This document shows, piece by piece, positions 1-64,000 of a DNA stretch of 64,000 nucleotides. How positions within the stretch are numbered: position 1 is the first letter of the stretch; every line of letters begins with the position of its first letter. The DNA lies in assembly GCA_035506535.1 (NCBI GenBank), contig DATJPE010000030.1, positions 62,001 to 126,000 of the forward strand, given 5' to 3'. The position numbers and the translations under genes were made by a program. The stretch is from Actinomycetes bacterium (GTDB lineage: Bacteria > Actinomycetota > Actinomycetes > DATJPE01). The notes below the pieces were generated by a model. That model worked only from the letters and a program-made list of their open reading frames with translations. It was not told the origin of the DNA and did not search any database.

Positions 1-181
1 CCAGCGCGAGATCGAGGACGCGCTGTCGGAGAAGATCCTCTTCGGCGAGATCACTTCTGGGCAGGTCGTGGTGGTCGACGTCGAGGGCGAGGGGGACGCC
101 AAGACGTTCACCTTCACCGGGACCTCGAAGTCCTCGGTCCCCGACGTGCCACCGGTGGAGACCGCCGGCACGGCCGACTGA
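1..181 (+). CDS. clpC: ATP-dependent Clp protease ATP-binding subunit, C-terminal end (partial)
   Basis: Open reading frame entering from the left edge and ending at TGA 179-181; only the last 59 residues are visible. They read QREIEDALSEKILFGEI, the end of the Clp D2 small domain, then a GQVVVVDVEGEG strand and a short hydrophilic tail. This matches the C-terminus of actinobacterial ClpC, the AAA+ unfoldase that feeds ClpP1P2. The catalytic parts lie outside the window, so the ClpC rather than ClpB/ClpA assignment rests on the tail and on the neighbourhood (mutY, disA and radA lie near clpC in actinobacteria). A strong hairpin follows three bases after the stop. Confidence 0.82.
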   Translation, partial: QREIEDALSEKILFGEITSGQVVVVDVEGEGDAKTFTFTGTSKSSVPDVPPVETAGTAD

Positions 182-183
182 AC

Positions 184-232
184 CAGACGCGGACACCCCC
201 CTTCCGATCCGGGAGGGGGGTGTCCGCGTCTG
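184..232 (+). terminator. Strong intrinsic-type terminator after clpC
   Basis: Perfect 18-bp inverted repeat: arms 184-201 and 215-232, loop 202-214 that can pair three further bases. The arms begin CAGACGCGGACACC. There is no U-tract, as is common for terminators in high-GC actinobacteria. Because the stem is symmetric it could also stop transcription arriving from the right. Confidence 0.8.
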
Positions 233-277
233 ACGGGTGAGAGGGTGCGTGTGCCGTCGGAACGTGTCTGTCCGACC

Positions 278-499
278 TCAGACATGCGGCGGTGCAGTCC
301 GCAGCCGGATCTCGTCGCCGTCGGGATCGGTCAGGACCACGACCCCGACGTCGCTCCAGCTCGTCCGCCTGGCACCGACCGAGACGAAGCGGTGGACCTC
401 AGCGTCAGGATCATCGTCCGCGACCAGCTCGAACCACTGGCGGGGAGTCCGCGGCCGGCGAGGAAGCTGTTCCCCGCCGCCGGAGAAGTCTTCAACGCG
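278..499 (-). pseudogene. Remnant of a glyoxalase/VOC-fold protein (C-terminal half)
   Basis: Reading the minus strand gives about 74 in-frame codons ending at TGA (278-280). They include RQWFELVADDDPDAEV, VSVGARRTSW and VVLTDPDGDEIRLR, which are the last strands of a VOC (glyoxalase/bleomycin-resistance) domain; the LTDPDGDE signature is especially typical. The frame has no ATG or GTG start and is closed upstream by an in-frame TAG (500-502 on the plus strand). Only 57 bases then separate it from the lipoprotein gene, too few for the missing N-terminal half. I therefore read it as a truncated, decayed gene. Family-level recognition is by eye only. Confidence 0.55.
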
Positions 500-558
500 C
501 TACCGCGGGAACTGCTGACTCGACCGTGGGAGCATCACATAGGCGCGGGGCCCTCGGG

Positions 559-960
559 TCAGCGGTCCGCGGGGCAGTTGTCCCCGTCAGAGCCCGAGGC
601 GACTTGTCCTGCAGCGACGCTGCCAGACAGCATCCGCTTGCCGTTGACGACGATGGAGAAGGGACCTGGGGCGACGTCCACGGCCACCCGCATCGGCACC
701 ATGATGTCCGGGGCGCCGAGAACCTCCGTCCCTCGCCTGAACTCGACGTGCACCTCTTGACCCGTCTTGAACTCGGAACTGACACCCACGCAGTAGGAGA
801 TCTCGCCCAGACGACCACTGACGTCCGGGGATGCGACCGCCGACGAGACGATCGGACTCGGAGTCCCGCTTGTCGAGGTGGAGGAGCAGGCGCTGACCAC
901 CGGGAGAACGAGCAACGACGTAACCAGGAGCGCGCCAGGTCTGCGCCCATGTACCCCCAT
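559..960 (-). CDS. Small putative lipoprotein
   Basis: 133 residues from ATG at 960. The N-terminus is MGVHGRRPGALLVTSLLVL followed by the lipobox VSAC (Cys25), so it should be exported and lipid-anchored. The mature part (about 108 residues) is Ser/Thr/Pro-rich at first, then beta-rich (VHVEFRRGTEV, FSIVVNGKRML). Two further cysteines (in EISYC and the C-terminal DNC) could form a disulfide. The same frame is open further upstream to 1059, but that part has no signal character. I do not recognise a family. The gap 961-1125 to mutY holds nothing I can identify. Confidence 0.65.
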   Translation of the reverse strand: MGVHGRRPGALLVTSLLVLPVVSACSSTSTSGTPSPIVSSAVASPDVSGRLGEISYCVGVSSEFKTGQEVHVEFRRGTEVLGAPDIMVPMRVAVDVAPGPFSIVVNGKRMLSGSVAAGQVASGSDGDNCPADR

Positions 961-1125
961 GGCGCGATTGTGCTGCCTACGAAGCACCCCAGGGCGAGAA
1001 CCGCCGAACCGGCGCCGGGTCACCCCCCTCGACCGCGAGTCAGAATGTCGGCTTCTCACTCACTGACGCGATACCGAACGGCATTCCTGAGGGGACGGGG
1101 CCGGTCCGCCGCGGCTGAGGCGGCG

Positions 1126-1998
1126 TCACGCCGGCAGGGCGTACCGCCCGTCGTCGAGGGCGACGACAAGCCCGTCGGCCACCAGCCCGTCGAGCGAGCG
1201 CTTGAGCTGGAGGGCGTCCGAGGCTGCGGCACGCAGCGTCCGGGCGGACACCGGCCCCGACGCGTCGCGCAGCAGCGCGAGCAGCCGCCCTCGAACCTGC
1301 CGGTCGGTCCCGTCGTAGGTCTGCGCGCGACGGGCCGGCCCCGCGGGGGATCCGGCCGCCCGCCACGCGCAGGCGTCGAGGAGGGGGCAGCATCCGCACA
1401 GGGGGTTTCGGGCGCGGCAGACCAGTGCGCCCAGCTCCATGACGGCCACCGACCAGGTCGCCGCGACCTCCGGGTCCTCGGGCAGCAGCGCCTCGGCCCG
1501 CTTCCGTTCCACAGCGCTGGGCCCGGACCCCGGCGGGGACTCGCGGCCCCCGAGCACTCGCTCCAGGACCCGGCGGACGTTGGTGTCCAGGACCACCTCC
1601 CGCCGTCGGAACGCGAACGCGGCGACGGCCGCCGCGGTGTAGTCACCGACCCCGGGGAGGCGGCGCAGCTCGGCGGTCGTGGTGGGCAGGTCGCCGCGGT
1701 GCTCTGCGACGCACTCCCGAGCGGCCGCGTGCAGCCGGATCGCCCGCCTCGGGTACCCGAGGCGGCCCCAGGCCCGGATCGCCTCGCCGGCGGGTTCGAC
1801 GGCCAGCGCGGCCGGAGTGGGCCATCGGCGTACCCACGCTCCCCACACTGGCTCCACCCGCGCGACGGGGGTCTGCTGGAGCATCACCTCGGACACGAGG
1901 ACGCCCCAGGGGGTCGTGTCGGGCCGTCGCCAGGGCAGGTCCCGCCGCTGCGAGGCGTAGAAGGCCAGCACCGGCTCCAGCAGCGTGTCCCCACCCAT
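1126..1998 (-). CDS. mutY: A/G-specific adenine DNA glycosylase MutY
   Basis: 290 residues from ATG at 1998; the frame is open further upstream but without family character. It removes adenine mispaired with 8-oxoguanine (GO repair). Visible: the SEVMLQQT helix with catalytic Glu37 and the MutY-type LQQT, the helix-hairpin-helix LPGVGDYTAAAV (114-125), catalytic Asp138 in LDTNV, and a [4Fe-4S] ligand set C194-X6-C201-X2-C204-X5-C210. The C-terminal MutT-like domain of E. coli MutY is absent, replaced by a short winged-helix-like tail, as in other short actinobacterial MutY proteins. It diverges from the membrane protein starting at 2086 with 87 bp between the starts. Confidence 0.93.
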   Translation of the reverse strand: MGGDTLLEPVLAFYASQRRDLPWRRPDTTPWGVLVSEVMLQQTPVARVEPVWGAWVRRWPTPAALAVEPAGEAIRAWGRLGYPRRAIRLHAAARECVAEHRGDLPTTTAELRRLPGVGDYTAAAVAAFAFRRREVVLDTNVRRVLERVLGGRESPPGSGPSAVERKRAEALLPEDPEVAATWSVAVMELGALVCRARNPLCGCCPLLDACAWRAAGSPAGPARRAQTYDGTDRQVRGRLLALLRDASGPVSARTLRAAASDALQLKRSLDGLVADGLVVALDDGRYALPA

Positions 1999-2073
1999 CT
2001 CGAGACGATCCTCGCAGAGGGGCCGGGTGCATGCTCGACGGCGATCCTCGCCCCGCGCGCCCCCGCGCCCCCC

Positions 2074-2079
2074 TAGCCT
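2074..2079 (+). promoter_or_regulatory. -10 element TAGCCT, leaderless type
   Basis: TAGCCT ends six bases before ATG 2086, so transcription would begin at or next to the start codon. No Shine-Dalgarno sequence lies between. Confidence 0.5.
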
Positions 2080-2085
2080 GCAGGC

Positions 2086-2817
2086 ATGAGCTCGCTGCTC
2101 AGGCCGGTCGGCCCGCACCCGCCCGGGGTGTACTGGGTGCGTCGGCTGGTCGCGCTGGTGCTGGTCGTGGCCGTGCTGCTGATCCTCTTCTGGCTCTGGG
2201 GTGCGCTCACTGGAGGCGGCGGGTCGCCGAGCGCGGGACCATCCACGTCAGTCTCGACCTCGGCGACGGGCCTCGGCAGCTCACCGCCGTTCTCCAGCCC
2301 GCCGGCCAGCCCGACCCCGAGCCACTCGCACTCCCCCTCCGGCTCGCCGAGCGCCAAGCCGACGCACACCGGCTCGGCGAAGCCGACCTCCTCGAGCAAG
2401 CCGACGACGTCCCCGAACGCCTCGGTGAAGCCCTGCGCCGACAGCGCGATCACGGTCACGGCGTCCACCGACGCGAAGTCCTATCCGGCCGGCATCGACC
2501 CGAAGCTGTCCCTGAGCGTGCGAAACACCGGCAAGACGACGTGCACCCGTGACGTCGGCCAGATCGCTCTCGAGCTGCGCATCGCCACCGCCGCTGGTGC
2601 GCACGTGTGGTCCTCCGACGACTGCGCGCCGGGCGGCCCGCACGACGTGGTCACCCTCAAGCCCGACCAGGTGTTCAGAACCGGGGTGGTGTGGAGCCGG
2701 ACGACCTCCAAGCCCGGCTGCCCGGGCGGGCAGCCGAAGGCGCCGACCGGCAGCTACGTCCTGACCGGACGCAACCTCACGCTCACCAGCCCGGCAGTGG
2801 ACTTCCAGCTGCTCTGA
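2086..2817 (+). CDS. Membrane-anchored extracytoplasmic protein, unknown function
   Basis: 243 residues. One transmembrane anchor (about 19-42, RRLVALVLVVAVLLILFWLW), then a long low-complexity Gly/Ser/Thr/Pro linker (about 43-115), then a beta-sandwich-like domain (about 116-243) with SVRNTGKTTCTRDVG, VWSSDDCAPGG and a final FQLL strand. Four cysteines (in KPC, TTC, DDC, PGC) suggest disulfides, fitting an outside location. The domain resembles the small immunoglobulin-like domains (BsuPI/DUF4232 style) of actinobacterial envelope proteins, but I cannot assign a function. Divergent from mutY; appears leaderless. Confidence 0.75.
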   Translation: MSSLLRPVGPHPPGVYWVRRLVALVLVVAVLLILFWLWGALTGGGGSPSAGPSTSVSTSATGLGSSPPFSSPPASPTPSHSHSPSGSPSAKPTHTGSAKPTSSSKPTTSPNASVKPCADSAITVTASTDAKSYPAGIDPKLSLSVRNTGKTTCTRDVGQIALELRIATAAGAHVWSSDDCAPGGPHDVVTLKPDQVFRTGVVWSRTTSKPGCPGGQPKAPTGSYVLTGRNLTLTSPAVDFQLL

Positions 2818-2886
2818 GCGACCTCAAGCAACGCCCGCGTCGACCCGACACCTTCGAGGGGGAGATCCCGCGGACGAGGAGGTCGG

Positions 2887-3972
2887 GTGCCGGCGCTTGG
2901 TCCCGCGCCCGTCCAGGGCGGCGGGGAACGATCACCGGAGGCTCTCTCGGTCGTCGTCGTCGCGGGCACCCAGGTCAGGCAGCGCCAGCTCGAGCGCCTC
3001 CTCAGCGGGCCGGGGTTCCTCGTCGGCGGCGGCGCGAAGGACGCCGCCTCCGCCGAGCAGCTGGTACGTGACGTACGGCCCGCCGCCGTCCTCGTCGACC
3101 TGGACCTGTTCGCAGGCGGCCTCGAGGTGATCGAGGGCATCATGGCCCGCTACCCCACCCCCATCGTCGTGTCCGGCGCCGCCGCGGAGCACCCCGAGGC
3201 GGCGCTCGCCGCGGGCGCGGTCGATGTCGTCGGCGGGCTGGACGTGCCGCCCGCGTCGCCGGCGTACGCGGAGGTGTTGCGACGCCATCTCAGCCTGGCC
3301 AGCCGGGTGCGCGTGATCACCCATCCCCGCGCACGACTTCGCTCCAGGTCGTCCGCGCTCACCCCGCTGGCGCCGCGCCGGCAACGCACGTGCGTCGTCG
3401 CCGTCGGTGCGTCGACCGGCGGGCCGCCCGCCCTGGCGACGCTGCTCGGCGACCTCCCTGCCGACCTCCCCGCCGCGGTCGTCGTCGTCCAGCACATGGC
3501 CGAGGGCTTCGTCGAGGGTCTCGCGCGATGGCTGGACGGGGTCTGCCCGCTGCCGGTCGTCGTCGCCGTCGACGGCGAGCGCCTCCGTGCGGGCACGGTC
3601 TACCTCGCCCCGGCAGGATTCAACCTGCTCGTCCGCCCCGGCCTGCGGCTGGCCCTCGCGGAGCCGCCCCCGACGCAGTACAACGTCCCGGGGGTGGACG
3701 CGACGTTCGCGAGCGTCGCCGACGTCGTGGGGCCGAGCGCCGTGGGCGTGCTGCTGACCGGGATGGGTCGCGACGGCGCGATGGGGCTCAGCCGCATGCG
3801 TACGGCCGGGGCGTTCACCATCGGCCAGGACGAGGCCACGTCGGTGGTCTGGGGCATGCCGGCCGCCGCCCAGGCGCTGGACGCGGTCGACCTCGAGCTG
3901 CCCCTTCCCGCCATCGCGGCCAACGTGGTCCGCGCGGTCTCGCGGGTCGCCCCGGTCGCGGAGGAAGCGTGA
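2887..3972 (+). CDS. cheB: CheB-type chemoreceptor methylesterase with a degenerate receiver domain
   Basis: 361 residues from GTG 2887, with GAGGAGG four bases upstream. The C-terminal methylesterase domain (about 168-355) has the catalytic triad: Ser176 in GASTGGP, His203 in VQHM and Asp296 in GMGRDG. It hydrolyses methyl-glutamates on chemoreceptors and may deamidate Gln. The N-terminal domain (20-140) has a receiver layout with a possible phospho-acceptor Asp71 in VDLDLF. It lacks the acidic pair after beta1 (VVVAGTQ instead of VDDS-like) and the conserved Lys after beta5, so phosphorylation control may be lost. First gene of cheB-cheR-cheW; cheA and receptors are not in the window. Confidence 0.88.
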   Translation: MPALGPAPVQGGGERSPEALSVVVVAGTQVRQRQLERLLSGPGFLVGGGAKDAASAEQLVRDVRPAAVLVDLDLFAGGLEVIEGIMARYPTPIVVSGAAAEHPEAALAAGAVDVVGGLDVPPASPAYAEVLRRHLSLASRVRVITHPRARLRSRSSALTPLAPRRQRTCVVAVGASTGGPPALATLLGDLPADLPAAVVVVQHMAEGFVEGLARWLDGVCPLPVVVAVDGERLRAGTVYLAPAGFNLLVRPGLRLALAEPPPTQYNVPGVDATFASVADVVGPSAVGVLLTGMGRDGAMGLSRMRTAGAFTIGQDEATSVVWGMPAAAQALDAVDLELPLPAIAANVVRAVSRVAPVAEEA

Positions 3973-3979
3973 GAGCCCC

Positions 3980-5398
3980 GTGACCGACGAGGAGTTCCAC
4001 GCACTGCGTGCGTACCTGCGGCGCACCGCGGGGCTGGAGTTCGACGACACCCGGCGCGTCTCGCTCAACCACGTCGTCGGGGAGCGGCTGCGCGCCTCAG
4101 GGGCCTCCGACGTCGCGAACTACCTCGCGCGCCTCGACCGGCCGGCCGGCGCCGCCGAGCGCCAGCTCCTGCTCGACGGGGTGACCGTCCAGGAGACCTT
4201 CTTCCACCGCGCTCGCCCGCAGATCGCCGCCCTGCGCCACCACCTGCTGCCGGACGTGCTGCGACGAGCCGTTCGGGAGGGTCGGCGAGCCACCATCTGG
4301 AGCGCCGGCTGCAGCACCGGCGAGGAGGCCTACACCCTCGCCATGCTGGCCCTCGAGGCAGCCGACGCCGTCCCGGACGCCCCGCCGGTCCGCGTGGTCG
4401 GCACCGACGTGTCCAGCGCCGCCCTCGATGTCGCGCGCGCGGCCCGCTACGGGGGCCGCAGCATCGAGCTGGCCGAGCCCGGCGCGGTCGCGCGCTGGCT
4501 GCGCCCGGCCGGCAACCGCGCGTACGTCGTCCGCGACGAGGTCCGCGCCCTCGTGGAGTTCGCCCATCACAACCTGGTCACCGACCCGGTCCCGTTCCCC
4601 CCGGGCACCGTCGACCTCGTGGTCTGCCGCAACGTGACCATCTATTTCTCCCGCGAGACGACCAAGTCCCTCGTCGAGCGCTTTCGCGACGCCCTCATCC
4701 CCGAGGGCTGGCTGCTCATGGGACCCGCCGAGACGCTGTGGCAGCTCACCGACGCCTTCACGCTGGTACCGACCGGCGAGGCCTTCGCCTACCGGCCGCT
4801 CCCCGCCCCGGTGCCGGCGCCGCGACCGACGCCTCGGGCGGCCCCGACGAGGCCGCCGGCGCCGGCCCGCCCTGCCGCGGCGGCCCTGCTGCGCACCTTC
4901 GGCCGCAACGTGGCGAGCCGGCCGAGCCTTCGGCGGCAGGATCAGGTCGACGCGCCCGACCTCCTCGCCAAGGCGCGGGCCGCGCTCGAGGCGGCCGACT
5001 ACGAGCGGGCCGCCGACCTGGCCGACCAGGCCGTGGGCGTGGACCCGCTGCTCACCGAGGCATACGTCGTCTGCGGCGAGGCGCGCGCGGCGCTCGGACG
5101 CGACGCCGAGGCGCTCCAGCCGCTGGGACGAGCGGTCTACCTCGACCAGCACGCCGGGCACGCGTGGTTCCTGCTCGCAGGCTCGCTGGCCCGGACCGGC
5201 GACCGGGGCGGTGCGGCGCGGGCGTACCGGGCCGCGGCCGACGGGCTGCGGCAGGCGCCGGCCGACGCGGTACGCCGGCTGCTGGACGGCGCCCCGGTCG
5301 AGCAGCTGGTTCAGTTGTGCCGCCGCCTTGCCGACGACCTGGAAGGACCGGTCGAGCACGCCGGGGCCGAGGACAAGCCGCTGCGGAGGGGTGCGTGA
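3980..5398 (+). CDS. cheR: CheR-type chemoreceptor methyltransferase with TPR tail
   Basis: 472 residues from GTG 3980, 7 bp after cheB. Domains: helical CheR N-terminal domain (1-60), SAM-dependent methyltransferase (about 65-275) with VTVQETFFHR and the SAM loop SAGCSTGEEAY (108-118), VVCRNVTIYF and the LLMGPAETL end. A Pro/Ala-rich linker (about 277-305) is followed by two or three TPR repeats (about 325-420). It methylates receptor glutamates using SAM. TPR-tailed CheR proteins usually belong to alternative chemosensory systems, where the tail binds partner proteins. The last four bases overlap cheW, implying coupled translation. Confidence 0.9.
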   Translation: MTDEEFHALRAYLRRTAGLEFDDTRRVSLNHVVGERLRASGASDVANYLARLDRPAGAAERQLLLDGVTVQETFFHRARPQIAALRHHLLPDVLRRAVREGRRATIWSAGCSTGEEAYTLAMLALEAADAVPDAPPVRVVGTDVSSAALDVARAARYGGRSIELAEPGAVARWLRPAGNRAYVVRDEVRALVEFAHHNLVTDPVPFPPGTVDLVVCRNVTIYFSRETTKSLVERFRDALIPEGWLLMGPAETLWQLTDAFTLVPTGEAFAYRPLPAPVPAPRPTPRAAPTRPPAPARPAAAALLRTFGRNVASRPSLRRQDQVDAPDLLAKARAALEAADYERAADLADQAVGVDPLLTEAYVVCGEARAALGRDAEALQPLGRAVYLDQHAGHAWFLLAGSLARTGDRGGAARAYRAAADGLRQAPADAVRRLLDGAPVEQLVQLCRRLADDLEGPVEHAGAEDKPLRRGA

Positions 5399-5838
5399 GC
5401 AGCTACCTGACCTTCCGGATGGGCACCCGGGTGCTCGCCGCCCCGCTGGACCAGGTCCGCGAGGTCGTCCGGGCGGCCGGGGTCGAGGCGCTCGCCGGGG
5501 TGCGCGCGCCGGTGACCGGGCTGCTCGAGCTGCGCGGGCAACCCCTGCCCGTCGTGGACCTGCGCACGATGCACGACGACGACGACCTCGGGGACGTCAT
5601 CGTCGTCACCGGGGCCGATGAGGGGCCGATCGGCCTCGCCGTCGACAAGGTGGTCTCGGTGGTGCCGGGGGACAGTCTCGATGCCGACGAGGCCGGCCTG
5701 CCGCTCGGCCTGCCGGCCTACGTCCTCGAGGTGCTGCGCGGAGCCGACAGCGACCGCCCGGTCTTCCTCGTGGATCTCCGCGTGCTCGCCGGCGTGGCGG
5801 CACCTGCCGGCCCACCGCAGCGCCCGGCGCGGGCCTGA
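5395..5838 (+). CDS. cheW: CheW-like chemotaxis coupling protein
   Basis: 147 residues, starting GTG 5395 inside the cheR stop (GTGA overlap). A single CheW domain: SYLTFRMGTRVLAAPLDQVREVV, the GLLELRGQPLPVVDLR strand-turn typical of CheW (L.RG..LP..DL), VIVV near the middle and FLVDLRVLAG at the end. It should link CheA to receptors. The protein is as short as a bare CheW, with no fused receiver. It ends three bases before the 3' end of the convergent disA gene. Confidence 0.87.
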   Translation: MSSYLTFRMGTRVLAAPLDQVREVVRAAGVEALAGVRAPVTGLLELRGQPLPVVDLRTMHDDDDLGDVIVVTGADEGPIGLAVDKVVSVVPGDSLDADEAGLPLGLPAYVLEVLRGADSDRPVFLVDLRVLAGVAAPAGPPQRPARA

Positions 5839-5841
5839 GCG

Positions 5842-6936
5842 CTACACGTAGCGCTCGAGGATGCTCGACTCGGCGAGCCGTGAGAGCCCCTCGCGAACCG
5901 TCCTGGCCCGGCTCTCGCCGACGCCCTCGACCGCCTGGAGGTCGTCGATGCCGGCGGCCAGTAGCCGCTGCAGCCCGCCGAAGTGGTCGACCAGACGCTC
6001 GATGACGAGACCGGGCAGGCGAGGCACCTTCGCGAGCAGCCGGAAGCCACGGGGGCTGACCGTGGAGTCAAGCGCGTCGGGGCCGGCGCCGTAGCCGAGG
6101 GCGCGAGCCACCGCGCCGAGGTCGATGAGCTCGGTGCTGTCCAGCCCGTCGAGGTCCCGCAGCACGTCGTCGACGTCGCGCTGGCGTCGACCCGACTGCG
6201 GCGGCAGGTAGTCACGGGCGACGAGCTCCCGGTCGGTCTCGACGCCCGCGACGAGCTCGTCGAGCTGGAGCGAGAGCAGCCGCCCGTCAGTCCCCAGCTC
6301 CACGACGTAGCCCTCGATCTCTCCGGCGATCCGGCGGACCATCTCCAGCCGCTGCGCGACCGAGGCGACGTCGCGGACGGTGACCAGGTCCTCGATCTCC
6401 AGCGCGGACAGGGTCCCGGCGACCTCGTCGAGGCGCAGCTTGTACCGCTCGAGGGTGGCCAGTGCCTGGTTGGCCCGCGAGAGGATCGCCGCGGAGTCCT
6501 CGAGGACGTGGCGGCGCCCGTCGACGTAGAGCGCGATGAGCTGCATCGACTGGCTCACCGAGATGACCGGGAAGCCGGTCTGGCGCGCCACGCGCGCCGC
6601 GGTCCGGTGGCGGGTACCGGACTCGTCGGTGGGGATGGTCGGGTCGGGCACCAGCTGGACGTTGGCTCGCACGATGCGGGTCGCGTCCTCGTCGAGGATC
6701 ACCGCGCCGTCCATCTTCGCCAGCTCGCGCACCCCGGTCGAGGAGAACGGCACGTCCAGGTGGAAGCCACCGGAGCACAGCGCCTCGACGCCGCGGTCGT
6801 AGCCGAGCACGATGAGGGCTCCGGTCCGACCGCGCAGGATCCGTTCGAGACCGTCGCGCAGCGGCGTCCCGGGCGCGACCGCGGCCAGGGTGTGGCGCAG
6901 CTTGGGTGGCGGGTCGCGATCCAGCTGACCTGGCAT
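5842..6936 (-). CDS. disA: Diadenylate cyclase DisA (DNA-integrity scanning protein)
   Basis: 364 residues from ATG 6936. It makes the second messenger c-di-AMP from two ATP. The N-terminal DAC domain (about 10-150) carries the catalytic DGA (76-78) and RHRTA (109-113) motifs. A helical spine (about 150-280) leads to a C-terminal RuvA-like helix-hairpin-helix domain ([30 protein letters not shown]) that binds branched DNA and inhibits the cyclase. Full length for the family. It lies 70 bp downstream of radA on the same strand; RadA is reported to regulate DisA in mycobacteria and Bacillus, so the pairing is functionally meaningful. Confidence 0.95.
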
Positions 6937-7006
6937 GAGGCCGCCCTCCCGTGTCCGCCGCGCCGGGACGCCGCGCCGGCGGTCTTGCCACATCTGCGGC
7001 GCGAGT

Positions 7007-8395
7007 CTATCGACGGCCGGGGGAGGTGGCTTCCGCAGCGAGACAGACGGCGGCCCCCACCGTCGCAACCGGGTGTAGCCGCATGCCGTCGGGAGTGCTG
7101 ACGTCCTCTGGCGGCAGGATCGCATGGGTGAATCCGAGCCGGGCCGCCTCGGCGAGGCGCCGGGAGGTCCCGGGGACGCGGCGGACGTCGCCGGCCAGCC
7201 CCACCTCACCGACGACGACGGTGCCCGGTGGGACCGGCACTCCGGAGACCGCGGAGGCGACGGCCAGGCACAGTGCCAGGTCGGCGGCCGGCTCGACGAT
7301 GCGCATCCCGCCCACGGTCGCCGCGTAGACGTCGGTGCCCCCCGCACCGGGGTTGGTGGGCCGCGGGAGGGCTACGCCGACGACCCGTTCGAGGACGGCC
7401 AGCAGGAGCGCGACCCGGTTGCCGTCCAGGCCGGAGGTCGCCCGCCGGGGGCTCGGGCCGAGGGCCGGGACGACGAGCGCCTGCACCTCGGCGACCAGCG
7501 GCCGGCGGCCCTCCAGCGTCACCGTGACGCAGGTCCCCGGGTCGGGGGAGAGCCGCGACCCCGACACGAACAGGCCGCTGGGGTCGGCGAGGCCGTGGAT
7601 GCCGTCGTCGCCGAGCTCGAAGCAGCCGACCTCGTCGGCGGGGCCGAAGCGGTTCTTGACCGCACGGACCATGCGCAGCGTGGAGTGGCGGTCGCCCTCG
7701 AAGCTGAGCACGACGTCGACGAGGTGCTCGAGCAGCCGTGGGCCGGCGATGGAACCGTCCTTGGTCACGTGGCCCACGAGGACCACGGCCATGGCGCGCG
7801 TCTTGCCCAGCCGGGTCAGCGCCGCGGCGACCTCGCGGACCTGGGTGACCCCGCCCGGCGTGCCGTCGACCGCGTCGCTCCCGACGGTCTGCACGGAGTC
7901 GACCACCAGGAGGGTGGGACGCAGCGCCTCCACGTGGGCGACGACCGCGCCGAGGTCGGTCTCCGCCGCCAGGTACAGGTGCGGGTCGAGGGCCCCCGTG
8001 CGTCCGGCGCGCAGCCGGACCTGACCGGCCGACTCCTCGCCGGAGACGTAGAGCACCGGGGTGGTCGGCGAGGCGAAGCGGGCCGCGGCCTCCAGCAGCA
8101 GGGTCGACTTGCCCACCCCCGGCTCGCCGGCCAGCAGGACGACCCCGCCCGGCACCAGCCCGCCGCCCAGCACGCGGTCGAGCTCGGCGACGCCGGTGGG
8201 CCGGGCCAGCGACTCCTCGACGGCGACGTCGTGGATGCGCCTGGCCGGCGCGCTCACCCGGCCCGGTCCGCGCCCGGCCGGCCTCGCGGTGGCATCGACG
8301 CTGCCCCATGCCTGGCACTCACCGCAGCGGCCGACCCACTGGGTGGTCTGCCACCCGCACTCCGCGCAGCGGTATGCCGCCGACCCCTTCGCCAT
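7007..8395 (-). CDS. radA: DNA repair protein RadA/Sms
   Basis: 462 residues from ATG 8395. RecA-like branch-migration helicase acting in recombination. Visible: an N-terminal zinc finger with Cys10, 13, 24 and 27 (C-X2-C-X10-C-X2-C), Walker [10 protein letters not shown] (90-98), VVDSVQT (Walker B region), the RadA-specific KNRFG (247-251), and a C-terminal Lon-like domain (about 290-455). An in-frame ATG eight codons upstream is less likely because the -10-like element TAGCCT would then be inside the gene. Upstream of disA on the same strand. Confidence 0.95.
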
Positions 8396-8402
8396 GGCTC
8401 GC

Positions 8403-8408
8403 AGGCTA
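8403..8408 (-). promoter_or_regulatory. -10 element TAGCCT for radA, leaderless type
   Basis: On the minus strand TAGCCT is followed by seven bases and then the radA ATG (8395). This spacing places the transcript start at the initiation codon. Confidence 0.5.
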
Positions 8409-8449
8409 GGGCGCGCCACCGACAGCCCGGCTGCGACAGACCGAGCCGC

Positions 8450-9202
8450 TCAGGACTTGCGCCGCCGCCGACCGGGGTCGGCCGGATGCGGGGCCACCGT
8501 CGGCCGGCTGGCCAGGTGAGCCTCACAGTGCGTGACCAGGGCGTCGTAGGCGGGCCGGCCCATGAGCGCGACCAGCTCGGGGCCGTTGGAGACGTACACC
8601 GGCTCGCTCCCCACGTGGGCGTCGGTGTTGCCCGAGCAGTACCAGTCGAGGTCGTGCCCACCGGGGCCCCAGCCCCTGCGGTCGTACTCCCCGATGCTCA
8701 CCTGCTGGACCGTCGTTCCGTCGGGTCGCTCGATGGTGTCGTAGGTCCGCCGGATCGGCAGCTGCCAGCACACGTCCGGCTTGGTCTCCAGCGGGTGCCG
8801 CCCGGTCCGCAGCGCCAGGGCGTGCAGCGCGCAGCCGTAGCCGCCCGGGAAGTCCCGGTCGTTGAGGAACACGCACCCACCGTCGACGACGCGCGTCTTG
8901 CGGGCGCCGTCCTCGTCCTTCTCCACCAGCTTGCGGGTCGTGTGCTTCTGCCACTCGGCGGCGGTGAGCTTGCGGGCGAAGCGCATCACCCGCTTCTCGT
9001 CGGCCTTGTCCGAGAAATGCGCACCGAGCGAGCAGCAGCCGTCGTCGGGACGCTCGGCCAGGATCCCCCGGCAGCCGGACCCGAAGACACAGGTCCACCG
9101 CGAGGTCAACCAGGTCAGGTCGCAGCGAAACCAGCGCGACTCATCGGCGGGGTCGAGGAACTCGACATAGGCACGCGGGAAGTCCAGGGGCACCTCAGGC
9201 AC
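8450..9202 (-). CDS. Conserved cysteine-rich actinobacterial protein, unknown function
   Basis: 250 residues from GTG 9202. The sequence looks strongly constrained: [58 protein letters not shown] and [21 protein letters not shown]. The spaced cysteines followed by GCALH recall zinc- or iron-binding YkgJ/DUF3109-type proteins, which is a resemblance only. No signal peptide or membrane segment is seen. A basic tail (RRRRK) closes the protein. I recall homologues as widespread conserved hypotheticals in actinobacteria. It diverges from the ppx gene at 9257, and both appear to have leaderless promoters within the 54-bp gap. Confidence 0.75.
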
Positions 9203-9208
9203 CGGGCC

Positions 9209-9214
9209 ACCCTA
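9209..9214 (-). promoter_or_regulatory. -10 element TAGGGT, leaderless type
   Basis: Minus-strand TAGGGT is followed by six bases and then the GTG at 9202. It supports the chosen start. Confidence 0.5.
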
Positions 9215-9244
9215 GGTCCAGCGCGGGGCGCGGTCGGCGGGCGG

Positions 9245-9250
9245 TAGCGT
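9245..9250 (+). promoter_or_regulatory. -10 element TAGCGT for ppx, leaderless type
   Basis: TAGCGT is followed by six bases and ATG 9257. Divergent partner of the element at 9209-9214. Confidence 0.5.
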
Positions 9251-9256
9251 CAGGGC

Positions 9257-10186
9257 ATGAGGCTGGGCGTGCTGGACGTCGGCTCGAACACCGTTCACCT
9301 GCTGGTGGTCGACGCCCACGCGGGCGCCCCGCCCACCCCGGCGCACTCGTCCAAGACCGAGCTCCGCCTCTCCGAGCTCCTCGACGACGACGGCCGCATC
9401 TCCTCGGACGGTACGAAGCGGCTGATCGGCTTCGTCACGGCGGCCCTGTCCGCCGCCGAGGACAAGGGTGTCGAGGAGGTGCTCGCCTTCGCCACCTCGG
9501 CGATCCGCGAGGCACCCAACGGCGACGACGTCATCAAGCGGCTGCAGAAGGACACGGGGGTGCCCCTCGAGGTGCTCAGCGGTGAGGACGAGGCGCGGCT
9601 GACCTTCCTCGCCGTGCGCCGCTGGTACGGCTGGTCGGCCGGGCGGCTGCTCGTCCTCGACATCGGAGGGGGCTCGCTCGAGGTCGCCACGGGTACCGAG
9701 GAGGACCCGGACGCCGCGATCTCCGTGCCCCTCGGCGCCGGGCGCCTCACACGGGACCTCCTCCCGGGGGACCCGCCCAGCCCGGAGGACGTACGCGCCG
9801 CGCGCAAGCACATCCGCACCACCTTCGCCCGCGACCTGCGGCTGGTGACCCGTGGCGGCGAGCCCGACCGGGTGGTCGGGACGTCCAAGACCTTCCGCTC
9901 CCTCGCGCGGATCACCGGGGCTGCTGCGTCCGGTGAAGGCCCGTACGTCCACCGGCGGCTGCGCCACGCCGACCTCGGCGAGATGCTGCCCAGCCTGGCC
10001 AGGATGACCGCCGCTGAACGCGCCAACCTGCCGGGGGTGTCCGCCGGGCGGGCTCGCCAGCTGCTCGCCGGCGCCCTCGTCGCCGACGCGGCCATGGACC
10101 TGCTGGGTATCGGCGAGGTGCACATCTGCCCGTGGGCGCTTCGCGAGGGCGTCATCCTGCGCTACCTGGACCGCCTGGACTCGTGA
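9257..10186 (+). CDS. Exopolyphosphatase / guanosine pentaphosphatase family protein
   Basis: 309 residues. Ppx/GppA phosphatase of the ASKHA fold: phosphate-1 loop [12 protein letters not shown] (6-17), [11 protein letters not shown], the second phosphate loop [12 protein letters not shown], and [12 protein letters not shown] near the C-terminus. It should hydrolyse polyphosphate and/or pppGpp in the cytosol. It is the short two-domain form without the C-terminal HD-like extension of E. coli Ppx, like mycobacterial Rv0496, which also sits in front of the same downstream genes. The stop overlaps the next gene by four bases. Confidence 0.9.
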
Positions 10187-11010
10187 CGCCGGCCCCACCT
10201 CCCCAGCAGCCCGCCGTCCGCGTCCCCGCCGCGCGGGTCGCCCTGTCCACCGCCTCGGTCTACCCCGAGCCGGTACCGGTGGCCTTCGAGCTCGCTGCCC
10301 GGCTCGGCTACGACGGCGTCGAGCTGATGGTGTTCACCGACGCCGTGTCGCAGAGCCTCGACGCGGTCCGCCGCCTCTCCGACGAGTACGCCGTGCCCGT
10401 CCTCGCCGTCCACGCGCCGTGCCTGCTCGTGACGCAGCGGGTGTGGGGCACCGACCCGTGGCTGAAGCTCGAGCGCGCACGCGCAGCCGCCGAGGCGTTC
10501 GGGGCGCCGACCGTCGTGGTCCACCCCCCGTTTCGCTGGCAACGCGACTACGTCCGTGCCTTCGTCGAGGGGATCGAGCGGATGGCGTCGGAGACCGATG
10601 TCCGCTTCGCCGTGGAGAACATGTACCCGTGGCGTGCCCGCAGCCGCGAGATCCAGGCCTATGCCCCGGCCTGGGACCCCACCGACTCCGACTTCAGCGA
10701 CGTGACGCTGGACCTGTCGCACACCGCGGTGTCGGGCTCCGACGCGCTGGTCATGGCCCGGGGGCTCGGCGACCGGCTGGCGCACGTCCACCTCGCGGAC
10801 GGCTCCGGGTCGGCGAAGGACGAGCACCTGGTCCCCGGCCGCGGCACCCAGCGCTGTGCAGAGGTGCTCGGCCACCTCGCCGAGACCGGGTTCGACGGGA
10901 CGGTGGTCCTCGAGGTGTCCACCCGGCGCGCGCCGACCCGCGCGGTGCGCGAGGCCGATCTCATGGAGGCGCTGGCCTACGCCCGGCTCAACCTCGCGGC
11001 TGCCGCGTAG
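10183..11010 (+). CDS. Sugar phosphate isomerase/epimerase-like TIM-barrel protein
   Basis: 275 residues from GTG 10183, overlapping the phosphatase stop (GTGA). AP-endonuclease-2/xylose-isomerase-like TIM barrel: [73 protein letters not shown] and VLEVSTR. These are the barrel strands with the usual metal ligands (Glu in VENM, Asp in LDLSH, His in HVHL, Glu in VLEV). The substrate is unknown. The same neighbour order occurs in mycobacteria (Rv0498 region, from memory). Confidence 0.85.
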
Positions 11011-11013
11011 CCT
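11008..11013 (+). promoter_or_regulatory. Candidate -10 element for the proline operon
   Basis: TAGCCT overlaps the preceding stop codon and lies 29 bp before GTG 11043, leaving room for a short leader with the GGAGG at 11034-11038. No clear -35. Confidence 0.35.
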
Positions 11014-11042
11014 GGGCGCGCATCCGCTCCCCTGGAGGTTTC

Positions 11043-11975
11043 GTGCTGCTTCGCGCCCCGCTGCTAGGGCTCTCGCGCAGCGCCGGGGTGCGCCGGCTGG
11101 TCGAGGGTGCTCCGCTCTCCCGTTCGGTCGTGTCGCGCTACGTGGCCGGCGCCACCGCCGACGACGCCGTACGAGCGACCCGTGTCCTCACCGACTCCGG
11201 CCTGCTGGTCACCCTCGACCACCTCGGGGAGGACACCCTCGACGCGCAGCAGGCGGACGCCGCGCGCGAGGCGTACGTGGTCCTCCTCCGGGCCCTGGAC
11301 GAGGAGGGTCTGACCGGGCGTGCCGAGGTCTCGGTCAAGCTCAGCGCGATCGGCCAGGCGCTGCCCGGCGACGGCGAGCGGGTGGCCCTGGACAACGCCC
11401 GGGCGATCTGCGCTGCCGCCGCGGCGACGGGCACGACCGTCACGCTGGACATGGAGGACCACACCACGACGGACTCGACCCTGTCCGTGCTGGGCGAGCT
11501 GCGTCGCGAGTACCCGAGCACCGGCGCCGTCATCCAGGCCTACCTGCGGCGAAGCGTCGCGGACTGCCGCGACCTCGCGAGCGAGGGCTCGCGCGTCCGG
11601 CTGTGCAAGGGGGCCTACGACGAGCCGGAGGCGGTCGCCTACCGCGACCCGCACGACATCGACACCGCGTACGTGCGCTGCCTGCGGGTGCTCATGGCCG
11701 GCCCGGGCTACCCGATGGTGGCCACGCACGACCCGACCCTCATCGAGATCGCCGGTGCGCTCGCGGTCCGGGAGGGCCGGCGCCCGGACAGCTACGAGTT
11801 CCAGATGCTCAACGGGGTGCGCCCGGACGAGCAGCGGCGGCTGGTGGCCAAGGGCGAGAAGGTGCGGGTCTACCTGCCGTACGGCCAGGAGTGGTACGGC
11901 TACCTGGTCCGCCGGATGGCCGAGAAGCCGGCCAACCTCGGGCTGTTCGTCCGGTCCCTCGTCTCGCACGGCTGA
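11043..11975 (+). CDS. Proline dehydrogenase (monofunctional)
   Basis: 310 residues from GTG 11043, GGAGG four bases upstream. FAD-dependent oxidation of proline to pyrroline-5-carboxylate (P5C). TIM-barrel PRODH motifs: VSVKLSAIG, TLDMEDHTTTD, VIQAYLRRS, RLCKGAY, PMVATHDP, YEFQMLNGVR and VRVYLPYGQEWYGYLVRRMAEKP. The last block contains the substrate-binding Tyr/Arg region (YLVRRMAE). The size fits stand-alone PRODH; no P5C dehydrogenase gene is nearby. It is followed after nine bases by proC, which catalyses a reaction leading back to proline. Confidence 0.93.
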   Translation: MLLRAPLLGLSRSAGVRRLVEGAPLSRSVVSRYVAGATADDAVRATRVLTDSGLLVTLDHLGEDTLDAQQADAAREAYVVLLRALDEEGLTGRAEVSVKLSAIGQALPGDGERVALDNARAICAAAAATGTTVTLDMEDHTTTDSTLSVLGELRREYPSTGAVIQAYLRRSVADCRDLASEGSRVRLCKGAYDEPEAVAYRDPHDIDTAYVRCLRVLMAGPGYPMVATHDPTLIEIAGALAVREGRRPDSYEFQMLNGVRPDEQRRLVAKGEKVRVYLPYGQEWYGYLVRRMAEKPANLGLFVRSLVSHG

Positions 11976-11984
11976 AGGGGAGCC

Positions 11985-12791
11985 ATGGGTCAACAGATCG
12001 CGGTCTTCGGCGGCGGTGTCATGGGTGAGGCGCTGCTCTCGGGGCTGGTCCGCTCGGGAATCGGCCCGGACCGTCTCGTGGTCACCGAGCGCCGAGGCGA
12101 CCGGGCGGCCGAGCTGCACGAGCGCTACGGCGTCACGGTCGTCGACAACGCCGAGGCCGCCGCCTCCGCCGACACCCTGGTCCTGGTGGTCAAGCCGCAG
12201 GACATGACGGCGCTGCTCGACGAGCTGGCCCCGGCCATCCGTCCCGGCGCCCTCGTGGTCTGCCTCGCGGCAGGCATCACCACGGCGTTCCTCGAGGAGC
12301 GGCTGCCCGCCGGCACACCGGTCGTGCGCGTGATGCCGAACACCCCCGCGCTGGTCGACGAGGGGATGGCCGCCATCTCGCCCGGCCTGCACTGCGACGA
12401 GTCCCACCTCGAGGAGGCCGAACAGCTGCTGAGCGCCGTCGGCAAGGTCGTGCGGGTCGCGGAGAAGCACCAGGATGCGGTGACCGCGATCAGCGGATCC
12501 GGGCCGGCCTACATCTTCTATGTCGTCGAGGCGATGATCGAGGCCGGCGTCCTCCTGGGCCTGCCCCGCGCCACGGCGAACGACCTGGTCGTGCAGACCC
12601 TCGTCGGCGCCGCGAAGATGCTCAAGGAGACCGGCGAGCACCCGACGGTGCTGCGCGAGAACGTGACGTCCCCGGCGGGCACGACGGTGGCCGCGCTGCG
12701 CGCCCTGGACGACCACAAGGTGCGGGCCGCCTTCCTCTCGGCGATGGAGGCGGCCCGGGACCGGTCCCGGGAGCTCGCGGCGGGCGACTGA
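11985..12791 (+). CDS. proC: Pyrroline-5-carboxylate reductase
   Basis: 268 residues, ATG 11985 with AGGGGAG a few bases upstream. Last step of proline biosynthesis (P5C + NAD(P)H to proline). N-terminal Rossmann motif AVFGGGVMGEAL, VVKPQDM, VVRVMPNTPALV, and the C-terminal signature SGSGPAYIFYVVEAM ... GVLLGLPR ... ENVTSPAGTTVAALRAL. Full length. Co-directional with proline dehydrogenase, an arrangement I recall in other actinobacteria. Confidence 0.95.
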   Translation: MGQQIAVFGGGVMGEALLSGLVRSGIGPDRLVVTERRGDRAAELHERYGVTVVDNAEAAASADTLVLVVKPQDMTALLDELAPAIRPGALVVCLAAGITTAFLEERLPAGTPVVRVMPNTPALVDEGMAAISPGLHCDESHLEEAEQLLSAVGKVVRVAEKHQDAVTAISGSGPAYIFYVVEAMIEAGVLLGLPRATANDLVVQTLVGAAKMLKETGEHPTVLRENVTSPAGTTVAALRALDDHKVRAAFLSAMEAARDRSRELAAGD

Positions 12792-12792
12792 G

Positions 12793-13854
12793 ATGAGCGG
12801 CCGGGCCGCGTTCGTGTGGAGCGACGCGCTCGCGGCGTACGACCTCGGTCCGGGGCACCCGCTGGCGCCCGTCCGCGTCGAGCTCGCCGCCCACCTGTGC
12901 CGTGCCCTGGGCCTGCTCGACGGGGTCGACGTCGTGGAGCCCGACGGCGACGGGGAGGCGCTGCTCGGGCTGGTGCACGACCGTGACTACGTCGCCGCCG
13001 TCCGGGAGGCCGGCCGTAGCGGGCGGACGGACCTCGCGCGCGGTCTCGGCACGCCGGACAACCCGGTCTTCCCGGGGATGCACGACGCGTCGGCGCTGGT
13101 GGTCGGGGCGACCGCCGCCGCGGTCCGTGCGGTCCTCGACGGGCGTGCCGACCATGCCGTGAACCTGGCCGGCGGGCTGCACCACGCGATGGCCGGCCGG
13201 GCGTCGGGGTTCTGCGTCTACAACGACGTCGCCGTCGGGATCGCGGTGGCGCTCTCGCGCGGGGTCGAGCGCATCGCCTACGTCGACGTCGACGTGCACC
13301 ATGGCGACGGCGTGGAGGCTGCCTTCTGGGACGACCCTCGGGTCCTGACCATCTCGCTGCACGAGTCGGGTCGCACCCTGTTCCCCGGGACCGGGGACGT
13401 GAGTGACGTCGGCGGCCCGCATGCCCGCGGCTCCGTGGTGAACGTGCCGCTGCCGGCGGGGACGGGCGACGCCGGCTGGCTCGAGGCCTTCCGTGCGGTG
13501 GTCCCCGAGCGGGTGGCTGCCTTCCGGCCGCAGCTGCTCGTCACCCAGGCGGGCTGCGACACCCACCGCCTGGACCCGCTGGCCCATCTGGAGCTGACCG
13601 TCGACGGCCAGCGCGAGAGCTACCTGGCGCTGCACGAGCTCGCGCACGAGCACGCCGGCGGTCGCTGGGTGGCCACCGGCGGCGGCGGGTACGCGGTCGT
13701 CGACGTCGTGCCGCGAGCGTGGGCGCACCTCGTCGGCGTGGTCACCGGACGCCCGGTGGCGCCGTCGGCCCGGGTCCCCGAGGCCTGGCGGGCCGAGGTC
13801 CGCGCCCGGTTGGGGCGTGACGCCCCGATCACGATGACCGACCACCGGTTTTGA
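12793..13854 (+). CDS. Histone deacetylase-family / AcuC-like deacetylase
   Basis: 353 residues, ATG 12793 one base after proC. Zinc-dependent arginase/deacetylase fold. Motifs: HPLAPVRVEL near the start, GGLHHAMAGRASGFCVYND (tandem His of the charge relay), VDVDVHHGDGVEAAF (zinc ligands Asp and His), SLHESG, FPGTGD, VTQAGCDTH and TGGGGYAV. In Bacillus, AcuC deacetylates acetyl-CoA synthetase. The substrate here is unknown, and lysine or acetylpolyamine deacetylation are both possible. The 97-bp gap after it holds no identified element. Confidence 0.88.
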   Translation: MSGRAAFVWSDALAAYDLGPGHPLAPVRVELAAHLCRALGLLDGVDVVEPDGDGEALLGLVHDRDYVAAVREAGRSGRTDLARGLGTPDNPVFPGMHDASALVVGATAAAVRAVLDGRADHAVNLAGGLHHAMAGRASGFCVYNDVAVGIAVALSRGVERIAYVDVDVHHGDGVEAAFWDDPRVLTISLHESGRTLFPGTGDVSDVGGPHARGSVVNVPLPAGTGDAGWLEAFRAVVPERVAAFRPQLLVTQAGCDTHRLDPLAHLELTVDGQRESYLALHELAHEHAGGRWVATGGGGYAVVDVVPRAWAHLVGVVTGRPVAPSARVPEAWRAEVRARLGRDAPITMTDHRF

Positions 13855-13951
13855 GGTTCCGCCCCGGGCCCGCACCGGGCGTCACTACCATGGCGCGCAA
13901 CGACGGCGCCTCGAGAAGCGTCGCTGAACAGTCAGGGGACGGGTCGGGGCC

Positions 13952-14152
13952 ATGGCGGGTGACACCGAGCTTGCCGAGATGCGCTTCCTCACCGTCGCCG
14001 AGGTGGCCGCGAAGATGCGGGTCTCCAAGATGACGGTCTACCGGCTGGTGCACTCCGGCGAGCTGCCCGCGGTGCGGGTGGGTCGTTCGTTCCGTGTCCC
14101 CGAGCAGGCTGTGGCCGACTACCTGCGCGACTCCTTCGTCGAGGCCGGCTGA
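13952..14152 (+). CDS. Excisionase/MerR-type HTH DNA-binding protein
   Basis: 66 residues from ATG 13952. One winged helix-turn-helix: FLTVAEVAAKMRVSKMTVYRLVHSGELPAVRVGRSFRVPEQAV, the HTH_17/excisionase domain. It matches what I recall of mycobacterial Rv0500A, which also lies between proC and the tiny bS22 gene. This context makes it a chromosomal regulator, not a phage excisionase. Distinct in sequence from Streptomyces BldC, although of the same fold class. Confidence 0.85.
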   Translation: MAGDTELAEMRFLTVAEVAAKMRVSKMTVYRLVHSGELPAVRVGRSFRVPEQAVADYLRDSFVEAG

Positions 14153-14189
14153 CGCCTGCGGGCCCGCTGCCGCGTCCCGCTCCCGCTCC

Positions 14190-14209
14190 GAGCCGGGCTG
14201 ATCCGGCTC
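14190..14209 (+). terminator. Short hairpin between the HTH gene and bS22
   Basis: GAGCCGG (14190-14196) pairs with CCGGCTC (14203-14209) around a six-base loop, in the 104-bp gap. A weak terminator or processing site; a -10-like TACCCT (14224-14229) lies just downstream. Confidence 0.4.
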
Positions 14210-14256
14210 CCGTCCGCCGCGGGTACCCTGACCCCACCGACGATCGAAGGAGAGCC

Positions 14257-14355
14257 GTGGGCTCCGTCATCAAGAAGCGCCGGAAGCGAATGGCGAAGAA
14301 GAAGCACCGCAAGCTGCTCAAGAGGACTCGCGTCCAGCGGCGCAACAAGAAGTAG
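14257..14355 (+). CDS. Small ribosomal protein bS22 (AURKAIP1/COX24 domain)
   Basis: 32 residues from GTG 14257, with GAAGGAGAG just upstream, ending TAG 14353-14355. The sequence MGSVIKKRRKRMAKKKHRK and the following KLLKRTRVQRRNKK are almost entirely basic. This is the signature of the mycobacterial 30S protein bS22 (Rv0500B-type, AURKAIP1/COX24 family), which sits near the decoding centre. Five bases separate it from the epimerase gene. Confidence 0.9.
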   Translation: MGSVIKKRRKRMAKKKHRKLLKRTRVQRRNKK

Positions 14356-14360
14356 CCCCC

Positions 14361-15383
14361 ATGCGCGTCGTCCTCGTCACCGGCGTGTCCCGCTACCTCG
14401 GCGGTCGCTTCGCCCGAGAGCTGGCGAGCGACCCAGCGGTGGAGCGCGTCGTCGGCGTTGACGTCGTACCGCCCGTGGACAGCCTCGGCGCGGCCGAGTT
14501 CGTGCGAGCGGACATCCGCAACCCGGTGATCGCCAAGGTGATCGCCTCCGCCGACGTGGACACCGTCGTGCACATGAACGTCATCGCCACCCCCCAGTCG
14601 ATGGGTGGACGCACGCTCATGAAGGAGGTCAACGTCATCGGGACGATGCAGCTGCTCGCGGCGTGCCAGAAGGCCTCCAGCGTGCGCAAGCTCGTCGTCA
14701 AGTCCTCCTCCACCGTCTACGGCGCCTCGCCCAAGGACCCGGCGCTGTTCACCGAGGAGATGGAGCCGCGAGCCCTCCCGCGGTCCGGGTTCGCCAAGGA
14801 CTCCGTCGAGGTCGAGGGGTACGTGCGTGGCTTCTCCAGGCGCCGCCCCGACGTGGTCGTCGCCACGCTCCGCTTCGCCAACTGCCTGGGTCCGGGCGTC
14901 CGAACGCCGATGTCGGCGTACTTCGAGCTGCCGGTCATCCCGCGCATCCTCGGCTTCGACCCGCGGCTGCAGTTCGTGCACGAGGACGACATGATCGAGT
15001 GCCTTCGCCGGTGCACGCTCGAGGACCACCCGGGGACGTACAACGTCGCCGGCGACGGGGTCCTGACCCTGTCCCAGGCCGCTCGACGGACCGGCAAGCC
15101 GACGGTCTCCATGCCAGGGACACTGCTCTCGGCGCTCGGCGGCTTCGGCCGCCGGACGCGGCTGGTGGACTTCTCGCCGGAGCAGATGTCCTTCCTCACC
15201 TACGGCCGCGGCATCGACACCCGCCGGATGCGCGACCGAGTCGGGTTCGCACCGCACTGGACCACTGCCGCCACCTTCGCGGAGTTCGTACGATCCCGTG
15301 ACATGCGCGGTCCGCTGGAGTCCGAGCGCCTCGAGGCGATCGAGGACCGCGTGCTCGACGTCCTGGCAGGGGGCCGGCGATGA
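14361..15383 (+). CDS. NAD-dependent epimerase/dehydratase (extended SDR)
   Basis: 340 residues, ATG 14361. Rossmann N-terminus with VTGVSRYLGG (GxxGxxG), VVGVD, VHMNVIATP, NVIGTMQLLAAC, LVVKSSSTVYGAS. Where SDR enzymes usually show catalytic YxxxK, this one reads RSGFAKDSVEVEGYV, with Phe144 in the expected Tyr region, so catalytic competence is uncertain. I do not know whether that is normal for the family. C-terminal half: RFANCLGPG, LQFVHEDDMIE, TYNVAGDGVLT. Same place as mycobacterial galE2 (Rv0501, from memory). The substrate is unknown. The stop overlaps the acyltransferase ATG. Confidence 0.82.
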   Translation: MRVVLVTGVSRYLGGRFARELASDPAVERVVGVDVVPPVDSLGAAEFVRADIRNPVIAKVIASADVDTVVHMNVIATPQSMGGRTLMKEVNVIGTMQLLAACQKASSVRKLVVKSSSTVYGASPKDPALFTEEMEPRALPRSGFAKDSVEVEGYVRGFSRRRPDVVVATLRFANCLGPGVRTPMSAYFELPVIPRILGFDPRLQFVHEDDMIECLRRCTLEDHPGTYNVAGDGVLTLSQAARRTGKPTVSMPGTLLSALGGFGRRTRLVDFSPEQMSFLTYGRGIDTRRMRDRVGFAPHWTTAATFAEFVRSRDMRGPLESERLEAIEDRVLDVLAGGRR

Positions 15384-16333
15384 GCGCCCGTGTGATCCCG
15401 CTGCGTTCGGACGACGGACCCGACCCGACGCCCGAACCGCCTCCCGAGGCCGTCGACGACGAGGTGCTGGAGGCCGACGACTCCGGCGAGCCGTCAGTTC
15501 TCGAGCAGCGGCTGGCGGGCGCGGTGGCGTTCCTGCGGCGCCGGGTGACCGGCGAGTACGAGGTCGACGACTTCGGCTACGACCCCGAGCTCACTGACGC
15601 GGTGCTGCTCGCGATGCTGCGGCCTCTGTACCGCAACTGGTTCCGGGTCGAGGTGCGCGGGATCGAGAACATCCCGTCCGAGGGTGGCGCCCTCCTCGTC
15701 GCCAACCACTCCGGCACGATCGCTGTCGACTCGCTCATGACGCAGATCGCGGTGCTGGACGAGCACCCTGCCCACCGCTCCCTTCGCCTGCTCGGCGCCG
15801 ACCTGGTGTTCAGCCTGCCGATCGTGAGCGAGTTCGCGCGCAAGTCCGGGGCGACCCTCGCGTGCACCGAGGACGCCGAGCGGCTGCTGCGCGGCGGTGA
15901 GGTCGTCGGTGTGTGGCCGGAGGGCTTCAAGGGGATCGGCAAGCCCTTCAGCGAGCGCTACAAGCTGCAGCGCTTCGGCCGCGGCGGCTTCGTGTCCGCG
16001 GCGCTGCACTGCAAAGTGCCGATCATCCCGGTGTCGATCGTGGGTGCCGAGGAGACCTTCCCGATGATCGGCAACATCAAGCCGCTGGCCCGGCTGCTGG
16101 GGCTGCCATACGTGCCGGTCACCCCGACCTTCCCCTGGCTGGGGCCGCTCGGGCTGGTCCCGCTCCCGAGCAAGTGGATCATCGAGTTCGGCGCCCCGAT
16201 CCCCACGGACGCCTTCCCCGACGGCTCGGCCGAGGACCCGATGCTGGTGTTCAACCTCACCGACCAGGTCCGCGAGACCATCCAGCACTCGCTCTATCAG
16301 CTCCTCATGCGCCGCCGGTCGGTGTTCTTCTAG
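15380..16333 (+). CDS. Lysophospholipid acyltransferase family protein
   Basis: 317 residues, ATG 15380 overlapping the epimerase stop (ATGA). A disordered acidic/Pro N-terminus (1-45) is followed by the PlsC-like domain: VANHSGTIAVDSLM (His of the HX(n)D motif), LLGADLVFSLPIVSEFARKSG, VGVWPEGFKGIGKPF (PEG block), VPIIPVSIVGAEE. It should acylate a glycerol- or lysophosphate lipid at the inner face of the membrane. Syntenic with mycobacterial Rv0502, from memory. It ends at the start of a 16-bp tandem repeat. Confidence 0.85.
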   Translation: MSARVIPLRSDDGPDPTPEPPPEAVDDEVLEADDSGEPSVLEQRLAGAVAFLRRRVTGEYEVDDFGYDPELTDAVLLAMLRPLYRNWFRVEVRGIENIPSEGGALLVANHSGTIAVDSLMTQIAVLDEHPAHRSLRLLGADLVFSLPIVSEFARKSGATLACTEDAERLLRGGEVVGVWPEGFKGIGKPFSERYKLQRFGRGGFVSAALHCKVPIIPVSIVGAEETFPMIGNIKPLARLLGLPYVPVTPTFPWLGPLGLVPLPSKWIIEFGAPIPTDAFPDGSAEDPMLVFNLTDQVRETIQHSLYQLLMRRRSVFF

Positions 16334-16395
16334 CCCAGGTTCGGTCCAGCCAAGGCTTCTCCCAGCCCAGGCTTCTCCGGCCCAGGCTTCGTCCG
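16332..16395. repeat. Four-copy 16-bp tandem repeat between convergent genes
   Basis: Units at 16332-16347, 16348-16363, 16364-16379 and 16380-16395, consensus AGCCCAGGCTTCTCCG with one to five differences. The array fills almost the whole space between the stop of the acyltransferase and the stop of the HAD phosphatase. No hairpin terminator is otherwise seen there. Confidence 0.75.
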
Positions 16396-16397
16396 CC

Positions 16398-17267
16398 TCA
16401 GTCGCGGCGGCGGCGGCGGTCCACGGCCACCGCGGCGACCACCAGCCCCGCCACGGCCCCCGCCGCCGCCGCGGCGGGCAGGCCGACCCTGGCCGCCTTG
16501 CGTCCGGTGCGGTAGTCCTCGACCGGCCAGCCCAGGTCGCGCGCGTGCTGGCGCAGCCTCTTGTCGGGGTTAACCGCGCACGGGTGGCCGACGAGGGAGA
16601 GCATCGGGATGTCGTTGCTGGAGTCCGAGTACGCCGCGCAGCGGGACAGGTCCAGCCCCTCGCGTTCGGCCAGGGCCCGGACGGCCTCGGCCTTCGCCGG
16701 GCCGTGCAACGGCCGGCCGACCAGCCGCCCGGTGTAGACCCCGTCGACGGTCTCCGAGACCGTCCCCAACGCCCCGGTCAGCCCCAGCCGTTTGGCGATG
16801 ATCGTCGCCAGCTCCACCGGCGCCGCGGAGACCAGCCACACCCGCTGCCCCGCGTCGAGGTGGCTTCGGGCGACGGCCAGCGTCTGCGGGTAGACCTTGC
16901 CGACGATCCGATCGTCGAAGATGTCCCTGCCCAGCTGCACGATCTCGCTGACCTGGTGGCCCTTGACGAAGGACAGGGCGATCTCGGTGGCGTCGGCCAT
17001 GTCGCCGGCGTCCTCCGCGCCCGAGAGGCGGAACTTCACCTGATCGACGACGAAGCCGGTCGCGTCGCGCGTGGAGAAGAAGCGCCGCTTCGCCAGGCCC
17101 ATCGCGAGATGGAAGATCGACGCCCCGCGCACGATCGTGTTGTCGATGTCGAAGAAGGCCGCGGCCGTCGGATCCGGCGGGGCGGCGAGCACCGCGGCGA
17201 CCTCGGCAGCCGCGGCTGCGGCCTTGCCGGCCAGGACCGCTGGAGCCAGGGCCTCGGGTCGGTTCAC
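16398..17267 (-). CDS. HAD-IB family phosphatase, SerB-like, membrane-tethered
   Basis: 289 residues from GTG 17267. HAD motif I FFDIDNTIVRG (Asp40/Asp42), motif II VSAAPVE, Lys region around GPAKAEAVRALAE, and motif III/IV YSDSSNDIPML. These define a HAD-IB hydrolase of the phosphoserine phosphatase type (SerB1-like in mycobacteria, Rv0505c). A hydrophobic Ala/Gly/Val helix (about 262-282, AAAAAGAVAGLVVAAVAV) followed by RRRRR suggests a C-terminal membrane anchor. The substrate may be phosphoserine or another small phosphate ester. Divergent from the glutaredoxin-like gene. Confidence 0.85.
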   Translation of the reverse strand: MNRPEALAPAVLAGKAAAAAAEVAAVLAAPPDPTAAAFFDIDNTIVRGASIFHLAMGLAKRRFFSTRDATGFVVDQVKFRLSGAEDAGDMADATEIALSFVKGHQVSEIVQLGRDIFDDRIVGKVYPQTLAVARSHLDAGQRVWLVSAAPVELATIIAKRLGLTGALGTVSETVDGVYTGRLVGRPLHGPAKAEAVRALAEREGLDLSRCAAYSDSSNDIPMLSLVGHPCAVNPDKRLRQHARDLGWPVEDYRTGRKAARVGLPAAAAAGAVAGLVVAAVAVDRRRRRD

Positions 17268-17274
17268 GGCTCGG

Positions 17275-17280
17275 AGCGTA
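17275..17280 (-). promoter_or_regulatory. -10 element TACGCT, leaderless type
   Basis: Minus-strand TACGCT, seven bases, then GTG 17267. It supports that start codon. Confidence 0.5.
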
Positions 17281-17296
17281 TGCCACACTCCGCCGC

Positions 17297-17575
17297 GTGA
17301 GCGCCCTCGGCTGGGCGGCCGGTGGCCGCCGGGAGGACGTACGGGTCCGCGTGCTCGGCCGTCCCGGCTGCCACCTGTGCGAGGACGCGGTGGCCGTCGT
17401 GTCCCAGGTCTGCGCCGACCTCGGCGTCGGCTGGGACGAGCTGGACGTGAGCGGGGACCCCGCGCTGCTCGACCGCTACGCCGAGGAGGTGCCGGTCGTC
17501 CTGGTCGACGGCGAGGTGCTGGGCTACTGGCGGGTCTCACCCGACCGGCTGCGGGCGGCCCTCCTCGTGACGTAG
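17297..17575 (+). CDS. Glutaredoxin-like small thiol protein
   Basis: 92 residues from GTG 17297. Thioredoxin fold with VRVLGRPGCHLCEDAV, a CHLC redox pair, ELDVSGDP, the cis-Pro EEVPVVLVDG and a helix at the end. It is the DUF836/glutaredoxin-family protein that I recall next to hemA in mycobacteria (Rv0508). Here the efe operon lies between it and rex-hemA. The stop TAG abuts the iron box. Confidence 0.85.
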   Translation: MSALGWAAGGRREDVRVRVLGRPGCHLCEDAVAVVSQVCADLGVGWDELDVSGDPALLDRYAEEVPVVLVDGEVLGYWRVSPDRLRAALLVT

Positions 17576-17591
17576 GTTAGGCTTGCCTAAC
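17576..17591 (+). promoter_or_regulatory. DtxR/IdeR-type iron box upstream of the efe operon
   Basis: GTTAGGC-TT-GCCTAAC is a perfect 7-bp inverted repeat with two central bases. It fits the TTAGGNTAGNCTAACCTAA-like iron-box consensus of DtxR/IdeR/DmdR. It begins one base after the preceding stop and ends 18 bp before efeU, right where a repressor would block transcription in iron-replete cells. Confidence 0.75.
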
Positions 17592-17609
17592 TTCGGTGAG
17601 GAGGCCGCC

Positions 17610-18467
17610 GTGCTGCCGTCGTTCGTGATCTGCCTTCGCGAGGGCCTCGAGGCCTCCCTCATCGTCGGGATCATCGCCGCCTTCCTCGGCAGCCGCGGCA
17701 GGTCCGACGCGCTGCGGTGGGTATGGCTCGGCGTCGGGGCGGCGGTCGCGCTCTGCCTCGCGGTCGGGCTCGGCCTGCACGCGCTGTCGCGCGACCTGCC
17801 GCAGCGCCAGCAGGAGGGGCTGGAGACCGTCATCGGGCTGCTGGCGGTGAGCCTGGTCACCTACATGATCGTCTGGATGCGTCGGCACGCCCGCGGCCTC
17901 AAGAGACACCTGGAGGGCAGTGCCGCGGGCGCGCTGGCCAGCGGGTCGGCCCGCGCCCTGGTCGTGATGGCCTTTCTCGCGGTGCTGCGCGAGGGCTTCG
18001 AGACCGCGGTCTTCCTGCTCGGCCTCCTGCAGGAGTCGACGATCCAGCCGGCGGCGGCGATCGTCGGCGGGCTGCTCGGCCTTGGGCTGGCCGCGGCCCT
18101 CGGGTACGGCATCTACCGCGGCGGCGTACGGCTCGACCTCGCGCGCTTCTTCCGGGTCACCGGCGCGGTCCTCGTCATCGTCGCCGCGGGCCTGCTCATG
18201 ACCGCGTTCCGGACCGCCCACGAGGCCGGCTGGCTCAGCGTCGGGCAGGCCCAGGCCCTCGACCTGACCTGGCTCGTCCACCCCGGCACCACCTGGTCGG
18301 CGATGCTCACCGGGATCCTCGGCATCACGGCGTACCCGACCGTCCTCGAGGTCGCGGTCTGGCTGCTGTACGCCGTGCCGATGCTGGTGCTCGTCTTCTG
18401 GCCCACCCGGCGCCCCCCTCGGCCCGCCGAGGCCCCTACTCCCGCCCCGGCCCCGGTGGGCGCATGA
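17610..18467 (+). CDS. efeU: EfeU/FTR1-type iron permease
   Basis: 285 residues. I place the start at GTG 17610 because GAGGAGG lies five bases upstream; an in-frame TTG at 17583 would fall inside the iron box. Seven transmembrane segments, with the two FTR1 iron-binding motifs LREGLEASL (R10-E14) and LREGFETAV (R127-E131) in helices 1 and 4. It moves Fe3+ across the cytoplasmic membrane after oxidation by partner proteins. First gene of efeU-efeO-efeB, each overlapping the next by four bases. Confidence 0.93.
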   Translation: MLPSFVICLREGLEASLIVGIIAAFLGSRGRSDALRWVWLGVGAAVALCLAVGLGLHALSRDLPQRQQEGLETVIGLLAVSLVTYMIVWMRRHARGLKRHLEGSAAGALASGSARALVVMAFLAVLREGFETAVFLLGLLQESTIQPAAAIVGGLLGLGLAAALGYGIYRGGVRLDLARFFRVTGAVLVIVAAGLLMTAFRTAHEAGWLSVGQAQALDLTWLVHPGTTWSAMLTGILGITAYPTVLEVAVWLLYAVPMLVLVFWPTRRPPRPAEAPTPAPAPVGA

Positions 18468-18835
18468 TCCGGCCGCTCCTCGTCGGGCTGCTCGCGGCCA
18501 CGGCGCTGGCCGGCTGTTCGAAGGCCCCCAGCACGCCGACGGCGTCCGCCGCAGGGGGTCCGGCGCAGGTGAGCATCGTGGCCACCTCGGTCGGCTGTGC
18601 GCCGTCCCCGGCGACGCTGCCGGCCGGGCCGATGACCTTCACCGTCCGCAACGACGGGGCGCCCGCCGTCTCCGAGGTCGAGCTGCAGCAGGGCGGGCGC
18701 ATGCTCGGCGAGAAGGAGAACCTCGTGCCCGGGCTCGGGGGGAGCTTCTCGTTGCGGCTCGGCCAGGGGACGTACACGGTCTACTGCCCCGGCGCCAAGG
18801 CGCCGCGTTCGAGCTTCGTGGTGACGCCCTCGTGA
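18464..18835 (+). CDS. Short EfeO-like cupredoxin lipoprotein
   Basis: 123 residues, ATG 18464 overlapping the efeU stop. Signal peptide with lipobox ALAGC (Cys18), then a Ser/Thr/Ala linker and a cupredoxin-like domain (PAQVSIVATSVGCAPS, MTFTVRNDG, GTYTVYCPGAKAPRSSFVV). This is the N-terminal domain of EfeO alone. The M75 imelysin-like domain of E. coli EfeO is missing, and the next gene starts immediately, so it is a compact form rather than an interrupted one. Conserved Cys in VGC and VYC could bind metal. It probably delivers iron to EfeU. Confidence 0.8.
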   Translation: MIRPLLVGLLAATALAGCSKAPSTPTASAAGGPAQVSIVATSVGCAPSPATLPAGPMTFTVRNDGAPAVSEVELQQGGRMLGEKENLVPGLGGSFSLRLGQGTYTVYCPGAKAPRSSFVVTPS

Positions 18836-20058
18836 GCACGCGGATCTCCCGGCGCCGGCTGCTGGGGATCGGCGCGGGTGTCACCGGCGCCGCGGTGACG
18901 GGTGCGGTGCTCGCCACGCACCTGCCGCGGGCGGATGCCGACGCCGGGGCCGAGGAGCCCTTCCACGGTGAGCACCAGGCCGGCATCGCGACGCCGGCGC
19001 AGGACCGCCTGGTGTTCGCGGCCTTCGACGTCGTCACGTCCGACCGGGGCGAGCTGCGCGAGATGCTGCGCGAGTGGACCGCAGCCGCTGCCGCGATGGC
19101 GGCAGGGCGAGCCGTGCCCGGCGGGAGCACCAACCCGCTGGCACCCCCCGCCGACACGGGCGAGGCGCTAGGGCTGCCCGCCGCCCACCTGACGGTGACG
19201 CTGGGCTTCGGTCCGACGCTCTTCGACGGCCGCTTCGGCCTGGCGGCGTACCGCCCCGCCGCGCTGGCCGAGCTGCCGGCCCTGCCCGGCGACCAGCTCG
19301 AGCGGGCCCGCAGTGGGGGCGACCTCGGAGTCCAGGCCTGCGCGAACGATCCGGTCGTCGCGTTCCACGCCGTGCGCAACCTCGCCCGGCTGGGCCGCGG
19401 AACGGTGGTCGTGCGGTGGTCGCAGCTGGGCTTCGGACGTACGTCGTCGACGAGCCGCTCGCAGGCCACGCCGCGCAACCTCATGGGGTTCAAGGACGGC
19501 ACCCGCAACGTCGTGGGCGAGGACGCGGCGGCCATGGATGCCCACGTGTGGGTGGGTGACGAGACCGACCAGTCGTGGATGCGGGGTGGCTCCTATCTGG
19601 TGGCCCGGCGGATCCGGATGCTCATCGAGGCGTGGGACCGCTCCTCCCTGCGCGACCAGCAGGACACGATCGGTCGGCTGAAGACGTCCGGCGCGCCGCT
19701 CACCGGTCGTGCGGAGCACGACGTCCCGGACTTCGTGGCGGCCACCCACGGCAGCCCGGTCATCCCGGCCAATGCGCACATCCGCCTGGCCAGTCCGGAG
19801 GAGAACGACGGGATCCGCATCCTGCGCCGCGGCTACTCCTACACCGACGGGATGGACCCGGTCACCGGCCAGCTCGACGCGGGGCTGTTCTTCCTCGCCT
19901 ACCAGAAGGACCCCCGGACCCAGTTCGTCGCGCTGCAGCGCCGGCTCGGGGTCCACGACGCCCTCGGCGAGTACATCGAGCACACGGGGAGCGCGCTGTT
20001 CGCCTGCCCGCCGGGCGTCGCCCCCGGCCAGGCCTGGGGCGAGGCCCTCTTCGCCTGA
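18832..20058 (+). CDS. efeB: EfeB, Tat-exported DyP-type heme peroxidase
   Basis: 408 residues from GTG 18832 (GTGA overlap with efeO). Tat signal TRISRRRLLGIGAG, then a DyP peroxidase: FGPTLFD, VRWSQLGF, NLMGFKDGTRN (distal Asp in GFKDGT), VARRIRM, HIRLASPEEN and ILRRGYSY (distal Arg). It binds heme outside the membrane and oxidises Fe2+, or extracts iron from heme, for uptake through EfeU. Full length. Followed by a 324-bp repeat-rich gap before rex. Confidence 0.93.
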   Translation: MSTRISRRRLLGIGAGVTGAAVTGAVLATHLPRADADAGAEEPFHGEHQAGIATPAQDRLVFAAFDVVTSDRGELREMLREWTAAAAAMAAGRAVPGGSTNPLAPPADTGEALGLPAAHLTVTLGFGPTLFDGRFGLAAYRPAALAELPALPGDQLERARSGGDLGVQACANDPVVAFHAVRNLARLGRGTVVVRWSQLGFGRTSSTSRSQATPRNLMGFKDGTRNVVGEDAAAMDAHVWVGDETDQSWMRGGSYLVARRIRMLIEAWDRSSLRDQQDTIGRLKTSGAPLTGRAEHDVPDFVAATHGSPVIPANAHIRLASPEENDGIRILRRGYSYTDGMDPVTGQLDAGLFFLAYQKDPRTQFVALQRRLGVHDALGEYIEHTGSALFACPPGVAPGQAWGEALFA

Positions 20059-20071
20059 GACCACCCCGTCC

Positions 20072-20129
20072 CCGCGCCTCCCGCGCCTCCCGCGCCTCCC
20101 CGCGCCTCCCCGCGCCTCCCCGCGCCTCC
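20072..20129. repeat. 9-10 bp tandem repeat (six copies)
   Basis: Six consecutive CCGCGCCTC(C) units: two of nine bases then four of ten. Noncoding, 13 bp after efeB. Part of the 20059-20382 intergenic region, which also holds a long palindrome, a second tandem repeat and the rex promoter. Confidence 0.8.
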
Positions 20130-20152
20130 CCGACCCTGTAAGCCAGCCCGAC

Positions 20153-20216
20153 CTTCCTTGGAATGAACGCGGCGTTCCTCCAATAGGTCCGCAGGAACGT
20201 CGCGTTCATTCGGAAG
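20153..20216. repeat. Dispersed palindromic element, family 1 copy A
   Basis: Arms GAATGAACGCGGCGTTCCT (20161-20179) and 20193-20211 pair over 19 positions with one G-T wobble. A 13-base loop separates them. A further CTTCC/GGAAG pair lies outside a three-base bulge. It shares the 14-base core AATGAACGCGGCGT with the palindrome at 52676-52728. It could end efeB transcripts. Confidence 0.75.
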
Positions 20217-20229
20217 AGATCGGTGGAGC

Positions 20230-20268
20230 GGGGCGGGGTCGGGTGGGGCGGGGTCGGGTGGGGCTGGG
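20230..20268. repeat. 15-bp tandem repeat
   Basis: GGGGCGGGGTCGGGT at 20230-20244 and 20245-20259, then a partial third unit to 20268. G-rich on the coding strand, about 50 bp before the rex promoter. Confidence 0.7.
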
Positions 20269-20317
20269 CCGTGGTGCGAAGGGATGTCTCAGCGGACGGG
20301 ACGGGCTGGGCGTGACT

Positions 20318-20335
20318 TTGTGCGGGCGTTCACAA
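20318..20335 (+). promoter_or_regulatory. Rex operator (ROP) at the rex promoter
   Basis: TTGTGCGGGCGTTCACAA against the Rex consensus TTGTGAANNNNTTCACAA: 12 of 14 specified positions match. It covers the -35 and spacer of the promoter for rex-hemACDB. In Streptomyces coelicolor Rex represses its own rex-hemACD operon through such a site when NADH/NAD+ is low. Confidence 0.75.
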
Positions 20336-20346
20336 GCGCCTAGGCT
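20318..20346 (+). promoter_or_regulatory. Promoter of the rex-hem operon
   Basis: -35 TTGTGC (20318-20323), 17-bp spacer, -10 TAGGCT (20341-20346). Transcription would start near 20353, giving a short leader with AGGGAGG (20371-20377) five bases before GTG 20383. Confidence 0.55.
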
Positions 20347-20382
20347 CGCCTGGTCGACAGGTACGGCCGCAGGGAGGCGCGC

Positions 20383-21045
20383 GTGACCGAGGTCCGCCCC
20401 GGCCGTGGCATCCCCGAGGCGACGGTCGCGCGGCTGCCCGTCTACCACCGGGCCCTCTCCGCGCTGGCGGACCGCGGCGTGGCCACCGTGTCCTCGGAGG
20501 AGCTGGCCGCGTCGGCCGGCGTCAACTCGGCGAAGCTGCGCAAGGACCTGAGCTACCTGGGGTCGTACGGCACCCGTGGCGTGGGCTACGACGTCGTCGA
20601 CCTCCTCGACCACATCGGTCGCGTCCTCGGCCTCACCCAGGACTGGGCCGTGGTCATCGTCGGGGTCGGCAACCTCGGCCACGCCCTGGCCAACTACGGC
20701 GGTTTCGGCTCCCGGGGCTTTCGCGTGGTCGCCCTCGTCGACGCCGACCCCTCCCGCGAGGGCGAGCGGGTCGGGGACCTCGCCGTGCGGCCCCTCGCCG
20801 AGCTCGAGGACCTCGTGGCGCGGCTCGGCGTGAGCATCGGGGTGATCGCCACTCCCGCCAGCGCCGCGCAGCACGTCTGCGACCGGTTGGTGGCGGCCGG
20901 GGTCCGCAGCATCCTCAACTTCGCGCCGTTGGTGCTCTCCGTCCCGCGCGACGTCGGTGTGCGCAAGGTCGACCTGGCCACCGAGCTGCAGATCCTCGCC
21001 TTCCACGAGCAGCGGCGCAGCGAGCTGGTGGCGGTGGCGCCGTGA
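20383..21045 (+). CDS. rex: Redox-sensing transcriptional repressor Rex
   Basis: 220 residues from GTG 20383. N-terminal winged helix (about 10-80; ELAASAGVNSAKLRKDLSYLGSYG is the DNA-contacting part), then an NAD(H)-binding Rossmann domain with VIVGVGNLGHAL (GVGNLG at 94-99), the acidic strand end ALVDADP, and a C-terminal swap helix. Rex dissociates from DNA when NADH rises. First gene of rex-hemA-hemC-hemD-hemB. Rex-type sites occur at its own promoter and at 53671-53692. Confidence 0.95.
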   Translation: MTEVRPGRGIPEATVARLPVYHRALSALADRGVATVSSEELAASAGVNSAKLRKDLSYLGSYGTRGVGYDVVDLLDHIGRVLGLTQDWAVVIVGVGNLGHALANYGGFGSRGFRVVALVDADPSREGERVGDLAVRPLAELEDLVARLGVSIGVIATPASAAQHVCDRLVAAGVRSILNFAPLVLSVPRDVGVRKVDLATELQILAFHEQRRSELVAVAP

Positions 21046-22367
21046 CCGTCCTCGTCGTGGGGCTGTCCCACCGCAGCGCCCCCGTCCCGCTGCTGGAGCG
21101 CGTCGCGATTCCCGGCGAGGCGACGGGAGCCTTCGCGGCCGATGCCGCGGCCGCCGATCACGTCGCCGAGGCCGTCGTCGTCTCCACCTGCAACCGGGTC
21201 GAGACCTATGCCGCGGTCGACCGCTTCCACGGCGGCGTCGCGGCGCTGTCGGAGCAGCTGGCCCGCCGCGCCGGGGTGTCGCTGGACGAGCTCGCTCCCC
21301 ATCTGTACGTCCACTTCGACGAACGAGCCGTCCAGCACCTGTTCTCCGTCGTCTGCGGCCTCGACTCCATGGTGGTCGGCGAGACCCAGATCCTCGGCCA
21401 GGTCCGGCAATCGCTGCGCCAGGCCCAGGAGCACGGCAGCGTGGGCAAGGTGCTGGGAGGGCTGTTCCAGGACGCCCTGCGGGTCGGGAAGCGGGCCCAC
21501 GCCGAGACCGGGATCGACCACGCCGGGTCGCGTCTGGTGGCGGCGGCGCTCGGCCTGGCGGAGCAGACCCTCGGCCCAGTCGAGTCCACCCGCGTGCTGC
21601 TCGTCGGCGCCGGGTCGATGAGCGCGCTCGCCGGGGCGACCCTCCAGCGGGCCGGCGCACGGCGGTTCACCGTCGCCAACCGGACCCTCACGAACGCCCG
21701 GCGCCTGGCCGAGCGGCTGGCCGCGGACGCCGTCGGGCTGGACCACCTCGCCGAGGCCCTCGCGGAGGCGGACCTGGTCGTGTCCTCGACCGGGGCGGTC
21801 GGGTACGTCGTCGGCGCCGCTGACGTCGCTGCGGCCGGTGCCCGCCGTGCTACCTCGCCCGGGCGGCCGCAGGTGCTGCTCGACCTGGCACTGCCGCGCG
21901 ACGTCGATCCCGCCGTCGAGAGCCTCGACGGGGTACGGGTCATCGACCTGGACCGACTGGGCAGCGTCCTCGCCGACGGCGAGACGGTCATCGACGTCGA
22001 GGCTGTTCGCGCGATCGTCACCGAGGAGGTGGCGCTCCACGCGGCGTCGCGCGCCATCGACCGGGTCGAGCCGACCGTGGTGGCGCTGCGGCGCCGCGCC
22101 GCGGACGTCGTCGCCTCCGAGCTGGCCCGGCTGGACGCCAAGCTGCCCGGGCTCGACCCCGCGGCGCGCGCCGAGGTCGAGCGCACCGTCAACCGCACCG
22201 TCGACAAGCTGCTGCACGAGCCGACGGTGCGCATCAAGGAGCTCGCGGCGTTCGGCGACGCGGGCGCCTATGCCCAGGCGCTGCATGCGTTGTTCGACCT
22301 GACGCCAGAGGCGCTCGAGGCTGTCGAACGAGTCGACGCCGTCCTGCCGAGCGAGACCCCGCGATGA
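21042..22367 (+). CDS. hemA: Glutamyl-tRNA reductase
   Basis: 441 residues from GTG 21042 (GTGA overlap with rex). First committed step of C5-pathway tetrapyrrole synthesis: glutamyl-tRNA to glutamate-1-semialdehyde with NADPH. Catalytic Cys50 in STCNRVE, GLSHRSAPV at the N-terminus, GETQILGQV, SSTGA and the NADPH loop LLVGAGSMSALA. The C-terminal dimerisation helix ends AFGDAGAYAQALHALFDL. Ends overlapping hemC. Inherits redox control from the rex promoter. Confidence 0.95.
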   Translation: MTVLVVGLSHRSAPVPLLERVAIPGEATGAFAADAAAADHVAEAVVVSTCNRVETYAAVDRFHGGVAALSEQLARRAGVSLDELAPHLYVHFDERAVQHLFSVVCGLDSMVVGETQILGQVRQSLRQAQEHGSVGKVLGGLFQDALRVGKRAHAETGIDHAGSRLVAAALGLAEQTLGPVESTRVLLVGAGSMSALAGATLQRAGARRFTVANRTLTNARRLAERLAADAVGLDHLAEALAEADLVVSSTGAVGYVVGAADVAAAGARRATSPGRPQVLLDLALPRDVDPAVESLDGVRVIDLDRLGSVLADGETVIDVEAVRAIVTEEVALHAASRAIDRVEPTVVALRRRAADVVASELARLDAKLPGLDPAARAEVERTVNRTVDKLLHEPTVRIKELAAFGDAGAYAQALHALFDLTPEALEAVERVDAVLPSETPR

Positions 22368-23278
22368 GCGCACTGCGCCTCGGTACGCGCCGCAGCTCGC
22401 TCGCGCGCGCCCAGAGCGAGGCTGTCGCGACCGCCATCACGGCGGCCACCGGACGGCCGGTGCGGCTCGTGGAGGTCATCACCGAGGGCGACCGCTCCTC
22501 GGCGCCGCTCGCGTCCATCGGGGGGGCCGGCGTCTTCACGCACGCTCTGCGAGACGCGCTCCGCTCCGGCGAGGTCGACCTGGCCGTCCACTCCTACAAG
22601 GATCTGCCGACCGCGGCTGCGCCCGACCTGTGCGTCGCCGCGGTGCCCTCGCGCGAGGACCCTCGTGACGTCGTGGTGTCGCGCTCCGACGCCCCGCTCG
22701 CCGGCCTGCCGCGGGGGTCGCGGGTCGGCACCGGCTCCCCGCGGCGCGCCGCGCAGCTGCGCGCCCTCGGGTACGGGCTCGACGTGGTCGACCTACGCGG
22801 CAACGTCGACACCCGGCTGCGCAAGGTGGCCGACGGTGAGGTCGACGCGGTCGTGCTCGCCCGCGCCGGCCTAGCCCGCCTCGGGCGCCTCGAGGAGGTG
22901 AGCGAGGTCCTGGACGCCGACCGGATGCTCCCCGCGCCGGCCCAGGGGGCGCTGGCCCTGGAGTGCCGCGCGGACCGCGCCGACGTCCTCGCCGCGGCGG
23001 CGATCCTCGACGACCCCGCCACCCGGGCCGCCGTGACGGCCGAGCGTGCCGTGCTGGCCGCCCTGGAGGCGGGCTGCTCGGCCCCCGTGGGCGCCCTCGC
23101 CCACGTCACACACGACGCCCTGTCCCTGCGAGCCGTGGTCGTCGCCGTCGACGGCTCTCGGGCCGTACGTCTGTCCGCCACCGGAGCACCCAGTGAGGCG
23201 GAGGTGGTGGGACGCCGTCTCGCCGCCGCCCTCCTCGCCGAGGGCGCCGACGGCCTGATGGGAGAACGCATCCCGTGA
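22364..23278 (+). CDS. hemC: Porphobilinogen deaminase (hydroxymethylbilane synthase)
   Basis: 304 residues, ATG 22364 (ATGA overlap). Joins four porphobilinogen units into hydroxymethylbilane. RLGTRRSSLARAQS, VDLAVHSYKDLPT (catalytic Asp80 region), GTGSPRRAAQL, LRGNVDTRLRK, and Cys238 in LEAGCSAPVGA, which carries the dipyrromethane cofactor. Normal length. Overlaps hemD by four bases. Confidence 0.95.
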   Translation: MSALRLGTRRSSLARAQSEAVATAITAATGRPVRLVEVITEGDRSSAPLASIGGAGVFTHALRDALRSGEVDLAVHSYKDLPTAAAPDLCVAAVPSREDPRDVVVSRSDAPLAGLPRGSRVGTGSPRRAAQLRALGYGLDVVDLRGNVDTRLRKVADGEVDAVVLARAGLARLGRLEEVSEVLDADRMLPAPAQGALALECRADRADVLAAAAILDDPATRAAVTAERAVLAALEAGCSAPVGALAHVTHDALSLRAVVVAVDGSRAVRLSATGAPSEAEVVGRRLAAALLAEGADGLMGERIP

Positions 23279-24888
23279 CCACGACCATGCCATCCTCGAA
23301 CCGGCGCAAGAAGCCCCCGGTCGGCTCGGTGACCTTCGTCGGGGCCGGCCCGGGCGATCCCGCGCTGCTGACGCTGCGCGCCGTCGAGGCCCTCGCCCAG
23401 GCCGACGCCGTGGTGCTCGACACCCAGGCCCGCGAGCAGTTCCTCGTCCACGCGCGCCCCGACGTGCTGGTGCTCGACGCGGCACAGGGACCCGACGGGC
23501 TCCCCCTGGGCCGACGGACCAAGCTCGTGGTGGACGCGGCGAAGGCGGGACACGCTGTCGTGCGCCTGGTCGACGGCGACCCGGGACTCTTCGGCGGGCT
23601 GGCCGAGGAGGCCGCGGCCTGCGTCAAGGCGAACGTGCCCTTCGAGGTCGTGCCCGGCGTGAGCCCGGCGATCGCCGCGCCGGCGTATGCCGGGATCCCC
23701 CTGACGGACGCGCGCACGCACGCGGTGCACGTCGTCTCGGCCGAGGGGGTCCACGACTTCTCGGCGCACGCAGACCCGTCGACCACCGTCGTGGTCGTCT
23801 CGTCAGTGGCCGACGTGGACACCGTGGTCAAGGAGCTCCTGCGGGCCGGACGCGACCCGAACACCCCCTCGGCGGTCATCCGGATGGGCACCACCACCGA
23901 GCAGCGCACGGTGACCGCCGCCCTGGAGGACCTGCCGTCGGCGGCGCGGGCCGCGAAGCTGGCGCAGCCGGTGGTCACGGTCGTCGGGCCGACGGTGGCC
24001 CACCGAGAGACCCTGTCCTGGTTCGAGACGAAGCCGCTCTTCGGGTGGCGCGTGCTCGTACCGCGGACCAGGGAGCAGGCCGGAGAGCTCTCCGCCCGGC
24101 TGCGCCGCCACGGCGCGGTCCCCGACGAGGTCCCGACCATCTCGGTGGAGCCGCCGCGTGCCCCGCAGCAGATGGACCGCGCCATCCAGGGCCTGGTCTC
24201 CGGGCGCTACCTGTGGGTCGCGTTCACCTCGGTCAACGCCGTGCGCGCCATCCGCGAGAAGTTCGAGGAGTACGGGCTCGACGCCCGCGCCTTCGCCGGC
24301 ATCAAGGTGGCCGCGGTGGGCGAGCAGACCGCCGCGGCGCTGCTCGCGTTCGGCGTGCGACCGGACCTGGTCCCGGCCGGGGAGCAGTCCTCGGCGGGGC
24401 TGCTGGAGGACTGGCCGGAGTACGACCGCCAGCTGGATCCGCTGGACCGGGTGTTCCTGCCGCGTGCCGACATCGCCACCGAGACTCTCGCCGCCGGTCT
24501 GGTCGAGCTGGGCTGGGAGGTCGACGACGTGACGGCGTACCGGACGGTCCGTGCCGCGCCCCCACCGGCCGCGACCAGGGACGCCATCAAGACGGGTGGC
24601 TTCGACGCCGTCGTCTTCACCTCCTCCTCCACGGTGCGCAACCTGGTCGGCATCGCCGGCAAGCCGCACGCCACGACGGTCATCGCCTGCATCGGCCCGC
24701 AGACCGCGAAGACGGCCGAGGAGCACGGCCTTCGCGTCGACGTCCTGGCCGACAAGCCCTCGGTGGTCGGCCTGGCGGATGCGCTGGCGGCGTACGGGGC
24801 CGCGCAGCGCCTCTCGGCGCTCGAAGCCGGCGAGGTGACCTGGCGTCCCTCCCAGCGGCGCGGCAACGCACGGCGCAAGGCGACCTGA
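23275..24888 (+). CDS. hemD: Uroporphyrinogen-III synthase fused to a methyltransferase-like domain
   Basis: 537 residues from GTG 23275. The N-terminal half (about 15-245) has the tetrapyrrole methylase fold: VTFVGAGPGDPALLTLRAVEALAQAD and VPGVSPAIAAPAYAGIPLT. The SUMT block usually reading RLKGGDPFxFGRG is RLVDGDPGLFGG here and the YDxLVS region is altered, so C-methylation activity is doubtful. The C-terminal half (about 255-510) is HemD: VLVPRTREQAGELSARLRRHGA, FTSVNAVRAI, VGEQTAAAL, FLPRADIATETLAAGL, FTSSSTVRNL, CIGPQTAKTAEEHGL. It cyclises hydroxymethylbilane to uroporphyrinogen III. The fusion matches actinobacterial hemD/cobA genes. Confidence 0.9.
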   Translation: MTTTMPSSNRRKKPPVGSVTFVGAGPGDPALLTLRAVEALAQADAVVLDTQAREQFLVHARPDVLVLDAAQGPDGLPLGRRTKLVVDAAKAGHAVVRLVDGDPGLFGGLAEEAAACVKANVPFEVVPGVSPAIAAPAYAGIPLTDARTHAVHVVSAEGVHDFSAHADPSTTVVVVSSVADVDTVVKELLRAGRDPNTPSAVIRMGTTTEQRTVTAALEDLPSAARAAKLAQPVVTVVGPTVAHRETLSWFETKPLFGWRVLVPRTREQAGELSARLRRHGAVPDEVPTISVEPPRAPQQMDRAIQGLVSGRYLWVAFTSVNAVRAIREKFEEYGLDARAFAGIKVAAVGEQTAAALLAFGVRPDLVPAGEQSSAGLLEDWPEYDRQLDPLDRVFLPRADIATETLAAGLVELGWEVDDVTAYRTVRAAPPPAATRDAIKTGGFDAVVFTSSSTVRNLVGIAGKPHATTVIACIGPQTAKTAEEHGLRVDVLADKPSVVGLADALAAYGAAQRLSALEAGEVTWRPSQRRGNARRKAT

Positions 24889-24889
24889 G

Positions 24890-25909
24890 TTGTCAGACGT
24901 CGCGGGCGCCGGAGCGCACGCAACGCCGGACAGCTTCCCGGCGTTGCGCGGCCGGCGGTTGCGGCGTACGGCCGCCTTGCGGCGGCTCGTCGCGCAGACG
25001 GCGCTGGACCCCGGCGACCTCGTGCTGCCCCTGTTCGTGAAGGAGGGGATCGCCGAGCCGGTGCCGGTCGCGTCGATGCCCGGCGTGCTGCAGCACACCC
25101 GTGACTCGCTGCGCAAGACGGCCCACGACGCGGTGGAGGCGGGCGTCGGTGGGCTCATCCTCTTCGGGATCCCGGCCGCCAAGGACGCACGCGGGTCCCA
25201 GGCCGACGATCCCCAGGGCGTCGTCCAGGTCGCACTGCGCGACCTGGCCGCCGACCTCGGCGATGCCACCGTGGTCATGGCCGACCTCTGCCTGTGCGAG
25301 TACACCGACCACGGCCACTGCGGACCCCTGAGCGCTGCCGGCGAGGTCGACAACGACGCGACGCTGCAGCGCTACGCCTCCGTCGCCCTGGCGCAGGCGG
25401 ACGCCGGGGCGCACGTGATCGCCCCGTCGGGCATGCAGGACGGCCAGGTCGCGGCGATCCGCGCCGCGCTCGACGGTGCCGGGTTCGCCGAGGTCCCCGT
25501 GCTCGCCTACGCGGCCAAGTACGCCTCCGCGTTCTACGGTCCCTTCCGCGAGGCCGCGGAGTCGACGCCGGCCTTCGGGGACCGCCGGGCCTACCAGATG
25601 GACTCCGCGAACGCCCGTGAGGCGCTGCGCGAGGTCCGGCTGGACCTGGCGGAGGGCGCGGACGCGGTGATGGTCAAGCCGGCGCTGCCCTACCTCGACG
25701 TGGTGCGGCAGGTCGCCGACACCGTCGACGTACCCGTCTTCGCCTACCAGGTCTCGGGGGAGTACGCGATGCTCGAGGCGGCGGCCGCGAACGGGTGGTT
25801 GGACCGCGATCGCGCCATCCTGGAGACCCTCACCGCCATCCGTCGCGCCGGCGCCGACGTGGTGCTGACCTACTGGGCCACCGAGGTGGCGCGCGCGCTC
25901 CGGTCCTGA
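24890..25909 (+). CDS. hemB: Porphobilinogen synthase (delta-aminolevulinic acid dehydratase)
   Basis: 339 residues. The start is TTG 24890, one base after the hemD stop; no ATG or GTG fits the normal N-terminus (RLRRTAALRRLVAQT). Condenses two ALA molecules. Visible: the zinc-type cysteine cluster DLCLCEYTDHGHCGPL, the Schiff-base lysines in LAYAAKYASAFYGPF and AVMVKPALPYLD, and the QVSGEYAM block. The three cysteines make it a Zn-dependent enzyme. Last gene of the rex-hem operon; a long palindrome follows. Confidence 0.93.
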   Translation: MSDVAGAGAHATPDSFPALRGRRLRRTAALRRLVAQTALDPGDLVLPLFVKEGIAEPVPVASMPGVLQHTRDSLRKTAHDAVEAGVGGLILFGIPAAKDARGSQADDPQGVVQVALRDLAADLGDATVVMADLCLCEYTDHGHCGPLSAAGEVDNDATLQRYASVALAQADAGAHVIAPSGMQDGQVAAIRAALDGAGFAEVPVLAYAAKYASAFYGPFREAAESTPAFGDRRAYQMDSANAREALREVRLDLAEGADAVMVKPALPYLDVVRQVADTVDVPVFAYQVSGEYAMLEAAAANGWLDRDRAILETLTAIRRAGADVVLTYWATEVARALRS

Positions 25910-25933
25910 CGCCGGTCGCCGCGCCCTCCTCCT

Positions 25934-25997
25934 CCACATGTGGCGGCCTTTCCGTCATTCCACGAGGCCTGAGTGACGGTCAGCCCGCCACAAGTGG
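25934..25997. repeat. Dispersed palindromic element, family 2 copy 1
   Basis: Outer arms CCACATGTGGCGG (25934-25946) and CCGCCACAAGTGG (25985-25997) with one mismatch, inner arms around CCGTCATTC and GAGTGACGG. Nearly the same sequence recurs at 51219-51278. It lies 25 bp after hemB and could act as its terminator. Confidence 0.75.
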
Positions 25998-26023
25998 GGG
26001 TAAGGGGGTGGGTCGGCCGAGGC

Positions 26024-26029
26024 TAGGGT
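26024..26029 (+). promoter_or_regulatory. -10 element TAGGGT, leaderless type
   Basis: TAGGGT, six bases, then GTG 26036. Confidence 0.5.
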
Positions 26030-26035
26030 CGGGCC

Positions 26036-26515
26036 GTGACGGGCGGGGCGGCGGACGGCGACGTGACGGGTGGCCCGGTCGGCGGTGAGGTGACCAGCGG
26101 AGCGGGTGACCGCGACCGCGATGCCGCGCACCGGCCACGGCAGGCGCGGCCGCGCGACGAGCTGGGACGCCCCTTGCCGTACGGCTCCCAGGGGGTCGAC
26201 CCCGTCCCGGACGCCCCCCTCGCGCCGGAGGAGGCGATCGCCGAGGCGCGACGGCTGGTCGAGTCGGGCCGGGCCTTCGCCGCCCACGAGGTCCTGGAGG
26301 CGCGGTGGAAGGCGGCACCGGAGGAGGAACGCGACCTCTGGCAGGGCCTGGCCCAGCTGTGCGTCGGCCTCACCCACGCCGGGCGCGGCAACGAGGTCGG
26401 CGCCGGCCGGCTCGTCGAGCGCGGGGCCGCCCGGCTGACGAGCTACGCCGGGCCGACGTACGGGCTCGACCTGGATGCCACCATCACCTGCGCCCGCCAC
26501 CACGTCGGCGGTTGA
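26036..26515 (+). CDS. DUF309 domain protein
   Basis: 159 residues from GTG 26036. A Gly/Asp/Arg-rich, probably disordered N-terminus (1-60), then the DUF309 helical domain: RLVESGRAFAAHEVLEARWKAAPEEERDLWQGLAQLCVGLTHAGRGN with the AHEVLE and WQGLAQ signature, ending LDLDATI. DUF309 proteins are small all-helical proteins of unknown function with conserved His/Glu that may bind metal. Single-gene unit, convergent with the pyrimidine operon. Confidence 0.8.
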   Translation: MTGGAADGDVTGGPVGGEVTSGAGDRDRDAAHRPRQARPRDELGRPLPYGSQGVDPVPDAPLAPEEAIAEARRLVESGRAFAAHEVLEARWKAAPEEERDLWQGLAQLCVGLTHAGRGNEVGAGRLVERGAARLTSYAGPTYGLDLDATITCARHHVGG

Positions 26516-26519
26516 CCGC

Positions 26520-26544
26520 ACCCGGGTGGCCGAACCGCCCGGGT
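26520..26544. terminator. Bidirectional terminator hairpin
   Basis: ACCCGGGTGG (26520-26529) pairs with CCGCCCGGGT (26535-26544), one G-T wobble, loop CCGAA. It lies between two convergent genes and can serve both. Confidence 0.65.
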
Positions 26545-26583
26545 CTGTGGCCTCGTCGGGATCAAGGGTCGGCGCCCGACAGG

Positions 26584-27600
26584 TCAGACCTTGGCGCGCA
26601 GGTGCTCCCGCAGGGCCGGGATGACCTTCTCGCCGTACGCCTCCAAGGTCGCCGCCTTCCCGTCGTGCTGCAGGTACACGGCGAACTGGTCGACCCCGAG
26701 CTCGCGCAGCTCGGTGAGGCGGCGGATGTGCTCCGCTGGCGGCCCCAGCACGCAGAAGCGGTCCACGATCTCGTCGGGCACGAACGCGGTGTGGGTGTTC
26801 CCCGCCTGTCCGTGCTCGTTGTAGTCGTAGCCGTCGCGGCCCTTGATGTAGTCGGTGAGCGCCTTGGGCACCGTGCCGGAGTCGCCGTAGCGACCGACGA
26901 GGTCCGCCACGTGGTTGCCCACCATTCCCCCGAACCAGCGGCACTGCTCGCGCATGTGCGCCAGGTCGTCGCCGACATATGCCGGTGCCGCGACGCAGAT
27001 CGTCACGTCGTCGGGGTCGCGTCCCGCGTCGCGCGCAGCGCGGCGTACGGCTCCGACGGTCCACGCGACCAGGTCCGGGTCGGCGAGCTGGAGGATGAAG
27101 CCGTCGCCGACCTCGCCGGCGAGCTGCAACGCCTTCGGGCCGTAGGCCGCGACCCACACCTCCAGCTCGCTGCTGGTGCCCCAGGGGAAGCGCAGCGTCG
27201 CGCCGTTGACCTCTACGGCGCGGCCGTTGCCGAGCTCGCGGATGACGTGGACCGCCTCGCGGAGCTCGGCCAAGGTCGTCGGGCGACCGTTGAGCACGCG
27301 CACCGCGGAGTCGCCCCGCCCGATGCCGCACACCGTGCGGTTGCCGTACATCTCGTTCAACGTCGCGAACAGCGATGCCGTGACTGTGACGTCGCGGGTG
27401 GCGGGATTGGTCACCATCGGCCCGACGACGACCTTGCGGGTGGCGGCGAGGATCGCGCTGTAGATGACGAACGGCTCCTCCCAGAGCAGGTGGGAGTCGA
27501 AGGTCCACACGTGGGAGAAGCCGTGCGTCTCCGCCTGGCGGGCCAGGTCGACCACCCGCGAGGCCGGGGGGTTGCACTGCAGAACGACTCCGACGTCCAT
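26584..27600 (-). CDS. F420-dependent LLM-class oxidoreductase, pyrimidine-catabolism type
   Basis: 338 residues from ATG 27600, with GAGGAG five bases upstream. Luciferase-like TIM barrel: MDVGVVLQCNPPASRVVDLARQAE, VWTFDSHLLWEEP, VVVGPMVTNPATRD, CGIGRGDSAV, VAAYGPKALQLAGEVGDGFILQ, CRWFGGMVGNH. It resembles the TIGR03842 group of predicted F420-dependent enzymes that co-occur with dihydropyrimidinase. Here it is the last gene of an operon with a dihydropyrimidinase and a carbamoyl amidohydrolase. A role in interconverting pyrimidine and dihydropyrimidine is therefore attractive, but inferred. Confidence 0.85.
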   Translation of the reverse strand: MDVGVVLQCNPPASRVVDLARQAETHGFSHVWTFDSHLLWEEPFVIYSAILAATRKVVVGPMVTNPATRDVTVTASLFATLNEMYGNRTVCGIGRGDSAVRVLNGRPTTLAELREAVHVIRELGNGRAVEVNGATLRFPWGTSSELEVWVAAYGPKALQLAGEVGDGFILQLADPDLVAWTVGAVRRAARDAGRDPDDVTICVAAPAYVGDDLAHMREQCRWFGGMVGNHVADLVGRYGDSGTVPKALTDYIKGRDGYDYNEHGQAGNTHTAFVPDEIVDRFCVLGPPAEHIRRLTELRELGVDQFAVYLQHDGKAATLEAYGEKVIPALREHLRAKV

Positions 27601-27609
27601 CGAGGCTCC

Positions 27610-29024
<1,415 letters not shown>

Positions 29025-29025
<1 letters not shown>

Positions 29026-29861
29026 CAGGGACGCACCAGGTCGCCGTAGGCGTCGGGGCGCCGGTCGCGGTAGAAGGCCCATCGGTTGCGCACCTCGGTC
29101 AGCAGGTCCATCTCGAGGTCGCGCACGACGAGCTCGGGGGCATGGCCGTCCGCCGCGCCCCCGACGATCTTCCCCTCGGGGTCCACGAAGTACGACGTGC
29201 CGTAGAAGTCGTCGTCGCCGAGGTCCTCGACGCCGACCCGGTTGATCGCGCCGACGAAGTACTCGTTGGCGACCGCCGCGGCGGGCTGCTCGAGCTGCCA
29301 GAGGTAGCTCGACAGGCCGCGGGAGGTGGCGGAGGGGTTGAACACGATCTCCGCGCCGTTCAGGCCGAGGGCACGCCATCCCTCGGGGAAGTGCCGGTCG
29401 TAGCAGATGTAGACGCCCACCCGCCCGACCGCCGTGTCGAACACGGGGAAGCCGAGGTTGCCGGGACGGAAGTAGAACTTCTCCCAGAAGCCCTTGACGT
29501 GCGGGATGTGGTGCTTGCGGTACTTGCCCAGGTAGCGCCCGTCGGCGTCGACGACGGCGGCGGTGTTGTAGAGCACGCCGGGCTGCTCCTGCTCGTACAC
29601 GGGCAGGACCATGACGATGCCGAGCTCGGCGGCCAGCGCCCGGAAGCGCTCGGTGGTCTCGCCGGGCACGGATTCGGCGTAGGAGTAGTACGAGGCGTCC
29701 TGCACCTGGCAGAAGTACGGCCCGTAGAACAGCTCCTGGAAGCAGACGACCTTCGCCCCCTGGGCCGCCGCGTCCCGCGCGTAGTCCTCGTGGACCTTGA
29801 TCATCGACTCCTTGTCGCCGGTCCACGTCGTCTGGACCAGGGCCGCTCGCACGATCGTCAT
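29025..29861 (-). CDS. Nitrilase-superfamily carbamoyl amidohydrolase (beta-ureidopropionase-like)
   Basis: 278 residues from ATG 29861. A GTG at 29873 is in frame, but the GGAGG would touch it, so the ATG is preferred. Catalytic triad Glu43 in CFQELFYGPYF, Lys116 in KYRKHHIP and Cys153 in YICYDRHFPEG; N-terminal IVRAALVQTTWTGD. It releases CO2, ammonia and a beta-amino acid (beta-alanine) from the product of the next gene. First gene of the three-gene minus-strand operon amidohydrolase-dihydropyrimidinase-F420 enzyme. No clear promoter seen in 29862-29945. Confidence 0.88.
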
Positions 29862-29945
29862 GGGCTGGAACACCTCCGGGTCGGCTCCGCCTCACTCTGG
29901 CACGGCAGGGCCCGCCCCGGGAGCCGGTCCGGGAAGCGGCAACAC

Positions 29946-30014
29946 CCGAGACCACGCAGGTGGTGGCTCACCACCCGGACCCTGCGTGGTCAACCACCAC
30001 CTGCGTGGTCTCGG
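29946..30014. repeat. Long perfect inverted repeat, probable terminator
   Basis: Arms of 21 bp without mismatch, 29946-29966 and 29994-30014 (the left arm begins CCGAGACCACGCAGG), with a 27-base loop. It lies four bases after the 3' end of the 807-residue membrane gene (minus strand) and upstream of the pyrimidine operon, so it probably insulates the two. The sequence differs from the two dispersed palindrome families. Confidence 0.8.
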
Positions 30015-30017
30015 TGC

Positions 30018-32441
30018 TCAGGGCGTGGCGGCGAGCGCGGCGACGGTGGCCGGGTAGGCCGGGTCCAGCCAGTAGTCGCTGTGCCGGCGCAGCGGGCCGT
30101 CACCCGGCGGCTGCGGGTCCGCCACCTCCTGGTCGACCTGGTCGGCATCCGCGACGCGCGGCGGTCCGGGGACGTACGAGCCCGCCCGGCCGGCGTCCGG
30201 CTCGAGGTTCCACGAGCCGATCGGGTCCGTGAGCCGGTACAGCGTGCGCCATCGCCCGGGCAGGCGCCGGCGCACCTCGGCGAGGACGGCCTCGTCGAAG
30301 TACTCCGGGAACCAGCGGCAGTACAGCCGCCGTACCGGCGACCCGTGCAGGAGCAGGCGCAGCCGCGGGCACAGGTCAGGGTGGAGGCGCAGCACCGTGG
30401 GGACGGCGAGGACGCTGCCCTGGCTGTGGCAGGACAGCACCACCACGTCACCCTCGCGCGAGCAGAGCCGGCCCACCCGCTCCTCGAGGTCGAGGACCGC
30501 CCGCTCCGCGTAGCAGGGAGGGGTCAGCGGGTGGACCGCCCGCGGCCAGAACGTCGCGACGTCCCAGAGGATCCCGACCACCCGCCGCCGGGAGCGGCTG
30601 CGCACCGAGGCGTAGCCGATGGCGACGAGGGCGGCCAGGACGCTGACGATGACCCACGACCCGGCCGCGGCGGCGAAACGCGGCAGCCCGTCGTTCGTGG
30701 CGTCCGGACGGCTGAGGTAGGCGAGGGTGCCGGCGAGGGCGACGACCACGCTGGTGAGGACGAGGACCGTGGCTGCCGCGCCCGCGCTGTCGGTGAGGGA
30801 GGCAACAGCTCTGGCCGTCGCGACCCGCTCCTTCTCCCGCGCCGACGCCGCCGGATAGTCGCCCGCCACCGCGGTGGCATCAGCCTTCGCGGGGCGCCGT
30901 ACCCGGGCGGCCGCCAGCCAGGCCACGAACGGAACCAGGCACAGCGCCACCACGACGGCGGCGGCCCCGGCCCAGACGTAGCCGGGGGGCACGATCAGCG
31001 CCGCGTCCGGCGTCGTGCTGGTGCGGGCGGCCTGGGTGGTGGTCACGGCGTGACCGAGCCACTGCGCGGTCTGCAGCCCGATGCCGGCGCTGAAGGCGAG
31101 GGCGAGCAGCCACGCCACCGTGGCGACCAGGCTCGCCGCGAGCCCGCCGGCAGCGATGCCGGGGTCGGTACGCCGTGCCGCGAGCACCGGCACCACGGTC
31201 AGCGCGAGCATGAGCGCGACCAACAGCGCCACGACCGGCCAGGGCGGCGAGCCCGGGTGCGAGCCGTCGCCTGCGGCGAAGCGCCCCGCGTACCAGAGCC
31301 CCGCCGCGGCGCCTGCGAGCGCGGTGGCCAGGGCGAGTACCACCGCGGCGCGACGTACGGCGGCGTCGGCATGCTGCGCACCCACCGCCGCGAACAGCAG
31401 CGGCACGAGGACGAGCTGGCCGGCGAACACCGCGACGACGAGCACCCGCAGCCCGGGCAGGTGCGACGGCATCGGCGCTGCCCGGGTGTGGACGGTCATG
31501 GCCAGGACCCAGGCGGCGGCGAGCACAGCCACCCCCAGCCCCTGCAGGAGCGCGGTCGGCCGGTTGGCCGAGGACGCGTCGGGGCCGCCGCGCCCCACGA
31601 AGCGCTCTGGGACCGCGAGCGCAGTGGCGAGGACCGCCAGCGCCGCAGCGAGGGTGAGGACCGCGTCCTCGAGACCGGGCGAGGAGTCGTAGCGGACGAC
31701 GGGCATGAGCACGAGCGCGGCGAGCACCGAGGTCGCGACGGTCACGTGCAGCCGGCGCAGCCGCTGGACCGAGGACTCGGTGACGAAGAAGCCGTCGCGG
31801 GCGATCATCAGCGAGCCGGGGTCGCGCCGGGGCTCCGGCGCGGTCGCCTCCACGAGGGAGCTGCGGCCGATCGTCCACAGCAGCAGGACCAGCGCAGCCG
31901 GCACCAGGGCCCCGACGGCGGCCCGCTGCTGCGGGCGGGCGAGTCGGCCGAGCCAGCCGACGAGGTCGTGCTGGGCGCCGCACACCGGCTGCGAGCCGCA
32001 CTGCCAGGCGGTCAGGTCCATGACCGCCAGCGCCGCGGCGGCGAGTGCGGTCACGGTCAGGGACAGCGCGAACAGGCGCAGCGTGGCCCGGCCGGCCCAG
32101 GCGGCCGCCCGCCGGCCGCGGGAGTCGGTCGTGGCCGCCACGGGCAGCATCCAGTACGCGAGGTCGACGAGGGTGAACGGCAGCGAGAGCAGCCACAGCG
32201 CCCGCAGGCCCGGCCCGGAGGTGAGCCCGCCCCACGAGTACGCCTCCACGCGCGCGACACCCTGCTCGGTCGGCGCGGGCGCGTCGCCGGGTAGCCAGCG
32301 GCGGAAGAACCCGGAGGCGGCGTCCCCGGCGACGATGGCCACCCACGGCGGCGGCATCTGCAGGATGGCGTCCGGCGGGGTCCCGGACACTCCGTGGACG
32401 CGCAGCTCGGTGGTTCCGCTCACCCCGTCGTCGAGGGCCAT
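30018..32441 (-). CDS. Large polytopic membrane protein with a split alpha/beta-hydrolase domain
   Basis: 807 residues from ATG 32441 (GGAGGTG upstream). The N-terminus reads TELRVHGVSGTP (12-22) and VARVEAYSWGG (62-72), as in the beta3 oxyanion and beta4 parts of an alpha/beta hydrolase. Roughly 80-625 contains about twelve or thirteen hydrophobic helices. The C-terminus (about 650-807) resumes the hydrolase: VVVLSCHSQGS, a nucleophile elbow with Ser673, then candidate Asp739 (LTDPIGS) and His787 (RRHSDYW). The fold would thus be interrupted by a membrane domain. Function unknown, perhaps lipid hydrolysis at the cytoplasmic face. The mapping is my inference. Divergent from hemL. Confidence 0.72.
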   Translation of the reverse strand: MALDDGVSGTTELRVHGVSGTPPDAILQMPPPWVAIVAGDAASGFFRRWLPGDAPAPTEQGVARVEAYSWGGLTSGPGLRALWLLSLPFTLVDLAYWMLPVAATTDSRGRRAAAWAGRATLRLFALSLTVTALAAAALAVMDLTAWQCGSQPVCGAQHDLVGWLGRLARPQQRAAVGALVPAALVLLLWTIGRSSLVEATAPEPRRDPGSLMIARDGFFVTESSVQRLRRLHVTVATSVLAALVLMPVVRYDSSPGLEDAVLTLAAALAVLATALAVPERFVGRGGPDASSANRPTALLQGLGVAVLAAAWVLAMTVHTRAAPMPSHLPGLRVLVVAVFAGQLVLVPLLFAAVGAQHADAAVRRAAVVLALATALAGAAAGLWYAGRFAAGDGSHPGSPPWPVVALLVALMLALTVVPVLAARRTDPGIAAGGLAASLVATVAWLLALAFSAGIGLQTAQWLGHAVTTTQAARTSTTPDAALIVPPGYVWAGAAAVVVALCLVPFVAWLAAARVRRPAKADATAVAGDYPAASAREKERVATARAVASLTDSAGAAATVLVLTSVVVALAGTLAYLSRPDATNDGLPRFAAAAGSWVIVSVLAALVAIGYASVRSRSRRRVVGILWDVATFWPRAVHPLTPPCYAERAVLDLEERVGRLCSREGDVVVLSCHSQGSVLAVPTVLRLHPDLCPRLRLLLHGSPVRRLYCRWFPEYFDEAVLAEVRRRLPGRWRTLYRLTDPIGSWNLEPDAGRAGSYVPGPPRVADADQVDQEVADPQPPGDGPLRRHSDYWLDPAYPATVAALAATP

Positions 32442-32507
32442 GACGCACCTCCGTCCGCAGCCTTGCGCTCCCGCGCCTGTGCGTACAGAGCCGAATGCGT
32501 GCAGTCA

Positions 32508-32525
32508 CGTACCGGTTCGGGTACG
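32508..32525. promoter_or_regulatory. Small inverted repeat in the hemL upstream region
   Basis: CGTACC (32508-32513), six bases, GGTACG (32520-32525). In the 125-bp gap between the divergent membrane-hydrolase and hemL genes; a possible operator. A GAGACT (32554-32559) lies seven bases before hemL GTG and may be its -10. Confidence 0.25.
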
Positions 32526-32566
32526 GCCGGTGGGGCGTCCGCGGCGGGCCTGAGAGACTGCTCCGT

Positions 32567-33868
32567 GTGACGTCCCGCTCCGAGCAGCTGTTCGTGCGCG
32601 CCCTCGCCGTCACCCCCGGCGGGGTGAACTCGCCGGTCCGGGCGTACCGGGCGGTCGGGGGCACGCCGAGGTTCATGGTCGCCGGCCACGGGCCGTACGT
32701 CGTCGACGCCGATGGTCGCGAGTACGTGGACCTGGTGGGCTCGTGGGGCCCGATGATCCTCGGCCACGCCCACCCTCAGGTGCTGTCGGCGCTGCGCGAG
32801 CAGCTGGCGGCCGGGACGTCCTTCGGTGCCCCCGGGCCCCACGAGGTGGAGCTGGCCGAGGAGATCGTCGCCCGCGCGCCGGTGGAGCAGGTCCGGCTGG
32901 TCAGCAGCGGCACCGAGGCCACCATGTCCGCGATCCGGCTGGCCCGGGCCTTCACCGGGCGCCCGCTCGTCGTGAAGTTCGCCGGCTGCTACCACGGCCA
33001 CGTCGACGCACTCCTGGCCGCGGCCGGGTCGGGTGTCGCCACCTTCGGGCTGCCGGACACCCCCGGGGTGACGGCCGCGACGGCGGCGGACACCCTCGTG
33101 GTGCCGTACAACGACCTGCCGGCGGTCGAGGCCGTCTTCGCCGAGCACGGCGAGCGGATCGCCTGCCTGGTCACCGAGGCGGCCGCGGCGAACATGGGCG
33201 TGGTGGCGCCCGAGGAGGGCTTCAACGCCGGGCTGGCCGACGTGTGCCGGCGCTACGGCGCCCTCTTCGTGAGCGACGAGGTGATGACCGGCTTCCGCGT
33301 GCACCGGTCCGGGTGGTACGGCCTCGACGGGGTGCGTCCGGACCTCATGACCTTCGGCAAGGTCATCGGCGGCGGCCTCCCGGCGGCGGCCTTCGGGGGG
33401 CGCGCGGAGATCATGGGGCTGCTCGCCCCGGCCGGGCCGGTCTACCAGGCGGGGACGCTGTCCGGGAACCCGCTGGCCACCCTCGCGGGGGTGACGACGC
33501 TGCGGCTGTGCACGCCCGAGGTCTACGCCCGGCTCGACGCCGCGGCCGAGGAGGTCGGACGGCTCGCCTCGGAGGCGCTGGCCAAGGAGGGCGTGCCGCA
33601 CGTCCTCGCACGGGCGGGGAACCTCTTCAGCGTCTTCTTCGTCGACCCGACCGTGACCCCCGCGGTGCGTGACTACGACGCCGCGCGCTCGCAGCACGCG
33701 CCGACGTACGCCGCGTTCTTCCACGCGATGCTCGACGCCGGCGTCTCGCTCCCCCCGAGCGCCTTCGAGGCCTGGTTCGTCTCGGCCGCCCACGACGAGC
33801 AGGCCCTGGCCCGCGTCGCCGACGCGCTGCCGGGTGCCGCCCGCCGCGCCGCGGAGGCGGGCGCATGA
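32567..33868 (+). CDS. hemL: Glutamate-1-semialdehyde 2,1-aminomutase
   Basis: 433 residues from GTG 32567. PLP enzyme making 5-aminolevulinate from glutamate-1-semialdehyde, the step after Hem[76 protein letters not shown], and the Schiff-base Lys265 in [12 protein letters not shown]. Normal length. It lies apart from the rex-hem operon and leads into the cytochrome c maturation genes with a four-base overlap. Confidence 0.95.
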
Positions 33869-34515
33869 GCACCGAGACCCTCGTCCACCTCGTCCGTCAC
33901 GGCGAGGTCGAGAACCCGACGGGCGTCCTGTACGGGCGGCTGCCCGGCTACCACCTGTCCGAGCTGGGCCGCCAGATGGCCGAGGTGGTGGCCAAGCACC
34001 TCGCCGACCGGGACGTGACGCACGTCGTGTCCTCCCCGCTGGAGCGCGCCCAGGAGACCGCGGCGCCGATCGCCGCGGCCCACTCCCTCGAGGTGGCCAC
34101 GGACGGTCGCCTCGTGGAGGCCAGCAACCACTTCCAGGGGCTGGCCTTCGGGGTGGGCGACGGCTCGCTGCGCCACCCGAGACACTGGCGCTACCTGACC
34201 AACCCGTTCCGCCCGTCCTGGGGCGAGCCGTACCGCGAGCTGGTGGCGCGCATGACGCTCGCCGTCGAGGGTGCCCGCGACGCCGCCCGCGGCCACGAGG
34301 CGGTCTGCGTCAGCCACCAGCTGCCGATCTGGATCCTGCGCTGTCATCTGGAGGGGCGCCGGCTCTGGCACGACCCCCGCCGCCGGGAGTGCACGCTCGC
34401 CTCGGTGACCACGGTGCACTTCGACGGCGACCTGGTGGTCGCGGTCTCCTACGACGAGCCCGCGCGCGCCCTGCTGCCGCAGCGCACGCGCGCGATGCCT
34501 CCAGCGGGCGCATGA
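33865..34515 (+). CDS. Histidine phosphatase superfamily protein
   Basis: 216 residues, ATG 33865 overlapping the hemL stop. [10 protein letters not shown] has the catalytic RHG, followed by [24 protein letters not shown], an internal acidic Glu region ([11 protein letters not shown]) and the second catalytic His in [12 protein letters not shown]. Phosphoglycerate-mutase-like phosphatase of unknown substrate; in mycobacteria a homologue (Rv0525) holds the same place between hemL and the ccs genes, from memory. Overlaps the next gene by four bases. Confidence 0.88.
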
Positions 34516-35132
34516 GGGCGCTGGCGCGCGCGGCGGTGGTGCTGGCGTCGGCCGTGCTGGCCGCCGGGTGCACGACCACCGGGCTGGGCGGTGTCGCGGG
34601 GGGCGGCGACACCAAGGACTCGCTGCGCACCGGCGTGACCGAGTGGGCCCCGGACCAGCGGTCGAAGCCGGTCACGCTCACCGGGGAGGACCTGGACGGG
34701 GCCCGGGTCGACCTCGCCTCGCTTCGGGGTTCGGTCGTCGTCGTCAATGTGTGGGGATCCTGGTGCGGCCCCTGTGTGGAGGAGGCCCCGGCCCTCGCGG
34801 CGGCGTACCAGCAGCTGCACCCCAAGGGCGTGCGCTTCGTCGGCATCGACGAGCGGGACAGCGGGGCGGCCGCCCGAAGCTTCGTGACCAACCACGACCA
34901 GAGGTGGCCGAGCCTGGCCGACGACGACGGATCGCTGCTGCTCGCCTTCCGCGGCACGGTGAACCCGAGCGCCATCCCGACCACCCTCGTGATCGACCCG
35001 CGGGGCCGGGTCGCCGCACGCGCCCTCGGAGCGGTACGCACGGACACCCTCACCGCGCTCGTGGACACGGTGCTCCAGGAGTCGTCGACACATCCGGCGT
35101 CGTCGGCCGCCACCTCGCCCGGGGCCGGCTGA
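34512..35132 (+). CDS. TlpA/ResA-like thioredoxin lipoprotein
   Basis: 206 residues, ATG 34512 (ATGA overlap). Signal peptide with lipobox VLAAGC (Cys20), so exported and lipid-anchored. AhpC/TSA-type thioredoxin fold with WGSWCGPC (Cys85, Cys88), GIDERDS and the cis-Pro in AIPTTLV. In System II it keeps apocytochrome c cysteines reduced for heme attachment, fed with electrons by CcdA. Followed directly by ccdA (TGATG). Confidence 0.92.
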   Translation: MRALARAAVVLASAVLAAGCTTTGLGGVAGGGDTKDSLRTGVTEWAPDQRSKPVTLTGEDLDGARVDLASLRGSVVVVNVWGSWCGPCVEEAPALAAAYQQLHPKGVRFVGIDERDSGAAARSFVTNHDQRWPSLADDDGSLLLAFRGTVNPSAIPTTLVIDPRGRVAARALGAVRTDTLTALVDTVLQESSTHPASSAATSPGAG

Positions 35133-35884
35133 TGGCCCTGCTCGGGACCTGGGCGGCCACGGTGACCGACGGGTCGCTGCTGCTGGCGCTGCCGATCGCG
35201 GCGATGGCCGGACTGGTGTCCTTCCTCAGCCCGTGCGTGCTGCCCCTCGTGCCCGGCTACGTGTCGTACACCACGGGGCTGGTCGGCGCTGACCTCGGGG
35301 AGGCGCGGCGAGGCCGCGTCCTCGTCGGGACGGGCCTGTTCGTCCTGGGCTTCACCGCGGTCTTCGTCTCCTTCGGCGCGCTCTTCGGGGGCCTCGGGTC
35401 GTGGCTGCTCGGGCACTCCCTGACGATCCAGCGGGTGCTCGGGGCGCTGACGATCGTCATGGGGCTGGCATTCATGGGCCTGCTCCCCGGGAACACCCGC
35501 GAGTGGCGCATCCACCGCGCTCCGGTCCTCGGACTGGCCGGCGCCCCCCTGCTCGGCGTCCTCTTCGGGCTGGGGTGGACCCCGTGCATCGGGCCGACGC
35601 TCGCCGCGGTCCAGACCCTGGCGCTCACCGAGGCGTCTGCGGCCAGGGGAGCCCTGCTCACGACCGCGTACTGCCTCGGCCTGGGCCTGCCGTTCGTCGC
35701 TGTCGCGCTCGGCCTGCGGCGGGCCGCCGACGGCGTCGGGTGGGTCAAGCGGCACTACCCGGTGGTCATGACCGCGGGGGGGATCCTGCTGGTCACGCTC
35801 GGCGTGCTGCTGCTCACCGGCGTCTGGAACCAGTGGTCGATCGAGCTGCGCTCCTGGGTCGCCGCCTACCGGGTGGGGGTCTGA
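35132..35884 (+). CDS. ccdA: Cytochrome c biogenesis transmembrane protein CcdA
   Basis: 250 residues, ATG 35132 sharing its A with the preceding stop. Six transmembrane helices with the redox Cys35 in SFLSPCVLPLVPGY and Cys152 in GWTPCIGPTL. Carries reducing equivalents from cytosolic thioredoxin to the TlpA-like lipoprotein. DsbD-family core without extra domains. Confidence 0.95.
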   Translation: MALLGTWAATVTDGSLLLALPIAAMAGLVSFLSPCVLPLVPGYVSYTTGLVGADLGEARRGRVLVGTGLFVLGFTAVFVSFGALFGGLGSWLLGHSLTIQRVLGALTIVMGLAFMGLLPGNTREWRIHRAPVLGLAGAPLLGVLFGLGWTPCIGPTLAAVQTLALTEASAARGALLTTAYCLGLGLPFVAVALGLRRAADGVGWVKRHYPVVMTAGGILLVTLGVLLLTGVWNQWSIELRSWVAAYRVGV

Positions 35885-37432
35885 GTGACCGACACGCTGA
35901 CCGGCACCGAGCCGACCGCGCCCCCGGCCGGCCTGGGTCCGTTGGGCTGGGCGCGCTGGGTGTGGCGGCAGCTCACCTCGATGCGGACCGCGCTGTTCCT
36001 GCTGTTCCTCCTCGCCCTCGCCGCGGTCCCCGGCTCGTTGCTGCCGCAACGAGGGACCGACCCGGTCGCGGTCGCCGACTACCTGCGCCGGCACCCGACC
36101 CTCGGCCCGATCCTCGACCGCCTGTCCGGCTTCGACGTGTTCGCGGCGCCCTGGTTCGCCGCGATCTACGTGCTGCTGCTCGTCTCCCTCGTCGGGTGCG
36201 TCCTGCCCCGGACCCGCCAGCACCTGCGCGCCTCACGTGCACGTCCTCCCGCCGCCCCCCGAAACCTCACCCGCCTGCCCGTGTCCCGTTCCTTCACCGC
36301 GCACCGGCCGGCGGAGGAGGTGCTGGAAGCGGCGTACGACGACCTTCGCTCGCACCGGTTCCGGGTCGAGCGCGGCGACGGCTACGTCGCCGCGGAGAAG
36401 GGTTTCCTGCGCGAGACCGGCAACCTCGTCTTCCACCTCGCGGTCGTCGCGATCCTCATCGGCGTGGGGGTCGGCTCGTCGTGGGGCTTCAAGGGCACGC
36501 GCATCCTGGTGGAGGGCGACGGCTTCTCCGACACACTGACCCAGTACGACGGCTTCACCGCCGGGCGCTTCACCAATGCTGACGACCTGCCGCCGTTCTC
36601 GCTCACCCTGAAGCGCTTCGACGCCACCTACCAGACCGCTGGCGACCAGCGAGGGGCGGCGCGCAGCTTCGCGGCGACCGTGCAGGTCATCGACCATCCG
36701 GGTGCGCAGCCGCGCACCGCGACCATCCGGGTCAACAGCCCCTTGCACGTCGCCGGGACGAAGATCTTCCTCGTCGGCCACGGGTACGCACCCCGGTTCA
36801 CGGTGCGCGACGGGCGCGGCGACGTCGTCTGGTCCGGCCCGATCGTCACCTTGCCCCAGGACCCGGTGAACCTGGCGTCGACCGGGGTGCTCAAGGTGTC
36901 CGGGGCCAGGCCGACCCAGCTCGGCTTCGTCGTCGACTTCTTCCCGACAGCCGCGACCGCCTCGGACGGCCGGCTGGTGTCCGCCTTCCCCGCCGCGGTG
37001 TCTCCCGCGGTGAACCTCGGCGGCTGGACCGGCGACCTCGGGCTCGACGTGCCCCAGTCGGTGTACCGGCTGGACACCTCGAGGATGACCTTGGTCGGGC
37101 GGTCGTCGCTTCGCGTCGGCTCGAGCTGGACGCTCCCGGACGGCGCGGGGACGATCACCTTCGACGGAGTCGACCAGTGGGTCAACCTGCAGGTGTCCCA
37201 CGACCCGGGGAAGGGCCTCGCGCTCGTGGCGGCGATCGCGGCCATCGTCGGGCTGCTGCTGTCCCTGCTGGTACGCCGTCGCCGGGTCTGGGTCCGCGCG
37301 TCGAGCGGAACCGACGGGCGTACCGTGGTGGCCGTCGCCGGGTTGTCGCGAACCGAGAACGGCGGCGTGGAACGCGACGTGGACGAGCTGGCCCGCCTGC
37401 TGGGCGCGCCGCCGGACCCCCCGGAGGGATGA
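35885..37432 (+). CDS. resB: ResB-family cytochrome c biogenesis protein
   Basis: 515 residues from GTG 35885, immediately after the ccdA stop. Helices near 30-55 (MRTALFLLFLLALAAVPGSLLPQ), 85-105 and 175-200 (LVFHLAVVAILIGVGVGSSWG), a large extracytoplasmic domain (about 205-440; VNSPLHVAGTKIFLVGHGYAP) and a final helix (ALVAAIAAIVGLLLSLLVRRRR). With the CcsA/B protein it forms the heme handling and ligation complex of System II. The first helix motif SLLPQRG is typical of ResB. Confidence 0.93.
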   Translation: MTDTLTGTEPTAPPAGLGPLGWARWVWRQLTSMRTALFLLFLLALAAVPGSLLPQRGTDPVAVADYLRRHPTLGPILDRLSGFDVFAAPWFAAIYVLLLVSLVGCVLPRTRQHLRASRARPPAAPRNLTRLPVSRSFTAHRPAEEVLEAAYDDLRSHRFRVERGDGYVAAEKGFLRETGNLVFHLAVVAILIGVGVGSSWGFKGTRILVEGDGFSDTLTQYDGFTAGRFTNADDLPPFSLTLKRFDATYQTAGDQRGAARSFAATVQVIDHPGAQPRTATIRVNSPLHVAGTKIFLVGHGYAPRFTVRDGRGDVVWSGPIVTLPQDPVNLASTGVLKVSGARPTQLGFVVDFFPTAATASDGRLVSAFPAAVSPAVNLGGWTGDLGLDVPQSVYRLDTSRMTLVGRSSLRVGSSWTLPDGAGTITFDGVDQWVNLQVSHDPGKGLALVAAIAAIVGLLLSLLVRRRRVWVRASSGTDGRTVVAVAGLSRTENGGVERDVDELARLLGAPPDPPEG

Positions 37433-38457
37433 GCGTGGCGATCGACGAGGGCCTCGCCCGGGTCAGCCTCGAGCTGGTCTACGGGTCCATCGGCATGTAC
37501 ACGCTGGCCATGGGTGCCTACGCGGTCGCCGCCGCGCAGGCCGTCCGCGCGCCGGCCCCGGCCGAGCAGGAGGACGTGGCCGAGGTCGCCCACCGGCCGG
37601 CGCTGGTGGCCACGCCGGTCGCCGTGGCCGGCGACGAGCCGCTGATCGTCGGCCAGGTGGCACGGGGCGGCGAGGCCCGCGCCATCAGCGCCCCGACCGA
37701 GGGTGCTTCCTGGCGCAAGGCGGCGGGCATCGGGACCTCGCTCAGCGTCCTCGCCGACGCCCTGCTGCTCGCCGCCATCATCACGCGCGGTCTCGCAGCC
37801 GGCCGCCCCCCGTGGGGCAACATGTACGAGTTCTCTCTCGTCGGCTGCTTCGTCATCGGGACCGCGTTCCTGGGCTTCGCGCTCACCGACCGGCGCCGCC
37901 AGCTGCTGGGCATCTTCGTCATCCCGCTCGTCCTGCTCGCGCTCGGCCTCGGGGTCACGGTGCTGTACGTCGATGCCGAGGCGCTGCTCCCCGCGCTGCA
38001 CTCCTCGTGGCTGGTCATCCACGTGACGGCGGCGATCGTGTCGAGTGGCGCCTTCTGCTTCGCCGGCGTGATCTCTGCGGTCTACCTGGTCCAGGAGCGG
38101 GCGGAGCGGGTCGCACCCGGCGGCCGACTGGCCCGCCTGCTCCCGCCGTCGCGAGCCCTGGACACCCTCAGCTACCGCGTCATCGCGTTCACCTTCCCGC
38201 TGTGGACCTTCGCGATCATCGCCGGAGCCATCTGGGCGGAGAACGCCTGGGGCCGCTACTGGGGCTGGGACCCCAAGGAGACCTGGGCCTTCATCACGTG
38301 GGTGATCTACGCCGCTTACCTGCACGCCCGCGCGACGGCCGGCTGGAGGGGCCGGGGCGCGGCCTTCATCTCCCTCGCCGGCTTCGCGGCGATGACCTTC
38401 AACCTGTTCGGGGTGAACCTGTTCATCACCGGTCTGCACTCCTACGCAGGGGTCTGA
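37429..38457 (+). CDS. System II cytochrome c heme-lyase subunit (CcsA/CcsB family)
   Basis: 342 residues, ATG 37429 overlapping the resB stop. Polytopic protein with the heme-handling WWD-type motif WGRYWGWDPKETWAFITW and flanking histidines (LHSSWLVIHVTAA, YLHARA). The stretch between the first and second helices (about 40-95) is longer than usual and low-complexity. It presents heme for ligation to CXXCH motifs outside the membrane. Named ccsA in some genomes and ccsB in others. Overlaps the DUF4229 gene by one base. Confidence 0.92.
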   Translation: MSVAIDEGLARVSLELVYGSIGMYTLAMGAYAVAAAQAVRAPAPAEQEDVAEVAHRPALVATPVAVAGDEPLIVGQVARGGEARAISAPTEGASWRKAAGIGTSLSVLADALLLAAIITRGLAAGRPPWGNMYEFSLVGCFVIGTAFLGFALTDRRRQLLGIFVIPLVLLALGLGVTVLYVDAEALLPALHSSWLVIHVTAAIVSSGAFCFAGVISAVYLVQERAERVAPGGRLARLLPPSRALDTLSYRVIAFTFPLWTFAIIAGAIWAENAWGRYWGWDPKETWAFITWVIYAAYLHARATAGWRGRGAAFISLAGFAAMTFNLFGVNLFITGLHSYAGV

Positions 38458-38762
38458 TGCGCCAGTTCTGGACCTACACCCTCGCGCGCCTCGGCCTGGT
38501 CGCCGTCGTGGCCGGGCTGCTCTGGCTGGTCGGGCTGCGCGGCCCCGTCCTCCTCGTGCTCGCCTTCGTCGTCTCGGGTCTGGTGTCCTACGTGATCCTG
38601 CGCCGGCAGCGGGGCGCGCTCGCCGAGACCGTCGATGCGCGTGCCCGGCGCATCCGCGAGCGGATGGCCGAGGCGGAGGCCGCGGAGGATGCGGCTGACG
38701 AGGCGATGCGAACCCAGCGCCCGCCCGCCGAGGGTGGTCCGCAGCCGGGGGTCAGCCGCTGA
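38457..38762 (+). CDS. DUF4229 family small membrane protein
   Basis: 101 residues, ATG 38457. Two helices (ARLGLVAVVAGLLWLVGL and GPVLLVLAFVVSGLVSYVIL), then a charged Arg/Glu/Ala-rich cytosolic tail that is probably helical (AETVDARARRIRERMAEAEAAED). Small actinobacterial family of unknown function, commonly found beside the ccs or men genes. Its 3' end overlaps that of the convergent menA by 11 bp. Confidence 0.8.
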   Translation: MRQFWTYTLARLGLVAVVAGLLWLVGLRGPVLLVLAFVVSGLVSYVILRRQRGALAETVDARARRIRERMAEAEAAEDAADEAMRTQRPPAEGGPQPGVSR

Positions 38763-39627
38763 GGGCGAGCCCCACCAGCAGGCCCAGCGCATAGGCCAGC
38801 TCGGTCCGCCCGGTCGCCTGGAGCACGGGGATGAGGTCGCGTCCGGCTGCGCCGCGCAGCACGGGTCGTACCGCACCCACGGCCAGGGGGAGCGCGCCCA
38901 GGGCCAGCAGCGCCCAGGGGGCGCCGGCCAGCGCGAGGACCACGGGGCCCAGGAACGGCAGCCCGACCGCGGCGGCGTACACCACCCGGGTGCGCGGGTC
39001 CCCCAGGCGCACGGCGAGCGTGCGCTTGCCCGCCGCCTCGTCGGTCGGGACGTCGCGCAGGTTGTTGGCGAGCAGGATCGCGCAGGCGAGCAGCCCGACG
39101 CCGATGCCACAGAGCACGGAGGCGCCGGTCACCCGCAGGACCTGGACGTAGGTGGTGCCGCAGACCGCGACCAGCCCGAAGAACACGAAGACGAAGGCCT
39201 CGCCGAGCCCGGCGTAGCCGTAGGGGCGGGGCCCGCCCGTGTAACCCCAGGCGGCGAGGATCGCGGCCAGGCCGACGCCGACCAGCCACCAGCTGGTCAT
39301 GGCAGCGAGGACCAGCCCGGCCAGGCCCGCGACCGCGAAGCTGCCCAGCGCGGCCCGGCGCACCGCCCCGGGAGCGGCCGCGCCGGACCCGACGAGGCGC
39401 AGCGGGCCCACCCGGACGTCGTCGGTCCCGCGGACCCCGTCGCTGTAGTCGTTGGCGAAGTTCACGCCGACCTGCAGGGCGAGGGCCACCACCAGGGCCA
39501 GCACGGCCCGTCCGGGGCGGACCGAGTCGAGAAGCGCCGCGGCGCCCGTCCCCGCGAGGACCGGGGACACCGCGGCGGGCAGCGTGCGCGGGCGGGCGCC
39601 CTCGATCCATTGCGCGGCGGTCGCCAT
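38752..39627 (-). CDS. menA: 1,4-dihydroxy-2-naphthoate polyprenyltransferase
   Basis: 291 residues from ATG 39627. UbiA-family intramembrane prenyltransferase with about eight or nine helices: ARPRTLPAAVSPVLAG, the first Mg-diphosphate motif NFANDYSDGVRGTDD and the second NNLRDVPTDEAAGKRTLAVRLG. It attaches the isoprenoid tail to DHNA to give demethylmenaquinone. Its ATG overlaps the stop of the upstream ATPase gene (ATGA), so it appears to be translated with it in a menE-ATPase-menA unit. Confidence 0.95.
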   Translation of the reverse strand: MATAAQWIEGARPRTLPAAVSPVLAGTGAAALLDSVRPGRAVLALVVALALQVGVNFANDYSDGVRGTDDVRVGPLRLVGSGAAAPGAVRRAALGSFAVAGLAGLVLAAMTSWWLVGVGLAAILAAWGYTGGPRPYGYAGLGEAFVFVFFGLVAVCGTTYVQVLRVTGASVLCGIGVGLLACAILLANNLRDVPTDEAAGKRTLAVRLGDPRTRVVYAAAVGLPFLGPVVLALAGAPWALLALGALPLAVGAVRPVLRGAAGRDLIPVLQATGRTELAYALGLLVGLALSG

Positions 39628-40811
39628 CAGCCGTCCTGCCCCTCGTCACCGGCCGTGATGCGCCGCCGCAGGTAGGAGTCGAACATGGGCACGGTGAAGG
39701 CGGTCAGCCCCCGCGCCGGGCTGTGGACGAGCCCCTTGGCGATGAGCGCCGCGCGGCGCGGAGCCGCGGTCTCCACGGAGATCCCGAGCGCCGCTGCGAC
39801 CTCCCCGGAGCGGTGCGCCCCCGGACCGAGGCCCGCCATGGCGAGCGCGTACGCGCGTTCGCGTTCGGTGAGCCGCTCGTAGCGCACCCGGAAGAAGCTG
39901 CGGTCCAGGTCCGCCACCACCTCCGTCTCGACAGCGGTCACATCCGCGAGCGTGACCGGGGAACGGCGGGCCGCGTTCCACAGGTGGTAGCCCCACTCCT
40001 GCAGGAAGTACGGGTAGCCGGAGGTCCGCTCCACCACGCGGGCGATCGCGTCGTCGGTGAACGCCAGGCCCTGACGAAGCGCCGGGACCGCGATGGCCGC
40101 GGCCGCGTCGGCGTCCGACAGCCGCCCGATCTCGGTGACGTCGAACGCGCGCTCCGCGTAGGAGCGGCTCGCGGCCAGCAGCGCGGGGAGCTGGGGAAGC
40201 CCCGCCCCCACCAGCACGAGCGGCAGCGAGCGCTGCACGCTCCGGTGCACCGCGCTCACCAGCGCGGCCACCTGCTCCTGGCTCAGCGCCTGCATCTCGT
40301 CGATGACGATCAGCACCGACAGGTCCACCTCGCGCGCGGCGTCTCCGACCGCCTCGAAGAGGTCCACCACGTCGTCGGCCAGCACTCCCGAGTCAGCGAC
40401 CCCGCGCAGCGCGTCGACGTCCAGCGAGATCGCCGAGCCATCCGGCAGGTGCACGGAGAACCCCTTGAGCGCGCGAAGCCCGCGCAGCACGGCGGCGCTC
40501 GGCTTGTGCCGGTCGAAGCGCAGCAGGATGCGGCGCAGCCGCTGGGCCAGCTGGGCGGAGAAGTCGGCGGAGTCGCCGGCCTCGATGTGGCCGACCGAGG
40601 CGCCCTCGTCCTCGGCGATCTCCGCGAACCGGTTGAGCAGGACCGTCTTGCCGACGCCGCGAAGACCGACCAGCAGCAGGCTCTTCCCGGGCCGCCCGGC
40701 CATCGCCCGGCGCAGCGTCACGCCGAAGGCGTCGATGAGCCGGTCCCGTCCGACCAGCTCGGGCGGGGGGGCGCCGGCCCCGGGCCGGAACGGGTTGAGC
40801 AGCTCATCCAT
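39627..40811 (-). CDS. AAA/STAND-type ATPase with ORC-like layout, unknown role
   Basis: 394 residues from ATG 40811. NPFRPGAGAPPPELVGRDRLI at the start is typical of Orc1/Cdc6-like and bacterial AAA ATPases. Walker A GLRGVGKT (49-56), Walker B LIVIDEMQ (about 165-172), sensor region LVLVGAGLP, SGYPYFLQEWGYHLW (lid), and a C-terminal winged helix (YERLTERERAYALAMAGLG ... AALGISVETAAPRRAALIAKGLV). It lies between menE and menA, with which it has no obvious biochemical link. A DNA- or signal-related ATPase is likely, but no function is known to me. Confidence 0.78.
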   Translation of the reverse strand: MDELLNPFRPGAGAPPPELVGRDRLIDAFGVTLRRAMAGRPGKSLLLVGLRGVGKTVLLNRFAEIAEDEGASVGHIEAGDSADFSAQLAQRLRRILLRFDRHKPSAAVLRGLRALKGFSVHLPDGSAISLDVDALRGVADSGVLADDVVDLFEAVGDAAREVDLSVLIVIDEMQALSQEQVAALVSAVHRSVQRSLPLVLVGAGLPQLPALLAASRSYAERAFDVTEIGRLSDADAAAAIAVPALRQGLAFTDDAIARVVERTSGYPYFLQEWGYHLWNAARRSPVTLADVTAVETEVVADLDRSFFRVRYERLTERERAYALAMAGLGPGAHRSGEVAAALGISVETAAPRRAALIAKGLVHSPARGLTAFTVPMFDSYLRRRITAGDEGQDG

Positions 40812-40814
40812 GAC

Positions 40815-40848
40815 GGACCTCGACGCTAGTGGCGTCTTAGACAGGTCC
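40815..40848. terminator. Hairpin between menE and the ATPase gene
   Basis: Outer pair GGACCT/AGGTCC (40815-40820, 40843-40848) and inner pair GACGC/GCGTC (40822-40826, 40832-40836) with a five-base loop. It covers the menE stop codon (TAA, minus strand) and may attenuate read-through into the ATPase and menA. Confidence 0.45.
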
Positions 40849-42021
40849 GGGGTAAGACGCGTCGAGGGCGGCCAGCCCGGCGCGGTCGAGCTTCCCGGAC
40901 GCCAGCACCGGGAGCTCGGCGACCGGGTGCACCCGCCGCGGCGTGGCGACCGGGCCGAGCCGGTCGCGGACGAACCCCCGCAGGTCCTCCACCGCGGGCG
41001 GCGCATCAGGGTCGGCCGGGACGACGAAGGCCACGACCGACTCCCCCCACTCACGGTCGGGCACGCCGACGACGGCAGCCGCGGTGACCCCCGGTGCGTC
41101 GAGCAAGGTCGCGGCCACGAGCGGCGCGGCCACCTTCTCCCCGCCAGTGAGGATGACGTCGTCCGCGCGTCCCAGCAGCCGGAGCCGCCCGTCCTCCCAT
41201 CGCCCCAGGTCCGGGGTGAGCAGCCGGCCCCCGACGAGCACCTGCTCGGTGAGGTCGGGTCGGAGCCGGTACCCGCTGAACAGGGTCGGGCCGGCGATGG
41301 ACACCCGCCCGCCGGCCAGCGTGACGTCGACGTCGCGGATGGGGACGCCGTCGTAGGCGTACCCGCCGCACGTCTCCGACATGCCGTAGGACTCGAGGAC
41401 CTGCACCCCGCTCGAGCGCAGCCCGTCCAGGAGTCCCGCCGGCGCGGCCGCCGCGCCGACGAGCACCCCGTCGTAGGCCGCCAGGACCTCGCCGCGGCCG
41501 GCATCGACGAGGCGGGTGACCTGGGTGGGGACGAGGGACACCAGGAGCGGCAGCCCAAGGGCGTCCGCGCGTCGGCGGGCGAGAGTCGTCGTCTCGGTGA
41601 AGTCCTGGGCGCCGAAGGGTCTCGTGAGGTCCATCGGGTGGACGGGTACGCCCCCCCGGAGCGCACGTACCACGACCTGCAGGCCTCCCGCGTGCCAGGC
41701 CGGCAGTGCCAGCACCCAGAGCCCCGGACCGCCGATGCGCTCGTCCTGGCGAAGCGCGGCGGCCCCCATCGCGACGGCGCTGAGCAGCACGCCCTTCGGC
41801 GGGCCCGTCGAGCCGCCGGTCGCCAGCACGACCGCCACCCCGTCCACCTCGACGGGCCGGTCGGGGCGCAGCGCCTCGAGCACCTGATCGCGTCTCGGGT
41901 CGGGCGGGGGCGGCACCGGAAGGACCGGGGGTGCGCTCGCGTCGAGCGCGGCGCGCAGGGCCGGGGCGAGGGCATCGAGCACCTCAGGTCCGGCCGGGAC
42001 GTCGACGACCAGCGGGTGCAC
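40837..42021 (-). CDS. menE: o-Succinylbenzoate-CoA ligase
   Basis: 394 residues from GTG 42021. Acyl-adenylate-forming enzyme: P-loop ATGGSTGPPKGVLLS, LPAWHAGGLQVVVRAL, ESYGMSETCGGYAYDG (adenine binding), LGRADDVILTGGEKVA, and the catalytic Lys near the C-terminus in LPVLASGKLDR. The N-terminal domain is shortened, as in other actinobacterial MenE proteins. It activates OSB with ATP and CoA for cyclisation by MenB. Divergent from the LacI regulator. Confidence 0.92.
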   Translation of the reverse strand: MHPLVVDVPAGPEVLDALAPALRAALDASAPPVLPVPPPPDPRRDQVLEALRPDRPVEVDGVAVVLATGGSTGPPKGVLLSAVAMGAAALRQDERIGGPGLWVLALPAWHAGGLQVVVRALRGGVPVHPMDLTRPFGAQDFTETTTLARRRADALGLPLLVSLVPTQVTRLVDAGRGEVLAAYDGVLVGAAAAPAGLLDGLRSSGVQVLESYGMSETCGGYAYDGVPIRDVDVTLAGGRVSIAGPTLFSGYRLRPDLTEQVLVGGRLLTPDLGRWEDGRLRLLGRADDVILTGGEKVAAPLVAATLLDAPGVTAAAVVGVPDREWGESVVAFVVPADPDAPPAVEDLRGFVRDRLGPVATPRRVHPVAELPVLASGKLDRAGLAALDASYPGPV

Positions 42022-42100
42022 GCTCCCCCCTCACCCACCCGAGCCGAGTGCCGCCCGGGAATCTCGCGCCCAAGGCCCGGATTCGTGCATCGCCGGGCCG

Positions 42101-42116
42101 CCACCCCATGGTGTGG
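42101..42116. promoter_or_regulatory. Candidate operator upstream of the lacI-type gene
   Basis: CCACCCCATGGTGTGG is a 16-bp palindrome with one mismatched pair, seven bases upstream of the -10 TAATCT. Suitable for autoregulation by the LacI-type protein, or for a shared effect on divergent menE. Unproven. Confidence 0.3.
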
Positions 42117-42122
42117 GCGGGC

Positions 42123-42128
42123 TAATCT
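42123..42128 (+). promoter_or_regulatory. -10 element TAATCT, leaderless type
   Basis: TAATCT, six bases, then ATG 42135. The best match to consensus TATAAT-like hexamers among the leaderless sites in this window. Confidence 0.55.
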
Positions 42129-42134
42129 TCGTGC

Positions 42135-43190
42135 ATGCCCAGGGCCCAACGGCGGGCGGGCGCACGGCGTGCGACCCAGGCAGACGTCGCACGCCTCGCT
42201 GGAGTCTCGTCCGCGACGGTGTCCTTCGTGCTGAACGAGACGAGCGGCCAGTCGATCAGCGCGGAGACTCGCCAGCGCGTCCTCAACGCCGTTGCCCAGC
42301 TCGACTACCGCCCGAACCGGACGGCGCAAGGCCTGCGCACAGGGCGGACCGCCACCATCGGGTTCATCACCCAGGACGTCGACTTCGGCGCCTTCGCCGG
42401 CTCGACGATCGTCGGGGCGCACGAGGCGGCGATCCGCCACGGCAGCCTGCTGCTCATCATGAACACCTCACGTGACGCGAGGTTCGTCTGGGCGTCCATC
42501 AACGACCTGCTCGACAGACAGGTCGATGCGCTCATCCTCGCCGTCGCGGGGACCAAGCGGGTCGAGCTGCCTGACAGCGTGCGCTCTGTGCCTACGGTCC
42601 TCGTCAACTGCTTCGCGAGCCGCTCGTCGAAGCCCGCCGTCCTGCCCGACGAGGTGCGCGGCGGGCGTGACGTGACCCAGGTCCTGCTCGACCACGGCCA
42701 CCGTGACATCGCCTACCTGACCGGCGTGAACGCCGCGTGGGCCACGAGGGCGAGGCTGCGCGGCTTCCGCCAGGCAATCGTGGCGGCGGGACTCGACCCG
42801 GCGCGCCAGACGACCCTCGCTGGCAACTACAAGGTCGACTCCGGCTACGAGCTCACCCGCCAGCTCCTGGCGAGGAAACCCCGGCCGACGGCGGTGATGT
42901 GCGGCAACGACCGGATGGCCGTCGGTGCGCTCGTCGCGATCCTCGAAGCCGGTCTGCGGGTGCCCGAGGACATCTCCCTCATGGGCTACGACGACCAGCA
43001 CGGCCTGTCGTCGGACATCCACCCGGGTCTGTCGACGGTGCGCCTGCCCTATCACGCCATGGGCCGATGGGCCGCCGAGCAGATCTTCGCGGGCGCCCTG
43101 GAGGAGCTGCCCGCGAGGACGTACGTGCCTTGTCCCCTGGTCCTGAGAGAGTCCGTCGCCGCCCCCTCGTCGCGGCTGCGCTCCGCCTGA
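42135..43190 (+). CDS. LacI-family transcriptional regulator
   Basis: 351 residues from ATG 42135. Basic N-terminus, then a LacI HTH (about 14-60: ATQADVARLAGVSSATVSFVLNETSGQSISAETRQRVLNAVAQLDYRPN) with the hinge helix, followed by a periplasmic-binding-protein-like effector domain (GFITQDVDFGAFAGSTIVGAHEAA, DALILAV, VMCGNDRMAVGAL, DISLMGYDD, LSTVRLPYHAMGRWAAEQIF). It probably controls the downstream sugar importer. The effector is unknown. The importer begins 239 bp downstream on the same strand. Confidence 0.92.
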   Translation: MPRAQRRAGARRATQADVARLAGVSSATVSFVLNETSGQSISAETRQRVLNAVAQLDYRPNRTAQGLRTGRTATIGFITQDVDFGAFAGSTIVGAHEAAIRHGSLLLIMNTSRDARFVWASINDLLDRQVDALILAVAGTKRVELPDSVRSVPTVLVNCFASRSSKPAVLPDEVRGGRDVTQVLLDHGHRDIAYLTGVNAAWATRARLRGFRQAIVAAGLDPARQTTLAGNYKVDSGYELTRQLLARKPRPTAVMCGNDRMAVGALVAILEAGLRVPEDISLMGYDDQHGLSSDIHPGLSTVRLPYHAMGRWAAEQIFAGALEELPARTYVPCPLVLRESVAAPSSRLRSA

Positions 43191-43279
43191 TCGGTGCAAC
43201 TTCTCGAAACGGATGCGAGTCGGCCCGGGAGGACTTAGGTTGCACGTTGGTAACCGAGGGATCCCCGACGGACAGAGGG

Positions 43280-43299
43280 GGTAACAGGCTGGTAACAGG
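43280..43299 (+). promoter_or_regulatory. Direct repeats in the importer upstream region
   Basis: GGTAACAGG at 43280-43288 and again at 43291-43299, an 11-bp period (one helix turn), with GGTAAC once more at 43249-43254. They end three bases before a TTGACA -35 and look like tandem activator sites. The 43191-43429 gap also has an inverted pair GTGCAAC/GTTGCAC (43194-43200, 43239-43245) just after lacI. Confidence 0.4.
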
Positions 43300-43302
43300 T
43301 CC

Positions 43303-43331
43303 TTGACACCGGTCCGCCCAGGGACGACGGT
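43303..43331 (+). promoter_or_regulatory. Candidate promoter of the sugar importer operon
   Basis: Consensus -35 TTGACA (43303-43308), 17-bp spacer, weak -10 GACGGT (43326-43331). The weak -10 fits an activated or otherwise regulated promoter. It would give a leader of about 90 bases before ATG 43430. Confidence 0.4.
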
Positions 43332-43429
43332 CAACTTATTCGTGTTAGTACCGTGACCCCCCGGGCGCCCGTCAGGGCAGGTACGACCCCAAGGCTCGGG
43401 CCACGGACACAGTGGAACAGGAGTCGCAC

Positions 43430-44797
43430 ATGCGAGGTCCCACCCTCTACAAGGCGGTCGTAGCCGCAGGCGCCGTGGCGCTGCTGGCAGCCGCCTGCTC
43501 CAGCTCAAGCTCGGGAGGTGGCGGCAGCAGCGCTGCCGCGAGTACCGGCGGTGGCAGCACCCCGGCGAGCTCCACGGGCTCCTCGACGCAGAACTTCGGT
43601 GGCAAGACCATCAACATCTGGACCTCGATGGACAAGCCGGTCTACGAGGGTCTTGCTGCCGAGCTCGCCCCGAAGGCCAAGGCGCTCGGGATCAACGTCA
43701 AGTGGACGCAGGTCAGCAACATCAACCAGATCCTGCCGACGAAGGCGGCCGCCGGCGCCCTGCCCGACATCGCCACCGTCCCACAGCCGGGTGTCCTGGA
43801 GTCGCTGCTCAAGTACGCGACGCCGCTGAACAACATCGTCGACGTCAACGCCCTCCAGCAGAGCATGATCCCCGGAGTGCTCGACACCGCCACGTTCAAC
43901 GGCAAGCTCTACGGCGTCCTCATCAGCGCCAACGTCAAGGGCCTGGTCTTCTATCCGAAGGCGGCGTTCACCGCCAAGGGCTACACGGTCCCGACGACGC
44001 TCGCCGAACTCGAGACCCTGACTAACAAGATCAAGTCCGATGGACACACCCCCTGGTGCGCCGGTATCGGGTCCGGGGCGGCCACTGGCTGGCCGATGAC
44101 GGACTGGATCGAGGAGCTCGTCCTCAAGCAGGACGGCATCCAGACCTACAACGACTGGATCACGCACAAGGTCAAGTTCAACTCGCCGCAGATCACCAAT
44201 GCTGCCAACGAGGTGTCGAAGCTCCTGTTCACCCAGGGCAACGTCAACGGCGGCCAGAAGGCCATCGCGAGCACCAACTTCCAGACCGCCGACAACCCGA
44301 TGTTCAACCAGAGCCCTGGCTGCTACCTGTTCATGCAGGGGAGCTTCATCACGGCCTTCTTCCCGACCAAGGACCAGCAGAACAACCCGCTGAAGTACGT
44401 GGGCGTGTTCGGCTTCCCGCCCGTCACGGCCGGTGGCAACAACCCGATCGAGGGTGGCGGCGACACCGCCTCCATCTACAAGGACAGCCCTGCCGCTGAG
44501 GCAGTCATGAAGCTCCTTGCGGAGACCGACCTCGGCACCGTCGCCGCCGGCAACGGGTCGAGCTTCCTCTCCCCGCACAAGGACTTCCCGCTGTCCGCCT
44601 ACAAGTCCGCGTTCACGCAGGTCGTGGCCAAGATCGCCTACGCCGCCAACGGCTTCGGCTTCGACGCCTCCGACTCGATGCCAGGTGCCGTCGGCGCCGG
44701 GACGTTCTGGAAGCAGATGACGTCCTGGACGGCCGGGCAGACCAGCCTGACGAGCGCTCTGAAAGCCATCGACGCCAGCTGGCCGGCATCCAGCTGA
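43430..44797 (+). CDS. Sugar ABC transporter substrate-binding lipoprotein
   Basis: 455 residues. ATG 43430 is chosen (AGGAG seven bases upstream; the frame also opens at GTG 43412). Signal peptide with lipobox LAAAC (Cys23), a Ser/Gly-rich linker, then an extracellular solute-binding protein family 1 fold: NIWTSMDKPVYEG, ATVPQPGVLESLLK, LYGVLISANVKGLVFYPK, WCAGIGSGAATGWPMTDWIEE, CYLFMQGSFITAFFP, IEGGGDTASIYKDSPAAEAVM. Family features and the partner permeases recall alpha-glucoside binding proteins (AglE type). The ligand is not proven. Confidence 0.88.
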   Translation: MRGPTLYKAVVAAGAVALLAAACSSSSSGGGGSSAAASTGGGSTPASSTGSSTQNFGGKTINIWTSMDKPVYEGLAAELAPKAKALGINVKWTQVSNINQILPTKAAAGALPDIATVPQPGVLESLLKYATPLNNIVDVNALQQSMIPGVLDTATFNGKLYGVLISANVKGLVFYPKAAFTAKGYTVPTTLAELETLTNKIKSDGHTPWCAGIGSGAATGWPMTDWIEELVLKQDGIQTYNDWITHKVKFNSPQITNAANEVSKLLFTQGNVNGGQKAIASTNFQTADNPMFNQSPGCYLFMQGSFITAFFPTKDQQNNPLKYVGVFGFPPVTAGGNNPIEGGGDTASIYKDSPAAEAVMKLLAETDLGTVAAGNGSSFLSPHKDFPLSAYKSAFTQVVAKIAYAANGFGFDASDSMPGAVGAGTFWKQMTSWTAGQTSLTSALKAIDASWPASS

Positions 44798-44809
44798 CGT
44801 GAGCACAAC

Positions 44810-44844
44810 GGGTGCGTGGCCCGCGACCTGCGGGCCACGCACCC
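44810..44844 (+). terminator. Intercistronic hairpin between binding protein and permease genes
   Basis: GGGTGCGTGGCCCGC (44810-44824) pairs perfectly with 44830-44844, loop GACCT. Such hairpins after binding-protein genes act as partial terminators or RNA stabilisers, so that more binding protein than permease is made. Confidence 0.75.
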
Positions 44845-44898
44845 GGCCCACACATCGTTGCCGTCAGTACCCGAACCCATGAAGGAAGGCCGAGGCCA

Positions 44899-45909
44899 GT
44901 GCTCTTCACGCTCCTCGCAGCCGGCACGGGTGCCAAGGCCGGGCAGGCGGTCGTCACCGTCATGCTCGGCCTCGCGGCCGCGCTGGCCCTCTACTGGGTG
45001 CTCAACAAGGTCGTCGAGCTGCTACCGGGCGTGTGGGAGGACCGGACCAAGCCGTACGCCTACATCCTCCCGGCGTTCCTGGCGATCACCGTCTACCTCA
45101 TCTACCCCGCGATCCGCACCATCTTCCTGAGCTTCAAGAACGCCGACAGCACGAAGTTCATCGGGTTCAAGAACTACTCGCAGCTGCTCACGTCCCACGA
45201 CTTCCAGCAGGCGCTGCTCAACACGCTGCTGTGGATCATCATCGTCCCGGCGATGAGCATCATCCTCGGGCTGATCGTGGCGGTCCTCGCTGACCGGCTG
45301 AGCCCCAACTCGGAGAAGCTCTCCAAGACCATCATCTTCCTGCCCATGGCGATCAGTGCCGTGGGTGCCTCGACCGTCTGGGCCTTCGTCTACGCCTACG
45401 AAGCTCCGGGGCAGGTGCAGATCGGCATCCAGAACGCGCTCTGGACCGCGCTCGGCAACAAGCCTGTCGCCTGGCTGTCAGTGCAGACGCTGCACTTCAA
45501 CAGCCTGCTGCTCATGGTCATGATGCTGTGGCTGCAGGTCGGCTTCTCGATGGTCCTGCTCTCGGCGGCGATCAAGGCGGTCCCGGTCGACACGCTCGAG
45601 GCCGCCCGCATCGACGGGGCCAACGAGCGCCAGATCTTCGGGCGGGTCGTGATCCCGCAGATCATGCCGACGATCATCACGGTGCTGGTGACCGTGGTCA
45701 TCACGGTCATGAAGGTCTTCGACGTCGTCTACGTCATGACCAACGGCAACTACAACACCAACGTGATCGGGCTCGAATTCTTCAACGAGCTGTTCACCGA
45801 TCTGAACAACGGCTACGCGGCAGCGATCGTCGTCATGCTGATGGTCGCCGTCATCCCGCTCATGATCTACCAGGTGCGTCAGTTCAGGGCTCAGGAGGCT
45901 GCACGATGA
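44899..45909 (+). CDS. Sugar ABC transporter permease, first subunit (AglF/MalF-like)
   Basis: 336 residues from GTG 44899. An N-terminal helix pair (about 8-35) precedes the permease core (YAYILPAFLAITVYLIYPAIRTIFLSFKN). The core carries the EAA loop EAARIDGANERQIFGRVVIPQIMP that docks on the ATPase. The extra N-terminal segment makes it like AglF. About seven or eight membrane helices. Overlaps the second permease by four bases. No ATPase gene is in the operon. Confidence 0.88.
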   Translation: MLFTLLAAGTGAKAGQAVVTVMLGLAAALALYWVLNKVVELLPGVWEDRTKPYAYILPAFLAITVYLIYPAIRTIFLSFKNADSTKFIGFKNYSQLLTSHDFQQALLNTLLWIIIVPAMSIILGLIVAVLADRLSPNSEKLSKTIIFLPMAISAVGASTVWAFVYAYEAPGQVQIGIQNALWTALGNKPVAWLSVQTLHFNSLLLMVMMLWLQVGFSMVLLSAAIKAVPVDTLEAARIDGANERQIFGRVVIPQIMPTIITVLVTVVITVMKVFDVVYVMTNGNYNTNVIGLEFFNELFTDLNNGYAAAIVVMLMVAVIPLMIYQVRQFRAQEAAR

Positions 45910-46826
45910 CCGCGACGGTCGCCCCGCCGGTAGAGGCCGCACCCAAGGTCAGGCGCAAGAAGTCCGGCGCCGCCGAGGGCGGCGCCGGGAGGGCCGGGTG
46001 GTTCGTCAAGGGCTCGATCATCCTCATCTGCTTCCTGTGGATCGTGCCCGCCATCGGCATCATCGTCACCTCCTTCCGGCCGACCGAGGACATCAACGAC
46101 TCCGGCTGGTGGCAGGTGTTCATCCACCCGGCCAAGTACCTCACCGACCTGACGACGCAGAACTACTCCGACGCGATCCACCAGGCCAACATCGGCCAGG
46201 GTCTGTTGAACAGCGCGGCCATCGCGCTGCCGGCGACGTTCATCCCGATCCTCATCGCGGCGTTCGCGGCCTACGCGTTCACCTTCATGAGGTTCCCGGG
46301 CCGCGACGTGCTCTTCATCATCATCGTCAGCATGCTCGTGGTCCCGAACTACGTGGCGTTCGTCCCGATCCTGAAGCTCTACAGCACGCTGCACCTCGCC
46401 GGGCACTTCCCGGCCGCGTGGCTGGCCCACATCGGGTTCGGCATGTCCCTGGCCATCTTCATCCTGCGCAACTACATGGCCACGCTGCCCAAGGAGGTCA
46501 TCGAGTCGGCCAAGGTCGACGGTGCCTCGCACTTCACGACGTTCTGGCGGCTCATCCTCCCGATGTCGGTCCCCGCGCTGGCGGCCTTCGCCATCTTCCA
46601 GTTCCTCTGGACGTGGAACGACCTGCTGGTCGCGCTGGTCTTCATCGGCCCCGGCGACAACCAGCCGGTGACCATCGCCGTGGCCAACCTGCTGGGACAG
46701 CAGGGAGCAGGCTGGCAGCTCGTGACGGCCGGCGGCATGCTCTCGATGATCATCCCGATCATCGTGTTCATGTCGATGCAGCGCTTCTTCATCCGCGGCC
46801 TGACCGCGGGCTCGGTGAAGGGATGA
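45906..46826 (+). CDS. Sugar ABC transporter permease, second subunit (AglG/MalG-like)
   Basis: 306 residues, ATG 45906 (ATGA overlap). A Lys/Arg/Ala-rich cytosolic N-terminus (1-32), then six helices. The conserved loop ESAKVDGASHFTTFWRLILPMSVPAL is the EAA motif with Ser in place of the first Ala. FQFLWTWNDLLVALVF is typical of MalG-type subunits. Pairs with the preceding permease. The gene ends one base before the next start. Confidence 0.9.
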   Translation: MTATVAPPVEAAPKVRRKKSGAAEGGAGRAGWFVKGSIILICFLWIVPAIGIIVTSFRPTEDINDSGWWQVFIHPAKYLTDLTTQNYSDAIHQANIGQGLLNSAAIALPATFIPILIAAFAAYAFTFMRFPGRDVLFIIIVSMLVVPNYVAFVPILKLYSTLHLAGHFPAAWLAHIGFGMSLAIFILRNYMATLPKEVIESAKVDGASHFTTFWRLILPMSVPALAAFAIFQFLWTWNDLLVALVFIGPGDNQPVTIAVANLLGQQGAGWQLVTAGGMLSMIIPIIVFMSMQRFFIRGLTAGSVKG

Positions 46827-46827
46827 G

Positions 46828-47091
46828 GTGCCGGACAGACCCGATGTGACGGGGCGGCCCAGGGCCACCCCCAAGCAGGTGCGGCGGTGGGGCATCAGGC
46901 TCGTCGCGTTCCTGGTCCTGGGCCTTCTCGCGCTGCTCATCTCCGCCGTGCAGGGCTTCTACACGGTGCTGTCGTTCACGATGCTGGTCGTCGGCCTGGG
47001 CGGCGCCGCCGTGTGCACCGCACTAGGTCTCAAGACGCTCTACGACATCCCCCCGGACCAGCGCGCCCGGGGACGTCCGCGAGACCTGTGA
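46828..47091 (+). CDS. Small two-helix membrane protein, unknown function
   Basis: 87 residues from GTG 46828. A basic N-terminus (RPRATPKQVRRWGIR) and two transmembrane helices (LVAFLVLGLLALLISAV, FTMLVVGLGGAAVCTALGL). Ends in a charged tail. The position directly behind the permeases suggests co-transcription with the importer. No family recognised. GTGA overlap with the next gene. Confidence 0.65.
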   Translation: MPDRPDVTGRPRATPKQVRRWGIRLVAFLVLGLLALLISAVQGFYTVLSFTMLVVGLGGAAVCTALGLKTLYDIPPDQRARGRPRDL

Positions 47092-47690
47092 GCGGTGGCA
47101 GGGAGATGGCGGACGAGCTGCAGACCCTCGACGTGGTCGAGGCCCCCCACGGGCGACCCCCGCGGCGCCGCGAGCGCGTGCTGGCGGGGGCCCTGGTCGT
47201 GGTGGGCCTCCTCGGGCTGGCGGTACCCGTCGTCAACGCCCACCTCGAGCGGCAGGAGTACGCCTCGCTCGTCGCGTGCGTCCGGCAGGGCCAGGCGGCC
47301 GTCTCCGACGCCGAGACCCGGCTGTCGGCGATACGCGACTACGTCGCGCCGGCATTGTTCTCCGTGAACTCCGACCGGGTCCGCCAGGGCATGCTCGACC
47401 TGGTGTCCTCGAGCGCGCGATCGGTGCGGCCCGCCGTCAGCGAGGCGCTCGCCTCCTGTCGCGCCGTCCCCGCGCGGCGCTGGCACCACGGGATCGCGTC
47501 AGCGAGGGCGACGTACATCTCCTATCTCGCGGCCCACGATGCCTTCTACGCCGTCGCTGAGAATGACGGCTCCGCCGCCTTCGGCCGAGTCGTCGCACCA
47601 TCGCCGGGCCTGGTGCGGCAGCGGGTCCTCGCCGCGGCGCCGACCACGGGCGCACGCGCCGCCGCACGCGCGGCGCTGGATGCTCAGTAG
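47088..47690 (+). CDS. Membrane-anchored protein of unknown function
   Basis: 200 residues from GTG 47088 (overlaps the preceding stop); ATG 47106 is an alternative start with the same frame. One N-terminal helix (about 33-52, VLAGALVVVGLLGLAVPVV) and an extracytoplasmic helical domain (RLSAIRDYVAPALFSVNSDRVRQGMLDLV, ATYISYLAAHDAFYAVAE) with two cysteines (VAC, ASC). No recognised family. Convergent with menB; the last seven bases overlap. Confidence 0.6.
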   Translation: MSGGREMADELQTLDVVEAPHGRPPRRRERVLAGALVVVGLLGLAVPVVNAHLERQEYASLVACVRQGQAAVSDAETRLSAIRDYVAPALFSVNSDRVRQGMLDLVSSSARSVRPAVSEALASCRAVPARRWHHGIASARATYISYLAAHDAFYAVAENDGSAAFGRVVAPSPGLVRQRVLAAAPTTGARAAARAALDAQ

Positions 47691-48610
47691 GCCCAGGGGT
47701 ACGGCGACCAGTCAGGCGCGCGCCGCTCCAGGAACGCGTCGCGGCCCTCGACGGCCTCGTCCGTGGCGTAGGCCAGCCGAGTGGCCTCGCCGGCGAAGAC
47801 CTGCTGACCCATGAGGCCGTCGTCGACGAGGTTGAAGGCGAACTTCAGCATCCGCTGGGCCGTCGGCGACTTGCCGTTGACCTCGTCGGCGACCTGCAGG
47901 GCGACGGTCTCGAGGTCGGCGTGGTCGGCCACGATGTTCACCGCGCCCATGGCGTGCATCTGCTCGGCGTCATAGGTGCGCCCGAGGAAGAAGATCTCTC
48001 GGGCGCGCTTCTGGCCGACCATGCGCGCGAGGTACGCCGATCCATACCCTCCGTCGAAGGAGCCGACGTCAGCGTCGGTCTGCCGGAAGCGCGCGTGCTG
48101 GCGGGAGGCGATCGTGAGGTCGCACACGACGTGCAGGCTGTGGCCTCCGCCGGCCGCCCAGCCGGGGACGACGGCGACGACGACCTTCGGCATGGTGCGG
48201 ATGAGGCGCTGCACCTCGAGGATGTGCAGGCGCCCGGCGCGAGCGGGGTCGACGCTCCCGGCGTCCTCGCCCGCCGCGTACCGGTAGCCGTCGCGCCCGC
48301 GGATGCGCTGGTCGCCGCCCGAGCAGAAGGCCCAGCCGCCGTCCTTGGGCGAGGGCCCGTTGCCGGTGAGGAGCACGCACCCGACGGTGGAGGTCGTCCG
48401 GGCGTGGTCGAGGACGCGGTAGAGCTCGTCGACGGTGTGCGGACGGAACGCGTTGCGCACCTCGGGCCGGTCGAACGCGACCCGGACGGTGCCCCGGTCG
48501 GCGCCGTCGACGTGGTGGCGGTGGTAGGTCACGTCGGTGAGGTCGTCGAAGCCCTCGACGGGACGCCAAACGGAGGGGTCGAAGGTCTCGCTGACGCGGG
48601 GCTCGGGCAC
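47684..48610 (-). CDS. menB: 1,4-dihydroxy-2-naphthoyl-CoA synthase
   Basis: 308 residues from GTG 48610; the frame extends further but overlaps divergent menC. Crotonase-fold ring-closing enzyme of menaquinone synthesis: VRVAFDRPEVRNAFRPHTVDELYRVL, LTGNGPSPKDGGWAFCSGGDQRIRG, PGWAAGGGHSLHVVCDLTIAS, FRQTDADVGSFDGGYGSAYLAR (catalytic Asp/Tyr region), GEATRLAYATDEAVEGRDAF and a C-terminal Tyr. Very close to the M. tuberculosis MenB sequence as I remember it. Confidence 0.95.
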   Translation of the reverse strand: MPEPRVSETFDPSVWRPVEGFDDLTDVTYHRHHVDGADRGTVRVAFDRPEVRNAFRPHTVDELYRVLDHARTTSTVGCVLLTGNGPSPKDGGWAFCSGGDQRIRGRDGYRYAAGEDAGSVDPARAGRLHILEVQRLIRTMPKVVVAVVPGWAAGGGHSLHVVCDLTIASRQHARFRQTDADVGSFDGGYGSAYLARMVGQKRAREIFFLGRTYDAEQMHAMGAVNIVADHADLETVALQVADEVNGKSPTAQRMLKFAFNLVDDGLMGQQVFAGEATRLAYATDEAVEGRDAFLERRAPDWSPYPWAY

Positions 48611-48617
48611 GTCCGCG

Positions 48618-48623
48618 AGGATA
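48618..48623 (-). promoter_or_regulatory. -10 element TATCCT for menB, overlapping the menC -10
   Basis: Minus-strand TATCCT, seven bases, then menB GTG 48610. On the plus strand GAGGAT (48617-48622), seven bases, then menC GTG 48630. The two -10 hexamers overlap by five bases, so the two promoters would compete. Confidence 0.45.
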
Positions 48624-48629
48624 GGCGCC

Positions 48630-49571
48630 GTGCCGCGCGTCTGGTCGATCCCCATGCGTACGCGCTTTCGCGGCGTCACGCGTCGCGAGGGGATGCTCAT
48701 CCTCGGTGCGGCGGGCTGGGGAGAGTTCTCGCCCTTCCTCGACTACGACGTACCCGCGTGCGTGCCCTGGCTGCGGGCGACGCTGGAGGCGGCAGAGCAG
48801 GGCTGGCCCGATCCGGTACGCACCAGGGTCGCGGTCAACGTGACCGTCCCGGCCGTGGGTCCGGAGATGGCTACGGAGGTCGTCCTGGCTTCCGGTGGCT
48901 GCGCCACCGCGAAGGTCAAGGTCGCCGAGCATGGACAGAGCGAGTCGGACGATCTCGCCAGGCTCGAGGCCGTGCGCGCGGCACTGGGACCGACGGGCCG
49001 AATCCGGATCGACGTCAACGGCCGGTGGGACGTCGACACCGCTGTCGCTCGGCTGCCGCGCTACGACCGCGCCGCGAACGGGCTGGAGTACGTCGAGCAG
49101 CCCTGCGCCACTGTCGACGAGCTCGCCGAGGTGCGCCGCCGGGTCCACGTCCCCGTCGCCGCGGACGAATCCATCCGGCGAGCAGAGGACCCGTACCGCG
49201 TGGTCGAGAGGGACGCGGCCGACGTCGCCGTGCTCAAGGTGCAGCCGCTCGGCGGCGTGCGGGCCTGTCTCGAGATCGCGGAACGGATCGGACTCCCGGT
49301 GGTCGTCTCGTCCGCCCTGGAGACGTCGGTGGGTATCGCCGCGGGTGTGGCGCTGGCCGCTTCGCTGCCCGAGCTGCCGTACGCGTGCGGGCTCGCCACC
49401 GTGCAGCTGCTCGACCACGACGTGGTCGACGACCCGCTACTCCCCGTCGCTGGGGAGCTGGCGGTACGCCGTCCCATGCCTTCCACGGAGCTGGTCGACG
49501 CCTCCGCGGCGGATCCCGAGACGCGGCGCCGCTGGTCGGGCAGGATCGCGGCCGTGCGGGAGCTGTTGTGA
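48630..49571 (+). CDS. menC: o-Succinylbenzoate synthase
   Basis: 313 residues; GTG 48630 is chosen so that VWSIPMRTRFRGV stays at the N-terminus. Enolase-superfamily enzyme: AKVKVAEHG (KxK general acid/base), RIDVNGRWD (metal Asp), YVEQPC (metal Glu), VAADESIR (metal Asp), VAVLKVQPLGG (catalytic Lys) and VVSSALETSVG. Dehydrates SHCHC to OSB. Starts 19 bp from divergent menB, and its stop overlaps menD. Confidence 0.93.
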   Translation: MPRVWSIPMRTRFRGVTRREGMLILGAAGWGEFSPFLDYDVPACVPWLRATLEAAEQGWPDPVRTRVAVNVTVPAVGPEMATEVVLASGGCATAKVKVAEHGQSESDDLARLEAVRAALGPTGRIRIDVNGRWDVDTAVARLPRYDRAANGLEYVEQPCATVDELAEVRRRVHVPVAADESIRRAEDPYRVVERDAADVAVLKVQPLGGVRACLEIAERIGLPVVVSSALETSVGIAAGVALAASLPELPYACGLATVQLLDHDVVDDPLLPVAGELAVRRPMPSTELVDASAADPETRRRWSGRIAAVRELL

Positions 49572-51187
49572 ACCCCTCGACCGCCCTCGCGACGGTCCTC
49601 GTCGACGAGCTCGTCCGAGGCGGGGTGCGCGAAGCCGTTCTCTCGCCGGGCTCGCGCTCCGCGCCGCTCGCGCTCGCGCTGCACGCGGCCGACGCGGACG
49701 GGCGGCTGCGCCTCCACGTACGCGTCGACGAGCGGTCGGCCGGCTTCCTCGCCCTGGGGCTGGCCAAGGCGTCCCGCGGGATCTGCGTCCCGGTCGTCAC
49801 CACCTCGGGCACGGCCGCGGCCAACCTCCACCCGGCGATCCTGGAGGCTTCCCACGCGGGGGTCCCGGTCCTCGCGCTCACCGCCGACCGCCCGCCTGAG
49901 CTGCGCGGAGTCGGCGCCAACCAGACGGTCGACCAGATCAAGCTTTTCGGTGACGCGGTCCGGCTCTTCCACGAGGTCGGAGCCCCCGAGCGGCGGGCGG
50001 GGCAGAACGCGTACTGGCGAAGCCTGGTCTGCCGGGCGCTCGTGACCGCCATGGGCCATCGCGGTCATCCCGGCCCGGTGCACCTCAACCTCGCCTTCCG
50101 CGAACCCCTCGTCCCCGAGGAGGGCGGTGAGCCGTGGCCCGAGGCGCTGGCGGGCAGGGAATGGCCCGGCCCGTGGACGGGCGTCGAGTTCGCGCCCCCG
50201 GTCCCGGCGGGCGGCCAGCACTCCTCGGGAGCCGCCACGTTGCTGGTCGTCGGTGACGTCGCGCACTGGGTGGCCGACGCCGCTGTCGTGACGGCGGAGA
50301 CCTTCGGCTGGCCGATCCTGTCGGAGCCGAGCGGCAACGCCCGCCGCGGGCCCAACGCGATCCGGCTGGGGCACCTCCTGCTCGGCCGTCCGGACCTTCG
50401 ACCGCGAGCCGTGTACGTCCTCGGGCGTCCGACGCTCACGCGCGGGGTGCTGGCGCTGCTTCGCGACCCTGGCGTCATGGTCGCGGTCGTCGGGCGCGAG
50501 CCGATGTGGGCGGACGCGACCGGCCGCGCGGTGAGCGTCCTCGGCGCCCTTCCCTACAAGCTCGGCCACGAGCCCCCGGACACCACGTTCCTCGAGCGGT
50601 GGCGGGCGGCCGACGCCGAGCTGGTGGCGAGCACCGACCTGAGCTCGTGGTCCGGCCGGGCCGTCGTCTCGGCCCTCTACGAGGCCCTGCCGCCCGACGC
50701 CCTGCTCGTGGCCGGGTCCTCCCTGGCGATCCGGGACCTGCAGTACGCCCCTCCGCGCGACGGCGTGACCGTCCTCGCCAACCGGGGCGCGGCCGGCATC
50801 GACGGGACCGTGTCGACCGCGGTGGGCGCCGCACTCGCCTGGCAGCGCGGGGGCGGCGGGCCGGCGTACGCCGTGGTGGGCGACCTGGCCTTCCTGCACG
50901 ACAGCAACGGGCTCATGGTCGGGCCCGAAGAACCCTTGCCGAGCCTCACGATCGTGGTGGTCAACAACGACGGGGGCGGCATCTTCGCCGGACTGGAGCC
51001 CGGACGTCCCGAGCATTCCGGCGCCTTCGAGCGCGTCTTCGCCACGCCGACCGGGGCCGACCTCGCCGCGCTGTGTGCCGCGTCCGGGACGGCGTACACG
51101 CGCGTGGCCGACCTCGATGCGCTGAGAGCGGTCGTGCGCGACCCGCGAGCGGGCGTGCACGTGGTGGAGACCCGCGTCACGCGCTGA
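49568..51187 (+). CDS. menD: SEPHCHC synthase (menaquinone MenD)
   Basis: 539 residues from GTG 49568 (GTGA overlap with menC). Thiamine-diphosphate enzyme adding 2-oxoglutarate to isochorismate. N-terminal domain VLSPGSRSAPLALAL, VDERSAGFLALGLAK, TSGTAAANLHPAILEA, LTADRPPELRGVGANQTVDQ. C-terminal ThDP/Mg site GDLAFLHDSNGL to VVVNNDGGGIFAGL. Full length. Followed by a palindromic element and convergent menF. Confidence 0.95.
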   Translation: MNPSTALATVLVDELVRGGVREAVLSPGSRSAPLALALHAADADGRLRLHVRVDERSAGFLALGLAKASRGICVPVVTTSGTAAANLHPAILEASHAGVPVLALTADRPPELRGVGANQTVDQIKLFGDAVRLFHEVGAPERRAGQNAYWRSLVCRALVTAMGHRGHPGPVHLNLAFREPLVPEEGGEPWPEALAGREWPGPWTGVEFAPPVPAGGQHSSGAATLLVVGDVAHWVADAAVVTAETFGWPILSEPSGNARRGPNAIRLGHLLLGRPDLRPRAVYVLGRPTLTRGVLALLRDPGVMVAVVGREPMWADATGRAVSVLGALPYKLGHEPPDTTFLERWRAADAELVASTDLSSWSGRAVVSALYEALPPDALLVAGSSLAIRDLQYAPPRDGVTVLANRGAAGIDGTVSTAVGAALAWQRGGGGPAYAVVGDLAFLHDSNGLMVGPEEPLPSLTIVVVNNDGGGIFAGLEPGRPEHSGAFERVFATPTGADLAALCAASGTAYTRVADLDALRAVVRDPRAGVHVVETRVTR

Positions 51188-51218
51188 CCGCAGCCCCCAC
51201 CTCGCTCTGCCCGCCGTC

Positions 51219-51278
51219 ACTTGTGGCGGGATACACGTCATTCACCGGCTCCGGAGTGACGTAGAGCCCGCCACAAGT
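51219..51278. repeat. Dispersed palindromic element, family 2 copy 2
   Basis: Perfect 12-bp outer arms ACTTGTGGCGGG (51219-51230) and CCCGCCACAAGT (51267-51278), inner CGTCATTC against GAGTGACG with one mismatch. Same design and sequence as 25934-25997. Located between the convergent menD and menF stops, where it may terminate both. Confidence 0.78.
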
Positions 51279-51324
51279 GGGGGGAAGGAGGGGAGGGGTG
51301 AAGCGGGAAACGGTGGGCGGCGGC

Positions 51325-52587
51325 TCAGCCGAGCGCGTCGCGCATCGCGACGAACTTGGCCTGCGCCTCGGCCAGCTCGGCCTCCGGGTCGGACCCGGCG
51401 ACGATGCCGCACCCGGCGTACAGCCGCATCGAGGAGCCCTCCACGAGCCCGCACCGCAGCGCGATGCCCAGCTCACCGTCACCGTCGGCGCCGAACCAGC
51501 CGACCGGCCCGGCGTAGCGACCCCGTGGCATCCCCTCGATGGCCCGGATCACCGCCATGGCTGCCGCGGTGGGCGTCCCGCAGACCGCGGCCGTGGGGTG
51601 CAGCGCCTCGACGAGGTCGAGGACGGAGGTGTTCTCGGTCACGACGCCGGTCACGTCGGTCGCGAGGTGCATCACGTTCGGCAGGTGCAGGACGAAGGGG
51701 GCCTCGGGCACGTTCGTTGAGGTGCAGTGGGGCGTCAGCGCGTCCGCGACCGAGCGGACGGCGTACTCGTGCTCCTCCAGGTCCTTGCTCGACCGGGCGA
51801 GCGATGCCGCCAGGGCCAGGTCACGCGCGTCGTCGCCCGTACGTCGGATCGTGCCGGCGAGCACCCGAGAGGTGACCAGCCCCCGGCGCAGCCGCACGAG
51901 CAGCTCCGGCGTCGCCCCGATGAGGCCGTCGACCGCGAAGGTCCACGCCGCGTCGTGGCGTGCGGCGAGGCGCTGGAGGGGCCAGCGCGGGTCGAACGGT
52001 TCGTCGGCGCTCGCCACGAGGTCGCGGGCGAGGACCACCTTGTCGACCTCGCCCGCGCCGATGCGACGTACTGCCTCCGCCACCGTGGCCGCCCACTCCG
52101 CTCCGGAGCGGGTCCCGTCCGCGAAGGTCACGCCCACCGGACGCGCCGCGGGCGCTGCCGGCTCGAGGGTCGCCGGGAGCGCGGGGAGGCTGCCGTCGCC
52201 GACGGCGGTGACCCAGGTGCGCCCGCCGCTGTGGCCGACGACCACCTGGGGGACGACCACGACCGAGGTCGCGGGGTCCAGCGGGTCGAAGGCGAAGGAG
52301 GCGAAGGCCACCAGTCCGCTGCCCGGGAGCCGTACGTCGTCGCGGACCACCGCCCGAGCCGAGATCTGCGCCCACCAGCGGCGGGCCTCGTCGAAGCGGT
52401 CGGGGCCGCGGACCTCCAGCCGGGCCGCCTCGCCCCAGGCCACCAGCCCCTCACCACGGCGTACCCAGGCCAGCGCACCCTCGCGCGGGAGCAGGTCGAG
52501 CAGGGCGGGCACGTCGGGGAGTGCGGCCGTGCGCACCACGAGGTGCGCCCCGCCGGGGCGGGGCGTCACCTGGGGCGCGAGCGTCAC
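51325..52587 (-). CDS. menF: Isochorismate synthase
   Basis: 420 residues from GTG 52587. Chorismate-utilising enzyme converting chorismate to isochorismate, the entry to menaquinone. The conserved C-terminal domain (about 165-415) has [91 protein letters not shown] and [18 protein letters not shown]. It could also be called EntC/DhbC; the men neighbours decide for MenF. Convergent with menD, divergent from menG. Confidence 0.92.
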
Positions 52588-52594
52588 GGCGAAG

Positions 52595-52600
52595 AGCGTA
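52595..52600 (-). promoter_or_regulatory. -10 element TACGCT for menF, leaderless type
   Basis: Minus-strand TACGCT, seven bases, then GTG 52587. It supports the chosen start; the frame is open far upstream but without chorismate-synthase character. Confidence 0.5.
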
Positions 52601-52675
52601 GGTGCGCGGGGCCCCCACGTCCCGTTGGGGCCCCGCCCGCCCGCGTCGCGCCTCCCTTCCGGCCCGCCCCCGTCA

Positions 52676-52728
52676 GCAATGAACGCGGCGTCGTTGCACA
52701 CCGAGCGCAACCACGCGCCGTTCATTGC
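52676..52728. repeat. Dispersed palindromic element, family 1 copy B
   Basis: 22-bp arms 52676-52697 and 52707-52728 with three mismatches and a nine-base loop. The left arm begins GCAATGAACGCGGCGT. It shares AATGAACGCGGCGT with copy A at 20161. Sits in the 271-bp gap between divergent menF and menG; the rest of that gap is G-rich with no further feature recognised. Confidence 0.72.
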
Positions 52729-52858
52729 AACCGGGGAGGGGGTGTCCGCGTCGGTGCCACCGGTGGGGGCGCCACCTGGGGGTGGGGGTGCGGGCGCCAG
52801 GTGGGGAGGGTTGGGCCGGACCGAGCGGGTCGGCGCGCGACCTGGGAGGCTGGCCGCC

Positions 52859-53554
52859 ATGGCCCGCGCCCAGCTGGACAAGCAGCCGCACGAGGTGGCG
52901 GCCATGTTCGACGGGGTGGCCCGCCGCTACGACCTGACCAACGACGTGCTCTCGATGGGACTGACCCGTTCCTGGCGGCGCGCCGTGGCGGACGCCCTTC
53001 GGGTGGCGCCCGGGGAGCGGGTCCTCGATCTCGCGGCGGGGACCGGGAGCAGCAGCCTGCCGTTTCGCGCGGCGGGGGCTTCCGTCGTCGCCTGCGACTT
53101 CTCCCTGGGCATGCTCGCGGAGGGGCGCCGTCGCCAGCCCGACGTGGCCTTCGCGGCCGGGGACGCCATGGACCTGCCCTTCCGCGACGAGACCTTCGAC
53201 GCGGTCACGATCTCCTTCGGCCTGCGCAACGTCCACGACCCGGCCGCGGCGCTGCGCGAGATGCTGCGCGTCACCAGGCGGGGCGGCCGCCTGGTCGTCT
53301 GCGAGTTCAGCCACCCCACGTGGGGTCCCTGGCGCACGGTCTACGTCGAGTACCTCATGCGCGCCCTGCCGGCCGTGGCCCGGGCCGTGAGCTCGGCCCC
53401 GGACGCCTACGTCTACCTGGCCGAGTCGATCCGGGCCTGGCCGGACCAGGCCGGGCTCGCCGCCGAGTTGGCGGCCGCGGGGTGGGACCGGGTCGCCTGG
53501 CGCGACCTCACCGGCGGCATCGTGGCGCTGCACCGGGCGACCCGGCCCCAGTGA
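52859..53554 (+). CDS. menG: Demethylmenaquinone methyltransferase
   Basis: 231 residues from ATG 52859. UbiE/MenG SAM-dependent methyltransferase: [28 protein letters not shown] motif [37 protein letters not shown], and [25 protein letters not shown]. Last step of menaquinone synthesis. GGGAGG lies about ten bases upstream. Also known as ubiE/menH in some genomes. Confidence 0.93.
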
Positions 53555-53655
53555 CCGCCGGGTCGCCGGCGCAGTCGGAGAGCGCCGTGCCGCGGGTACG
53601 TCGAGGTCCGGTGCCGGGGCCCTCAGTCAGGCGGGCGGTCGCGGTCGGGCTTGTC

Positions 53656-53661
53656 TAGGAT
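53656..53661 (+). promoter_or_regulatory. -10 element TAGGAT of the reductase-nuo promoter
   Basis: TAGGAT, with expected transcription start near 53668, just before the Rex-type palindrome. No clear -35. The same hexamer recurs at 55041-55046 before nuoA. Confidence 0.45.
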
Positions 53662-53670
53662 GAGCGCGGA

Positions 53671-53692
53671 CTTCGTGAAAGCGTTCACGAAG
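53671..53692 (+). promoter_or_regulatory. Rex-type operator upstream of geranylgeranyl reductase and nuo
   Basis: Perfect 9-bp inverted repeat CTTCGTGAA / TTCACGAAG around the four bases AGCG. The centre GTGAA-N4-TTCAC is exactly the Rex half-site arrangement. It lies directly downstream of a TAGGAT -10 and 31 bp before ATG 53723, a position that would block transcription. Confidence 0.65.
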
Positions 53693-53722
53693 TCGCCCGG
53701 AACCCTCGCCGAGGATGCGTCC

Positions 53723-54997
53723 ATGCCCCTGCCCGCAACCGACGCCGACGTCGTCGTCGTCGGCGCCGGACCCGCAGGGTCGGCGACGGCCTACCACCTC
53801 GCCCAGAACGGGCTCGACGTCGTGCTGCTCGAGAAGACACAGTTCCCGCGCGAGAAGGTCTGCGGGGACGGGCTCACCCCGCGGGCCGTCAAGCAGCTCG
53901 TGGCGATGGGCGTGGACACCAGCGAGCGGGCCGGCTGGCTGCACAACCGGGGCCTACGGATCATCGGTGGCGGGCACCGACTCGAGCTGGAGTGGCCCGA
54001 GCTCGCGAGCTATCCGCACCACGGCCTCGTCCGCCCGCGCGCGGACTTCGACGAGCTGCTCGCCCGTCGGGCGCAGAAGGCAGGCGCGCGGCTCCTCGAG
54101 CGCACCCCCGTCGTCGGCCCGCTGCGCGACGAGCGCACCGGGCGGGTCGCGGGGGTGCTCGCCAAGGACGACCAGGGCACGAGGCTCGCCTACCGCGCGC
54201 CGCTGGTGATCGCGGCCGACGGCAACTCCAGCCGCCTGTCCGTGGCCGCGGGACGCATCAAGCGGGACGACCGGCCGCTCGGTGTCGCCGTACGCACCTA
54301 CTACCGCACCCCGCGCCACGACGACGAGTGGCTCGAGTCATGGCTGGAGCTGTGGGAGGGGAGCGGGGACGACCGTCGGCTGCTCCCCGGCTACGGCTGG
54401 ATCTTCGGCATGGGGGACGGCACGGCCAACGTCGGGCTCGGGATCCTCAACACGAGCGCGGCATTCCAGCACGTCGACTACAAGGTGCTCCTCAAGGCCT
54501 GGCTCGACCAGACCCCCCAGGCCGACGGGTTCCGGGACGAGAACATGACCCAGCCGGTACGCGGAGCCGCGCTGCCGATGGGGTTCAACCGCGGTCCGCT
54601 GTACGCGAAGGGGCTACTGCTGGTCGGTGACGCCGGCGGCATGGTCAACCCGTTCAACGGCGAGGGAATCGCCTATGCGATGGAGTCCGGCGCGGTGGCC
54701 GCCGAGGTCGTCGTCCAGGCGCTGGCGCGTCACCGCGCCGAGGAGCGCGAGCGGGTGCTGGAGACGTACCCGCGCGTGCTCAAGGAGTCCTGGGGCGGCT
54801 ACTACACGCTCGGGCGCTGGTTCGTGAAGGCGATCGGCAACCCCCAGGTCATGCGCATCGCCGCGCAGCGTGGCCTGCACCACACCACCTTGATGCGCTT
54901 CGTGCTGAAGCTGCTCGCGAACCTCACCGACGAGCGGGACGGCGACGTGATGGACCGCATCGTCAACGGGCTCTCCCGCCTGGCGCCGGACGCATGA
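53723..54997 (+). CDS. Geranylgeranyl reductase family flavoprotein (menaquinone side-chain reductase type)
   Basis: 424 residues from ATG 53723 (GAGG eight bases upstream). An earlier in-frame ATG (53660) is rejected because it overlaps the -10 and would put the Rex-type palindrome in coding sequence. FAD-binding VVVVGAGPAGSATAYHLA, EKTQFPREKVCGDGLTPRAV (CGDG signature), VIAADGNSSRLS, LLVGDAGGMVNPFNGEGIAYAMESG. It saturates isoprenoid double bonds, and beside men genes it may be MenJ-like, reducing one bond of the menaquinone tail. Followed by nuoA after 121 bp. Confidence 0.9.
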   Translation: MPLPATDADVVVVGAGPAGSATAYHLAQNGLDVVLLEKTQFPREKVCGDGLTPRAVKQLVAMGVDTSERAGWLHNRGLRIIGGGHRLELEWPELASYPHHGLVRPRADFDELLARRAQKAGARLLERTPVVGPLRDERTGRVAGVLAKDDQGTRLAYRAPLVIAADGNSSRLSVAAGRIKRDDRPLGVAVRTYYRTPRHDDEWLESWLELWEGSGDDRRLLPGYGWIFGMGDGTANVGLGILNTSAAFQHVDYKVLLKAWLDQTPQADGFRDENMTQPVRGAALPMGFNRGPLYAKGLLLVGDAGGMVNPFNGEGIAYAMESGAVAAEVVVQALARHRAEERERVLETYPRVLKESWGGYYTLGRWFVKAIGNPQVMRIAAQRGLHHTTLMRFVLKLLANLTDERDGDVMDRIVNGLSRLAPDA

Positions 54998-55040
54998 GGG
55001 CCACCTGCGGCCCGGGGACGTGCGCCCGTCCGCCCGCCCC

Positions 55041-55046
55041 TAGGAT
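55041..55046 (+). promoter_or_regulatory. Candidate internal -10 before nuoA
   Basis: TAGGAT in the 121-bp gap before nuoA, 72 bp upstream of the ATG. It could give nuo a promoter independent of the Rex-type site. Confidence 0.35.
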
Positions 55047-55118
55047 TGCCGCGTCCTGCCGCCGCGCGACCCAGCCCTCCCAGGGTTCGCGGCTGCCCGT
55101 CGATCGAAGGAGGGGGAC

Positions 55119-55478
55119 ATGAACGCCGCCGTCCCGCTCATCTTCCTGGCCGCTCTGTCCTTCGGCTTCGGCGCGTTCTCGATCGTCGCCGGCTCGCTCT
55201 CCGGGCCCCGGCGCTACAACCGCGCGAAGCTGGACGCCTACGAGTGCGGGATCGAACCCACGCCCCAACCGGTCGGCGGCGGTCGCTTCGCGGTCAAGTA
55301 CTACCTGACCGCGATGCTGTTCATCGTCTTCGACATCGAGATCGTCTTCCTCTACCCCTGGGCCGTCACCTTCGACGCCCTCGGCTGGTTCGGCCTGGTC
55401 GAGATGGTGCTGTTCCTGGCCACGGTCTTCGTGGCTTACGCGTACGTGTGGCGCCGTGGGGGACTCGAGTGGGACTGA
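55119..55478 (+). CDS. nuoA: NADH-quinone oxidoreductase subunit A
   Basis: 119 residues, ATG 55119 with GAAGGAGGGGG just upstream. Three membrane helices. YECGIEPTPQPVGGGRFAVKYYLTAMLFIVFDIEIVFLYPWA holds the conserved Cys loop (ECG) and the FDIE acidic motif of the membrane arm near the quinone site. First gene of the complex I operon. Confidence 0.95.
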   Translation: MNAAVPLIFLAALSFGFGAFSIVAGSLSGPRRYNRAKLDAYECGIEPTPQPVGGGRFAVKYYLTAMLFIVFDIEIVFLYPWAVTFDALGWFGLVEMVLFLATVFVAYAYVWRRGGLEWD

Positions 55479-55534
55479 GCGCGGCTCGTCCGCGGGGATC
55501 CGACGACAGCTGACGGCGAAGGGAGGCGAGAGGC

Positions 55535-56085
<551 letters not shown>

Positions 56086-56089
<4 letters not shown>

Positions 56090-56778
56090 GCGAGAGCACC
56101 GAGCAGACCGAGGTCGTCCCGGCCGGCGTGGCCGCGCTGGAGGTCGTGGACGTCCGCCAGGGGATGTTCCACGGCAGCGGTGACACCTCGGGCTACGGCG
56201 GCCTCGTGCGTACCGTCGCGATGCCGGGCGCGACCCCGCGGCCGTACGGCGGCTGGTACGACGAGGCGGCCGACACCCTGACCTCCCTGCTGCCGGACTA
56301 CGACGCGGCGGTGGAGAAGGTCGTGGTCGAGCACGGCGACCTCACCTTCCACGTCCGCCGTGAGCACCTCGTCGACGTCGCTCGCGCACTGCGGGACGAC
56401 CCGACGCTCCGCTTCGAGATGTGCGTCGGCGTGAGCGGCGTGCACTACCCCCACGACAGCGGACGCGAGCTGCACGCGATCTACCCGCTTCTCTCGCTCA
56501 CCCACAACCGGCGGCTGCGCCTCGAGGTGAGCTGTCCGGACGGGGATCCGACCATCCCCTCGCTCATGGGCGTGTACCCCTCGGTGGACTGGCACGAGCG
56601 GGAGACCTTCGACTTCTTCGGGATCGTCTTCACGGGACGTCCCGACCTCACGCGCATCCAGATGCCGGACGACTGGCCGGGCCACCCGCAGCGCAAGGAC
56701 TACCCGCTCGGCGGCATCCCCGTGGAGTACAAGGGGGCAGAGATCCCGCCGCCCGACACGCGGAGGTCGTACTCCTGA
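56086..56778 (+). CDS. nuoC: NADH-quinone oxidoreductase subunit C
   Basis: 230 residues, ATG 56086 (ATGA overlap). 30-kDa-subunit core: [43 protein letters not shown], then [21 protein letters not shown]. Separate from nuoD, unlike the enterobacterial NuoCD fusion. Hydrophilic arm, next to the quinone module. Confidence 0.95.
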
Positions 56779-58148
56779 TGAGCACCAACGTCGAGTTCGA
56801 GGGCGCTGCGTCCGAGCAGCCCGGCCCCGACCCGTACGCCGCCGGCGAGCGACGCACGACCGAGGGTCGTGTCTACACCGTCACCGGGCAGGACTGGGAC
56901 GACGTCGTGTCGGGCGTCTCCGCCAACCGCGACGAGCGAGTGGTCGTGAACATGGGGCCGCAGCACCCGTCCACCCACGGCGTGCTGCGGCTGATCCTCG
57001 AGCTGGACGGCGAGACGGTCACCGAGGCGCGGGTGGGCATCGGCTACCTCCACACCGGCATCGAGAAGAACATGGAGTTCCGGACGTGGACGCAAGGCGT
57101 CACGTTCGTGACCCGGATGGACTACCTCACCCCGTTCTTCAACGAGACGGCGTACTGCCTGGCCGTCGAGAAGCTGCTCGGCATCACCGACCAGATCCCG
57201 GAGCGGGCCTCCGTGATCCGGGTGATGATGATGGAGCTCAACCGGATGTCCTCCCACCTGGTGGCGCTCGCCACGGGTGGGATGGAGCTCGGCGCGCTCA
57301 CCGCCATGATCTTCGGTTTCCGCGAGCGCGAGACGATCCTCGACCTGTTCGAGCTGATCTCAGGGTTGCGGATGAACTCGGCGTACGTCCGGCCCGGTGG
57401 CGTGGCCCAGGACCTGCCTCCCGGCGCCGTCGACGCCGTCGCGGACGCCGTCGTCCTCCTGCGCAAGAACTACCAGGACACGGCCTCGCTCCTGGTCGAC
57501 AACGGGATCTGGATGGCGCGCACGCAGGACGTGGGCTACCTCGACCTGTCCGGATGCATGGCGCTGGGCATCACCGGCCCGATGCTGCGGGCGACCGGCC
57601 TGCCGTGGGACCTGCGCAAGTCGCAGCCGTACTGCGGTTACGAGAACTACGAGTTCGACGTACCCGTCCGCGACACGTGTGATGCCTACGGACGCTTCCT
57701 CATCCGCATCGCCGAGCTCGGCGAGTCGCTCAAGATCGTGGAGCAGTGCCTCGACAAGCTGCGCCCGGGGCCGGTCATGGTCGAGGACCGCAAGATCGGC
57801 TGGCCGGCGCAGCTGGCCCTGGGCGGCGACGGCCTGGGCAACAGCCTCGACCACATCCGCCACATCATGGGCGAGTCCATGGAGGCGCTCATCCACCACT
57901 TCAAGCTGGTCACAGAGGGCTTCTCGGTGCCCGCGGGGCAGGCCTATGTGGCCGTGGAGTCCCCGCGCGGGGAGCTGGGGTGCCACGTCGTCAGCGACGG
58001 CGGCACGCGCCCCTACCGGGTCCACTTCCGCGACCCCTCGTTCACGAACCTGCAGTCGACGGCGGCGGTGTGCGAGGGGGGCCAGGTCGCTGACGTCATC
58101 GCGGCCGTCGCCTCGATCGACCCGGTGATGGGTGGGGTGGACCGCTGA
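56778..58148 (+). CDS. nuoD: NADH-quinone oxidoreductase subunit D
   Basis: 456 residues, ATG 56778 sharing one base with the nuoC stop (TGATG). 49-kDa subunit lining the quinone pocket: [22 protein letters not shown] (quinone-site His), [36 protein letters not shown], and the C-terminal [16 protein letters not shown] and FTNLQS. An acidic N-terminal extension of about 50 residues precedes the core. Confidence 0.95.
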
Positions 58149-58149
58149 C

Positions 58150-58815
58150 ATGCCTCTGACGTCGCAGACCCGTGAGCAGATGCTCGAGATCGTGGCCCGC
58201 TACCCCCATCCGCGCTCCGCCCTTCTCCCGATGCTCCACCTGGTCCAGGCGGAGGAGGGTTACGTGAGCACGGATGGCATCGCTCTGTGCGCTGACGTCC
58301 TGGACGTGACCACCGCCGAGGTCGCCGCAGTGGCCACCTTCTACTCGATGTACAAACGCCGGCCAGTGGGGGACTACCACGTCGGGGTGTGCACGAACAC
58401 GCTGTGCGCGGTCATGGGCGGCGACGCGATCTTCGCAGCGTTGAAGGAGCACCTCGAGGTCGGTAACGACGAGACCACGCCGGACGGTCGGATCACCCTC
58501 GAGCACGTCGAGTGCAACGCGGCGTGCGACTTCGCGCCGGTGGTGATGGTCAACTGGGAGTTCGTCGACAACGCCACGGTCGAGTCAGCCAAGGCTCTCG
58601 TCGACGACATCCGCGCCGGGAAGGAGGTCCGCTCCACCCGCGGACCCGCGGTGCGCACCTTCCGTGAGGTGGAACGGGTCCTCGCGGGGTATCCGGACGG
58701 GCTCGCCGACGAGGGTGTCGCGGCCGGTCCCGCGAGCCTGGCCGGGCTCGCCCTGGCCAAGGAGCTCGGGCACGTCGCGCCGGAGCCGGGCGCGTCGCCC
58801 GCGAAGGAGGGCTGA
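58150..58815 (+). CDS. nuoE: NADH-quinone oxidoreductase subunit E
   Basis: 221 residues from ATG 58150, one base after nuoD; an in-frame ATG at 58132 lies inside nuoD and is less likely. [2Fe-2S] cluster N1a ligands Cys81, Cys86, Cys122 and Cys126 in the spacing C-X4-C ... C-X3-C. YPHPRSALLPMLHLVQAEEGYVS is the helical start. The Ala/Gly/Pro tail (about 175-221) exceeds the E. coli length. Part of the NADH-oxidising module. Confidence 0.94.
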   Translation: MPLTSQTREQMLEIVARYPHPRSALLPMLHLVQAEEGYVSTDGIALCADVLDVTTAEVAAVATFYSMYKRRPVGDYHVGVCTNTLCAVMGGDAIFAALKEHLEVGNDETTPDGRITLEHVECNAACDFAPVVMVNWEFVDNATVESAKALVDDIRAGKEVRSTRGPAVRTFREVERVLAGYPDGLADEGVAAGPASLAGLALAKELGHVAPEPGASPAKEG

Positions 58816-58818
58816 GGC

Positions 58819-60120
58819 GTGCAGCTGACCCCTGTGCTCTCCGCGCACTGGGACGAGCCCGATTCCTGGACGCTCGCCGCCTACCGCCGTCACGGCGGGT
58901 ACGAGGCGCTGCGCAAGGCCCTCGGCATGCACCCCGACGAGATCATCCAGCTCGTCAAGGACTCCGGTCTGCGCGGCCGCGGTGGTGCCGGCTTCCCGAC
59001 TGGGATGAAGTGGGGGTTCATCCCGCAAGGCGACGGCAAGCCCCACTACCTCGTGGTCAACGCCGACGAGTCCGAGCCGGGCACGTGCAAGGACATGCCG
59101 CTGCTCATGGCCAACCCGCACGCCCTCGTCGAGGGAGTGGTCATCGCCTCGTACGCCATCCGTGCGCGGCACGCGTTCATCTACGTCCGCGGCGAGGTGG
59201 TGCACATCGTCCGCCGCGTCCAGCAGGCGGTCGCCGACGCGCAGACTGCCGGATTCCTGGGCACGGACGTGCTCGGGTCCGGATACGACCTCGACATCAC
59301 CGTGCACGCGGGGGCCGGCGCCTACATCTGCGGTGAGGAGACCGCCCTCCTCGACTCCCTCGAGGGCCGCCGCGGGCAGCCGCGCCTGCGCCCGCCGTTC
59401 CCGGCCATCGCCGGCCTGTACGCCAGCCCGACGGTCGTGAACAACGTCGAGTCGATCGCGAGCGTGCCGTCGATCGTCGCCAACGGCGCCGAGTGGTTCA
59501 AGAGCATGGGGACGGAGAAGTCCGCGGGGTACACGCTCTACTCGCTGTCCGGGCACGTGCAGCGGCCGGGGCAGTACGAAGCCCCGCTCGGCGTCACCCT
59601 GCGGGAGCTGCTGGACCTCGCGGGGGGCGTCCGCGAGGGACACGAGCTGAAGTTCTGGACCCCGGGTGGGTCCTCCACGCCGCTCCTGACGGCAGCGCAC
59701 CTCGATGTCCCCCTCGACTACGAGGCAGTCGCCGCTGCCGGGTCCATGCTGGGCACGAAAGCGCTGCAGATCTTCGACGAGACCACCTCGGTCGTGCGCT
59801 GCGTCCTGCGCTGGACGGAGTTCTACAAGCACGAGTCGTGCGGCAAGTGCACGCCGTGTCGCGAAGGCACGTACTGGCTGGTGGACGTGCTCCGCCGCCT
59901 CGAGGCGGGCCAGGGCCACGAGGGAGACATCGAGCTGCTGCTGGACCTCTGCGACAACATTCTCGGAAAGGCGTTCTGCGCGCTCGGCGACGGTGCGACC
60001 AGCCCGATCACCTCCGCCATCGAGTTCTTCCGGGACGAGTTCGAGGCCGGGATGCACACGCCGGCCTGGGAGCTGTTCCCCTATGAGGCCGCCACCCTCT
60101 TCGCGGGAGCTCACGCCTGA
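58819..60120 (+). CDS. nuoF: NADH-quinone oxidoreductase subunit F
   Basis: 433 residues from GTG 58819. Binds NADH, FMN and the N3 cluster: [18 protein letters not shown] (NADH/FMN loop), [34 protein letters not shown] (FMN), and the [4Fe-4S] set [12 protein letters not shown] with the later Cys in [10 protein letters not shown]. Entry point for electrons into the complex. Its stop shares a base with the nuoG start. Confidence 0.95.
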
Positions 60121-62561
60121 TGACCGTGACCACGACTGGTGGAGGTGTGCCAGTGGCCGCCGCCGACCTCGTCACCGTGACCATCGACGGGATCGAGACC
60201 TCCGTGCCCAAGGGCACGCTGGTCATCCGCGCAGCCGAGCAGATCGGGCTGGCCATCCCCCGCTTCTGCGACCATCCGCTGCTGGACCCCGTGGGCGCGT
60301 GCCGGCAGTGCCTGGTGGAGGTCGAGGGTCAGCGCAAGCCCCTCGCGTCGTGCACCACGACCGTCACCGACGGGATGGTGGTCCGCACCCAGCTCACGTC
60401 GGCCGCGGCGGACAAGGCGCAGCAGGGCGTGATGGAGCTGCTGCTCATCAACCATCCCCTCGACTGCCCGATCTGCGACAAGGGCGGGGAGTGCCCGCTG
60501 CAGAACCAGGCGATGTCCAACGGGCGCGGCGAGTCCCGCTTCGACGGACCCAAACGGACCTTCCCCAAGCCGCTGCCCATCTCCTCGCAGGTCCTGCTGG
60601 ACCGGGAGCGCTGCATCTCGTGCGCCCGGTGCACGCGATTCTCGGCGCAGATCGCCGGCGACCCCTTCATCGAGCTGCTCGAGCGGGGTGCCGACCAGCA
60701 GGTCGGCACCGCCGAGGGCGCGCCGTTCGCGTCCTACTTCTCCGGCAACACGGTGCAGATCTGCCCGGTGGGGGCGCTGACTGGGGCGGCGTACCGCTTC
60801 CGCTCCCGCCCGTTCGACCTGGTGTCCGCGCACAGCGTCTGCGAGCACTGCGCCTCGGGCTGCGCCCTGCGTACGGACCACCGCCGCGGCGTGGTCCTGC
60901 GCCGGATGGCGGCCAACGACCCTGACGTCAACGAGGAGTGGAACTGCGACAAGGGCCGGTGGGCGTTCACCTATGCCGACGAGCAGTACCGCCTCGCCGC
61001 TCCACTCGTCCGTGACGAGTCCGGGTCACTGGTGGAGACGTCCTGGCCCGACGCGCTGGACGTCGCGGCCCGCGGCCTCGCCGCTGCCAGGGACGCCGGC
61101 GGTGTCGGCCTCCTGCCCGGCGGGCGGGTCAGCCTCGAGGACGCCTACGCGTGGTCGAAGTTCGCCCGGGTCGTCCTGGGCACCAACGACGTGGACTTCC
61201 GTGCCCGTGCGCACTCCGCCGAGGAGGCCGACTTCCTCGCGGCGCACGTCGCCGGACGTGGTGTCCAGCTCACCTACGCCGACCTCGAGAGCGCGCCGTT
61301 GGTCCTCCTCGTGGCCTTCGAGCCCGAGGAGGAGTCGCCCATCGTGTTCCTGCGGCTGCGCAAGACCGTCCGGCAGGGGCGTACGCGAGTCGCGAGCATC
61401 GCGGCGTACGCCTCGCGCGGGCTCGACAAGCTCTCCGGCCAGCTGCTCGCGTGCACGCCCGGGGGCGAGGCACACGTGCTCGAGGCCCTGTCCGGAGGCA
61501 GCACCGGTGGTGGACTCGACGAGGCCTGGGCCGAGGTCGCCGAGGCGCTGCGCGCGCCCGACGCCATCGTCGTCGCCGGCGAGCGGCTGGCCGCTGTCGC
61601 CGGCGGCCTCAGCGCGCTGTCCCGTCTGGCGAGGTCGACCGGCGCCCGGATCGCCTGGATGCCCCGTCGGGCGGGCGAGCGCGGCGCGGTGGAGGCGGGT
61701 GCCCTCCCCGGCCTGCTGCCCGGCGGTCGCCCCGTGGCCGACGCACAGGCCCGGGTCGATGCCGCCGCGGCCTGGGGGGTCCCGGCGCTGCCGAGCACGC
61801 CGGGGCGTGACACCAACGCGATCCTGCGCGCGGCGGCCGACGGGACCCTGAGCGGCCTCGTCGTCGGAGGCGTCGACCCCGTCGACGTCCCCGGGGACGC
61901 CCTGGCGGCGATCCGGGCCGCGGGCTTCGTGGTCAGCCTCGAGCTGCGCACGTCCGCGGTGACCGAGATCGCCGACGTCGTCCTTCCGGTCGCACCCGTC
62001 GCCGAGAAGGCCGGCACGTTCCTGGACTGGGAGGGACGCCCGCGCGCCTTCGGTCCCGCCCTCGACTCCTCTGCTCTCTCCGACGCCGAGGTGCTCTCCG
62101 CGCTGGCCGATGAGCTGGGCGCGCCCATCGGCCTGGGCACCGTCGAGGCGGTCCGGCGCGAGCTGGCCGAGCTCGAGCCGTGGGAGGGCGAGCGACCCAC
62201 CGCCCCTGACCTCCCCGCGGGCGACGCCGCGCAGCCGGCGGCCGGCGAGGCCGTCCTCGCGACCTGGCGCCTGCTGCTCGACCGCGGCAGCCTCCAGGAG
62301 GGCGAGCCGCATCTCGCCGGCACCGCTCGTACGCCCGTCGCCCGCCTCTCGCCGGCGACGGCGTCGGAGATCGGCGCGGTCGACGGAGCGCCGCTCACGG
62401 TCTCCAGCGAGCGCGGTAGCGTCACCGTGCCCCTCTGTGTCACCTCGATGCCCGACCGGGTCGTCTGGCTCCCGGCGCACTCAGCCGGCTGCTCGGCGCA
62501 GGCCGACCTCGCGGCCGGAGCGGGCACGGTCGTCCGCATCGCCCCTGGGAGCAGCGCATGA
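60120..62561 (+). CDS. nuoG: NADH-quinone oxidoreductase subunit G
   Basis: 813 residues, ATG 60120. N-terminal ferredoxin domain with [2Fe-2S] ligands in [19 protein letters not shown] and ASC, then the His/Cys set [30 protein letters not shown] with CPVGAL, and a molybdopterin-type domain with its own N7-like set [14 protein letters not shown] and WNCDKGRW. The C-terminal molybdopterin-oxidoreductase fold (about 270-813) is catalytically unused in complex I. Ala-rich end typical of high-GC genomes. Confidence 0.93.
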
Positions 62562-63892
62562 GCCTCACCCTCGCCGCCGCAGCCCCCTATGCCCCGCCCC
62601 CGTTCGACGACCCCTGGTGGATCTCCCTCATCAAGGTGCTCGGCGTGTTCGTCCTGCTGGTCCTGCTCACGCTGTTCACGATCTGGGCGGAGCGCCGTGT
62701 CGTGGGGCGGATGCAGAACCGCATCGGTCCCAACCGGGTGGGCCCGGAGGGGCTCCTGCAGTCACTGATGGACGGGATCAAGCTGGCGCTCAAGGAGCAG
62801 ATCCTCCCCAAGGCGGCGGACAACTGGGTCTATGTGCTGGCCCCGCTCATCGCGACCGGGACCGCCTTCCTGGCCTTCGGGGTCATCCCGCTCGGGCCTG
62901 AGGTCTCGATGTTCGGCCACGAGACGCCGCTGCAGGTGAGCGACTTCCCGATCGCGGTGCTCTATGTCGTAGCGGCCGCGTCCATCGGGATCTACGGCAT
63001 CGTCCTCGGCGGGTGGTCCTCCGGCTCGACGTACCCGCTGCTGGGCGGGCTGCGCTCGAGCGCCCAGATGATCTCCTACGAGGTCGCGATGGGCCTGTCC
63101 TTCGTCGGCGTGTTCCTCTTCGCGGGCACCATGTCGACCTCCGGCATCGTCGCGGGCCAGCAGCACCTGTGGTACTGCCTGACGCTGGTGCCCTCGTTCG
63201 CGATCTACTGCATGTCGATGGTCGGGGAGACCAACCGCGCGCCCTTCGACCTGCCCGAGGCCGAGGGCGAGCTGGTCGGCGGCTTCCACACCGAGTACAG
63301 CTCGCTCACCTTCGCGCTGTTCTTCCTCGCGGAGTACGTCAACATGGTCACCGTCTCTGCGATGGCGACCACGCTCTTCCTCGGCGGCTGGCGCGCCCCT
63401 TGGCCGCTGTCGATCTGGTCCGGCGCGAACTCCGGGTGGGTGCCGCTCATCTGGTTCCTGGCCAAGGTCATGGTCTTCCTGTTCGTGTTCATCTGGCTGC
63501 GGGGAACCCTGCCTCGGCTGCGCTACGACCAGTTCATGCGGCTGGGCTGGAAGTTCCTCATCCCCGTCTCGTTGCTGTGGATCCTCGCCGTCGCGACCCT
63601 GCGTGCGGCGGACAACGAGGGAGCCACCCGCGGGCAGCGCATGGTCATCGGCGTCGGCCTGGTCGCCGTCTTCGCCATCCTGTCCATCGCGTGGAGCCTC
63701 GCCGCCGAGCGACGAATCCGTGACGAGGAGCGCGCGGAGGACGAGCGCCGCGCCGAGCGGGCAAGGAACCCGCGGTTCAAGGAGCACCCCACCCCACCCC
63801 TGCCGGGTGAGAGCGTCCGGGAGCCGGTCACGGTGCCCGCCGCTGGATGGCCCGGGGACGGCCACGACGACAGCGACGAGGAGACGCCATGA
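62558..63892 (+). CDS. nuoH: NADH-quinone oxidoreductase subunit H
   Basis: 444 residues, ATG 62558 (ATGA overlap). Eight or nine membrane helices: [38 protein letters not shown] (quinone entry), [41 protein letters not shown] (acidic loop) and [21 protein letters not shown] charged cytosolic tail of about 60 residues follows the last helix. Overlaps nuoI by four bases. Confidence 0.95.
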
Positions 63893-64000
63893 GCGTGCCC
63901 GGCCGCGGTTTCGGGGTCACCTTCGGGACGATGTTCAAGCACGTCGTCACCGAGCAGTACCCCGAGGAGAAGAAGGAGACCAAGCCGCGCTTCCACGGCC
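63889..64000 (+). CDS. nuoI: NADH-quinone oxidoreductase subunit I (N-terminal part)
   Basis: ATG 63889 overlaps the nuoH stop; the frame runs off the window after 37 codons. [24 protein letters not shown] and the following PRFHG match the N-terminus of the two-[4Fe-4S] NuoI subunit (TxxEQYPE..., RFHG). The cysteine motifs lie beyond the edge. Confidence 0.9.

Follow-up and report, generated by a model that had tools for sequence, protein, structure and literature searches.

The gene studied here occupies positions 30018 to 32441 (stop codon included) on the minus strand of the window, the whole 64,000-nucleotide stretch of DNA that was analyzed, and encodes a protein of 807 amino acids (P0001). 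Analysis of the open reading frames of the window identified it as a real gene, with an ATG start that is preceded, six bases ahead, by a Shine-Dalgarno-like GGAGG (32448-32452, minus strand) and with relatives that align over the full length. Its GC content by codon position (0.78/0.58/0.95) follows the same pattern as that of the neighboring genes. An overlapping plus-strand frame of 1050 residues has this pattern reversed (0.94/0.55/0.75), and we therefore rejected it as a non-coding shadow frame. The gene diverges from hemL (32495-33868), the open reading frame of which begins at 32495 and the likely start of which we take to be the GTG at 32567. Downstream, between the gene and hemB, positions 26584-29873 of the same strand carry genes for a carbon-nitrogen hydrolase, a dihydropyrimidinase-like amidohydrolase and a luciferase-like oxidoreductase, a trio that is probably a pyrimidine-degradation set inserted into the heme cluster of the source genome. 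The wider block (20383-38457) holds genes for HemA, HemC, a HemD-type protein, HemB and HemL, followed by ResA, CcdA, ResB and CcsA-type cytochrome c genes. Some of the heme-gene names come from our own interpretation of the translations; HemB has the support of Pfam, which identifies the HemL frame as a class-III aminotransferase.

The gene is present in a single chromosomal copy in its genome and adjoins hemL in seven genomes of its lineage, namely the source genome and six that were sampled. Where the region is covered in these seven, the gene lies between hemB and hemL, which are followed by phosphoglycerate-mutase-like, ResA, CcdA and ResB genes, and the heme and cytochrome c block flanks it, in whole or in part, in the six sampled genomes. 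Relatives from Streptomyces have other neighbors than the heme set, and a comparison of neighborhoods covering the source lineage and Streptomyces found no partner gene conserved across genera. Because the heme context is restricted to one lineage, it is poor evidence for the substrate, and the heme and cytochrome c neighbors do not suggest a lipid as that substrate.

No Pfam or NCBIfam family matched the 807-residue protein at cut-off, and, as no curated cut-off was passed, we place the protein in the alpha/beta hydrolase superfamily by homology and in no named family. A first sample of 60 genomes from the class had relatives in 19, and a wider one of 297 had them in 79 (72 of the 268 genomes of good quality); relatives occur in other classes of Actinomycetota as well. 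At least 552 stretches of GTDB contigs carry relatives, the best 80 of which are all from Actinomycetota as judged by their titles, while no relative was found on viral contigs. More distant cousins lie on plasmids of Streptomyces (604 residues) and Cupriavidus (751 residues), both annotated as "hypothetical protein," and profile comparison ties these plasmid cousins and a distant actinobacterial member to the family at 99.5%. This is a conserved, unnamed and widespread actinobacterial family. Among its outlying members, a distant protein of 921 residues (L123, 1894-4656, minus strand) reads LGVG at the HG motif, so that the oxyanion histidine is lost, and retains HSQGT at the elbow; the Cupriavidus plasmid member is encoded near a gene for a patatin-like phospholipase, with two small genes between them (L131, 1674-2408 and 4246-6501); and the frame of a Bailinhaonella member (L065, 7992-11849) extends to 1286 residues, possibly through a long C-terminal extension.

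The AlphaFold2 model of the 807-residue protein (pLDDT 85.9, pTM 0.90) has short strands at both ends and 12 long helices between them. All features of the protein given below are located on the minus strand. The N-terminal part of the predicted hydrolase (residues 10-78; 32208-32414) contributes modeled strands at residues 10-15, 34-39, 44-48 and 64-69, and contains HGVSG (residues 16-20; 32382-32396), with an oxyanion-type HG at the end of strand 3, and EAYSWG (residues 66-71; 32229-32246), which forms strand 4 in the model. The C-terminal part (residues 615-807; 30021-30599), delimited by the model, conservation and hhalign, comprises a helix, the elbow strand 666-672 and strands 694-699, 731-735 and 770-772. 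It includes the segment WDxxxFWPRxxHPxxPPxYxER (residues 626-647; 30501-30566), the nucleophile elbow VVVLSCHSQGSV (30411-30446) with Ser673 at 30423-30425, the candidate triad acid Asp739 within TDPIG (30225-30227) and the candidate triad base His787 within HSDYW (30081-30083). The sequence-only reading had singled out RVHGVSGTP (residues 14-22), AYSWGG (residues 67-72), the CHSQGS elbow with Ser673, Asp739 and His787, and each lies at the position it had given.

Across the 61 aligned members of the family, residues E12, H16, G17, V18, G20, E66, Y68 and W70 of the N-terminal part and W626, D627, F631, P633, H637, Y644, H672, S673, G675, W731, D739 and H787 of the C-terminal part are invariant, which argues that these motifs did not arise by chance. 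The mean pairwise identity of the 61 members is 0.71 in the core formed by strands 3 and 4 and 0.68 over residues 615-740, against 0.45 in the membrane part; over the whole of residues 10-76 it is 0.58, compared with the same 0.45. Both ends are thus the constrained part of the protein, while the membrane part drifts. The arrangement is that of the alpha/beta hydrolase superfamily, with the oxyanion HG (H16-G17) placed after strand 3 and upstream of the elbow, the invariant CHSQGS elbow placed after strand 666-672, and the invariant Asp739 and His787 downstream of it in the order Ser-Asp-His. One could suppose that the fold has been retained for the assembly of a membrane complex and has given up catalysis, as the cofactor-biogenesis neighbors in one lineage and the lack of any known activity would allow, but the invariance of Ser673, Asp739, His787 and HG in all 61 members, drawn from several orders, makes such a structural role very improbable. 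The protein is quite probably an active serine hydrolase.

Between the two conserved parts lies the inserted membrane domain (residues 108-614; 30600-32120). The 12 to 13 helices counted in the sequence-only reading agree with the model, which gives 12 long helices and, directly after strand 4, a broken hydrophobic helix at residues 79-97 (32151-32207; helices 79-84 and 87-97 in the model). A distant member of 704 residues from another genome was modeled with a pLDDT of 90.1 and a pTM of 0.91, again with strands at both ends, and has 10 long helices. The difference between 12 and 10 helices corresponds to an extra transmembrane hairpin (residues 360-424; 31170-31364) that, among the 61 aligned members, is found only in the 807-residue protein, where the region spans 71 residues; none of the remaining 60 has more than 22 there. 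With an even number of membrane crossings the two ends would share one side, and in every one of the 61 members the charges of the loops, read by the positive-inside rule, assign that side to the cytoplasm. The hydrolase would sit at the inner face of the membrane; the sequence-only reading had proposed the membrane face.

The placement of helix 79-97 is the weakest point of this topology. As the helix is broken before Pro88 in the model of the 807-residue protein, it is probably interfacial or re-entrant. Were it to span the membrane, the number of crossings would become odd (13 in the 807-residue protein and 11 in its relatives) and the membrane would separate the two ends, so that they could not form one enzyme. 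The helix is hydrophobic enough to span, and its equivalent in the 704-residue model (residues 65-83) is unbroken. We nonetheless regard this arrangement as improbable given the break before Pro88, since it would also leave the C-terminal half alone without the HG strand that soluble homologues possess and the invariance of the N-terminal HG without an explanation.

The soluble homologues provide the closest comparison for the order of the two ends. These actinobacterial alpha/beta hydrolases (the A4 set; Abhydrolase_6, PF12697) possess, in the same order as the split family, an HG strand, a strand 4 with Tyr and Trp, a DVxxYL helix, an HSxGS elbow and, after the elbow, GSPL, WxN....D and H..Y. 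The residues of the triad align, with the elbow matching the invariant HSLG of the soluble family, Asp739 its invariant D214 and His787 the histidine of H...YL, and the WDxxxFWPRxxHPxxPPxYxER segment is the equivalent of the DVxxYL that precedes the soluble elbow. The soluble enzymes differ in having no membrane domain: their strand 4 and DVxxYL helix are separated by 75-127 residues, whereas about 560 residues separate the equivalents in the split family, and about 375-455 in its plasmid and distant members. As the soluble spacing is itself variable, the membrane domain sits at a point where length already varies. Abhydrolase_6 matches 10 of 15 soluble homologues at E <= 0.001. The lead soluble homologue scores above its cut-off, over a stretch that takes in the elbow as well as the HG strand.

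Profile comparison by hhalign relates the C-terminal half to the soluble hydrolases at 97.5%, with the triad residues aligned, and in the reciprocal search a soluble query matches the elbow of the split family. When the N-terminal 78 residues are taken alone, their HGV aligns to the soluble HG with a score of 21.9, compared with a maximum of 15.4 among 200 shuffles. When the whole soluble profile is the reference, the N-terminal part scores 22.1, with a maximum of 25.7 and a 95th percentile of 14.8 among 200 shuffles. Covariation between the ends gave no clear pattern (112 sequences, effective depth 58). Joining the N- and C-terminal parts did not raise the Pfam alpha/beta hydrolase scores over those of the C-terminal part alone in the same five members; an apparent rise of hydrolase matches upon in silico excision of the membrane domain had come from contrasting different members, and we discarded it when the controlled run showed no gain. 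From the homology to soluble hydrolases and the confident models, we infer that the two ends would share a single sheet, with the triad residues close in space. The claim that a Ser-Asp-His hydrolase is split in sequence, a membrane domain lying between its elbow half and the segment with the HG strand and strand 4, is borne out by conservation, the model and the soluble homologues, and the protein is very probably a split alpha/beta hydrolase with both ends in the cytoplasm.

In several actinobacteria (L143-L146, L148), the soluble homologues are fused behind a domain that we take, from its sequence, to be trypsin-like, and these fusion proteins may be effectors of conflict systems. Multicellular bacteria have alpha/beta hydrolases among their effectors (PMC7159879, PMC8195603), and by extension the split enzyme might cut lipids of its own cell's membrane once triggered. 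This self-killing role is highly improbable for a gene that is present in a single chromosomal copy, keeps its place among heme genes in the seven genomes of its lineage, was not found on viral contigs and encodes a protein for which PADLOC returned no match. A role in defense, raised by the trypsin-fused soluble cousins, found no support at the 30018-32441 locus and was set aside.

With the 704-residue model, Foldseek recovered cutinases, most at a probability of 0.9-1.00 with E of 0.07-0.4 and partial cover of the chain, and with the 807-residue model it gave partial matches to cutinases and lipases. Neither model had a match at E <= 0.001, in the viral library likewise, since a local aligner cannot span an insertion of 500 residues. 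Cutinases and class-3 lipases (PF01083, PF01764) resemble the family in the elbow region and are the best structural matches of the modeled hydrolase half; they differ in being small, secreted and free of a membrane domain, and their matches fall under the curated cut-offs. A sequence search of solved structures with the 807-residue protein returned chance matches only.

The inserted domain had been described from the sequence as channel- or transporter-like, a description that we do not retain. A transporter or channel with a coupled or regulatory hydrolase, in which the membrane domain moves the substrate to be cut or the product, would account for the 10-12 long helices and for the few polar membrane residues that are conserved (R122, T129, D142 and H232), and Foldseek does report a weak resemblance of the domain to MATE, MurJ and NKCC1. 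These matches, however, have probabilities of at most 0.51 and an rmsd near 20 Å, and are too poor for the domain to be called transporter-like. Within the membrane part, just 11 of 534 positions stay unchanged across the 61 members, the extra region varies between members, and no transporter or channel family of Pfam or NCBIfam matches the domain at cut-off. Transport, in sum, is an unlikely function for the inserted domain.

Cys148 and Cys154 (31980-32000) lie in the first predicted extracytoplasmic loop, are both present in 57 of the 61 members and possibly form a disulfide; D142, W146 and Q147 beside this loop are strongly conserved. This pattern, together with an insertion point inside the catalytic fold and next to the oxyanion strand, could be taken to indicate a signal-gated hydrolase, in which the cysteine loop senses an envelope condition and the membrane domain switches the cytoplasmic hydrolase by displacing the oxyanion HG, together with strand 4, against the elbow. 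Such gating seems decidedly unlikely in a protein that has short outer loops, carries no sensor domain and keeps no partner genes across genera. In its most specific form, the inserted domain would be a one-protein transmembrane switch that senses the envelope via the cysteine loop and, by moving strand 4 against the elbow, turns the oxyanion site of a lipid hydrolase in the cytoplasm from open to closed or back, a speculative and improbable scheme. To our knowledge, no alpha/beta hydrolase has been described that is gated by a polytopic domain inserted into it.

The reading that we prefer, to which we assign a probability of about 0.5 as a whole, is that of a split hydrolase of lipids or esters at the inner leaflet, with a mode of action similar to that of eukaryotic PGAP1. 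Residues 10-78 would supply strand 3 with its oxyanion HG, along with strand 4, and residues 615-807 would supply the pre-elbow helix, the elbow with Ser673, Asp739 and His787, such that the two halves meet as a single cytoplasmic domain. The membrane domain, with 12 helices in the 807-residue protein and 10 in other members, would interrupt the chain after strand 4 and ahead of the pre-elbow helix, and may hold the active site against the inner leaflet. It may also form, jointly with helix 79-97 and the WDxxxFWPRxxHPxxPPxYxER segment, a lateral opening that admits an amphiphile or an ester-linked lipid, so that Ser673 would deacylate a membrane lipid (a phospholipid, lysophospholipid, acylglycerol or glycolipid) much as PGAP1 does. 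That the substrate is a membrane lipid or a lipid-like ester is suggested by analogy, and we hold the chances of this to be about even.

The membrane-held serine hydrolase PlaF, an inner-membrane phospholipase A1 of Pseudomonas aeruginosa, likewise acts on the phospholipids of its own cell, but is held by one N-terminal transmembrane helix and has a periplasmic catalytic domain (PMC9132575). The closer parallel is the GPI inositol deacylase PGAP1/Bst1, in which ten transmembrane helices form a crater that holds the alpha/beta hydrolase, with the lipid chains entering via a joint side cavity (PMC10761859). A single lipase domain of PGAP1, described as separate from the transmembrane domain, contains the elbow Ser327, Asp407 and His443 (PMC10761859). 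The likeness thus consists of a Ser-Asp-His hydrolase on a 10-helix membrane domain with a side cavity that holds lipid chains. PGAP1 differs in its contiguous lipase domain, its lumenal active site and its jelly-roll domain; in the split family, by contrast, the transmembrane domain interrupts the hydrolase, the active site is predicted to be cytoplasmic and there is no further domain. The Pfam PGAP1 model (PF07819) is not listed for the 807-residue protein and matches four excised members weakly (best E 0.05). We therefore ruled out that the split hydrolase is itself a PGAP1, on the curated-model score, the interruption of the fold and the predicted cytoplasmic side.

The membrane-bound alpha/beta hydrolases known to us carry their anchors at one end of the fold. 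Here, a domain of 10-12 helices interrupts the hydrolase fold itself, and does so across a large family that has neither a name nor a curated model and is found in about a quarter of the sampled genomes of the class. The architecture had been called unusual. No hydrolase with a membrane domain inserted in this way was found described in the open-access literature that we searched. The architecture is not a one-off, being conserved across an actinobacterial family. The soluble cousins and the split family constitute a before-and-after pair for studying the insertion of a membrane domain into an enzyme fold. If the family does consist of inner-leaflet lipid hydrolases, its members would be candidates in the unsettled question of which enzymes carry out the deacylation and remodeling of membrane lipids in actinobacteria.
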